Positions 1 to 45,947 of a DNA stretch of 45,947 bases are shown here, in pieces. How positions within the stretch are numbered: position 1 is the stretch's first letter; each line of letters begins with the position of its first letter. The translations under genes were made by a program, and so were the position numbers. Below the pieces are notes generated by a model that saw nothing but the letters and a program-made list of their open reading frames with translations, did no database searches and was not told the origin of the DNA. Source of the stretch: Paludibacter sp. (lineage in GTDB: Bacteria; Bacteroidota; Bacteroidia; Bacteroidales; Paludibacteraceae); NCBI GenBank assembly GCA_030653695.1, contig JAURYY010000247.1, positions 1 through 45,947 of the forward strand. Direction: 5' to 3'.

Positions 1-94
1 TGTGTTCTTGCAATCTCCGTTTGATGTCAGATGTATAACCTGTATAGAAATTACCATCTTTCTCACTTAAAAGTACATAAACATAAAAGTACAT
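1..94 (-). CDS. GIY-YIG nuclease family protein, N-terminus only (runs off window edge)
   Basis: Reverse complement of 1-94 reads MYFYVYVLLSEKDGNFYTGYTSDIKRRLQEH, a GIY-YIG-type N-terminus (YVYVL...FYTGYTSDIKRRLQEH). Confidence 0.85.
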   Translation of the reverse strand, partial: MYFYVYVLLSEKDGNFYTGYTSDIKRRLQEH

Positions 95-105
95 AGTTCT
101 TATTT

Positions 106-297
106 TTAAAATCCAACGGGGTGAATGGCATTAATACTTTGATTTTGATACGATGTGGAAATTTTACGGTCGTTTACTAAATAGCGCAAAAAACTAATTA
201 TTTCTTCTTCGGTTATGTCGTGGGCATTTTTAGTTGGATAATAATTGAGAAATTCCTCAAACAAATCAGATATAAACGTTGAAATTCTATTTTTCAT
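106..297 (-). pseudogene. Relic of tyrosine recombinase/phage integrase N-terminal SAM-like domain
   Basis: 63-aa ORF contains NYYPTKNAHDITEEEIISFLRYLVNDRKISTSYQNQSINAI, typical of the core-binding domain of Bacteroidetes integrases, then diverges to HPVGF-stop. No catalytic domain follows. Confidence 0.7.
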
Positions 298-357
298 AAT
301 TACACATTTCTATAATGTAAATATTTTGAATTTTCTATTTTCAAGTTGTTGAGTTTT

Positions 358-885
358 TTAAAGCCGAATAATTTCAATTTGTCGATTTATACTGTTATTT
401 GTCTGATGAAATCCTTTCCAAAGCAACAAATTAGTTTTGCTAAAGAGTTTTATCTCTTTTGACAAATTAAGGATATAATTAGGGTAATAAGTACATCCAG
501 CTATGATCTCAAAAACGTTAAAATTAGAAAGTAGATAATATTTCTCTTTCAAAATTGCATTTATGATGGACAAATCATTTGATTCAAAGTCGAGTAAAAG
601 TGGTTTTGATTCAGGTTTAAAGAGTTTGTCAGATGTGTTTAATTGCAAATTAATGTGCTGATAATCATTGAGGAAATTCTCGTCATTGCTTCCAATATTA
701 AACTTTACCGACATAATTTCAGATGAAATTATCCCATCGTAAAATAAGGTATGCGAAGTTTCAGCAAGTTGATTGCCGAGTGCTATTAAGTTGGTAATCC
801 GGTTATTACTGTCCTGCTCTACAACTGTATTTCGTAAAATTACGTCCGGCGAACAGAAAATCTGCTGACTGCAAACCCGTTTCAT
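358..885 (-). CDS. Hypothetical protein; N-terminus resembles amidohydrolase-family composite domain but lacks the metal-binding barrel
   Basis: ORF of 175 aa next to the DUF4296 gene. N-terminus MKRVCSQQIFCSPDVILRNTVVEQDSNNRI..FYDGII resembles amidohydrolase leaders. No HxH motif. Confidence 0.5.
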   Translation of the reverse strand: MKRVCSQQIFCSPDVILRNTVVEQDSNNRITNLIALGNQLAETSHTLFYDGIISSEIMSVKFNIGSNDENFLNDYQHINLQLNTSDKLFKPESKPLLLDFESNDLSIINAILKEKYYLLSNFNVFEIIAGCTYYPNYILNLSKEIKLFSKTNLLLWKGFHQTNNSINRQIEIIRL

Positions 886-1811
886 AAAGATTTCGGCAGT
901 TTTTCAACATGAATGAACTTATTGCTTCTGGGCATGTGAGGTAAACGGCGGTGCAAAGAATCAATTTTTTGCAAAGAATCAATTTTTATCGAATCCGCTT
1001 TAAGTTGTTTTAATTCCAAGCGCATTTTTTCATGAGTTTTGGGGCTGAATTCATGGATGAGAGAGATACTGTCGAGCAATGCATTTTGTACTCCTTTGTA
1101 AGTTGAGCTTCCAAGTAATGAGCCTGTCAAACGTTCTACTTTAAGGTTGTATCGGGCAACCAAACGAAGTTTGTAACGGCGTAAAACACTATCGTTATGC
1201 GTGTTGGTGAAAATGCTGTCGGTCTCGCCGTTTGCAAAATGAATGCGAAATACCGAACGTTGATTCAAACACGAGTCTGATGGTGCGATGCGGTGTAAAA
1301 ACTTTAATTCGTAAATATCCTGAGAGAAAAGCTCAGTGCTTACAATTTCAAAATCGACAGAAGTGCGGGCTGAATCTTTTGTAAGCAACATCTTTACCGG
1401 TTTATTCCAGAGGTTAAATCGTTTTATTGCATATTTAATCGAGTCTTCATAAACCATTATTCTTTTCTTTACTACACTATCTTCCTCATTTAGATGCAGA
1501 AGAACTTTAACATATATTTTTTCAAATTTTTTGGGATTCTTTGTGTACCAAACCAACGAAGAATCAAATTGATCTTTTGTTATTCCATATTTTAAAAGCA
1601 GGGCATTGTAATAATAAATATTCTCCCTGTCCTGCGTAGCGCCTAACCCCTTAACTGATAGTGCACCATCTAATTTGTGTAAATCAGTCAGGAAACTAAC
1701 CATTTTTCCCTGATTAATAACTACGGATGGACGATTGTTACACGAAATCATTACAAAAGTAAAAAACGTGAAACAAATTAAATAATGCAATGTACTACTT
1801 TTCGGATTCAA
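882..1811 (-). CDS. DUF4296 domain-containing lipoprotein
   Basis: Signal peptide with lipobox (FVMISC). MVSFLTDLHKLDGAL...YNALLLKYGITKDQFDSSLVWYTKNPKKFEKIYVKV matches the DUF4296 pattern. Confidence 0.8.
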   Translation of the reverse strand: MNPKSSTLHYLICFTFFTFVMISCNNRPSVVINQGKMVSFLTDLHKLDGALSVKGLGATQDRENIYYYNALLLKYGITKDQFDSSLVWYTKNPKKFEKIYVKVLLHLNEEDSVVKKRIMVYEDSIKYAIKRFNLWNKPVKMLLTKDSARTSVDFEIVSTELFSQDIYELKFLHRIAPSDSCLNQRSVFRIHFANGETDSIFTNTHNDSVLRRYKLRLVARYNLKVERLTGSLLGSSTYKGVQNALLDSISLIHEFSPKTHEKMRLELKQLKADSIKIDSLQKIDSLHRRLPHMPRSNKFIHVEKLPKSL

Positions 1812-2400
1812 TATTTTTTGTTTTTTTTGATTCTAAACTTTCGTTTAAATCTTTTCGGAAGAAAATAAGAATAATTGTTACCGCAATGGTTATCGAAGAA
1901 TCGGCAATATTAAAAACAGGACTAAAGAAAATGGTTTCGCCCAAACCGTTTTTAATGATTGGAAAATAGAGCATATCCACTACTTTGCCATGAAAAAGCG
2001 AAGCATAGCCTCCTGATTCGGGCATGAAAGTAGCTATCTGACCGGAACTATGGCTGAAAATAAGCCCGTAAAACAACGAATCGAAAATATTGCCTGCAGC
2101 GCCAGCCAGCAAAAGAGAGACAGAAAGAATATAACCGGTGCGGAATTGTTTTTTAATCAATGTATAGATAAAATAAGCCAAACCACACACAGCCGCTATA
2201 CGGAACAGGGTCAGATATAATTTGCCGATTATTTCCATGCCGAACGCCATTCCGTTGTTTTCAATAAAATAAATCTGAAACCAACTGAAAACATCAATGT
2301 GATCACCCAAAGCAAAATTGAGCTTTATGTAGATTTTGCTTGCCTGATCAACAAGTAAAATTGTAAAAATGAGGAGTAATGCTTTTTTTGTAGTTGACAT
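1795..2400 (-). CDS. lspA: Lipoprotein signal peptidase (signal peptidase II)
   Basis: DQASK, ENNGMAFGM, GAAGNIFDSLFYG and FNIADSSI motifs of LspA. Confidence 0.95.
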   Translation of the reverse strand: MSTTKKALLLIFTILLVDQASKIYIKLNFALGDHIDVFSWFQIYFIENNGMAFGMEIIGKLYLTLFRIAAVCGLAYFIYTLIKKQFRTGYILSVSLLLAGAAGNIFDSLFYGLIFSHSSGQIATFMPESGGYASLFHGKVVDMLYFPIIKNGLGETIFFSPVFNIADSSITIAVTIILIFFRKDLNESLESKKTKNIESEK

Positions 2401-2460
2401 TTATAAAATAGAATAGTGTAAGTACATAATTTTAAAACACACAAGCATTAAAACAATAAA

Positions 2461-2491
2461 TTCGGCAACAGAAAATTGCCCTGTTGCCGAA
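2461..2491 (-). terminator. Hairpin between DksA-like gene and lspA
   Basis: 10-bp perfect stem ttcggcaaca/tgttgccgaa downstream of the minus-strand DksA-like stop, followed on the minus strand by a T-rich stretch. Confidence 0.6.
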
Positions 2492-2511
2492 TTTGGTCTG
2501 TTTGATAATAA

Positions 2512-2889
2512 TTATTTTTGATCGTTTTTAGCTTCTATGCTCAAAGTAGCATGTGGCACAACACGTAAGCGTTCTTTAGGTATTAATTTGCCGGTTTCAC
2601 GACAAATGCCATAAGTTTTATTTTCGATACGCACCAGTGCGGCTTGTAAGTGTTGTATAAACTTTATCTGACGTTGAGCTAAACGGCCTGACTCTTCTTT
2701 CGATAATGTAGCAGCACCTTCTTCCAGCACTTTGAAAGTAGGAGATGTGTCCATTACGTCATTTCCATCAAGGTTGGTGATTCCATTGCGTAATAACTCA
2801 TAATCTTTTTGTGCTTTTTCAAGCTTATCGTAAATAATCTGACGAAATTCTGCTAATTCAGCATCATTGTATTTTGTTTTTTCCGACAT
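2512..2889 (-). CDS. TraR/DksA family transcriptional regulator
   Basis: YGICRETGKLIPKERLRVVPHATLSIEAK C-terminus typical of Bacteroidetes DksA-like proteins. Confidence 0.88.
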   Translation of the reverse strand: MSEKTKYNDAELAEFRQIIYDKLEKAQKDYELLRNGITNLDGNDVMDTSPTFKVLEEGAATLSKEESGRLAQRQIKFIQHLQAALVRIENKTYGICRETGKLIPKERLRVVPHATLSIEAKNDQK

Positions 2890-3120
2890 AGTTGTATTTT
2901 TTTTAAAGTAAAATTTTAGATAAGCTTATATCAGCAATGTTTTTTTTTATAACGAAATTATAAATTGAGTGCGAAAATAGCTAAATTGTTTCAGTCTGCC
3001 AATTATTTTTCTATTTATTTTAGTTGCAGAAATAATTGTTTTTTTTGTTTTTTAAGTTTCTTCGGAACAGGATAAAATCCTTAAGCAGTAAAAAAATAAA
3101 AAGATTTGATTCAGAATGTT

Positions 3121-6100
3121 TTATTGTGCTTTTTTTACGGCAATTTTTACAGTGTAATCATCAAAATCAAGTTCGGTAGCATTGGCTAAATCATCAACTA
3201 ATCGAACAGCATTGGCTAACGTTTGTGATGCAATATAATTAGAATATTCTTTTACTGATTCGCTGATTTCTTCCCTGTTTTCAATTTCAACGACGATTTT
3301 ATCCACTATCTCATAACCGTTTGATTTGCGTATGTTTTGGATGCGGTTTACGAGTTCGCGGGCAATTCCTTCGCGCAATAATTCGTCAGTTACTGTAATA
3401 TCTAATGCAACTGTCAATTTGCCTTCGTTAGCAACTAACCATCCGGGCATGTCTTCAGTTATTATTTCAACATCTGCCTGCGTCAGTTCCACATCGCCCG
3501 AAGTCAATTTTAGGATGTAAAAACCGTTATTTTCTATTTCAGTAATTTCATGGTTGCCAAACGAGTTCATCGCTTGTGCAATTTCTTTCATAAGTTTGCC
3601 ATATTTTTTGCCTAAAGTTTTGAAATTCGGCTTGATTTTCCTCACTAAATTTTCCATATCGGCATCAGCCGGAATAATTTCCAGCTCTTTTACATTCACC
3701 TCGGCTTTTACCAACTCGGCAATGTATTTCAACTGATTGTATGAGGTTACATCGTGAGCAGGCACAATTGCTTTTGTCAATGGTTGACGAACTTTTTTGT
3801 CCGCTTTGCGGCGCAATGCCAGAATCATCGAGGAAGTTTGCTGCGCTAACTGCATACATTCTTCAAGATGAGTATCAATCAATGCTTCGTTGTAAGTTGG
3901 GAAATCGGCTAAGTGAACAGAAATTTCACCCTCTCTTAACCTCTCATCAAGCGCGAGGAAATTAGCGTTACTCATTTTTTCTGCAATTTTTGATGAATGC
4001 GCATCTCCTTCCCCTATGGGGAAGGTTGGGTTGGGGTGTAAATCCAAGAATAATTGATCGGCAAAGAAAGGAGCAATCGGAGCCATCAGGCGCGCCACAG
4101 TTTCGATGCAAGTATAAAGTGTCTGGTAAGCCGAAATTTTATCCTGATCATATTCGCCACCCCAGTATCGTTTCCGGTTCAGCCGAACATACCAGTTGCT
4201 GAGATTCTCGCCTACAAAATCCGAGATGGCTCGTCCGGCACGTGTGGGCTCATACGTTTCGTAATACTCGGTTACATCTTTTACCAACGTGTTGAGCAGT
4301 GAAATTATCCATCTGTCAATTTCAGGGCGATGTTCCATGGGAACTTCCGCTTCGTTGTTAGTGAAATGATCCACGTTGGCATAAAGCGAAAAGAATGAAT
4401 AGGTGTTGTAAAGCGTACCGAAAAATTTGCGACGCACTTCTTCAATTCCTTCGATATCAAATTTCAGGTTGTCCCACGGCGATGCATTGGTCATCATGTA
4501 CCAGCGCAGCGGGTCTGATCCATATTTCTCTATGGTTGAGAATGGATCAACGCCGTTTCCTAATCGTTTCGACATTTTATTCCCGTTTTTATCTAATACC
4601 AAACCGTTCGAGATGACGTTTTTGAAGGCTACACTTCCCGAAATCATGGTACTGATGGCATGAAGTGTGAAAAACCATCCTCTTGTCTGATCAACCCCTT
4701 CGGATATAAAATCGGCAGGGAAATTAGTGTTGTTGTCGATCAACTCTTTGTTCTCAAATGGATAATGCAATTGTGCGTAAGGCATTGCACCCGAATCGAA
4801 CCAAACATCAATTAAATCCAACTCGCGTTTCATGGGCTTGCCACTTGCCGAAACTAATATAATGTTATCAACATACGGACGGTGTAAATCAATATTCTCT
4901 ACAGCGTAATTTTCGGAAGTGAACACGCCGGGTTTAAAGTTCTTGAACGGATTTTCGGTCAAACATCCGGCTTCAATCGATTTCTCAATTTCTGACATCA
5001 ATTCTTCCGCCGAGCCAATGCATATCTCTTCGGTTCCATCTTCGCTACGCCAAATTGGTAGCGGAGTTCCCCAGTAACGACTGCGCGATAGATTCCAGTC
5101 CTGCAGGTTTTCGAGCCATTTGCCAAAACGACCGGTGCCTGTTGAAGTAGGTTTCCAGTTGATGGTGTCATTTAAAATCATCATTTCTTCGCGGCAAGCT
5201 GTCGATTTTATAAACCAACTATCTAACGGATAATACAATACCGGTTTGTCGGTACGCCAACAATGCGGATAACTGTGAATTTGCTTTTCAATCTTAAAAG
5301 CCAATCCCTGTTGTTTTAACATCACACAAATATCGATGTCGAGTGTACTATCGCTGTCTTTCAGATGGTCGTCGTATGCGTTTTTCACGTAACTTCCGGC
5401 ATATTCCGAATAAAGATCGGTATTTACACTCGAAGCGACAAACTCAGCACTTAAATCTTCAATTTTGAAAAATTTCCCCGATTTGTCAACCATAGGTTGT
5501 CGGTTGCCTTCTTTATCAGTCAACAATAAAGGTGGAACTCCGTATTGTTTAGCAATGCGGTCATCGTCGGCACCAAAAGTAGGAGCAATGTGAACGATTC
5601 CTGTACCTTCTTCGGTGGTAACAAAATCACCTGTTATTACCCGAAAAGCACCCTCGCCCGGGTAAACCCAGGGGATGAGTTGCTCATAATAAATCCCAGC
5701 CAATTCTGAACCTTTTTTGCGGTCGATAATTTCATATTCGTTTTTGCCCATCACAGCAGCCAGTAAATTTTCGGCAAAAATCAGGTAACAGACATCTTTG
5801 GTATATGGGTTCTGTGTTTTTACTTTTACATAATCGATAGTCGGACCAACGCAAAGTGCTGTGTTCGAAGGCAAAGTCCATGGTGTAGTTGTCCATGCCA
5901 GAAAGTAAGTGTTTTGTTCAGTTTTGAGTTTAAACTGTGCCACACAAGTGGTGTCTTTTACATCGCGATAGCAACCCGGCTGGTTGAGCTCGTGAGTTGA
6001 CAGCCCGGTGCCCGCTGCCGGCGAAAAAGGTTGAATGGTGTAACCTTTGTATAATAAGTTCTTGTTGTAAAGTTGTTTGAGCAACCACCAGAGTGTTTCG

Positions 6101-6570
6101 ATATATCGGTTATCGTACGTGATATAGGGGTCGTTCATATCAACCCAGTAGCCCATTTTGGTAGTGAGGTCTTCCCACTCGCGGGTGTATTTCATAACAT
6201 CGGTGCGGCAGGCAGCATTATATTCGTCAACACTTATTTTTGTGCCGATGTCTTCTTTGGTAATTCCTAATGATTTTTCCACACCAAGTTCAACAGGAAG
6301 TCCGTGTGTATCCCAGCCGGCTTTACGTTTAACCTGAAAGCCCTGCATGGTTTTGTAACGGCAGAAAATATCTTTGATGGTGCGCGCCATTACGTGGTGA
6401 ATTCCCGGTAAACCGTTTGCCGAAGGAGGTCCTTCGTAAAATACAAAGGAAGGTTTGCCCTCACGTGTTTCGATACTTTTATGGAAAACATCAAGTTTTT
6501 CCCAACGCAATAACATTTCTTTATTTACGTCGGATAAGTTTAAACCGGAATACTCTTTAAATTTTTTCAT
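3121..6570 (-). CDS. ileS: Isoleucyl-tRNA synthetase
   Basis: YEGPPSANGLPGIHHVMARTIKD (HIGH-type) and KMSKRLGN (KMSKS) motifs. Start taken at MKKFKEYSGLNL rather than the longer ORF start (6636). Confidence 0.97.
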   Translation of the reverse strand: MKKFKEYSGLNLSDVNKEMLLRWEKLDVFHKSIETREGKPSFVFYEGPPSANGLPGIHHVMARTIKDIFCRYKTMQGFQVKRKAGWDTHGLPVELGVEKSLGITKEDIGTKISVDEYNAACRTDVMKYTREWEDLTTKMGYWVDMNDPYITYDNRYIETLWWLLKQLYNKNLLYKGYTIQPFSPAAGTGLSTHELNQPGCYRDVKDTTCVAQFKLKTEQNTYFLAWTTTPWTLPSNTALCVGPTIDYVKVKTQNPYTKDVCYLIFAENLLAAVMGKNEYEIIDRKKGSELAGIYYEQLIPWVYPGEGAFRVITGDFVTTEEGTGIVHIAPTFGADDDRIAKQYGVPPLLLTDKEGNRQPMVDKSGKFFKIEDLSAEFVASSVNTDLYSEYAGSYVKNAYDDHLKDSDSTLDIDICVMLKQQGLAFKIEKQIHSYPHCWRTDKPVLYYPLDSWFIKSTACREEMMILNDTINWKPTSTGTGRFGKWLENLQDWNLSRSRYWGTPLPIWRSEDGTEEICIGSAEELMSEIEKSIEAGCLTENPFKNFKPGVFTSENYAVENIDLHRPYVDNIILVSASGKPMKRELDLIDVWFDSGAMPYAQLHYPFENKELIDNNTNFPADFISEGVDQTRGWFFTLHAISTMISGSVAFKNVISNGLVLDKNGNKMSKRLGNGVDPFSTIEKYGSDPLRWYMMTNASPWDNLKFDIEGIEEVRRKFFGTLYNTYSFFSLYANVDHFTNNEAEVPMEHRPEIDRWIISLLNTLVKDVTEYYETYEPTRAGRAISDFVGENLSNWYVRLNRKRYWGGEYDQDKISAYQTLYTCIETVARLMAPIAPFFADQLFLDLHPNPTFPIGEGDAHSSKIAEKMSNANFLALDERLREGEISVHLADFPTYNEALIDTHLEECMQLAQQTSSMILALRRKADKKVRQPLTKAIVPAHDVTSYNQLKYIAELVKAEVNVKELEIIPADADMENLVRKIKPNFKTLGKKYGKLMKEIAQAMNSFGNHEITEIENNGFYILKLTSGDVELTQADVEIITEDMPGWLVANEGKLTVALDITVTDELLREGIARELVNRIQNIRKSNGYEIVDKIVVEIENREEISESVKEYSNYIASQTLANAVRLVDDLANATELDFDDYTVKIAVKKAQ
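4005..4038. repeat. GC-rich palindromic repeat inside ileS
   Basis: ctccttcccctatggggaaggttgggttggggtg. Perfect 8-bp stem CCTTCCCC-TAT-GGGGAAGG at 4007-4025, embedded in an AT-rich context. Confidence 0.7.
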
Positions 6571-6652
6571 TGAAAATATGTAATTATATTCCATGTTCTT
6601 TGGTGTGTTGACCCCAAAAAACCGGAATAATTGCACTTTAAAATTAAGTGTG

Positions 6653-6660
6653 CAAAATTA
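6653..6660 (-). promoter_or_regulatory. Putative -7 element (TAATTTTG) for ileS
   Basis: Matches Bacteroidetes TAnnTTTG on the minus strand, about 80 bp upstream of the ileS start. Confidence 0.4.
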
Positions 6661-6690
6661 CTAAAAATAAATGATATCTATATCACACCA

Positions 6691-6723
6691 AAAAACCACA
6701 AACTATAGGGTTTGTGGTTTTTT
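6691..6723 (-). terminator. Rho-independent terminator after the exbD gene
   Basis: aaaaaccacaaac tataggg-type loop gtttgtggttttttt: stem flanked by A- and T-tracts, downstream of the minus-strand ExbD stop (6746). Confidence 0.8.
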
Positions 6724-6745
6724 GCATATAGATTGAAATTGTAAA

Positions 6746-7216
6746 TTATTCAGGTTGTCGCTTTCCGGCGGCATAAATAATTTTAAGCGCACTGGCGTTA
6801 CGAAGCTCTTTTTTAATATCATTAATAATTCCCATTTTTGTATCTTTATCAGCTTTTATCGAAACTGTCATCAATGGTTGATCTTCTTCTTTCATTGCAC
6901 TCCGTTCGTTGATAATGAACTGTTGTAGTTCTGATACGTCTGCAAAAGCATCTCCAAGTTGAATACGTGTTTCCGACCCAAAGATTCGTTTTAAATCTTC
7001 CATTGGTTTACCCACGTATATATACCTTGTCAGCGATTTGTTATCTAATTTTTCGGCTTCCGATGCTTGTGGAGGTGTTACTCTTACTTTGAATGTAACT
7101 TCTTTCATCGTTGTTACAGCCATAAAAAAGAAGAGGAACATAAAAATAATATCAGGTAACGAAGATGTTGATAAAGCAGGAGTTTCCCGCTCTCCTTTTT
7201 TTCTAATTTGTGCCAT
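6746..7216 (-). CDS. Biopolymer transporter ExbD/TolR family
   Basis: N-terminal TM with SLPDIIFMFLFFFMAVTTM. Confidence 0.9.
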   Translation of the reverse strand: MAQIRKKGERETPALSTSSLPDIIFMFLFFFMAVTTMKEVTFKVRVTPPQASEAEKLDNKSLTRYIYVGKPMEDLKRIFGSETRIQLGDAFADVSELQQFIINERSAMKEEDQPLMTVSIKADKDTKMGIINDIKKELRNASALKIIYAAGKRQPE

Positions 7217-7806
7217 TATTTTTTTCCTCCTCCATAATTTTTAGGTTCTGCTTCCGATATCTTTTGAGGATATGCAGCCTGAATTGCTTTTTGTTGTGCT
7301 TCAACTAATTCATTATAAAGCTTTCCGAATTTTTCTTTCGACAACTCATTACGCAATTCAGTGTATGCACCAACTAATTCGTTTTGAACATCAATGTACG
7401 CTTGATATTGAGTATCAATGTCATTTTGCAGTGATATCACATGATCTTTTGTAATTTCAATTTCGCCGAGCAAAGGGATGTTTACTGTGAATTTAGCAGG
7501 AAGTCCCAAGTCGTTCGCATCGTTTCTAATGAATTCTTTTGTTTTTGCTCGTAGCTCTTTAATACTTATTTCATTTCCCTGTACCAACAATTGGTTCATG
7601 CTGTTGATTTTAACAACAAAAAGATTTCGTTTCTTGATATCAACAGGTGGAATAACTACATTGGGTGGAAGAGGCGGCGGTAACCGTCTTGTAAGCCCTG
7701 TCGTTGAGCCCATTGATGTTGTAACAAGGAAGAAAATCAAGAGCAAAAACGCTATATCAGCCATCGAACTTGAATTAATTTGGGTGATTTTTCTTTTCTT
7801 TCCCAT
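7216..7806 (-). CDS. Biopolymer transporter ExbD/TolR family
   Basis: INSSSMADIAFLLLIFFLVTTSM. Confidence 0.92.
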   Translation of the reverse strand: MGKKRKITQINSSSMADIAFLLLIFFLVTTSMGSTTGLTRRLPPPLPPNVVIPPVDIKKRNLFVVKINSMNQLLVQGNEISIKELRAKTKEFIRNDANDLGLPAKFTVNIPLLGEIEITKDHVISLQNDIDTQYQAYIDVQNELVGAYTELRNELSKEKFGKLYNELVEAQQKAIQAAYPQKISEAEPKNYGGGKK

Positions 7807-7849
7807 GATAATATTCTATATGAGTAAAAAACTACTCGTTTCTAAATTT

Positions 7850-8326
7850 TTAATTTAATTTTTTATAGATAGCCGAACCTGCAATTGTTAAAGCAAGACC
7901 TATAAACAATGCATATATTGAGTATATTATCATATCGGTAAATCGTGCCCAGAAACCTTCGTTGTCAGTTCCTTCGTAACCGATAATTGATATTTTTTCG
8001 CCACTGCCCAAATACCAGCCTACTACAAACACCAGCGCAAAGATAATGAGCGGAATGAGCGTTTTAATTGCAGAAACAGGACTTGAAATAAGCGTTTTTA
8101 TAAAACCGTACAGCGTTAACAGAATTGTTATTGCAATTGTCAAGAAAACTAAAAAGTATGACCAATACAAGAGTGAGTCAGTAAATTTCGGTACAATCAA
8201 CGATTCTTCTCCTACGGAAATCGATTCTGCATTACCACCCAAATAGATCAGCGCAACCAATGCAACTGATACAACTCCAAGCAGCAAAACCGTTATGCCG
8301 GATATTTTTTCTATTATTTTAGACAT
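7850..8326 (-). CDS. Hypothetical membrane protein in ExbB-ExbD cluster
   Basis: 158 aa with several hydrophobic segments, located between exbB and exbD genes. Confidence 0.75.
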   Translation of the reverse strand: MSKIIEKISGITVLLLGVVSVALVALIYLGGNAESISVGEESLIVPKFTDSLLYWSYFLVFLTIAITILLTLYGFIKTLISSPVSAIKTLIPLIIFALVFVVGWYLGSGEKISIIGYEGTDNEGFWARFTDMIIYSIYALFIGLALTIAGSAIYKKLN

Positions 8327-8348
8327 ATTAATAGTATTTAAAATCGTA

Positions 8349-9155
8349 TTATTTTTTTGATTGTTTCACAATAATATCAAGCAAAGATATAGATGAATCT
8401 TCCATATCGTTTGTCATTCCTTCGATTAATGTAAGAATATAGTTAAAGAATACCTGCAAAATCATTGCAACAATAAGACCGAATACTGTAGTTAAAAGAG
8501 CTACTTTCATACCACCTGCTACTACGGTTGCCGAAATATCACCTACTTGTTGAATTTTGTCGAATGCCTGAATCATACCAATTACTGTACCCAAAAATCC
8601 TAAACTTGGAGAAATTGTAATGAACAATGAAATCCATGTCAGATTTTTTTCTAATAATCCAAGTTGAACTCCACCATAAGAGGCTACTGATTTTTCAACT
8701 ACATCAATACCTTCATCGTACCGACTTAACCCCTGATAGAAAATGGACGCCACAGGTCCGCGTGTATTGCGACAAACTTCTAAAGCTGCATTTACTCCGC
8801 CTTTTTCCCATTCTTCTTCAATACTGGTCAATAACTTTTTGGTGTTTGTAGCCGAAAGGCTCAAATACATAATACGTTCGATACACAGGGCTAAACCCAC
8901 GATCAAACAGAAAGCGATTGGTGCCATCCACCCTGCACCACCTTCAATAAATTTTTGTTTTAATCCTTTGTGCATACCGCCTTCTTCAGCTACTGCCGGA
9001 GGAGCCTCAGTTACTTGAGTTGAATCGGTTACGGCTGCCGAATCGGTTGTTGCTGTTACTTGAGCTTTTGCAGGAGCGTTTTGTGCTGCCACTTTCAAAG
9101 TGCTTCCAAAATTGAAAATCGCTAAGATTGATAAGATTGCAAATACCTTTTTCAT
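8349..9155 (-). CDS. MotA/TolQ/ExbB proton channel family protein
   Basis: Conserved SPSLGFLGTVIGMIQAF...TVVAGGMKVALLTTVFGLIVA. Confidence 0.95.
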   Translation of the reverse strand: MKKVFAILSILAIFNFGSTLKVAAQNAPAKAQVTATTDSAAVTDSTQVTEAPPAVAEEGGMHKGLKQKFIEGGAGWMAPIAFCLIVGLALCIERIMYLSLSATNTKKLLTSIEEEWEKGGVNAALEVCRNTRGPVASIFYQGLSRYDEGIDVVEKSVASYGGVQLGLLEKNLTWISLFITISPSLGFLGTVIGMIQAFDKIQQVGDISATVVAGGMKVALLTTVFGLIVAMILQVFFNYILTLIEGMTNDMEDSSISLLDIIVKQSKK

Positions 9156-9229
9156 TTTACTTCTTTTTTAAATTTAATTTTTTGTTTTTATTTAATTTTT
9201 TATTCAATTCCCACATTATTAATTATTTG

Positions 9230-9319
9230 CGGAGAGGAAGAGATTCGAACTCTCGATACGATTCCACACCGTATATACGCTTTCCAGGCGTACCTCTTCA
9301 ACCACTCGAGCACCTCTCC
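9230..9319 (-). tRNA. tRNA-Ser (anticodon GGA)
   Basis: Minus strand GGAGAGGTGCTCGAGTGGTTGAAGAGGTACGCCTGGAAAGCGTATATACGG...GAGAGTTCGAATCTCTTCCTCTCCG. Acceptor GGAGAGG/CCTCTCC, long variable arm, CTGGAAA anticodon loop, TTCGAAT T-loop. Confidence 0.95.
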
Positions 9320-9408
9320 CAATCGGGGCGAAGTTAAGAAAAAAAATAGGAAATACAATATTTTAAAAAGATTTTGTAAAACAGTTTTTTTTATTTGGGC
9401 TTAATAAT

Positions 9409-10194
9409 TTAAAAATAACCATTTTTTGGGAGCTTATTAAAAATATTTAACGAATTAATAGTCGTCATTTTAACAATCTCACTTCCATTTATTTTATATA
9501 TTTCTGATAATTTTTTTATTATTAAATTCAAATATGCACTTTCATTTCTTTTTCCTCTGTGTGGCGATGGTGTTAAATAGGGTGCATCTGTTTCTAAAAC
9601 TATGTTTTTTATGTCAATTTGTTCAATTACTTCCGATAATCCTGAGTTTTTAAATGTAATTATGCCATTAATACCCAGCAAAAATCCCCCGAAACTTATT
9701 ATTTCGTTGGCATCATCGATATTGCCGGTAAAACTATGAAAAATTCCTCTCAAAGCACTTCTCTTGTAGGGTTGGAGCGATTGCATGGTTTCACGAAAAG
9801 AGTCGCGGACATGAATTATTACCGGTAAATTGTATTCTAATGCCCAGTCAATTTGTTGTCGAAAGCATACGATTTGTTCTTTCAAAAAAGTTTTATCCCA
9901 GTATAAATCGATGCCGATTTCGCCGATTGCAGCCCATTCTCTGCGTTCGAGTTCGTTTTTTATAATTGCTAATTCTGCTTGGTAATTTTCGTTTACGCTT
10001 GTAGGATGCAAACCTATCGATGCGTGGCAGAAACCCGGATATTCCGATTCGAGTGCTAACAGGCGTGGTAAGGACTCGCTGTCCACATTAGGTAAAATAA
10101 TGTGTTTTATGCCAATATCTTTTGCGCGCTGAATCGCTTGGGCTCGGTCGGCATCGAATTCGACTGCATAAATATGTGAGTGAGTATCTATCAT
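9409..10194 (-). CDS. TatD family metal-dependent hydrolase
   Basis: MIDTHSHIY, IGEIGIDLYWD, VIIHVRDS, HSFTGN, LETDAPYLTP. Confidence 0.96.
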   Translation of the reverse strand: MIDTHSHIYAVEFDADRAQAIQRAKDIGIKHIILPNVDSESLPRLLALESEYPGFCHASIGLHPTSVNENYQAELAIIKNELERREWAAIGEIGIDLYWDKTFLKEQIVCFRQQIDWALEYNLPVIIHVRDSFRETMQSLQPYKRSALRGIFHSFTGNIDDANEIISFGGFLLGINGIITFKNSGLSEVIEQIDIKNIVLETDAPYLTPSPHRGKRNESAYLNLIIKKLSEIYKINGSEIVKMTTINSLNIFNKLPKNGYF

Positions 10195-10197
10195 TAT

Positions 10198-10276
10198 GAC
10201 CCCTAACCCCTAAAGGGGGAATTTAAGAAATAAGTAATTCGGAACACAAAACCTGAAACTTTGAAACCTGAAACTT
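10198..10276. repeat. Intergenic repeat cluster (palindrome plus direct repeat)
   Basis: gacccctaacccctaaagggggaattta (CCCCTaaAGGGG type) followed by a direct repeat aaacctgaaactt ... aaacctgaaactt with about 15-bp period. Confidence 0.55.
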
Positions 10277-10285
10277 CTTAAACTT

Positions 10286-11803
10286 TCATTCCCATTCGAT
10301 GGTTGCCGGTGGTTTGGAGCTGATGTCGTACACTACTCGGTTTACACCTTTCACTTTATTGATTATGTCATTCGATACTTTGGCTAAAAAATCGTAGGGA
10401 AGTTGTGCCCAGTCGGCTGTCATAGCATCGGTTGATGTTACAGCGCGCAATGCAATTACATTTTCGTAAGTCCGTTCATCGCCCATGACACCCACCGACT
10501 GAACAGGAAGTAAAATAGCGCCAGCCTGCCACACCACATCGTACAAATTCCATTCGCGCAGCGCATTGATAAAAATATCATCGGCTTCCTGTAGAATTTG
10601 GACTTTTTCGGGAGTTATATCGCTCAAAATACGTACAGCCAAGCCTGGTCCGGGAAATGGTTGCCGTTTTATCAAATGGTGCATCATACCCAATTCAGTT
10701 CCCACGCGGCGCACTTCGTCTTTGAAAAGCAGACGTAGCGGTTCGCAAAGTTTTAGATTCATTTTTTCGGGTAATCCACCCACATTGTGATGCGATTTTA
10801 TGGTTGTTCCGGTAATGGAGAGCGACTCGATAATGTCAGGATAAATGGTTCCCTGAGCCAGCCATTTTACATCTTTTATTTTGTTTGCTTCCTTTTCGAA
10901 AACATCAATAAAACCGGTGCCGATAATTTTTCGTTTTTTTTCGGGATCGGTAACATCTTTCAGTATTCCATAAAAATAATCTTTAGCGTTTACTCCAATT
11001 ACGTTCAAACCAAGATGTTCGTAATTTTTCATTACGGTCTCAAATTCGTTTTTTCGTAATAATCCGTGATCTACAAAAATGCAGGTCAGATTTTTGCCGA
11101 TGGCTTTGTTGAGTAAAACAGCTGCTACCGACGAATCGACACCGCCCGACAGGCCGAGCAGTACTTTGTCGTTACCCACTTGTTTTTTTAAACTATCAAC
11201 TGTGGTTTCGATAAACGAAGCCGGCGACCAGTCGCGCTTACAACCGCAAATATTAAGAAAATTTTCGAGCAACAAAACACCATCCACCGTATGAAAAACT
11301 TCGGGATGAAACTGTACGCCCCAGGTTTTTTCGCCATGAATGTGGTAGGCGGCTAATTCTAAATCGTCGGTGCTTGCAATTTTTTTAAAATCAACAGGAA
11401 TAATAGTGATTGAATCGCCGTGTGACATCCATATTTGTGAACCGGCATTTATGTTGTTAAATAATGGGTCATCGTTATCAACAAACGAGAGATTGGCACG
11501 TCCGTATTCACTTGTTCCTGCGGATTCAACTTTTCCGCCCGAACTATACGCCATAAATTGAGCACCATAACAAATGCCGAGTACCGGAAATTTCCCGCGA
11601 ATCGGACTTAAATCTGTTTTAAATGCAGCAGGATTGTAAACAGAGTAAGGACTTCCGGAAAGAATCACACCTTTTACATCGGCGGTTTGTTCAGGAAATT
11701 TATTGTAAGGCACTATTTCGCAATATACATTCAATTCGCGCAAGCGACGACCGATAAGTTGGGTAGTTTGAGAGCCGAAATCGAGGATAATTATTTTTTC
11801 CAT
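10286..11803 (-). CDS. guaA: GMP synthase (glutamine-hydrolysing)
   Basis: Class I GATase (GICYGAQ), ATP-PPase SGGVDSSV, C-terminal [19 protein letters not shown]. Confidence 0.98.
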
Positions 11804-11839
11804 TCTATATAAGTCCTTGTTTTGTGTCGATAAGTTGTG

Positions 11840-11870
11840 CAAAAGTAAATAAAATGTAAGTGTTATGCAA
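11840..11870 (-). promoter_or_regulatory. Putative promoter for guaA
   Basis: Minus strand TTG-N20-TACTTTTG: Bacteroidetes -33/-7 type, immediately upstream of the guaA start. Confidence 0.55.
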
Positions 11871-11885
11871 GTTTAAGTTGTGCTT

Positions 11886-13139
11886 TTATCTCAACAACAA
11901 TGAACTGTCGCCATAACTCAAAAACCTGAAATCCTTATCCAACGCATAGTCGTAAATTGTCTTCCAATTGCCATTTACAAAAGCCGAAACAAGCAGCATT
12001 AAGGTGCTTTTAGGTTGATGAAAATTCGTTATCATGCCGTTTACCACCCGAAATTTGTACCCTGGTTTAATCATAATTTTTGTATTGGCATGCAAAGTTG
12101 TTTGATTGTTTTTATTCAAATAATCAAGAATGTTTTGCAATGCATCAAAAGCCGAAATTTCAGTATTTGTTTCGTAAGGAGTCCACTGCGAAACATTAAA
12201 TGTTTCAACTTGTATATTAACTGTGTTCTCTCCATCTCTTTTGTATGGTTTTGTGGAAAGGTTTTCACCTATAAAATAAAGCGTTTCGAGGGTTCGCACC
12301 GAAGTTGTTCCAACAGCAATAATATTTCCGATTTTTTTTTGCAGATGTTCAATGGTGCTGCGGTGAACCGAAATAACTTCGCTATGCATTTGATGTAACG
12401 CAATATCGTTTTTTTTCACGGGTTGAAAAGTTCCTGCTCCAACGTGCAGCGTGAGTTCTGCAGTTTCGATATTTCTCAATTCGAGACTTTTAAAAACTTC
12501 GGACGTAAAATGCAATCCGGCTGTGGGAGCAGCTACCGAACCTTTTATTTTTGAATAAACGGTTTGATAAGTAGTCAGATCGCTTTCCTCTGTTTTGCGA
12601 TGCAGATATGGAGGTATAGGCAGTTCGCCTGCTTTTTCGAGTATTTCGGCAAAATGAATGTCTGCATTGTCCCACGTAAACCTTATTGTATGTGTGTTTT
12701 CTTCCGATTCAAGCAATTCGGCATTGAATGTAAAAGTATTATTGTCGATAATTAGCGTTCTGGAAAGAATACCTGTTTTCCATTTTTTCAGATTTCCTAC
12801 CATACATTTCCAAATACACTCGGTAGTAGCGCCCAGCGATAATGCATAATCCGAAGGCGTGAGCGGCTCTAAACAAAACACTTCGATATGCGATCCGGTG
12901 GTTTTCCGGAAAATTAAGCGAGCCTGAATGACTCGGGTGTTATTATACACCAATAAACAATTTTCGGGTAAATAGGATGCAATATTCGAAAAAACGGTCT
13001 CAGATATTGTTCCATCTTTGTAAATCAGTAATTTGGATGCATCCCGTTGGGTTAATGGGTATTTGGCTATTCGTTCATCGGGCAACGGATAATTGTAATC
13101 TTCGATGTAAATCGGAGTGTTTTCGGAGATAGTATTCAC
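11886..13139 (-). CDS. queA: S-adenosylmethionine:tRNA ribosyltransferase-isomerase
   Basis: LPDERIAKYPLTQRDASKLL, SVAAPTAGLHFT, TLHVGAGTFQPV, MITNFHQPKSTLMLLVSAF. GTG start at 13139 preferred because a -7-like element lies at 13169-13176; the listed ORF extends to 13229. Confidence 0.93.
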   Translation of the reverse strand: MNTISENTPIYIEDYNYPLPDERIAKYPLTQRDASKLLIYKDGTISETVFSNIASYLPENCLLVYNNTRVIQARLIFRKTTGSHIEVFCLEPLTPSDYALSLGATTECIWKCMVGNLKKWKTGILSRTLIIDNNTFTFNAELLESEENTHTIRFTWDNADIHFAEILEKAGELPIPPYLHRKTEESDLTTYQTVYSKIKGSVAAPTAGLHFTSEVFKSLELRNIETAELTLHVGAGTFQPVKKNDIALHQMHSEVISVHRSTIEHLQKKIGNIIAVGTTSVRTLETLYFIGENLSTKPYKRDGENTVNIQVETFNVSQWTPYETNTEISAFDALQNILDYLNKNNQTTLHANTKIMIKPGYKFRVVNGMITNFHQPKSTLMLLVSAFVNGNWKTIYDYALDKDFRFLSYGDSSLLLR

Positions 13140-13168
13140 TATTGAAAATAATTTGTTGTATTTTTGTG

Positions 13169-13200
13169 CAAAAGTAGTAAATAGGAAACGAGTTGACAAG
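13169..13200 (-). promoter_or_regulatory. Putative promoter for queA
   Basis: Minus strand TTG-N20-TACTTTTG, same architecture as the guaA promoter. Confidence 0.5.
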
Positions 13201-13226
13201 TGGACAAGGAAACGAGTAGAATAGAA

Positions 13227-13246
13227 CAAGGGGGCATGCCCCCTTG
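13227..13246. repeat. 20-bp perfect GC-rich palindrome
   Basis: caagggggcatgcccccttg. Closely related to the palindrome at 43573-43592. Confidence 0.85.
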
Positions 13247-13263
13247 AAAAAGCAAAATAAAAT

Positions 13264-14343
13264 ATGATAAAAAAAGGTGATACTGTGCGTTTTCTGAACG
13301 CTGTAGGTGGCGGAGTTGTAACCCGCGTGGATGAAATAAAAAAAATGTTGTACGTTGAAGATGCCGATGGATTTGAGATTCCGGTGTTGGAAAAGGAATG
13401 TGTAATGGTTGGTGCTGTAAATAAAGAAACAAATTTTCCGAAAAGAGATTTCTCCTCAAAAACGGAACATACTGTTGCTGAAAAACAAATTGTAGAAGTT
13501 GATACAAAAAAACCGGAACAAGAAACCCGAAGTTACGAACAAATAATTGAAACCGTTGAAGGCGAAACTTTAAAGGCATTTCTGGCTTTTTTTCCGCAAG
13601 ATATTAAACAGTTACAAACAACTTCGTACGATTGTTATTTAGTAAACGACAGTAATTATTTTCTGTATTACAATATTATATATGGTGAAAATAATAACCG
13701 GAAGAGTTTATCTAACGGCTTAATTGAGCCCAATATGCAGGAAGAAATTACCCAAATATCAAAAGACGAGCTGAATTCATGGGAAAACTTGCGGGTACAA
13801 ATTATTCCTTTCAAAAAAAATAAAATTTATACGCCTCAAAATGTGCTGGATGTTCAACTTAAAATTAACGTTGTAAAGTTCTACAAGTTGCACAGTTTTA
13901 CCGAAAACGATTATTTCGACGATTTAGCAATGATAATTGATATAGTTTCGGAAAAGGAAAATCAAAAATTAGCCGATATTTCGCCCCTTGAAATTAAAAA
14001 CGCCATGTTGCACAAAGAAGAAATAAAGCGACCAAGAATTACTTTACGTCAGCAGGTACCCGATGTGATTGAAGTGGATCTGCACATCAACGAATTGGTT
14101 GATACTACAGCAGGTATGGGAAATGCAGATATGCTACAATTGCAGTTGACTAAATTTCATGCCGTACTCAACGAAAATAAATCGAGGAAGGGGCAAAAAA
14201 TAGTATTTATACATGGCAAAGGAGAAGGTGTGCTTCGCAATGAAATTGAAAAACTGCTTAAATCGCGTTATAAAACGTATTATTTTCAGGATGCTTCGTT
14301 CAGGGAATATGGATTTGGTGCTACAATGGTGACGATAAAGTAA
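13264..14343 (+). CDS. DUF2027/Smr domain-containing protein
   Basis: N-terminal KGDTVRFLNAVGGGVVTRVDE. C-terminal Smr domain VDLHINELVD...KIVFIHGKGEGVLRNEI...YKTYYFQDASFREYGFGATMV. Confidence 0.9.
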   Translation: MIKKGDTVRFLNAVGGGVVTRVDEIKKMLYVEDADGFEIPVLEKECVMVGAVNKETNFPKRDFSSKTEHTVAEKQIVEVDTKKPEQETRSYEQIIETVEGETLKAFLAFFPQDIKQLQTTSYDCYLVNDSNYFLYYNIIYGENNNRKSLSNGLIEPNMQEEITQISKDELNSWENLRVQIIPFKKNKIYTPQNVLDVQLKINVVKFYKLHSFTENDYFDDLAMIIDIVSEKENQKLADISPLEIKNAMLHKEEIKRPRITLRQQVPDVIEVDLHINELVDTTAGMGNADMLQLQLTKFHAVLNENKSRKGQKIVFIHGKGEGVLRNEIEKLLKSRYKTYYFQDASFREYGFGATMVTIK

Positions 14344-14408
14344 AAAATGCTGATAGGTGCATCGTTCCGTTTGTGAATTTGTCAGCCCTAAAAATCCCAT
14401 ACCTTTTT

Positions 14409-15941
14409 TTATGATGATAAGATGTTAATTTTATTATTCAGAATCTGACTGAATGATATATTCATGATTTTTGATTCTATCCAAGCTGCAAAATCAAAAA
14501 TCAGCAATAGCTGATTTTCGTATTTATTCATAGCAATATCTTTGAGTTGAAGATTGTTTTTATTCCACAATGTTGTTCGTTCTTTGGATGATAAGTGGTT
14601 TATGGGCTTGCTAATAAATTTCAGAAATATTTTCTCAATTTTCAAACTGCGTTCTGTAGATTTCAGTTGCCTTTTTACCGATCGAATTTCAGATTCTATC
14701 AAATCAAAATCTCCTATTTCATACAGAAGAACTATATAAATCAGCCTTATTGCTTTGAAGGCAGGCATCAAATAAATTTCTCTTTCGACATTTAGTATTT
14801 GATTTAAAGTTTTACGCGCAAGTGAAAATTGTCGTAATCCAATATTCACTATTGAAATGTAAAGCAAAATTTGGAGTTGACGGGACATTAACAACATATT
14901 TATTTTGTCAATTAAATCAACAGTAAATTGGTCAATAACTTTTTTACCAGCCTCAAAGCAACCTGTATCGATAAAGGGGACAAGCGTATATAAAAATATC
15001 ACTGATTTTACTTGCAAATTAAAATTAGTGGAAGTGCTTTTGATTTTTTTAAGTTGATCAATAAAATGAGGCATAGCGTTGTAGTTTCGTATCACACGTA
15101 AACTTTCAAGCACCCCTTCGATAGTATTCAGATAATAAATGGGTGGATTGCTCAATAAATGTTTGTTTTTTTCAAATATAGCATTTAATTCATAAAACGA
15201 ATTGAGAGCCGACTTATAATCGCCAACTGCTATAAGGTAGTTCGATTGAAAAAGCTTATGGGTTTTTTGTATTTCAAAATTATTGAACCCTGTGCTCGAC
15301 ACAATACTCATTTCGCTAACAACCAAATCGTTTAATGTTTGTTTCTGATTGTTGGAAGCGACAACTCCACTGTGTAACAACCTATGTTTTAATATTCCGT
15401 ACAAAAACGCATGTTCGTTTATTTTTCGAATTTTTTTTAACGAGTCGTTTATTTTATATTGTAAAGTAAGTAGTTCATTTTCGCTTGTGTCTGGAAAGTC
15501 TAAACCCAACAGAAAATCATGTTCAATTTTTTGGGCAATGTGTAAAACCATAAAATTTTCAAAAACGATCGCTTCATTCTGAATTTTTAAAAGCAACTCG
15601 AAACACTCACCATACAATGATTTTTCGAAAAGCACCTTTGCATGCATCAGTTGATTAAAAAGCGAAAAATAACTATCCTGATTTTTTCTTAATTCACTCA
15701 AAACGTTTAACAATATATCGTACAGATAACTTACTCCTGTATTGAAATTTGAATTTGGTCTTTTTCTTTGAAAAGTATTTTTTATATCGTTTAATGTTAA
15801 CGATTTATCAGACTCAATTATTTTATAAAGGATCGCATAATCTGTGCTTTTCCCACTTTTGAATAATCGTTGAGTTGTACTTTTTTGTTCAGACTTGCTA
15901 AGCGAATGTACAAGTGTAATTAATGATGAGAGTTTCGACAT
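14409..15941 (-). CDS. Hypothetical helical-repeat (TPR-like) protein of Bacteroidetes
   Basis: 510-aa ORF. N-terminus LITLVHSLSKSEQKSTTQRLF...YAILYKIIESDKSL...SYLYDILLNVLSEL, then helical repeats. Confidence 0.7.
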   Translation of the reverse strand: MSKLSSLITLVHSLSKSEQKSTTQRLFKSGKSTDYAILYKIIESDKSLTLNDIKNTFQRKRPNSNFNTGVSYLYDILLNVLSELRKNQDSYFSLFNQLMHAKVLFEKSLYGECFELLLKIQNEAIVFENFMVLHIAQKIEHDFLLGLDFPDTSENELLTLQYKINDSLKKIRKINEHAFLYGILKHRLLHSGVVASNNQKQTLNDLVVSEMSIVSSTGFNNFEIQKTHKLFQSNYLIAVGDYKSALNSFYELNAIFEKNKHLLSNPPIYYLNTIEGVLESLRVIRNYNAMPHFIDQLKKIKSTSTNFNLQVKSVIFLYTLVPFIDTGCFEAGKKVIDQFTVDLIDKINMLLMSRQLQILLYISIVNIGLRQFSLARKTLNQILNVEREIYLMPAFKAIRLIYIVLLYEIGDFDLIESEIRSVKRQLKSTERSLKIEKIFLKFISKPINHLSSKERTTLWNKNNLQLKDIAMNKYENQLLLIFDFAAWIESKIMNISFSQILNNKINILSS

Positions 15942-15970
15942 TGATAGTTAAATTATAATAGTTACAAGTG

Positions 15971-15978
15971 CAAAAATA
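15971..15978 (-). promoter_or_regulatory. Putative -7 element (TATTTTTG) for the 510-aa hypothetical gene
   Basis: TAnnTTTG on the minus strand 30 bp upstream of the start. Confidence 0.4.
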
Positions 15979-16103
15979 GCAATATTATTTGTAATTATGA
16001 TTTCGAGCAAGATTATTATTTTAATATCTTATTAATATCTTGGCATTTAATAAATATAAATATTGTAATCCGTTGATTTGAAATTATGAAATTGCAATAA
16101 TTA

Positions 16104-16137
16104 TTGTTTTTTTAAATTTATTTTCTAATTACCTTTG
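16104..16137 (+). promoter_or_regulatory. Putative promoter of the rbsK-SusCD operon
   Basis: TTG (16104-16106), 23-nt spacer, TACCTTTG (16130-16137). Implies a leader of about 200 nt before rbsK. Confidence 0.4.
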
Positions 16138-16345
16138 TTATGTATTTGATGATTATTGCAACATTACCCGAATCGATTTATTATACACGACATACTTAAC
16201 ATACTCTTTGAATTTTGCAAAAAACTGATATACTGTGCTTTGTCGATGCTCTTGGCAATTAGATCTTTAATTATATTATGACTTTTTCAATTTTTTTTTA
16301 AATCTGGAAATATATCAAATCAACAAATTAATAAAACGGTAAACA

Positions 16346-17254
16346 ATGAACTCCACAAGAATTGTAGTAATCGGCAGTAGTAACACCGATATGGTTGTAA
16401 AATCGGATAGACTGCCTGTACCGGGCGAAACTATATTGGGTGGCGCATTTATGATGAACCCTGGCGGAAAGGGTGCCAATCAGGCAGTTGCAGCTGCTCG
16501 CCTTGGCGGCACCGTTACTTTTATTGCCAAAACAGGGAATGACCTGTTTGGCAAACAATCAATTGACATGTTCGATGAAGAAAATATCAATACTGATTTT
16601 ATTTTTTCCGACCCGCTCAATCCCTCCGGCGTTGCATTAATTATGGTGGATACAAATGGTGAAAACTGCATAGTAGTGGCTTCAGGTGCAAACGGAACGC
16701 TTGGTACACACGACATTGATAAATCCAGAACGGTGATTGAAAGTGCTTATATAGTTTTGATGCAGCTCGAAATTCCAATAGAAACTGTGGAATATGCCGC
16801 CAAAATAGCCAGTAACAAAGGTGCAAAAGTAATACTTAATCCTGCTCCGGCAGCTTTTCTCTCAAACGACCTACTAAAATGCCTTTATGCCATAGTACCC
16901 AACAAAACCGAAGCCGAAATGCTTTCAGGAATTAAAGTTCATGACTGGAAATCGGCCAGACAGGCTGCCGACATAATAAGCGAAAAGGGGGTTGATGTTG
17001 TCGTAATTACACTCGGCTCGAAGGGAGCTTTGATTAAAGAATACGACAAATATACCGAAGTGCCCGTCGAAAAAATTAAGGCTATAGACACCACAGCAGC
17101 CGGAGATACTTTCTGCGGCGCTCTTTGTGTCGGACTTTCGGAAGGAATGCCAATAGAAGATGCGGTAAAAATGGCGAATAAAGCTGCAGGAATCACAGTA
17201 ACCAGAGAAGGTGCGCAAGTGGCAATACCTTACCGTAAAGAAATAGAGCATTGA
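16346..17254 (+). CDS. rbsK: Ribokinase (PfkB family)
   Basis: GSSNTDMVVKSDRLPVPGETILGG, NPGGKGANQAVAAARLGG, TTAAGDTFCGALCVGL. Confidence 0.95.
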   Translation: MNSTRIVVIGSSNTDMVVKSDRLPVPGETILGGAFMMNPGGKGANQAVAAARLGGTVTFIAKTGNDLFGKQSIDMFDEENINTDFIFSDPLNPSGVALIMVDTNGENCIVVASGANGTLGTHDIDKSRTVIESAYIVLMQLEIPIETVEYAAKIASNKGAKVILNPAPAAFLSNDLLKCLYAIVPNKTEAEMLSGIKVHDWKSARQAADIISEKGVDVVVITLGSKGALIKEYDKYTEVPVEKIKAIDTTAAGDTFCGALCVGLSEGMPIEDAVKMANKAAGITVTREGAQVAIPYRKEIEH

Positions 17255-17298
17255 TATAAAACAGGTCAATCTTCACGTTATAAAAAAATAGTTTGTAT

Positions 17299-20244
17299 AT
17301 GAAAAATCACCTATCTTGGCAAAAATTAGTGCAGGTTTTCCTCACAATTTTATTCGTATTCGTTACTGTTGCCCAAAGTTTGGCAGCCAATATTACGGTC
17401 AAAGGAACAGTTGTAGATGAACAAGGAATTGCCTTGCCGGGCGTAAATATTAAAGCCATGGCTTACGAAATAGGCGTAATCACCGATTTCGATGGCAAAT
17501 ATACTGTACAACTTCCACTTGAAGCCACAGCGTTAATTTTCTCGTATATTGGTTACACCTCGCAGCAAATTACCATCAATAAACGAACAACAATCAATAT
17601 TGTAATGCTCCAAGATGTAAAAGCAATTGAAGAAGTAGTGGTCATTGGGTATGGAAAAACAACGAAAAAGGAACTCACCGGATCGATCTCATCACTTAAA
17701 GCTGAAAATTTCAGTCAAGGTTCCTTTGCAAATGCAGCTGGATTATTGCAAGGCAAAGTGGCGGGATTATCGGTAGTAAATGCCAACGGTGGCGACCCGC
17801 AGGCAAATTACGAAATAATACTTCGTGGTACTAACACACTAACTTCAGGGCAAGGTCCACTCATTATTATCGATGGTGTGGCAGGCGCAGATATGAAAAA
17901 CATTAACTTTCAGGAGGTGGAAAGTGTTGATGTGCTTAAAGATGGATCAGCAGCTGCTATTTATGGTACACGGGGTACAAATGGAGTTATTATTATTACT
18001 ACTAAACAAGCCCGTAAGGGGAAGACAAATATTGAATACCAAGGTATAGCCACTGTGCAAATAGCATCGCGCATGGTGCAAAATTTGAGTGCCGAAGCGT
18101 TTAAATACGCTATTGATACATATACACCTGCAAAAGCAGGGAGTATTTATAATAGTAGTACCAATTGGTTTAATGAAGTAACACGCTCTGCTCCAATAAG
18201 CCAAAAACACAATTTGGCAATTTCGGGTGGAAATGATGAATTCTCGCACCGCACTACTATTAATATGGAACAAAACCAGGGCTTACTTAAAAACAACAAT
18301 CTGAGTAAACTGTTGGCTAAAACAAATATTTTGCAAAAAGCACTGAACGGATTAATAACATTAAATTACAATTCGTACTATTCGATGCGGAAGTATAATC
18401 CGGCAAATTACGACATTTTTTTTCAGGCTTTTATTCATAATCCCACCGAACCAGTTTACGATAATACAAATGAACTTTCGGGTGGATACACTAAAGTAGA
18501 TGGCATTAGTTATTATAACCCCGTAGCAATGCTTAACGAAGAAACCCGCGAAGGCGAAACTGATAATTTTGGTGGAAATGTGCGAGCTACTCTTAATTTT
18601 CCTTATGTTGCAGGCTTGAAGTGGGACAATTTTGTATCGTACGAAAAATCCAGATGGGAATCGCATCGATATCGTACCCGATATTATCCAAGTGCCATAG
18701 GAAGTAATGGCATAGCAAGTATCGAAAACGGAAGTAATGCAACTTTGCAATACGAAAGCACCGTTAATTACACCAAAGAATGGGAAAAAAATACAATTCA
18801 AGCATTGGCCGGTTATACCTACCAAACTGAGAATATGCATACCGCAAGTATGGAAAACAGGGGTTTCGATTTTGACTATTTTGGAACAAACGACATTGAT
18901 GATGGTGCAGCCTTAAAACTCGGAACAGCTAATATGGATTCTTATCGAGAATCAAGTAAACTAATCTCATTTTTTGGACGTGCGATATACAATTTTGGCG
19001 AGAAATATCTTTTTTCGGCATCGATACGTCGCGAAGGTTCCTCTCGGTTTGGTGTAAATTATAAGTGGGGCTGGTTTCCGGCGGTAAGCGTAGGTTGGCG
19101 AATTCATGAGGAAGATTTTATGAACGATATAAAATGGTTAAATGAATTGAAACTGCGCATTGGGTACGGTTCTACAGGAAATCAGGAGTTCTCGAATTAC
19201 AAATCGCTTATAATGATGGGGAAAGCCGGAATGTTTTATTATAATGGGAAATGGATTAATACCTACCAACCCGTGAGCAATCCAAATCCAAATCTTCGTT
19301 GGGAAAAGAAACATGAGGTGAATTTAGGTGTTGATTTTTCGGGTTTTCAAAATAAAATTGGTGGAAGCATTGACATATACAATCGCCGAAGTAAAGATCT
19401 ATTATATAATTACGATGTATCATCTCCACCCTATTTGTTTACTAATATAATGACTAATGTAGGAATTATTCGAAACACAGGAATAGAGATATCGCTCAAT
19501 GGAAACCCAATAAAAGCAAAAGACCTTAAATGGAATACTTTTGTAAATTTCAGCACGAACAAAAATATTCTCGAGAAATTCACAAACGATGAATTCACTA
19601 ACGGCACTTACAAAACTGGATGGTTAACCGGCGATATTGCTGTTTTCAGTCAGCGAATGGTCGAAGGTAAAAGTTTAGGCACCTTTTATGGGCCGGTTTG
19701 GTTGCGTGTTGACGAAAATGGGAATGACATTTTTAAAAACCAATTGCCCGATGGCAAAGTTGCAGAAGACAAATGGGAGCCTATTGGCAATGCATATCCC
19801 GCTTTTATACTTGGTTGGAGCAACGCAATAAACTATAAATCGTGGGACTTAGGTGTTTCATTAAGGGCTTCGATTGGGGGCAAAGTTTTAAACTCGTACA
19901 GATTATATTATGAAAACTTCGGAGCAATAGGTCTGAAAAATATTCTGAAATCACAATTAGATAATGCTGCTTTTAAAGGGAATGCTCTATACTCGTCAAA
20001 ATACATCGAAGATGCATCATACCTTAAGATGGACAACCTTTCGGTAGGGTATAATTGGAGTAAACCGTCTAAGTTAGTATCGAGTATCCGAATTTACAGT
20101 GCTGCACAAGACCTGTTTTGCATTACAGCCTACAAAGGAGTAAATCCCGAAGTGTCGTTGAGCGGATTGGAACCCGGTATTGAGAAAATGAGGTACTATC
20201 CTGTTACAACAGGTGTAACAATAGGTGTAAATATAATATTCTGA
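17299..20244 (+). CDS. SusC/RagA family TonB-linked outer membrane protein
   Basis: CarboxypepD_reg-like N-terminus (VKGTVVDEQGIALPGVNIKA), plug domain (VVVIGYGKTTKKELTGSISS; VDVLKDGSAAAIYGTRGTNGVIIITTK). Confidence 0.97.
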   Translation: MKNHLSWQKLVQVFLTILFVFVTVAQSLAANITVKGTVVDEQGIALPGVNIKAMAYEIGVITDFDGKYTVQLPLEATALIFSYIGYTSQQITINKRTTINIVMLQDVKAIEEVVVIGYGKTTKKELTGSISSLKAENFSQGSFANAAGLLQGKVAGLSVVNANGGDPQANYEIILRGTNTLTSGQGPLIIIDGVAGADMKNINFQEVESVDVLKDGSAAAIYGTRGTNGVIIITTKQARKGKTNIEYQGIATVQIASRMVQNLSAEAFKYAIDTYTPAKAGSIYNSSTNWFNEVTRSAPISQKHNLAISGGNDEFSHRTTINMEQNQGLLKNNNLSKLLAKTNILQKALNGLITLNYNSYYSMRKYNPANYDIFFQAFIHNPTEPVYDNTNELSGGYTKVDGISYYNPVAMLNEETREGETDNFGGNVRATLNFPYVAGLKWDNFVSYEKSRWESHRYRTRYYPSAIGSNGIASIENGSNATLQYESTVNYTKEWEKNTIQALAGYTYQTENMHTASMENRGFDFDYFGTNDIDDGAALKLGTANMDSYRESSKLISFFGRAIYNFGEKYLFSASIRREGSSRFGVNYKWGWFPAVSVGWRIHEEDFMNDIKWLNELKLRIGYGSTGNQEFSNYKSLIMMGKAGMFYYNGKWINTYQPVSNPNPNLRWEKKHEVNLGVDFSGFQNKIGGSIDIYNRRSKDLLYNYDVSSPPYLFTNIMTNVGIIRNTGIEISLNGNPIKAKDLKWNTFVNFSTNKNILEKFTNDEFTNGTYKTGWLTGDIAVFSQRMVEGKSLGTFYGPVWLRVDENGNDIFKNQLPDGKVAEDKWEPIGNAYPAFILGWSNAINYKSWDLGVSLRASIGGKVLNSYRLYYENFGAIGLKNILKSQLDNAAFKGNALYSSKYIEDASYLKMDNLSVGYNWSKPSKLVSSIRIYSAAQDLFCITAYKGVNPEVSLSGLEPGIEKMRYYPVTTGVTIGVNIIF

Positions 20245-20266
20245 TAGTATTAACAAAATAAGTAGT

Positions 20267-21787
20267 ATGAAAAAATATATTTTTGGTTTAAGCATTCTTT
20301 CTGTATTTTTAAGCACCGCTTGTACCGATTTATCCGAAACGGTTTACTCCGACTTGCCAAGTGATAAATACTTTGTGAGCGAAAAAGCTCTATTAATGAA
20401 TGCTGGCAGGGCTTATACTAAATTACAGCCCTATCCAGAAGAACAGATGTTGTGGTCGCTGGTAACGGTTAGTACCGATGAATGTGTGGTACCTGCCCGT
20501 GCCGATGGCGAGTGGTGGGACAATGGACGATGGGACGAAATGCGACAACATGCCGTTTTGCCTACAAACAAAATAAACCGCAAGGCTTGGGAGTTTGTTT
20601 TCGGAGGCATTACTGCTTGCAACGAGGTATTGTATGTAACCGAACTTTCACCATACTCTTTCGATGGGAAGGATAAAATTCTTGCCGAAATAAAAGTGCT
20701 GCGTGCATTGTACTATTATTGGGGAATGGACGCATGGGGCGAAATACCATTTACCACCAACTTTGCCGATAAAACATTACCCAAAAAAAAATCGCGCCAA
20801 TTTATTTTTAATTTCGTGGAACAAGAAATCAAAGAGAATATCAAGTTTTTGAGCGAAACACCTACTCCGCTAAACTACGGACGGGTAACCAAAGGAATGG
20901 CATTTACATTACTTGCTAAATTATATCTGAACGCTCAGGTATGGACGGGTGCGCCCCGCTGGGCTGATGCTGAACGAATGTGCGATAGCGTGATAACAAA
21001 AGGAAATTACAGATTAGAGAATAATTATTTCGATAATTTTAAAGTGCAAAATGAGAACTCCAAAGAAAATATTTTCGTTATAGTTTATAATTCAACCCTT
21101 ACTACAGAGTGCTTTTATTGGTACGATTTAACATTAAATGCCATGAGTCGCTATACCTATAATATTAACGACACGCCTTGGGATGGGTTTATGACAACGC
21201 CTGACTTTTTCAAAACTTATACTGATACCGATTTGCGAAAAAAAACATGGCTATATGGGCAACAATACCACTTGAACGGAAAAAAACTTTTCGAAAAATC
21301 TGGAACTGGAGACACCCTATGGTTTGCCTACAAAGCCGATTTTCCGGAATCAACCTACAAATCGCGTCACAAATGGGATGGTGCCCGATGTGCTAAGTAC
21401 GAATTTCAAACCAACGGTTTGCAATATGACATTATAGATATGGAAAACGATTTTGTACTATTCAGGTATGCCGATGTAGTGATGATGAAAGTGGAAGCCA
21501 TGATGCGTCAAAGCAAAACTGCTCAAGCCCTGAGTTTGCCCGATTTCAAACTTTTAAGAACCCGCGTTGGGGTGTCAGCTTTTGCCACACTTACAATGGA
21601 CGAACTACTTGCTGAGCGAGGACGGGAATTTGCATGGGAAGGTCATCGCCGTCAGGACTTAATTAGATTTAACAAATGGAATGATAAATGGTGGGCGAAA
21701 CCACCAACAACAACACAATGGGTGTTCCCAATTCCGCAAACAGCAATCAACACCAATCCGAATTTATCACAGCCGGCTGAAAATTAA
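20267..21787 (+). CDS. SusD/RagB family nutrient-binding outer membrane lipoprotein
   Basis: Lipobox STAC. Immediately follows susC. LLAERGREFAWEGHRRQDLIRFNKW and VFPIPQTAINTNPNLSQ. Confidence 0.96.
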   Translation: MKKYIFGLSILSVFLSTACTDLSETVYSDLPSDKYFVSEKALLMNAGRAYTKLQPYPEEQMLWSLVTVSTDECVVPARADGEWWDNGRWDEMRQHAVLPTNKINRKAWEFVFGGITACNEVLYVTELSPYSFDGKDKILAEIKVLRALYYYWGMDAWGEIPFTTNFADKTLPKKKSRQFIFNFVEQEIKENIKFLSETPTPLNYGRVTKGMAFTLLAKLYLNAQVWTGAPRWADAERMCDSVITKGNYRLENNYFDNFKVQNENSKENIFVIVYNSTLTTECFYWYDLTLNAMSRYTYNINDTPWDGFMTTPDFFKTYTDTDLRKKTWLYGQQYHLNGKKLFEKSGTGDTLWFAYKADFPESTYKSRHKWDGARCAKYEFQTNGLQYDIIDMENDFVLFRYADVVMMKVEAMMRQSKTAQALSLPDFKLLRTRVGVSAFATLTMDELLAERGREFAWEGHRRQDLIRFNKWNDKWWAKPPTTTQWVFPIPQTAINTNPNLSQPAEN

Positions 21788-21845
21788 TATTTAACAACTC
21801 GGAAAAAGAAATGTATCGAGAGGTATTTATATTTAAACTGACATT

Positions 21846-23456
21846 ATGCTTAAAAAAACTATTATCCATATACTCATGATCTTGTTGACTGCGAGTGCTT
21901 GTACCGAAAATAAAAGTGCAATTTCCGATCGGACTTTTAGCATATCGAAAGATGAGTTGCAGGATAAAATAAAAGGCGGCTGGGCAGGTCAGACTATAGG
22001 TGTGGTTTATGGTGCACCTGTTGAGTTTAAATATCAAGGAGCAATTATTCCAGGGTATCATTATATCCCTTGGCGAGATGGATACGTGAAATATTGGTGG
22101 GATAAAAAACCGGGATTGTTCGATGATATTTATACCGATTTGAATTTTGTGCAAGTATTTGAAAAACATGGATTAAATGTGTCGATGGATACTATTGCGC
22201 TTGCTTGGGCATCTACTTCTTATCATTTAGCACATGCCAATCAAGCCTCGCGATATAATATTTTAAACGGAATAATGCCTCCTGAATCGGGCTTTTGGAA
22301 AAACAATCCACATGCCGACGATCTCGATTTTCAGATTGAAGCCGATTTTATAGGACTTATGGCTCCTGCAATGGTAAATTCGGCTACTGAAATAGCTAGT
22401 CGTGTAGGACATATTATGAGCAGTGGCGATGGCTGGTACGGTGGTGTTTATGTTTCGGCGTTGTATTCGCTTGCTTTTGCAATAAGCGATGTAATACTAT
22501 TAGTCCAGGAGTCATTAAAAACCATTCCGGAGGGTACTCTGTTTTACAGTTGCATAGCCGATGTCCTGAAATTTCACAAACAATATCCCGATGATTGGAA
22601 AGCTACGTGGTTCGAGATTCAAAAAAAGTGGGATAAAGATGTTGGTTGCCCTAAAGGGACGTATTTATCATTCAACATAGATGCTAAAATAAATTCGGCT
22701 TATGCTACAATTGGGTTACTTTACGGCAAAGGCGATTTTGGGAAATCCATCGAAATAGCGACGCGTTGCGGACAAGATGCCGATTGTAATGCAGCTACTG
22801 TGGGTGGTGTGCTTGGTGTAATGCTTGGGTACTCAAATATCCCCGACTTTTGGTTAAAACCTTTGCGTGAAATTGAGCTACTCAATTTCGAAGGCACTAC
22901 AATTTCATTATCAGAGGCATATCAGCTAAGCTACAAACATGCTCTAAAAATAATCCAAAAGGGAGGTGGTAAAATAGAAACCGACAAGGTAATAATACTC
23001 TATCAAAAACCTAAAGCAGTAGCTTTTGAGCAAAATTTCGAAAACACATTTCCGATTTATCGCGACCGATTTGATAAGTCCTTTACCAAAGAACTTGTTT
23101 ATGAGTTTACCGGAAATGGATTTATTTTTTACGGAAACTTAGTTAAAAATTCTAAAGTAGACAAAATTTATATCGACCGCATTTCACGTCGATTAGGGTC
23201 AGAAGTATTCGGGCTTGCCGAATTGGACGATAGTTATGTGGCTGAATTAGCATTATATATAGATGGGAAATTTGATGAAAAAATTAAGATGCCGATGAAA
23301 AATACGGCGCGTAGGCTCGAACCGGCATGGAAATATCAACTCAATGAAGGCAAACATACTGTGCGACTTGAATGGTTGAATCCACATAAAGAGTATGAAA
23401 TTAGAATAAACGATATAATTATTTATTCAGAAAAAGCGTATAACACTGATATTTAA
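21846..23456 (+). CDS. ADP-ribosylglycohydrolase family lipoprotein (copy 1)
   Basis: Lipobox LTASAC. DraG/ARH-type motifs KGGWAGQTIGVVYGAP, FDDIYTDL, GQDADCNAATVGGVLGVMLG. Confidence 0.88.
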   Translation: MLKKTIIHILMILLTASACTENKSAISDRTFSISKDELQDKIKGGWAGQTIGVVYGAPVEFKYQGAIIPGYHYIPWRDGYVKYWWDKKPGLFDDIYTDLNFVQVFEKHGLNVSMDTIALAWASTSYHLAHANQASRYNILNGIMPPESGFWKNNPHADDLDFQIEADFIGLMAPAMVNSATEIASRVGHIMSSGDGWYGGVYVSALYSLAFAISDVILLVQESLKTIPEGTLFYSCIADVLKFHKQYPDDWKATWFEIQKKWDKDVGCPKGTYLSFNIDAKINSAYATIGLLYGKGDFGKSIEIATRCGQDADCNAATVGGVLGVMLGYSNIPDFWLKPLREIELLNFEGTTISLSEAYQLSYKHALKIIQKGGGKIETDKVIILYQKPKAVAFEQNFENTFPIYRDRFDKSFTKELVYEFTGNGFIFYGNLVKNSKVDKIYIDRISRRLGSEVFGLAELDDSYVAELALYIDGKFDEKIKMPMKNTARRLEPAWKYQLNEGKHTVRLEWLNPHKEYEIRINDIIIYSEKAYNTDI

Positions 23457-23472
23457 AACTACAGAATTGAAA

Positions 23473-25026
23473 ATGAAAAAAATAACGTTAATATTTTTAG
23501 TGGCGATTATTGCCTTATCGTGTGCCGAAAAAAAAAAGAAAATTGCTTATAACCAACCATATACTATCGCAATTGATGTGTTAAAAGATAAAATTAAAGG
23601 TGGATGGGCTGGGCAAACCATTGGCTGTACTTTTGGCGGACCAACTGAATTTAAGTATCGGGGTGCAATTATTCACGATCAGCAACCTATTATTTGGTAC
23701 GATGATTATGCACGCGAAACCTTTGAAATTGATCCCGGATTGTACGATGATGTATATATGGATTTAACTTTTGTGGAAATAATAAATAAATACGGTCTCG
23801 ATGTGCATGTTGATTCATTTGCTTTGGCGTTCGCCAACGCTGATTACAAACTGTGGCATGCCAATCAAGCAGCTCGCTATAATATTTTAAACGGAATAAT
23901 GCCGCCTGCTTCGGGACATTGGATGAATAACCCACATGCCGATGATATTGATTTTCAGATTGAAGCTGATTTTATTGGTATGATGACCCCCGGAATGGTG
24001 AATACAAGTTCTGAGATTGCCGACAAAATTGGACACATCATGAATTATGGCGATGGCTGGTATGGTGGTGTATATATTTCGGCTATGTATAGTTTGGCTT
24101 TTGTGTCGGACGATATACGGCTTGTTGTAAGCGAAGCATTGAAAACCATTCCGCCCAAAAGTAAATTTGCCCTATGTATAGCCGATGTTATTGCCTTGCA
24201 CAAAAAATATCCTACCGATTGGAAACGATGCTGGCGCGAAATTGAACAAAATCATGCATTTGAAATTGGATGTCCCGAAGGCGTATTCAATGCTTTTAAT
24301 ATTGATGCTACACTCAACTCGGCTTATGTTGTTATGGGATTGTTATACGGTAATGGCGATTTTTATACCACTATGGACATTGCCACCCGTGCCGGACAGG
24401 ATTCCGATTGCAACCCAGCTTCAGCTGCCGGAGTGTTAGGCGTAATGTATGGCTACAGCAAAATACCCCAATATTGGAAACCGGCTTTGGAAAAAGTAGA
24501 AGACCTCGATTTTCCCTATACAAGCATATCGCTAAACGAAATTTACGATATTAATCTGAAAAATATTAAAGATGTAGTGCTTAAAAACGGGGGACAAGTT
24601 GATAACAAATCGATTAGCTTTATCATTCAGCTACCAAAAGAAGTTCGCTGGGAAATGTCATTCGAAGGGTACTATCCTTCGGAGCGTAGGGTAATCAACA
24701 AAGAGTTTAAGGGGGATCATTCGATAAAAGTAGATTTTGAAGGTACGGGTGTTGTTCTCATGGGTTTTATAAAGCAAATAATCCCAAATAAAACGAACTA
24801 TATAGCTCACATTGAAGCTTATATTGACGGTAAAAAAGTAGAGTCGTTTAAAATGCCATTCGATTATATTAAGCGCAAATACGACATTTTTCACAGTTAT
24901 AATTTAATAAAAGGCAAACATAGTTTGGAAATTAAATGGCTTAACCCGCACCCACATTATGTTATTCAGGCCAAAGATTTGGTAGTATATACCGATAAGG
25001 CAGTTGAAAATAAACGTCCGTATTGA
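23473..25026 (+). CDS. ADP-ribosylglycohydrolase family lipoprotein (copy 2)
   Basis: Lipobox IALSC. KGGWAGQTIGCTFGGP, YDDVYMDL, GQDSDCNPASAAGVLGVMYG. Paralogous to the upstream gene. Confidence 0.88.
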   Translation: MKKITLIFLVAIIALSCAEKKKKIAYNQPYTIAIDVLKDKIKGGWAGQTIGCTFGGPTEFKYRGAIIHDQQPIIWYDDYARETFEIDPGLYDDVYMDLTFVEIINKYGLDVHVDSFALAFANADYKLWHANQAARYNILNGIMPPASGHWMNNPHADDIDFQIEADFIGMMTPGMVNTSSEIADKIGHIMNYGDGWYGGVYISAMYSLAFVSDDIRLVVSEALKTIPPKSKFALCIADVIALHKKYPTDWKRCWREIEQNHAFEIGCPEGVFNAFNIDATLNSAYVVMGLLYGNGDFYTTMDIATRAGQDSDCNPASAAGVLGVMYGYSKIPQYWKPALEKVEDLDFPYTSISLNEIYDINLKNIKDVVLKNGGQVDNKSISFIIQLPKEVRWEMSFEGYYPSERRVINKEFKGDHSIKVDFEGTGVVLMGFIKQIIPNKTNYIAHIEAYIDGKKVESFKMPFDYIKRKYDIFHSYNLIKGKHSLEIKWLNPHPHYVIQAKDLVVYTDKAVENKRPY

Positions 25027-25028
25027 AA

Positions 25029-26615
25029 ATGATAAGGGGTAATTATTTACATATTCGCTTTTATTTTTTCTTGTTGTTAATAACTGCAAGCTATGTTTTT
25101 GTTGCCTGTACACCTACCGAACCGAAAATAGAAGAGGCGAAAATTCAACGTTACGCCGAAAGCATGCATTTTAATAGCAAAATTTTAAATCGAAATGTAC
25201 GTTATTCTATTTATTTGCCCGAAAAATATAGCAAAATCAATTCCTATTCAACCGTATATTTGCTACATGGCTATGGGGGTAATGAATGTAACTGGATGAA
25301 AGATGGAAAAATTGATTTATTAATCGCTCCATTAGAAAAAGCAAATAAAGTTGACCCTATGATATATATTATGCCGCAGGGCGATAATAATTATAATGTA
25401 AACCGGTTTGACGGTACGTTGAATTATATGCGTATGTTCACTCAAGAGCTTGTTCCGCTTATCGACTCACTATATGCTACCAAAAAAGATCGCGCCAAAA
25501 GAGCGATTGTAGGATTTTCGATGGGTGGATATGGCGCATTGATACTTGCAGCAAAAAATCCGCAACTTTTTACTGTGTCGGTGCCACTAAGTATGTCATT
25601 TCGCACCGATGAGCAATACATGAACGAACCACAATCGGTGTTCGATTACCAGTGGGCATCAATTTTTGGAGCTAAAGGAACTACAGGAGATGCCAGATTG
25701 ACCGATTTTTTTAAACTACACAGTCCTTTTCATTTTTTTGCTTCAAATGAAAAAAAATTAACTCCAACGGTGAACTATTTTATCGACTGTGGCGATGATG
25801 AAGAAACACTTTCGGAAACAAACAATGCATTGCATAAGCTCATGCTGCAAAAAGATATAGCACATGAATATAGAATGCGAAATGGGGGACATAATTGGGA
25901 TTATTGGCAAAGTGGAATGCGTGAAGCATTACTGTATATTCAATCCTGCTTCGATGCGAATAGCTATCCCCAAGAAACCGGCAACAGCAATTCCGAAAAA
26001 TTTTCGGGGAATTTGGTACAACTAACTATTTCGGAAACAATATTAAATGTATGGTTACCTGCAGGTTATTCAACTTCTTCTTCGATGTATCCGGTAGTTT
26101 ATTTCTACCATTCGATAGAGGCAAACCGACTTGCCGAAACAAATAAAATGTGTGCTGCTTTAGATTCGTTACAAAAAGTAAAACCGTTTATTTTGGTCGA
26201 AATGAATGCAGCCGAAGTTGAAACAAGATTAATTAATATGCAACAGATAAGCGCTTTAATAGACAATTCGTACCGAACAAAAACCGCCAATACGAATCGG
26301 ATTGGTATAGGTAACAAACTTGGTGCAAAGCTACTGCTCGTTGCCGCAAATAATTATTCGGATTTAATGTACGCATCGTTTATTTTCGATGCACCACTCG
26401 GTACTGAAATTCCTAAACTTACCGCTAAATTTATGTATTTAAGTTGCAGCGATACAAGTTTGGATTTTGATTTGATGAACAAGCTATATTTAAAATGCCG
26501 AAAGGAAAAAATTACGCATCAATTCAGGGTATATAATGGTTTGCCTACTTATAACTCCTTGTTGCAAGGAATGAATGAGGCAATTGTTTCGATAGGATTA
26601 TTTTTATCAATGTAA
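25029..26615 (+). CDS. Esterase (FrmB/feruloyl-esterase-like alpha/beta hydrolase), lipoprotein, with degenerate C-terminal repeat
   Basis: YLLHGYGGNECNW, nucleophile elbow VGFSMGGYGAL, acid FIDCGDDEETL, His RNGGHNWDYW. Lipobox VFVAC. Confidence 0.88.
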   Translation: MIRGNYLHIRFYFFLLLITASYVFVACTPTEPKIEEAKIQRYAESMHFNSKILNRNVRYSIYLPEKYSKINSYSTVYLLHGYGGNECNWMKDGKIDLLIAPLEKANKVDPMIYIMPQGDNNYNVNRFDGTLNYMRMFTQELVPLIDSLYATKKDRAKRAIVGFSMGGYGALILAAKNPQLFTVSVPLSMSFRTDEQYMNEPQSVFDYQWASIFGAKGTTGDARLTDFFKLHSPFHFFASNEKKLTPTVNYFIDCGDDEETLSETNNALHKLMLQKDIAHEYRMRNGGHNWDYWQSGMREALLYIQSCFDANSYPQETGNSNSEKFSGNLVQLTISETILNVWLPAGYSTSSSMYPVVYFYHSIEANRLAETNKMCAALDSLQKVKPFILVEMNAAEVETRLINMQQISALIDNSYRTKTANTNRIGIGNKLGAKLLLVAANNYSDLMYASFIFDAPLGTEIPKLTAKFMYLSCSDTSLDFDLMNKLYLKCRKEKITHQFRVYNGLPTYNSLLQGMNEAIVSIGLFLSM

Positions 26616-28189
26616 TGACAAAGAAACTCATCATACTACTTATTATATATATTCAGGCTGCTACAATAAATGTAACTGCAGGTAACTTTTTGGTGCACGA
26701 TAATGTGCAGTTTTACAGTAAAATATTGCAACAGCCCATTAAGTTTGCTGTTATTTTGCCAAAACAGTATTTTGAAAGCAATAACCAATATCCTACCATT
26801 TACTTCTTGCACGGACTTGGCGACAGTCATAATGCATGGCTCGAAAACGGACAACTCGCGCAGCACGCTTATCGATTGACGAAAAACAAAACCATTCAGC
26901 CTTTTATAAGCATTATTCCACAAGGGTTTACTACTTATTATTCTAATTTTAGCGATGGTAGTTTTTCGTATCAGGATATGTTTGTAAAGGAACTGGTACC
27001 TTTTGTCGATTCGGTATTTAGAACTAGAAAAGATCCATCGCAACGTGCCGTAATGGGATATTCGATGGGAGGCTTTGGGGCATTGGTTTTGCCAGTAAGG
27101 CATCCGGATGTTTTTGGCATCAGTATTCCACTTAGTGCCTCGATCCGGACTGATGCACAATACATGAGTGAAGAGCAAAGAGGATGGAACGAGCAATGGG
27201 GAAGAATTTTTGGAGGTATAGACAAACAAGGGAATCACAGATTAACAGATTATTATAAAAATAATTCGCCATTTTATTTATTTAAAAATATAAAATTGGA
27301 GGAATTAAAGCGTATAAAGTTTTATATAGTAAATGGCGATAAAGAAAATACGCTCTGCCGCAGCAACGAGGAGTTACATATATTGTTGCTTCAACAGCAA
27401 GTTCCACACTTTTACAATGTGAAAGCCGGTGGGCATGAGTTTTCGTTTTGGCGCGATTGTCTGCCCGAAGCGCTGAATTTTGCCAATGTTGGTTTCAATA
27501 AACAAGTTTATCGACCGAATTTTAGTGCAATTAAAGTGAGTGATAAACTTTCAACACAAGTAGCTTCTACAAATCTTACTGTTTCTGACAAACAAATACG
27601 AGTGATCTATCCCGAACTTCAAAACACCGTAAACCGAAGTTATCCGATAATTTACTTTGTTGCTAATATGAGCGTATATGAACAAAACCAGTTAATCAAT
27701 TTATATGTCAAGGAGCAAGAAAAGAACAGCTTACCGCCTATTATTTTCTGTTTTGTACCTACTAATTATCAACACGCTATACGTTCTGAAATAATTCCAT
27801 ATATGGAACAAAACGGAAAAGCTCGCAAAGGTGGTAGGTTTCGTGCTTTTTGGGCATTCGGAAATGAAAACAATGTTTTGTTGAACGAAATTCTTGAACC
27901 TGATATCTTTACTGTTGTAGCACTAACCTCCACTACGCTCGGCTTACCCGAAAATGAAATAAAAACAATACTATTGAGTAGAAAAAATGCACGAAAGCAA
28001 TTATGGTTTTACATTGATACACGCCCCGAAAGTACAGGGTATTGGTCGAACGCATTTTTGCATATTCAACTACGCGAAGCCGATTTTACGCACGAATATA
28101 GAGTTAGAAGTGAACAAAACGACTTTAACCTCCTAAAATCCGGTTTTATTGAAACCTTGAATTATATTAACAAAAAAATTCACCATTAA
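26615..28189 (+). CDS. Esterase (FrmB/feruloyl-esterase-like alpha/beta hydrolase) with degenerate C-terminal repeat
   Basis: FLHGLGDSHNAW, MGYSMGGFGAL, VNGDKENTL, AGGHEFSFWRD. Start overlaps the upstream stop (taATG). Confidence 0.88.
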   Translation: MTKKLIILLIIYIQAATINVTAGNFLVHDNVQFYSKILQQPIKFAVILPKQYFESNNQYPTIYFLHGLGDSHNAWLENGQLAQHAYRLTKNKTIQPFISIIPQGFTTYYSNFSDGSFSYQDMFVKELVPFVDSVFRTRKDPSQRAVMGYSMGGFGALVLPVRHPDVFGISIPLSASIRTDAQYMSEEQRGWNEQWGRIFGGIDKQGNHRLTDYYKNNSPFYLFKNIKLEELKRIKFYIVNGDKENTLCRSNEELHILLLQQQVPHFYNVKAGGHEFSFWRDCLPEALNFANVGFNKQVYRPNFSAIKVSDKLSTQVASTNLTVSDKQIRVIYPELQNTVNRSYPIIYFVANMSVYEQNQLINLYVKEQEKNSLPPIIFCFVPTNYQHAIRSEIIPYMEQNGKARKGGRFRAFWAFGNENNVLLNEILEPDIFTVVALTSTTLGLPENEIKTILLSRKNARKQLWFYIDTRPESTGYWSNAFLHIQLREADFTHEYRVRSEQNDFNLLKSGFIETLNYINKKIHH

Positions 28190-28220
28190 TTTATTTTACA
28201 CTTTAAAACAATAAAATACT

Positions 28221-29228
28221 ATGTACATTGTCGAAAATTATTCGTTAGCTGTTCTCCTCTCTGTAGTTACTATGCTCTGCTGGGGGTCATGGGGAAACAC
28301 TCAAAAGTTAGCTGCCAAAACTTGGCGGTTTGAACTTTTTTATTGGGATTATGTTATTGGGATGCTCTTGTTTGGCATAGTAGCGGGTTTTACTCTTGGG
28401 AGCGTTGGACAAGGAGGTCGCTCTTTTTTGACCGATTTGCAACAATCCGATTTGAATAACATTGGTAGCGCATTACTGGGTGGAATAGTTTTTAATGCTG
28501 CCAATATCCTGCTTTCGGCATCTATTTCGTTAGCCGGATTAGCGGTTGCTTTTCCGCTTGGTATTGGTATTGCTTTGGTGTTGGGAGTTTTTGTCAATTA
28601 TTTTACTGCACCGAAAGGAGACCCTGTTTTCCTTTTTATTGGTGTGGCACTTATTATGATGGCTATCATTTTTAACGCTATTGCAGCCAGTAAAAACAAA
28701 AAAGCAGGCAAAAGTAAATCCAATAAAAAAGGGATTTGGCTGGCTTTACCTGCAGGGTTGTTAATGGCTTTTTTCTATCGTTTTGTTGCAGCAGCAATGG
28801 ATTTGGATAATTTTGAAGCACCTGCTGCCGGTATGATGACCCCTTACTCAGCATTTTTTATTTTCACACTTGGTGTATTATTAAGCAACTTTATATTTAA
28901 TACAATTATCATGAAAAAGCCTTTCGAAGGCACTCCTGTTTCGTACAAAATGTATTTTAAAGGAGGTTTAAACACGCATTTAATAGGCATATTGGGAGGT
29001 TCTATATGGGCATTGGGCAGTTTGCTGAGCTATTTGGCTGCGGGTACTGCCGGCACTGCTATTTCTTATGCATTAGGACAGGGTGCTACCATGATTGCTG
29101 CCATCTGGGGCGTGTTTATCTGGAAAGAGTTTAAAGGGGCTTCAAAGCAAACAAATATACTACTCACACTTATGTTTATCCTCTTTATTGCGGGCTTGGC
29201 ACTTATCATTTTGTCAGGTGGTAATTAA
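28221..29228 (+). CDS. GRP/DMT-superfamily sugar (ribose-type) permease
   Basis: MLCWGSWGNTQKLAAKTWRFELFYWDYVIG, multiple TM segments, GTAISYALGQGATMIAAIWGVFIWKEFKG. Confidence 0.85.
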   Translation: MYIVENYSLAVLLSVVTMLCWGSWGNTQKLAAKTWRFELFYWDYVIGMLLFGIVAGFTLGSVGQGGRSFLTDLQQSDLNNIGSALLGGIVFNAANILLSASISLAGLAVAFPLGIGIALVLGVFVNYFTAPKGDPVFLFIGVALIMMAIIFNAIAASKNKKAGKSKSNKKGIWLALPAGLLMAFFYRFVAAAMDLDNFEAPAAGMMTPYSAFFIFTLGVLLSNFIFNTIIMKKPFEGTPVSYKMYFKGGLNTHLIGILGGSIWALGSLLSYLAAGTAGTAISYALGQGATMIAAIWGVFIWKEFKGASKQTNILLTLMFILFIAGLALIILSGGN

Positions 29229-29290
29229 TTTTTCATTCGTAAATAACACACTAACTCTCTATAAATAAACAATTAAAAATTTTAAAAATC

Positions 29291-30079
29291 ATGAAAAAAA
29301 TTCAATTACTGACATTATTTGTCGCAGTTGGCTTAATTGCCTTTACATCGTGTGATCCGAAAGATAAGGAAGAACCCATCGTTGTAGTTAAAGCCTCGCC
29401 AATCAAATCGATTTCGATGGTTTCGGGCAGCGATACCGAAATGTGGGATTTTGCATACCACACCACAACAAAAAAAATCACAGAAATTAAAAATTATTGG
29501 AATGCCGCTTTAGACAAAACAATTACGTACAATTATGCCACAGCAGGCAAACTTACCATTACTTCGGGTACTACAGCTGTAACCTACGATATCAATGCAT
29601 CGGGTATGGTAACAAAAGAGCCTTGGTCAACTTCCGGCGAATTTGCAGTTTACGAGTATGATGCTGCTGGATATTTAATTAAAATAAGTGAATTCTGGGG
29701 TGGCTCTCTACGTTTGAAAATGGCTGCCGTAATTACTAATGGTAATATTATGAAACACACCACTTACGATGACGATGGAGTAACTGTAAAAAGAATAAAA
29801 GAGTTTACTTACCTTGTAGGCGATAATGTGAATGAAATTCAACAAGCCAGTATGGTGGATCACAACACCAAACCAATGACCAACTTATTTGGTAATTCAA
29901 GCAAGAAATTACTTGACAGACTAAAACTTTGGGATCCGCGAGTTAATCCTATCGTTGAAAGAACAACTGTGATTACGTACTTATTCGACATCAAAAATCG
30001 TCCATCGAAAATTACGCGTACCGGTGCCACTTTTGTTGAAGTATATAATTATACCTATGTTGAAGATGCGGTGAAATAA
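29291..30079 (+). CDS. Hypothetical lipoprotein with YD-repeat-like beta strands
   Basis: Lipobox FTSC. Repeated Y-D/T strands (ITYNYATAGKLTITS, YEYDAAGYLIKISE, YLFDIKNRPSKITRTG). Confidence 0.7.
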   Translation: MKKIQLLTLFVAVGLIAFTSCDPKDKEEPIVVVKASPIKSISMVSGSDTEMWDFAYHTTTKKITEIKNYWNAALDKTITYNYATAGKLTITSGTTAVTYDINASGMVTKEPWSTSGEFAVYEYDAAGYLIKISEFWGGSLRLKMAAVITNGNIMKHTTYDDDGVTVKRIKEFTYLVGDNVNEIQQASMVDHNTKPMTNLFGNSSKKLLDRLKLWDPRVNPIVERTTVITYLFDIKNRPSKITRTGATFVEVYNYTYVEDAVK

Positions 30080-30111
30080 AAAAATCTTCCTCTAATTAAA
30101 TTTTAATGATT

Positions 30112-30150
30112 AAGAAAGCTGACTGGTTTGTAATCGGTTGGCTTTCTTTT
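30112..30150 (+). terminator. Rho-independent terminator at end of rbsK-SusCD operon
   Basis: aagaaagctgactgg-tttgtaat-cggttggctttctttt: stem with wobble pairs followed by a T-tract. Confidence 0.75.
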
Positions 30151-30166
30151 AAAAACTATTTCTTTT

Positions 30167-31651
30167 ATGCTTTCCACTAAACTCATAGGCTTACTATCCG
30201 GAATAATATTTTTTGTACTTATACTTTTACTTCCAACGCCAAACAGCATGTCGATAGAAGCAAAAAGTGTTGCAGCAGTAGTAGTGCTAATGAGTATTTG
30301 GTGGCTTACAGCTGCCATTCCTATTTATGCGACTGCTTTTTTGCCCTTGGTTTTGTTCCCGCTTTTAAAAATATTGCCAGCTCAGGATACCGCTGCCAAC
30401 TATGCCCACAACTTTGTTTTTATGATGCTTGGTGGATTTATTTTAGCTAAAGCCATCGAAACTCAAAACCTACACAAGCGTATTGCACTTGTGTTGATGA
30501 ATATATTCGGGACAGGTCGAAAAAGAATTATTCTTAGTATAATGCTTGCCACGGCATTTCTCTCCATGTGGATATCAAACATTACTACTGCATTACTAAT
30601 GCTCCCCATAGCATTGGCAATAGTTGTAAAAGAAGAAACCGGAACAAATGGTGCAACTACTTTTTCAAAAGCACTCATTTTGGGTGTAGCGTATTCGGCA
30701 ACCATCGGTGGTCTTGGTACGCTAATAGGTTCACCCACCAACCTGATTCTTGTAGGGGTTATGGAAAAGATTTTCCCCCAAGCTCCCCCAATTACTTTTT
30801 TTCAATGGTTGAAAATTGGATTGCCAATATTAATCATTCTTCTGCCAATAATCTGGTTTTACCTTATAAAATATTTTAAAGTTACGGGCTTTCTTTCCGA
30901 TAGTCATGAAGTTATTAAACAAGATTTAAATAATTTGGGAAAAATGTCGGTAGGCGAAAAAGGAGTTATGTATGTGTTTTTGATTGCCGTATTCGGATGG
31001 GTGTTTCGTGATGGATTTGAATTTGGGAACTTTATGATCAAAGGATGGGGCGAACTTACAGGTTTGCAAGGATACGTTCACGACAGTACTGTGGCATTAT
31101 TGGCTGTTTTGCTTTTATTTATACTGCCTGCTGGCAACAATAAAAAATTAATGGAATGGAAGGATGCCAGTCAAATTCCGTGGGGAGTATTAGTGATAGT
31201 AGGTGGAGGCTATGCATTAGCCGAAAGTTTTAAAGTTACCGGTTTGGCCGATTGGTTAGGGCAATTGCTGTTGTTTGTTAATAACTTTTCGCCACTTGTT
31301 GTTCTGATAATCGTAGTGGTATTTATCTCGTTTTTCACAGAGCTGAACCCCAATACAGCTACGGTGAATATATTTTTACCTGTGTTGGCAAGTTTGGCTA
31401 TAGTAAGTAACACAAACCCGCTACTGTTAATGATTCCGGCTACCGTAGCGTCATCCTTCGCTTTTATGATGCCTGCCGGAACCGGGCCAAATACAATAGC
31501 TTTTGCAAGCGAACGATTGACAATTTCCGAAATGGCTAAAAGCGGATTAGGAATTAAATTTATTTCTTTGGTAATTCTTATCCTCTTGCTTTATTTTATA
31601 ATTATGCCTTCGCTCAACCTGCAAACAACATTACCTGATTGGGCAAAATAA
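30167..31651 (+). CDS. DASS/SLC13 family anion (di/tricarboxylate) transporter
   Basis: SIWWLTAAIPIYATAFLPLVLFPLL, SATIGGLGTLIGSPTNLILVG, FAFMMPAGTGPNTIAF. Confidence 0.9.
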   Translation: MLSTKLIGLLSGIIFFVLILLLPTPNSMSIEAKSVAAVVVLMSIWWLTAAIPIYATAFLPLVLFPLLKILPAQDTAANYAHNFVFMMLGGFILAKAIETQNLHKRIALVLMNIFGTGRKRIILSIMLATAFLSMWISNITTALLMLPIALAIVVKEETGTNGATTFSKALILGVAYSATIGGLGTLIGSPTNLILVGVMEKIFPQAPPITFFQWLKIGLPILIILLPIIWFYLIKYFKVTGFLSDSHEVIKQDLNNLGKMSVGEKGVMYVFLIAVFGWVFRDGFEFGNFMIKGWGELTGLQGYVHDSTVALLAVLLLFILPAGNNKKLMEWKDASQIPWGVLVIVGGGYALAESFKVTGLADWLGQLLLFVNNFSPLVVLIIVVVFISFFTELNPNTATVNIFLPVLASLAIVSNTNPLLLMIPATVASSFAFMMPAGTGPNTIAFASERLTISEMAKSGLGIKFISLVILILLLYFIIMPSLNLQTTLPDWAK

Positions 31652-31673
31652 TTCTGATAAATATAGAAACTGT

Positions 31674-32876
31674 ATGAAAAATCAACTTGGCACTGCTGGA
31701 AATAAAGGAGATAAAGTACGCTCGGATTGTTTTGTCTCACTCGAAGTAACACCATCGGGCGGGCTGCAAATTGAGCTGACATCCAAAGTAAAAACATTGT
31801 ATGGCGAATCAATAATTACACTTTGCAAGGAGATACTCGTTTTTTTTGGAATCGAAAATGCAATGCTGATAATCGATGACAAAGGTGCACTCCCCTTTGT
31901 GATTTCCGCCCGAATGGAAGCTGCCATAAAACAATTAATTTATTCTGAAAAGGAGTTTTTGCCCGAAATGCTTCCCGAAAATGTGTATTCCACTACCCGC
32001 CATCAACATCGAATTTCGCGCTTATACCTTCCGGGCAACACGCCAAGTTTAATGCTGAATGCGGGGATTCATGCTCCAAATGCAATTATTCTCGATTTAG
32101 AAGATGCTGTAGCTATAAATAAAAAAGCGGAGGCGCGTTTTTTAGTTCGAAATGCGTTAAGAAGCATTGATTTTTCGGGAGTTGAGCGCATGGTTCGCAT
32201 CAATCAGCTTCCTGCGGGTTTTGATGATTTGGAATTTTTGCTACCACACAACGTAAACCTGATTTTGGTGCCCAAATGCGAAAGTGCCATTCAAATTCAT
32301 CAAATAAATAAAAAAATAGCTGCTTTACAAACACAAAAACAAATGTTTCGCACGGTTTGGTTAATGCCTATAATTGAAAGTGCAATGGGTGTAATGAAAG
32401 CCTTGGAAATAGCACAATCGGCTGAAAATGTAGTGGCAATGTGCATTGGATTAGAAGATTATACCGCCGATATTGGCGTGCAACGCACCAACAAAGGCAA
32501 CGAATCGCTTTTTGCCCGTTGTCAGGTTATTAATGCTTGCAAAGCAGTTGGTATTCAGGCTATCGATTCGGTGTTTTCGGACATTACCGATATGGAAGCG
32601 TTGAAACAAAATGTACTGCAATCAAAGGCACTTGGGTTCGAAGGAATGGGATGCATTCACCCTCGTCAAATTAGAGTTATTCATGATAATTTTGCACCTA
32701 CCCACCACGAAATTGAATATGCTCAAAAAATTGTAAGTGCTTATTTTTATGCCATCGAAAATGGATTGGGCGTTGTATCGTTGGGCACAAAAATGATTGA
32801 TGCCCCTGTGGTAAAAAGAGCCCAAAAAACCATAGAATTGGCAAAAAGTATGGACTTTTTTTTTGAAAATCAATAA
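31674..32876 (+). CDS. Citrate lyase acyl-carrier (gamma, CitD-like) fused to beta subunit (CitE/HpcH-HpaI)
   Basis: N-terminal GTAGNKGDKVRSDCFVSLEV...YGESII...IIDDKGALPFVISARMEAAI (CitD-like). C-terminal SRLYLPGNTPSLMLNAGIHAPNAIILDLEDAVA...CIGLEDYTADIG...CIHPRQI (CitE). Confidence 0.88.
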   Translation: MKNQLGTAGNKGDKVRSDCFVSLEVTPSGGLQIELTSKVKTLYGESIITLCKEILVFFGIENAMLIIDDKGALPFVISARMEAAIKQLIYSEKEFLPEMLPENVYSTTRHQHRISRLYLPGNTPSLMLNAGIHAPNAIILDLEDAVAINKKAEARFLVRNALRSIDFSGVERMVRINQLPAGFDDLEFLLPHNVNLILVPKCESAIQIHQINKKIAALQTQKQMFRTVWLMPIIESAMGVMKALEIAQSAENVVAMCIGLEDYTADIGVQRTNKGNESLFARCQVINACKAVGIQAIDSVFSDITDMEALKQNVLQSKALGFEGMGCIHPRQIRVIHDNFAPTHHEIEYAQKIVSAYFYAIENGLGVVSLGTKMIDAPVVKRAQKTIELAKSMDFFFENQ

Positions 32877-32899
32877 ATTTGGGCTAAAATATTAAAAAC

Positions 32900-34465
32900 A
32901 TGAAAAACAACAATAATTTTGTTTTTAACGCCATTGGAAGGAAAATACCCACCAATGTAAACGGAAAAACGGTTATCCCTTTTATGGGTATTGGCAAGTA
33001 TTTACCCGAAGGAAATAAACATACTTCTCCAATTTCGACTTGTGCTAATTTTCCGTCCGATGGAAATAAGTTACTACCCACGCTTAAGGATTCACTTATT
33101 AAAGCAGGTTTAAAAAGCGGTATGACCATAAGCACCCATCATCATTTCCGAAATGGGGACATAATTGCTAATCAAATTTTCGATATGGCTTCGGAACTTG
33201 GCGTGAAAGACCTCATTTGGTTTCCATCGGCATCATTCGAATGTCATGCTTATTTGATTAAGTATTTGGAAAATGGAACGATTCATCACATCGAAGGGAG
33301 TATGAATGGTTCACTTGGGCGTTTTGCGTCAGATGGTTTGATGAAAGGCTGCGGCGTGCTGCGTTCGCATGGCGGACGTTACCAGAGTGTGCAAGATGGC
33401 GAAGTTCATATTGATATTGCTGTAATAGCTGCTCCCACTGCCGATAGTTTTGGTAATGCAAACGGCATTGACGGACCAGCTGCTTGCGGGTCGTTGGGCT
33501 TTGCGCTTGCCGATTCGGAGTTTGCCGATAAAGTAATAATAGTTACCGACAATTTAGTGGTTTTTCCTTGTATTCCGTGGCAAATACAGGGTAACAATGT
33601 AGATTATGTGGTGCAGGTAGAAAAAGTTGGCTTGCCCGAAAAAATTGTGTCCGGTACAACCGAAATAACAAAAAGCCCCGATCGTTTGTTTCTGGCTGAA
33701 CTCACTGCCAAATTTTGTGAAGCAGCCGAAATTATAAAAAATGGTTTTTCGTTTCAGAGCGGTGCCGGAGGTATTTCGCTTGCTGTTGGAAATTATTTCA
33801 AAGAAATAATGGTTAAAAATGGTATCAAGGCTCGATTTGCGCGCGGAGGAAGCAATAAATACTTGGTTTCGATGCTCGAAGCAGGGCTCGTTGATTATAT
33901 ATTAGATGGACAAACTTTTGATTTGGAGGGCGTACGGTCGATGCGTGAAAATCCTAACCATGTGTGGACAAGTCCGTTTACAAGCTATAATTACCATAGT
34001 AAAGGAAATTTTGCAAGTCAGGTGGACGTGGTTATTCTGGGCGCAACCGAAATTGATGTGAATTTTAATGCCAATGTAGTTACTCATTCTGATGGTTATT
34101 TACTTCATGGAATTGGCGGCTGGCAAAATTGTTTGTTCTCAAAAACAGTAATTTTAACTGTTCCGCTTTTCAGAGATAGAATCCCTGTAATTAAAGATGA
34201 AGTTACAACAATTTGCGGACCCGGCGAATTGATAGATGTTGTAATAACCGAACGGGGAATAGCGATAAATCCTTTACGGGTAGATTTGATAGAAAAAACA
34301 AAAGATTCGGGGCTGCCAATCGTTTCGATGACAGAACTGAAAGAAATGGCTGAAAAAATTTGTGGTATTCCATCGAAGCCCAAATTTGGAAATAAACCTA
34401 TAGCCATTGTAAAATGGGTTGATGGTACGGTAATTGATACCGTTTGGGGGGTAGATGAAAGTTAA
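32900..34465 (+). CDS. citF: Citrate lyase alpha subunit
   Basis: TISTHHHFRNGD, FQSGAGGISLAVG, RFARGGSNKYLVSMLEAGLVDYILDGQTFD, ITERGIAINPLR. Confidence 0.92.
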   Translation: MKNNNNFVFNAIGRKIPTNVNGKTVIPFMGIGKYLPEGNKHTSPISTCANFPSDGNKLLPTLKDSLIKAGLKSGMTISTHHHFRNGDIIANQIFDMASELGVKDLIWFPSASFECHAYLIKYLENGTIHHIEGSMNGSLGRFASDGLMKGCGVLRSHGGRYQSVQDGEVHIDIAVIAAPTADSFGNANGIDGPAACGSLGFALADSEFADKVIIVTDNLVVFPCIPWQIQGNNVDYVVQVEKVGLPEKIVSGTTEITKSPDRLFLAELTAKFCEAAEIIKNGFSFQSGAGGISLAVGNYFKEIMVKNGIKARFARGGSNKYLVSMLEAGLVDYILDGQTFDLEGVRSMRENPNHVWTSPFTSYNYHSKGNFASQVDVVILGATEIDVNFNANVVTHSDGYLLHGIGGWQNCLFSKTVILTVPLFRDRIPVIKDEVTTICGPGELIDVVITERGIAINPLRVDLIEKTKDSGLPIVSMTELKEMAEKICGIPSKPKFGNKPIAIVKWVDGTVIDTVWGVDES

Positions 34466-34497
34466 TTGAAAATTATTCCCCCAAAATCAGTAATAGA

Positions 34498-34995
34498 TCA
34501 AGGAGTTTCGAAATATTTATGACTTTCAACTTGTAAATACAGAAATAAACCTGCACAGGCATCTTCTAATAATTCTATTACATTTTCGAAACCCTGGCCG
34601 CCACCATAGTATGGGTCGGGAATGTGGGTTGCCTGTTTGTAGCGACAAAAATCAACCATGCGGTCAATTTTGTTGACTTCTTCAATAGTCAGGGCTTTGT
34701 CTTTTAACGCTGCAATGTTTTGATCGTCCATGCCAATAATCATATCAAAATTATCGAAGTCGGAACTTGTAAAAGGGCGAGAGCGATGTGTAAGCCTGTA
34801 ACCTCTTTTTTCTGCAAAAAAACGCATTCTGCTATCGGGTAATTCGCCTTTGTGGTATGCAATCATTCCGGCTGAATCAATTTCGAACTGTGATGATAAA
34901 CCATTTTTTGCAACAATCCTTTGAAAGACTGCTTCGGCCATGGGTGAGCGGCATATATTTCCCAAACAAACAAAAAGGATGGATTTTGTATTCAT
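34498..34995 (-). CDS. Low-molecular-weight protein-tyrosine phosphatase
   Basis: ILFVCLGNICRSPMAEAVF and IPDPYYGGGQGFENV. ATG at 34995 preferred over the TTG-extended ORF. Confidence 0.95.
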   Translation of the reverse strand: MNTKSILFVCLGNICRSPMAEAVFQRIVAKNGLSSQFEIDSAGMIAYHKGELPDSRMRFFAEKRGYRLTHRSRPFTSSDFDNFDMIIGMDDQNIAALKDKALTIEEVNKIDRMVDFCRYKQATHIPDPYYGGGQGFENVIELLEDACAGLFLYLQVESHKYFETP

Positions 34996-35002
34996 ATAAA
35001 AA

Positions 35003-35037
35003 TGCCTCCTCAATACCTTTATGGAGTTTTGGAGGCA
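35003..35037 (-). terminator. Hairpin downstream of pfkA / in leader of LMW-PTP gene
   Basis: tgcctcc (35003-35009) pairs with ggaggca (35031-35037). Minus strand stem followed by TTTTTA. Confidence 0.6.
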
Positions 35038-35075
35038 GTATTTAAAATTTTTTGTAAAACTATTTTCAAAAAAAA

Positions 35076-36059
35076 TTAAATTGATAAAATCTGAAGAACG
35101 CCCAGCAGATTTTCGTTTACGGGTTTATCGTCTTTAATGGCTTTGGTAAAAGGCACATGAACAATTTCGTTGTTTACAATGCCAATCATTATACTCCGTT
35201 GTTCGTCAAGCAGCGCATCGATGGCTGCAACTCCCATCCGGCTGGCAATTATTCTATCGTAAGCCGAAGGAGAACCACCGCGCTGAATATGACCAAGAAT
35301 CGTAACTCGTACATCATATTCGGGATGTTCTTTGTGCATACGTGCAGCCAAACCGTTTGCCCCACCGGTTATTTCACTTTCGGCAACAATTACAATACTA
35401 CTGTTTTTCGATTTTCGGAAACCATTTTTAATTAGTTCTTCTAATTGGTCTACTTTGGTTTCACGTTCGGGAATGATAGCCGCTTCGGCTCCAGATGCCA
35501 GCGCACTGTTCAGTGCCAAAAATCCGGCATCGCGTCCCATCACTTCAATAAAAAAAAGACGTTCGTGCGAAGTAGCTGTATCCCTGATTTTATCTACTGC
35601 ATGGATTATTGTGTTCAGCGCGGTGTCGAAACCGATGGTTGAGTCGGTGCCGTATAAATCATTGTCGATAGTTCCGGGTAATCCAATAATAGGGACATTA
35701 AATTCTTGAGCAAAAATGCGTGCTCCGGTAAAAGTGCCATCACCGCCAATCACCACCAACGCATCAATTTCTTCTTTTACCATGGTTTGGTAAGCAATCT
35801 TACGTCCTTCGATGGTTTTAAACTCTTCACATCGGGCTGTTTTGAGTATCGTTCCGCCCTGTTGTATTATATTGCTTACATTTTGGGTCTGAAATTCTTT
35901 TATTTCTCCTGTTATCAACCCTTTATATCCGCGATAAATTGCTTTTACACGAATATTGTTGAAAATTGCAGATCGTGTAACCGAACGGATAGCTGCATTC
36001 ATACCGGGTGCATCACCTCCCGATGTTAATAAGCCGATACATTTAATTCCATAAGTCAT
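35076..36059 (-). CDS. pfkA: 6-phosphofructokinase
   Basis: [59 protein letters not shown]. Confidence 0.98.
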
Positions 36060-36129
36060 ATTGTTATAAAAATTTAGTTGATAATTTTACACCTTTATTT
36101 TGAAAAAATTAAACATATTACTTAAGAAT

Positions 36130-37017
36130 TCAACCTGTATAATATTCATTTTCTTTTAACATTCCGGATAATTTCGCAGCTACTTCTTCCATCAACCAGC
36201 GTGGTGTGGAAGTAGCCCCACAGATTCCTATGCTTTTTGTTAAGTCAAGATTTAAATCCAAAACTTCGTCGGCAGTTGAAATCAGAAATGTATTTTTATT
36301 GGTTTTCTTTGAATGTTCATACAAAACCTTTCCGTTAGAACTTTTCTTGCCGCTGACAAAAATTATAATATCTTTTTGTTGTGCAAATGTAGTAATATTT
36401 GGAATTCTATTGGCAACCTGACGGCAAATTGTATCAGAAAATTCAAAGTTATTTTTGTTTTCAATTCTATTTGTAACAGTATTTACTAAATTATTAAATC
36501 CTTCGAGCGATTTAGTTGTTTGCGAAAAAAGGATTATATTTTTTGTGAAATCAATTTTGTTCAAATTCGATTCATTGTCGATAACTATTGCATGGTCATT
36601 AATTTGTCCCATCAATCCGTTCACTTCGGCATGTCCTGTTTCGCCATAAATCACAATCTGTGTATCTTCGGTGGGTGCGGTATCGTAAGCCTTTTTTATC
36701 CTCGACTGGAGTTTGAGTACCACCGGACACGAAGCATCGATTAATGTAATGTTATTTTCTTTGGCAATCTGATAGGTGAGAGGAGGTTCGCCGTGAGCAC
36801 GCAACAAAACATTTGCGTTTTTTAGTTTTGAAAATTGTTCGTGATCTATTGTGATTAATCCCAAATTTTCTAATCGGTTTATTTCCTGCCCGTTATGAAC
36901 AATGTCGCCTAAGCAATACAATGTGCCGCCTTTGGCTAATTCTTCTTCGGCTTTTTTTATGGCATTTACAACTCCGAAACAAAATCCGGATTTTTTATCA
37001 ATTTCAATATTTAACAT
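36130..37017 (-). CDS. ispH: 4-hydroxy-3-methylbut-2-enyl diphosphate reductase
   Basis: KSGFCFGVVNAIKKAEE, LLRAHGEPP, DASCPVVLKLQ, FVSGKKSSNGKVLYE, GICGATSTPRWLMEEV. Confidence 0.97.
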   Translation of the reverse strand: MLNIEIDKKSGFCFGVVNAIKKAEEELAKGGTLYCLGDIVHNGQEINRLENLGLITIDHEQFSKLKNANVLLRAHGEPPLTYQIAKENNITLIDASCPVVLKLQSRIKKAYDTAPTEDTQIVIYGETGHAEVNGLMGQINDHAIVIDNESNLNKIDFTKNIILFSQTTKSLEGFNNLVNTVTNRIENKNNFEFSDTICRQVANRIPNITTFAQQKDIIIFVSGKKSSNGKVLYEHSKKTNKNTFLISTADEVLDLNLDLTKSIGICGATSTPRWLMEEVAAKLSGMLKENEYYTG

Positions 37018-37117
37018 CTTTACATTTACTATTTAAACAGTTGCTATTTACAATTTCAGTTATTGCCCGAAACAAAATTTTTATTAATATGGGAAATGGC
37101 ACATCTGAATATGTAAA

Positions 37118-37804
37118 TCAATCTAACGTTTTTTCGGCAAATAATGTTCGCAAAATTTCTTGTTGTTGCTGGGGTGTTAGCGAGGAGTTGTCGATAATTA
37201 TGGCATCCTTTGCTTTTCGGAGTGGACTTTCAGCACGGTTTTGATCGCGATCATCGCGTTCTTTTACATTGGTCAGAACATCATTGTAATTAACAACTTC
37301 CCCTTTGGCAATCATTTCATCCATGCGGCGTTGAGCACGTATTTCGGGAGAAGCGGTCAGGAAAATTTTTAATTCGGCTTCAGGAAAAACCACCGTGCCT
37401 ATATCTCTTCCGTCCATAACTATTCCTTTGTGTTGTCCCATTATTTGTTGCTGATGCACTAATTCGAGACGCACAAAACCCAATGTACTCACGCGGCTCG
37501 CTCCGTTTGCCACTTCAAGTGAGCGTATCTGATTTTCTACATTTTCGCCATTCAGGTAAATTTCATTTTCGCCTTGATTATTTGTTTTGAATTCAAGATT
37601 CATGGAAGAAATATGTTTTTCAATCTGTTTTTCATTTATTTGTGAGTCTGTCATCCAGCCATTGCGGATACAAAATAGCGAAACCGCCCGATACATGGCT
37701 CCGGTATCAACATATATATAACCGGTTTCGTGTGCCAGTTCTTTTGCCATTGTGCTTTTGCCGCACGATGAAAACCCATCTATTGCAACGATAATTTTTT
37801 TCAT
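37118..37804 (-). CDS. cmk: Cytidylate kinase
   Basis: IIVAIDGFSSCGKSTMAKELA, YVDTGAMYRAV, VMDGRDIGTVVFPEAELKIFLTAS. Confidence 0.97.
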   Translation of the reverse strand: MKKIIVAIDGFSSCGKSTMAKELAHETGYIYVDTGAMYRAVSLFCIRNGWMTDSQINEKQIEKHISSMNLEFKTNNQGENEIYLNGENVENQIRSLEVANGASRVSTLGFVRLELVHQQQIMGQHKGIVMDGRDIGTVVFPEAELKIFLTASPEIRAQRRMDEMIAKGEVVNYNDVLTNVKERDDRDQNRAESPLRKAKDAIIIDNSSLTPQQQQEILRTLFAEKTLD

Positions 37805-37813
37805 GTATAATAA

Positions 37814-38041
37814 CAATGGTTCGTTATAAAAATGCATATTATATTTATAATCAATAGTTTAACCATGTATAATTGTATTACTAGAATATATTCTTTTTAA
37901 AACAGTAAAAGCAATGCCACAAAGATTTAAACGCCTTATAATCAAAATGAAGAAAAAGAACGCAAAGACAAAACCTTTCAGTTTTTCTTTGCGGCTTAGC
38001 GACTTAGCGTTCAAAAAATCTTATTTTATAACGAACCATTG
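37814..38041. mobile_element. MITE-like element bounded by 18-bp perfect inverted repeats
   Basis: caatggttcgttataaaa (37814-37831) and its exact reverse complement ttttataacgaaccattg (38024-38041), intergenic between cmk and porQ. No ORF inside. Confidence 0.5.
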
Positions 38042-38075
38042 AAATAAAAAATCAGTAAAATAAAAAGTATTCCCA

Positions 38076-38104
38076 AACCAACCAATCAACCAACCAACCA
38101 ATCA
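38076..38104. repeat. Short tandem repeat (ACCAA/TCA)n
   Basis: accaaccaatcaaccaaccaaccaatca, overlapping the porQ stop codon. Confidence 0.75.
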
Positions 38105-39139
38105 AAGTCTAAATTCGTTTAAACCGGTACTTAACGAAAATTGGTATGCGTAATTACCCACCTGATACTGGCTCATGCCAAATCCCACCTGGAATTTATA
38201 TAATTTAATTCCACCGCCAACCGAAAATCCGGCCAAGCTTTTAAATCCATTCATGCTAAGCTCCTGATGGCGGCGATGATTGTAAGATGCAGCAATATAA
38301 AAACTTTTATTGGGTACAAATTCAACTCCAATAACCGAATGCCGAAAAGCCATATCGATAAAACTTATGTTACTTTGGCGGGTAGCCGCTGTTTTAATTC
38401 CCGATTGGTTGGCTAACAGATAATTCAGATCCCAGCGCTGCAAATTATGAAGATTAAGTGAGAAGCGAAAAGGAGCATGTGCCAGTTTTTTTGTAATCCC
38501 CAATTGAATATTTAGAGGTAATGATTCGTAATGTTGACCATTTTCATCGGAGTAATACCCCTTTAACTGAGTTCCGATATTTTTGACAACTAAACCTGCT
38601 GAGAAAAGATGTAATGGATCGTTATAACTTATACCCGCATCCAAAGCTATCCCAAAACTCGAATAACGTTCATAAGCTGAGTAAATTGGTTTTAAAGTTC
38701 CTCCAATTGTAATTTTATCGGTCAGCGGACGTGCATAAATTATGTTGATTGCCATATCTTTTGCCGTAAATTCTCCTAATACTTCATTAAACTCGTTAGT
38801 TTCTTTAAAAATTCCAAAATCGACATATTGAATTCCGATGGCAAAAAAGTTCTTTTTATCTAAATTCAGCGCATACATTGCCGAGCCAAACTGAATGTCG
38901 GCAAGATAATTTGCCATATTGAGCCCGATTACATTGCTTGTTTCGGTTGTAAGCAATGCCGGATTTTGAAATGCAAAATTAATATCGTTGTCATTGTTTG
39001 AAACATTGGTGCCACCCAATGCAGCTAAACGTGACGATACAGGTAATTCGAGAAACTGATATACGCCCTTACCTGCTTGCGAAAATAATTGATTATAAAA
39101 AAGGATAAGAGATATTACTAAAATATGCTTTTTAAACAT
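38102..39139 (-). CDS. porQ: Type IX secretion system protein PorQ
   Basis: QAGKGVYQFLELPVSSRLAALGGTNVS...DINFAFQNPALL. Next to cmk/ispH. Confidence 0.88.
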   Translation of the reverse strand: MFKKHILVISLILFYNQLFSQAGKGVYQFLELPVSSRLAALGGTNVSNNDNDINFAFQNPALLTTETSNVIGLNMANYLADIQFGSAMYALNLDKKNFFAIGIQYVDFGIFKETNEFNEVLGEFTAKDMAINIIYARPLTDKITIGGTLKPIYSAYERYSSFGIALDAGISYNDPLHLFSAGLVVKNIGTQLKGYYSDENGQHYESLPLNIQLGITKKLAHAPFRFSLNLHNLQRWDLNYLLANQSGIKTAATRQSNISFIDMAFRHSVIGVEFVPNKSFYIAASYNHRRHQELSMNGFKSLAGFSVGGGIKLYKFQVGFGMSQYQVGNYAYQFSLSTGLNEFRL

Positions 39140-39383
39140 TGATTTAACCGGTTTATTAATTAAATGGTATTTTTTTTAAAATTATCTTCTGTTTTTTGAA
39201 AAAAACTCCCAAAGATACATTATTTTTGTACACATTATTGAATGTGCATGTTTTATTAAATCATAAAACGCAAAAAACAAAGAAAATTATATTTAAACGG
39301 GTGAAATAATTGGATATTTTTAAAGGTTATGAATGAATAATAAAAAAAATGGTCTAATTAAATGAACTTTAAAAAAAATATAT

Positions 39384-39391
39384 TACATTTG
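39384..39391 (+). promoter_or_regulatory. Putative -7 element (TACATTTG) for tonB
   Basis: TAnnTTTG match 35 bp upstream of the start codon. Confidence 0.45.
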
Positions 39392-39425
39392 CCCATCAGA
39401 AAAATAATAAATTTACAACATAATT

Positions 39426-40103
39426 ATGGACTTAAAAAAATCTCCAAATGCTACTCTTGAAGATAAAAAATTCCTTTATCTGCTAATGGGTCTTGTTATG
39501 GTTTTGTCATTGTTTTACATTGGATTAGAATGGACAAAATCTGTAACTGTTTATGATATTACCGATGCAGCCGGATTAGTGGAAGAACAAATTGAAATTA
39601 TTCAAACTGCGCCCGAGTTGCCTCCACCGCCTCCACCGCCTGCACCCGAAATAGTGGAGATATTAAATGTGGTTGAAAATGATGTGGAAGTTGCCGAAAT
39701 AAAAATCAACACAGAAGATGACAAAGACAAAGGAGTTGTAATAATAGGTCCTGTTTCAACCGGTCCTGCCATCGAAGAAGAAGACAATGTTGTATTTCAG
39801 GTTGTAGAAACTATGCCATCCTTCCCCGGAGGAGATGCGGCTTTGTTTAAGTTTTTGAACGACAACGTTAAATATCCGGTTATTGCTCAGGAAAACGGAA
39901 TTCAAGGTCGTGTAATTTGTCAGTTCGTTGTTAACCGCGATGGTTCAATCGTTGATGTCGAAGTGGTTCGTAGTGTTGACCCGAGTTTAGATAAGGAAGC
40001 TATTCGTGTAATTAAATCGATGCCTAACTGGTCGCCGGGTAAGCAACGCGGAAAATCAGTACGTGTAAAATATACGCTGCCGGTTAACTTCAGACTTCAA
40101 TAA
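39426..40103 (+). CDS. Energy transducer TonB
   Basis: Single N-terminal TM, proline-rich PELPPPPPPPAPE, C-terminal FPGGDAALFKFLNDNVKYPVIAQENGIQGRVICQFVVNRDGSI. Confidence 0.95.
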   Translation: MDLKKSPNATLEDKKFLYLLMGLVMVLSLFYIGLEWTKSVTVYDITDAAGLVEEQIEIIQTAPELPPPPPPPAPEIVEILNVVENDVEVAEIKINTEDDKDKGVVIIGPVSTGPAIEEEDNVVFQVVETMPSFPGGDAALFKFLNDNVKYPVIAQENGIQGRVICQFVVNRDGSIVDVEVVRSVDPSLDKEAIRVIKSMPNWSPGKQRGKSVRVKYTLPVNFRLQ

Positions 40104-40162
40104 AAAACAGTCTTTATAAAAATAATGAGTCGATTGTACCAACGGTCAATCGGACAAAAAAA

Positions 40163-40197
40163 TAAAAAACCGTTTGGTGTATTCCAAGCGGTTTTTT
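40163..40197 (+). terminator. Rho-independent terminator after tonB
   Basis: aaaaaaccgtttgg-tgtatt-ccaagcggtttttt with T-tract. Confidence 0.85.
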
Positions 40198-40207
40198 CAG
40201 ATAAATT

Positions 40208-41404
40208 ATGCAAACAGAAATATATCAGGAAAAAGCAGTTTTGGTTGGATTAATCACTCAGCATCAAAACGAGGAGCGTGCAAGGGAATATCTCGATGAA
40301 TTAGCGTTTCTGGCTGATACTGCCGGGGCAATACCCGAAAAGTTGTTTTTCCAGCGGGTAGAATACGCAAATCCGAAAACTTTTGTTGGACCCGGGAAAC
40401 TTCAGGAAATCAAAACTTATGTTGAAGAAAATGACATTGGATTAGTGATTTTCGATGATGAACTGACCCCCAAGCAACTTCGGAATATAGAACGCGAGTT
40501 GAATGTTTTGATTCTCGACCGCACCAATCTTATTCTCGATATTTTTGCCAAACGTGCGCAAACAGCCAATGCCAAAACGCAGGTTGAACTGGCTCAACTC
40601 CAATATATGTTGCCGCGCTTGACACGCCTGTGGACTCACCTTGAACGGCAGCAAGGTGGTATTGGGATGCGCGGACCGGGTGAAACTCAGATTGAAACCG
40701 ACCGCAGAATTATCCTTACTAAAATTTCGTTGCTAAAGCAAAATCTGAAAGATATTGATCAGCAAATGTCGACACAACGAAAAAACCGCGGAAAAATGGT
40801 GCGTGTGGCATTGGTTGGTTATACCAATGTAGGCAAATCTACTTTGATGAATTTATTAAGCAAATCGGATGTGTTTGCCGAGAACAAGCTTTTTGCAACT
40901 CTTGACACCACCGTTCGCAAAGTAATTATCGACAATTTGCCATTTCTGTTGTCCGATACCGTTGGTTTTATCCGCAAATTACCACATCATTTGGTTCAAT
41001 CGTTTAAATCTACGCTCGATGAAGTTCGCGAAGCTGATTTATTAATCCATATTATTGATGTGTCGCATCCAAATTTTGAAGAACAAATTGAAGTAGTGCA
41101 GCAAACGCTCAAAGAAATTGATCCAAAAGAAAAACCAACGATTTTAGTTTTTAATAAAATTGATGTTTTTTCGCATATACCGAAAGATGATGATGATTTG
41201 TTGCCCGTAAAACGTGAGAATCTCACGCTTGAAGAATTGAAAAATACATGGATGTCGAAAATGCACGACAATTGTATTTTTATTTCGGCACGCGAAAAGC
41301 AAAATATCGAGCAGCTGAAAGCATTGATGTATGAAAGAATTAAAGCGATACACGTAGAACGTTATCCATATAACGATTTTTTATTTCAGAAATATGAAGA
41401 GTAG
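40208..41404 (+). CDS. hflX: GTPase HflX
   Basis: [61 protein letters not shown]. Confidence 0.97.
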
Positions 41405-41505
41405 TCAGATTAGATAGCACAAATTCGTTAATATTTGTGGAGATTTTTTCTCTCAGCCAAAAAAAGAGTAATTATTCAACCTTTAAACAAAAACTGTTAC
41501 AATTT

Positions 41506-43491
41506 ATGACAAATTACCGCCCACTTACCGAAAAGGAAATAGCCACACTGACCGTATATGGTTGCACCGCCGAAAAATGGACTAACGTGGAAGTTGTTGA
41601 AGAATTCACACCCAATTTCATATCCAATGTTCATTTCTCGGGAAATGTAAAATTGGGATTTTATAGAAAAATTATCGACCTACCCGGAGGATTGAAAAAA
41701 CATGCCGGAATCAATAATTGTTGTCTGCACAATTGTTCGGTTGGGAACGATGTTTTTATTGATAAAATAGACAACTACATTGCCAATTATAAAATTGACG
41801 ATGGCGCGTATATCGAAAACGTGAATCTGATTTTAGTAGATGGAGAATCTACATTCGGAAATGGGGTAAAAGTACCTGTTATGAACGAAGGAGGAGGACG
41901 GGAAATTCCGATTTTTGATAATTTATCGGCTCCGTTGGCGTATATTCTGACACTTTATCGTCATCGTCCACTGCTCATTCAAAATCTTCAAAAAGAGATA
42001 GATGACTATGCAAAATCGAAATTATCGTCAGTAGGTTATATTGGGAAAAACGTACGAATAGTAAATTGCGGAAGTCTGAAAAACGTTCGCGTTGGAGATT
42101 GTGCTATTATCGAAGGAGCATCAATACTCGAAAATGGTTCAATTAATAGCAACCAATTTGCGCCTGTTATTATAGGTTCGGGAGTAAAATGTAATGATTT
42201 TATTCTTTCTTCGGGAGTCTCTGTAACCGACTCAACCTTAGTTTCGCGTTGTTTTATTGGTCAGGGTTGCATTCTGGGAAAACATTATTCTGCCCTCGAT
42301 TCGCTTTTCTTTTCGAACTGTCAGGGCATGCATGGCGAGGCAACAGCCATTTTTGCAGGTCCTTACACGGTTTCGCATCATAAATCCACGCTGCTCATTG
42401 CAGGTATGTTTTCATTTCTGAATGCCGGAAGCGGATCGAACCAAAGTAATCACATGTATAAATTGGGACCTATTCATCAAGGTTTGTGCGAACGGGGATC
42501 CAAAACCACCAGTGATTCATATTTGCTTTGGCCTGCCAAAATTGGTGCTTTCACCTTAGTTATGGGGCGGCACTATAAACATTCCGATACTTCCGATTTG
42601 CCATTTTCGTATTTAATTGAAAATGCTACCGATAGTTTCTTAGTTCCGGGTGTAAACTTGCGAAGTGTGGGAACGATACGGGATGCGCAAAAATGGCCCA
42701 AACGCGATAATCGGAAAGACATGCATAAATTAGATCCGATCAATTTCAATTTACTTAGTCCTTATACTATTTCGAAAATGATGAAAGGTATTGATGTACT
42801 TAAAAATCTTCAGAAAATTGCAGGTGAAACAACCGATGTTTATTCTTTTCAAAATTGCAGTATCAAGAACTCATCGTTGAATAAAGGTATTGAGTTTTAC
42901 ACAATAGCGATTAACAAATTTCTGGGTAATTCCTTAATCAGCCGACTTAAGGAAACAAATTTTAAAAATATTGATGAGGTTAGAGCCCGGTTGAAACCCG
43001 ATACAGAAAAAGGATTGGGCGAGTGGATTGATTTGTCGGGATTAATCGCTCCGAAAATTGAAATTGAAAAATTGTTGGGCGACATTGAAAATAACAAGTT
43101 CGGATTAGATAGCATTCAACAGGAATTTGAAGTCATGCACAATCAGTATTATAACTACGAATGGACTTGGGCAATCAGCAAACTCGAACAATATTGGAGA
43201 AAATCCGTAGATGAAGTTAATTACGAAGATATTTTCAATATGGTGGAGTTGTGGAAAGAATCGGTCGTAAAACTCGACAAATTAATTTACGCCGATGCCA
43301 AAAAGGAATTTAATTTGAATGCAAAAACCGGCTTTGGAGTTGATGGAGATGAAGCACAAAAGCATCAGGATTTTGAGTCGGTGCGCGGAAGTTTCGAAAG
43401 TAATCCATTTGTAATAGAAGTGCTTAACCACATTAAACAAAAAACAGCATTGGGAAATGAATTGATCGAAAGGCTTGAAGTTTTACGTTAA
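41506..43491 (+). CDS. DUF4954 family protein (left-handed beta-helix type)
   Basis: MTNYRPLTEKEIATLTVYGC..; hexapeptide-like turns and C-terminal helical region. Start at internal ATG. Confidence 0.85.
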   Translation: MTNYRPLTEKEIATLTVYGCTAEKWTNVEVVEEFTPNFISNVHFSGNVKLGFYRKIIDLPGGLKKHAGINNCCLHNCSVGNDVFIDKIDNYIANYKIDDGAYIENVNLILVDGESTFGNGVKVPVMNEGGGREIPIFDNLSAPLAYILTLYRHRPLLIQNLQKEIDDYAKSKLSSVGYIGKNVRIVNCGSLKNVRVGDCAIIEGASILENGSINSNQFAPVIIGSGVKCNDFILSSGVSVTDSTLVSRCFIGQGCILGKHYSALDSLFFSNCQGMHGEATAIFAGPYTVSHHKSTLLIAGMFSFLNAGSGSNQSNHMYKLGPIHQGLCERGSKTTSDSYLLWPAKIGAFTLVMGRHYKHSDTSDLPFSYLIENATDSFLVPGVNLRSVGTIRDAQKWPKRDNRKDMHKLDPINFNLLSPYTISKMMKGIDVLKNLQKIAGETTDVYSFQNCSIKNSSLNKGIEFYTIAINKFLGNSLISRLKETNFKNIDEVRARLKPDTEKGLGEWIDLSGLIAPKIEIEKLLGDIENNKFGLDSIQQEFEVMHNQYYNYEWTWAISKLEQYWRKSVDEVNYEDIFNMVELWKESVVKLDKLIYADAKKEFNLNAKTGFGVDGDEAQKHQDFESVRGSFESNPFVIEVLNHIKQKTALGNELIERLEVLR

Positions 43492-43572
43492 TTGCTTCGC
43501 TGTTAATTGCTTCGCGTATTTTTTTATTTTCAAATGAATTTTATAAACTCAAATCATCAATCATCCAACCGA

Positions 43573-43592
43573 CAATGGGGCATGCCCCATTG
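43573..43592. repeat. 20-bp perfect GC-rich palindrome
   Basis: caatggggcatgccccattg. Same architecture as 13227-13246. Confidence 0.85.
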
Positions 43593-43609
43593 CTAAATAC
43601 AAAACAACA

Positions 43610-44776
43610 ATGAACAACTTTAATTTTTATAGTCCTACATTTTTCGTTTTCGGAAAAGAGCGCGAGAATGAAACAGGAAAACTCGTGAAACGCTTCGGTG
43701 GAACAAAAGTGTTAATTCACTATGGAAGTGGGTCGGTAGTGAAAAGCGGTTTGCTCGATCGTGTTAAAAAATCGCTTTCAGATGCTGGTATTTGGTTTGC
43801 CGAATTAGGCGGGGTAGTTCCAAATCCGCGCAGTGGTTTAGTGTACAAAGGAATAGAAATTAGCAAAAATGAAAATATTGATTTTATTCTCGCTGTTGGC
43901 GGTGGAAGTGTTATCGATTCGGCCAAAGCCATTGCACTTGGTACACTTTACGACGGGGATTTCTGGGATTTTTACTGCGGAAAGCGCATTGAAAAAGCGT
44001 TACCCGTAGGTACAATACTTACGCTTACCGCTGCCGGAAGCGAAGGGTCGATGGGAACAGTGATCACCCATGAAAATGGCATGCTCAAACGTGCAGCCAA
44101 TCACGATGTGTTGCGACCGGCTTTTTCTATACTTAATCCCGAATTAACCTGCCCGTTACCACCTTATCAAACCGCTTGCGGTGCTGTTGATATGATGGCG
44201 CACGTGATGGAGCGTTATTTTACCAATACACAAAATGTGGAAATTACCGACCGGCTGTGCGAAGGAATTCTGCTGTCAATTATCAACGAAGCCCCCAAAG
44301 TCATGTCCAATCCGGATGATTATGATGCGCGTGCCAATCTGATGTGGGCGGGTATGGTGGCGCATAACGATACCTGTGGCGTAGGACGCGAAAGCGACTG
44401 GGCGAGCCACCAAATGGAACACGAACTTTCGGGATTGTACGATGTGGCACACGGAGCCGGATTGGCGGTTATGTTTCCGGCATGGATGAAATATGTATTG
44501 CAGCAGGATGTTATGCGTTTTGCCCAATTCGCGGTGCGTGTGTGGGGTTGCGAAATGGATTTTCAGAACCCCGAAAAAACAGCACTGCAAGGTATTGAGC
44601 GATATGAACAATTTGTAAGTTCACTCGGAATGCCGATTCGCTTTGCCCAACTTGGTGCGAAAGCCGAAGATATACCCACCTTGGTAAAAACTGCCGGATT
44701 GGGCGAAAACACTATGGGTAGTTTTGTGAAATTGACTGAAGAGGATATCAGGAAAATTTATGAATTGGCAGTTTAA
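43610..44776 (+). CDS. Iron-containing alcohol dehydrogenase
   Basis: ILAVGGGSVIDSAKAIALG, LTAAGSEGSMGTVIT, HQMEHELSGLYDVAHGAGLAVMFPAWMKY. Confidence 0.95.
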   Translation: MNNFNFYSPTFFVFGKERENETGKLVKRFGGTKVLIHYGSGSVVKSGLLDRVKKSLSDAGIWFAELGGVVPNPRSGLVYKGIEISKNENIDFILAVGGGSVIDSAKAIALGTLYDGDFWDFYCGKRIEKALPVGTILTLTAAGSEGSMGTVITHENGMLKRAANHDVLRPAFSILNPELTCPLPPYQTACGAVDMMAHVMERYFTNTQNVEITDRLCEGILLSIINEAPKVMSNPDDYDARANLMWAGMVAHNDTCGVGRESDWASHQMEHELSGLYDVAHGAGLAVMFPAWMKYVLQQDVMRFAQFAVRVWGCEMDFQNPEKTALQGIERYEQFVSSLGMPIRFAQLGAKAEDIPTLVKTAGLGENTMGSFVKLTEEDIRKIYELAV

Positions 44777-44851
44777 CAGAATGGCATTTCAATTTCAGTT
44801 GATTCGTAAATTAGTCTATTTGTTGTACAGTTAATCAATCATTTTATTAAC

Positions 44852-45391
44852 ATGGCTTTGTTTCAAAACTCAGTATTAACAAAATATTTTAACGCACAAA
44901 ACAAGCATATTCTTGTTGAAAGTTGGAACGTTTACAAGTCTCATTTCCTCAATGTTGAAATTCAGGATAATATTCGAAATAGTAAGGAGGAAGAATATCA
45001 AGGCGAATTTCTGATTGACTTATTCGTAAATGTGTTAGGTTATACTAAAAAACCAAACACTAATTTCAATTTAACAACTGAGCTTAAAAATGAGAAAGAC
45101 AACAAAAAAGCGGATGGCGGAATTATCATAAACGACAAAGTCATTGGAATTATCGAACTTAAAGGCACTAAAACAACAGATTTACAAAAAATAGAAGAAC
45201 AGGCATTTGCCTATAAAAACAATCAAAAAGATTGCACTTACGTAATTACTTCGAACTTTGAAAAGTTACGTTTTTATATTGACAATGCTATTGAAAAAAT
45301 CAACGTAATAAATTATTTTGATGGAATATACATGATAAAAGTTTATTATAAAGATGCAAGTATAGGTTTTCAGAAATTTGTTAAAATTTAA
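44852..45391 (+). pseudogene. Truncated N-terminus of a type IIG/Eco57I-like restriction-modification enzyme
   Basis: FQNSVLTKYF..NIRNSKEEEYQGEFLIDLFVNVLGYTKKPNTNFNLTTELKNEKDNKKADGGIIINDKVIGIIELKGTKT..QAFAYKNNQKDCTYVITSNFEKLRFYID. Stops after 179 aa with no methyltransferase domain downstream. Confidence 0.65.
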
Positions 45392-45549
45392 ATATCCTAT
45401 TGTAGTTCATTGGTTATTAGAAAAAGTTTTTATCTAGCGTATCGGTGTAGTTGTTGCCAAACCTCAGGTTTTGATAAACAGAGCTTTCCTTTTAACTATG
45501 ACATTGGCTGAGACTTCGCAGAACATATCGGATTGTACAAATTATACGT

Positions 45550-45750
45550 ATGCTACTTAATCAGGTTGAGCAGTTTGTAAAGACCAACCGCCACCTGCCC
45601 GAAATACCTTCGGCTGCCGAAGTTGCGAAAAACGGTATGAATATGGGTGAAATGCAAAATAAATTGCTGTTGAAAATTGAAGAACTGACGCTGTATGTGA
45701 TAGAGCAGCAAAAGCAGATTAATAAATTGAAACAGGAGTTGAATAAATAG
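45550..45750 (+). pseudogene. Orphan C-terminal fragment of a tail-fibre/surface protein
   Basis: LNQVEQFVKTNRHLPEIPSAAEVAKNGMNMGEMQNKLLLKIEELTLYVIEQQKQINKLKQEL, a common Bacteroidetes C-terminal module. No upstream body in frame. Confidence 0.6.
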
Positions 45751-45762
45751 CTGTTTATGCTT

Positions 45763-45794
45763 TCTATCTGTTGGTTAGTTAATCAACAGATAGA
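45763..45794. terminator. 11-bp perfect inverted repeat (possible terminator)
   Basis: tctatctgttg - gttagttaat - caacagataga downstream of the 45550-45750 fragment. No strong T-tract. Confidence 0.4.
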
Positions 45795-45836
45795 TTATTT
45801 AAAGATACCTGGTTATCTGCTTAGAACAAGTGTTTA

Positions 45837-45863
45837 TTTTTGAAATAAAGTTTATTTCAAAAA
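45837..45863. repeat. 27-nt near-perfect palindrome
   Basis: tttttgaaataaa g tttatttcaaaaa: 13-bp arms with a single central base. Confidence 0.7.
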
Positions 45864-45947
45864 CTGTCTTAAATTAAGCATAGAAGGCATTACTGATTAA
45901 TAAGGAATATTTTTTAACATTAAGTGAATAAGATACTTAGCTATATT

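Follow-up and report, generated by a model that had tools for sequence, protein, structure and literature searches.

Organization of the locus

The window, a stretch of 45,947 nucleotides from a Paludibacter sp. assembly, carries nine consecutive plus-strand genes between positions 16346 and 30079 that overlap or lie no more than 72 bp apart. The features of this operon and its two flanks are as follows.

14409..15941, minus strand: RusR-like regulator (BT2802 family ribose utilization protein; NF058569)
15942..16345, no strand: 404-bp intergenic region between the divergent genes, presumed promoter/operator
16346..17254, plus strand: ribokinase (RusK-like), cytoplasmic (TIGR02152, 369.9 bits, cut-off 299.65)
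17299..20244, plus strand: SusC/RagA TonB-dependent outer-membrane transporter (TIGR04056, 706.3 bits)
20267..21787, plus strand: SusD/RagB surface lipoprotein (PF07980, PF14322)
21846..23456, plus strand: ARH1, exported ARH-fold lipoprotein (PF03747, 120 bits)
23473..25026, plus strand: ARH2, exported ARH-fold lipoprotein with a C-terminal beta-sandwich (PF03747, 128 bits)
25023..26615, plus strand: EstA, CE1/feruloyl-esterase-like lipoprotein (PF00756)
26615..28189, plus strand: EstB, second CE1-like esterase (PF00756, 110.6 bits)
28221..29228, plus strand: RusT-like inner-membrane sugar permease of the DMT/RhaT/ureide-permease type (PF07168, 87.6 bits; PF06800)
29291..30079, plus strand: surface lipoprotein with a DUF4595 (porin-like) fold (by profile, matches DUF4595 homologues in other loci)
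30112..30148, plus strand: intrinsic terminator (17-bp stem, 3-nt loop, U-rich tail)
30167..31651, plus strand: DASS/SLC13-type di/tricarboxylate symporter (TIGR00785, 274 bits)
31674..32876, plus strand: CitD-CitE fusion, citrate lyase gamma/beta-like (PF03328, PF06857)
32900..34465, plus strand: CitF, citrate lyase alpha (TIGR01584, 511.8 bits, cut-off 501.45)

All nine genes named in the initial annotation are present in the order and on the strand it gave, with matching families. The terminator that it placed at the end of the operon is real: although missed by a simple pattern scan, it is detected by folding (-19.6 kcal/mol, z = -5.7), with T's after the stem. The unit should, however, start one gene earlier than was then proposed, so as to include the divergent regulator gene; no regulatory site was identified in the intergenic region between them. 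The region originally delimited also ended just short of the DASS-CitDE-CitF genes (30167-34465), which are recurrent neighbours in relatives. About 47 loci retrieved from across Bacteroidota contain the same operon, as a rule with an additional, third ARH gene, and the gene order, which recurs in dozens of genomes, is far beyond chance. Thus, the gene set, whose dispersal among relatives had been named as grounds for abandoning the original reading, is in fact kept together.

A ribose-utilisation system

The product of the divergent gene scores 575.9 bits against the NCBIfam model NF058569 (cut-off 550), and the BT2802 family is that of the regulator of the Bacteroides thetaiotaomicron ribose-utilisation system (RUS). 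Because the divergent gene belongs to this family, the locus is a RUS. Of 295 genomes of the order, 12 have a homologue of the regulator, the window counted, and in 11 of these it divergently adjoins a ribokinase. By profiles and context, the locus contains the BT2802-family regulator, a ribokinase, a SusC/SusD pair and a RusT-type DMT permease, and lacks a nucleoside hydrolase, which is present in the B. thetaiotaomicron system and varies among loci with the same regulator. The assignment bears out the earlier proposal of SusCD-type riboside scavenging. In B. thetaiotaomicron, the RUS genes encode ribokinase, SusC, SusD, a DUF4969 protein, nucleoside hydrolase and a DMT permease (PMC10434189); BT2803-2809 are under RusR control, and RusT has been proposed as the importer of free ribose (PMC12596196).

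The ribokinase also exceeds the cut-off of NF008353, while the permease scores below the RhaT-subfamily cut-off; its position beside ribokinase or an ARH gene is conserved in sister loci. The last lipoprotein has no Pfam hit but matches the fold of 4ghb (E 6e-10), and it is possibly a substrate-binding protein. In relatives, both SusD and this last lipoprotein carry an acidic export signal behind the lipobox Cys, which is mostly absent from ARH1, ARH2 and EstA; the rule for this surface-export signal comes from other members of the phylum (PMC5080379). EstB is probably soluble and exported, and the ARH proteins and esterases would all reside in the periplasm.

The two esterases contain the GxSxG motifs GFSMGG and GYSMGG. 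In EstA, whose best solved relative is the ferulic acid esterase 7xrt (1.1e-40), the motif lies in the N-terminal half and the C-terminal half has none. At least one PF00756-type esterase is kept in all 47 long-form loci, which supports the earlier view of these enzymes as accessory deacylases.

ARH-fold proteins and their interchange with nucleoside hydrolases

ARH enzymes are known for the reversal of ADP-ribosylation. Both ARH1 and ARH2 lie well above the PF03747 cut-off of 26.2 bits, and the structure model of ARH2 (pLDDT 91.6) matches the ARH3/DraG fold, its nearest solved fold in a Foldseek search being ARH3 (6hh4, E 3.8e-7, TM 0.71 normalised by target). The metal-site acids E59, D92, D93, D310 and D312 are invariant (47/47). 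However, the Thr of the TDDT motif and the Thr/Ser after DxD, which are typical of characterised ARHs, are both lost: ARH1 and ARH2 have Y/F91 and C313 at these positions (46/47), and a third protein, ARH0, which is encoded directly before ARH1 in relatives and is missing from the window, has S83 and N303. These replacements suggest that the activity of the proteins, or the reaction that they catalyse, may differ from that of characterised ARHs. The best PDB match by profile (1.1e-5) covers the C-terminal Asp motif only, and the distance to characterised ARHs is too great for function to be deduced from sequence. ARH1 and ARH2 have in common a set of invariant aromatic and polar residues that includes W75, Y125, H129, W150 and H155, and C-terminal beta-sandwich or F5/8-like domains occur on the ARH proteins.

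Sister loci with the same regulator contain an ARH, a nucleoside hydrolase (NH) or both beside ribokinase and permease, in orders such as RK-NH-Perm-SusCD (L149), RK-ARH-NH-Perm (L148), RK-NH-ARH-Perm (L151) and RK-RK-Perm-NH (L146). Moreover, no nucleoside hydrolase gene (PF01156) was detected in the window genome as assembled, nor in 17 of the 19 long-form relatives tested. Given this interchange, and a genome and relatives without the hydrolase, the ARHs are most likely ribosidases that work in the periplasm and liberate free ribose, and ARH1 of the window is a predicted enzyme of this kind. The same observations, together with the regulator family, uphold the suggestion of the initial annotation that exported ARHs replace nucleoside hydrolases here. 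An even sample of 396 genomes across the phylum contains only eight ARH matches apart from the window, with identities of 49-55%.

A survey of RUS variants by Glowacki et al. in 2020 is said to include ADP-ribosylglycohydrolases, and for this reason we make no claim of first discovery. A literature search on ARHs in PULs or RUS, or on ribofuranosidases of the ARH fold, found nothing.

Citrate genes beside the operon

The DASS symporter downstream of the terminator has NaDC3/NaCT as its nearest solved relatives. The CitD-CitE fusion reaches 265 bits against TIGR01588, below the cut-off of 443, and its CitE and CitD profiles both fall short of their cut-offs. A search of the window genome for the maturation genes CitC and CitG found neither, so that the citrate lyase itself is uncertain. 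Genes for citrate uptake (DASS or the unrelated CitMHS), for citrate lyase or for both lie next to the operon in 23 of the 28 relatives of the subtype that could be tested, on either side of it and with unrelated transporters swapped. CitF is found in 25 of 32 genomes of the subtype, compared with none of 17 from other subtypes and 37 of 396 in the phylum sample, whose co-occurrence is uninformative on the long form because the sole locus read there was of the short form. In the other long-form subtype, that of gut/rumen, the permease follows ribokinase, and the esterases are retained but there are no citrate genes.

Possible substrates

We consider it probable that the locus is a RUS whose ARH-fold enzymes take over the role of the nucleoside hydrolase. 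A riboside would cross the outer membrane via SusC/SusD, probably with the DUF4595-fold lipoprotein; EstA and EstB would strip ester-linked groups in the periplasm, and ARH1 and ARH2 would then hydrolyse the ribosyl bond to yield free D-ribose. The RusT-like permease would carry the ribose into the cytoplasm, where ribokinase would convert it to ribose 5-phosphate, the divergent operon being controlled by the RusR-family protein. Ribose as the product, and deacylation ahead of deribosylation, are thus predicted steps, and by analogy with characterised ARHs the enzymes may prefer the alpha-anomer. This explanation does not account for the citrate neighbours, whose linkage to the operon is new.

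In a special case of this explanation the substrate would be a polymer, either a glycan with ribofuranose or an O-acylated oligosaccharide; the ARHs would then be true exo-ribofuranosidases, and the esterases would deacetylate glycans or act as feruloyl esterases. In favour of this, SusCD pairs are importers of oligomers, glycan deacylation is typical of CE1-type esterases, beta-sandwich and F5/8-like domains are frequent in carbohydrate enzymes, and the invariant residues common to ARH1 and ARH2 also fit; but relatives have no glycoside hydrolase as a conserved companion, so that the other sugars of the glycan would stay unused. We know of no ARH-fold glycan hydrolase, and regard this version as possible but doubtful. 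It is improbable that the operon instead scavenges ADP-ribosylated proteins, NAD-derived material or ADP-ribose, as the initial annotation had also envisaged. PF03747 membership, the ARH3/DraG fold match and the retained four metal Asp and Glu would favour removal of ADP-ribose by the ARHs. However, cleavage would then give ADP-ribose, which is not an expected substrate for a sugar permease and ribokinase, and neither the locus nor the conserved core of its relatives contains a Nudix, pyrophosphatase, phosphatase or nucleosidase gene to process it. The loss of the Thr positions, and a resemblance to characterised ARHs that is slight outside the C-terminal Asp motif, likewise leave such substrates unsupported.

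The citrate genes raise the question of whether the substrate is a ribose conjugate with ester-bound citrate or a related acid, from which the esterases would free the acid, to be imported by DASS or CitMHS and cleaved by citrate lyase, while the ARHs free ribose. The adjacency of citrate transporter and/or lyase genes and the enrichment of CitF in the subtype speak for such a conjugate, whereas the esterases of the citrate-free gut/rumen subtype, the terminator between operon and citrate unit in the window, and a lyase made uncertain by the missing CitC and CitG speak against it. To our knowledge there is no natural citrate-ribose conjugate, and we hold this substrate to be unlikely. Finally, one may argue that the kinase and permease handle a different pentose or an analogue of ribose and that the likeness to RUS is one of gene order only, since specificity varies among PfkB kinases and RhaT-type permeases and the permease is below the RhaT cut-offs; with ribokinase equivalog models over cut-off and a regulator in a RUS-specific family, this is very improbable. 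Cobamide (alpha-ribazole) scavenging was considered and rejected, as the operon has no cobalamin riboswitch and no B12 genes.

A conserved exported ARH branch that is fixed in operons for ribose catabolism and trades places there with nucleoside hydrolases offers a direct test of the fold as a general ribosidase and of which ribose-bearing nutrient is served, to which the repeated citrate-uptake linkage is a concrete clue. More speculatively, and on present evidence rather unlikely, the exported ARHs could be nutritional ribosidases without action on ADP-ribose, a glycosidase-like branch of the fold for esterified, possibly citrate-bearing, alpha-ribosides; if true, such ribosides would be a nutrient class not yet recognised for bacteria.

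Comparison with known systems

The short ARH-type RUS of Parabacteroides, Massilibacteroides and others (RK-ARH2-(NH)-Perm; L050, L063, L068, L148) has in common with the window a ribokinase, one ARH2-like protein, the permease family and, where the flank was read, the regulator. Unlike the window, it has no esterases, no ARH0 or ARH1 and no citrate genes, a nucleoside hydrolase often lies beside its ARH, and its ARH2 forms a separate group in the tree. Characterised ARH1, ARH3, DraG and Tri1 resemble the window ARHs in their all-helical fold and binuclear metal Asp/Glu positions, whereas the window proteins are exported, have an extra beta-sandwich domain and replaced Thr positions, and are tied to sugar catabolism rather than to ADP-ribosylation signalling or toxin immunity. 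Similarly, the esterases have the PF00756 domain and GxSxG motif of CE1 feruloyl and acetyl xylan esterases, but with an extra C-terminal half without the motif and in a ribose operon without xylanases. The B. thetaiotaomicron RUS (BT2802-BT2809) agrees with the window in operon layout and in having a regulator of the same family, a ribokinase, SusC, SusD and a DMT-type permease. Where B. thetaiotaomicron has a nucleoside hydrolase and a DUF4969 protein, the window has two enzymes of the ARH fold and two CE1-type esterases; it differs further in its DUF4595-fold lipoprotein and the neighbouring citrate genes.

The operon and its relatives

In the window genome (383 contigs, 3.69 Mb), the operon of nine plus-strand genes proposed in the initial annotation is borne out at 16346-30079, with gaps that are tiny or overlapping, and family searches support the gene families named there. 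The terminator said to close the operon was also found by folding, and it is followed by a symporter gene and then by citrate lyase-type genes.

Features flanking the operon
14409-15941, opposite strand, upstream of the operon: BT2802-family regulator gene (above the NCBIfam cut-off, without Pfam domain)
30112-30148, plus strand: terminator, 17-bp stem, z -5.7
30167-34465, plus strand: DASS symporter, then CitD-CitE fusion, then CitF (family searches), next after the terminator

Genome contigs were scanned with ARH2, the second of the two exported ARH-fold (PF03747) proteins of the window, and the best 80 of at least 589 relatives were retained; among the matches listed, Paludibacter is the source of the closest named loci. 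A long form with three such genes (ARH0, ARH1 and ARH2) occurs in 47 of these 80 loci, a frequency that is not phylum-wide because the loci were chosen by ARH2 similarity, with named hosts among Bacteroidales, Cyclobacteriaceae, Flammeovirgaceae, Flavobacteriaceae and Chitinophagaceae, and all 47 carry at least one esterase (Est). Two layouts recur: the window's type, ribokinase (RK)-SusC-SusD-ARH0-ARH1-ARH2-Est-Est-permease (Perm)-lipoprotein, and a mostly gut/rumen type, RK-Perm-SusC-SusD-ARH0-ARH1-ARH2-Est. In an even sample of 396 genomes of the phylum, ARH1 has matches in eight besides the window (49-55% identity, E <= 1e-60). Conservation of the operon across relatives is solid. In one locus (L006:15805-17073) the usual lipoprotein gives way, between permease and CitE, to a protein that has a Fib_succ_major domain and weakly matches the Por secretion tail.

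ARH-fold enzymes and the predicted fate of the substrate

The AlphaFold model of ARH2 (pLDDT 91.6) comprises a helical ARH domain (about 34-371) and a beta-sandwich, and its best match among solved structures is ARH3 (E 3.8e-7). E59, D92, D93, D310 and D312 never vary across 47 ARH1/ARH2 sequences, but Tyr/Phe stands in for the Thr of TDDT, and Cys follows DxD. Substrate positioning in characterised ARHs requires both metals and the 2'' and 3'' hydroxyls of the distal ribose (PMC7050489), and the window-type proteins retain this portion of the site, which reads the ribose. The characterised enzymes ARH1 and ARH3 act on ADP-ribose only in alpha linkage (PMC6309922), and we infer alpha specificity for the window-type proteins as well. 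ADP-ribosyl substrates, which the initial annotation had suggested for the locus, are unsupported. In Prevotella intermedia, an ARH family gene (PIOMA14_I_1196 locus) is reported to be up-regulated alongside hmuY in an iron-dependent stimulon study (PMC10434189), another uptake-linked setting for ARH proteins.

Loci sharing the regulator are arranged as RK-ARH2-NH-Perm, RK-NH-ARH2-Perm, RK-ARH2-Perm, RK-NH-Perm-SusC-SusD or RK-RK-Perm-NH, where NH is a nucleoside hydrolase; the interchange of ARH and NH under the same regulator is solid. No nucleoside hydrolase was found in the whole window genome, which has only two ARH genes, or in 17 of the 19 long-form genomes examined. The interchange and the NH-free genome support the earlier proposal that ARH-fold enzymes replace NH here. 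Since the two co-occur in some loci, the arrangement argues that they cleave different ribosides rather than one shared riboside.

In relatives, acidic residues follow the lipidated Cys of SusD and the last lipoprotein and are mostly missing from ARH1, ARH2 and the esterase EstA, while ARH0 and the second esterase, EstB, are mostly without a lipobox. By the published rule for the export signal of surface lipoproteins (PMC5080379), the binding proteins are predicted to face outward and the enzymes inward, so the substrate would be imported intact and cut in the periplasm, where the ARH proteins likely release free ribose.

Linkage to citrate genes

A citrate/dicarboxylate transporter and/or CitE/CitF adjoins the operon in 23 of the 28 loci of the window's subtype with enough flank (tallied by hand from the table of loci). 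The DASS-CitE-CitF trio lies upstream rather than downstream in six (L013, L018, L025, L027, L031, L037), and in three (L006, L012, L023) the transporter belongs to a different family, CitMHS (TIGR00784, 543 bits in L012). For this subtype, 25 of the 32 genomes encode CitF at >=60% identity, versus 0 of 17 for the others (Fisher 5e-8, ignoring shared descent and transfer; gut/rumen-type genomes searched genome-wide), and so do 37 of the 396 sampled genomes of the phylum. The window genome, 97.9% complete, has CitF and CitDE and gave no match to CitC (TIGR00124) or CitG (PF01874), which bear on maturation of the putative lyase. At a guess, an ester-linked acid may account for the linkage.

A possible mosaic history

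Among the matches listed, the ribokinase, SusC, SusD, ARH2, esterases and permease of the window are closest to Paludibacter-type loci (L003-L006), whereas ARH1 (21846-23456) and the last lipoprotein (29291-30079) are closest to lake-type loci instead. ARH1 is 76% identical to L026 versus 65% to L005, a pattern that holds along the whole gene; in trees it groups with L012/L022 (98/93), and ARH2 with L003/L006 (100/99). The deviating relatives point to a possible gene-level exchange. ARH0 (about 590-680 aa in relatives, between SusD and ARH1) is absent, leaving a SusD-ARH1 gap of 58 bp (21788-21845). The mosaic pattern and this absence would both be accounted for if a segment had been exchanged and ARH0 lost with it; an assembly error may lie behind them instead.

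A ribose-utilisation system with a variant gene set

The regulator gene scores above the cut-off of a curated model in NCBIfam, "BT2802 family ribose utilization protein". Members of the family are rare, being present in 12 of 295 genomes of the order, and in 11 of those 12, the window counted, the gene is divergent from and adjoins a ribokinase. A few long-form loci (L010:3-1232 and similar, u4) have a LacI-type regulator upstream instead. The window locus has the same gene skeleton as the ribose-utilisation system of B. thetaiotaomicron (PMC10434189; PMC12596196). Gene content, regulator and common skeleton together solidly identify it, therefore, as a ribose-utilisation system, one with ARH variation: a known kind of system with a new variant gene set.
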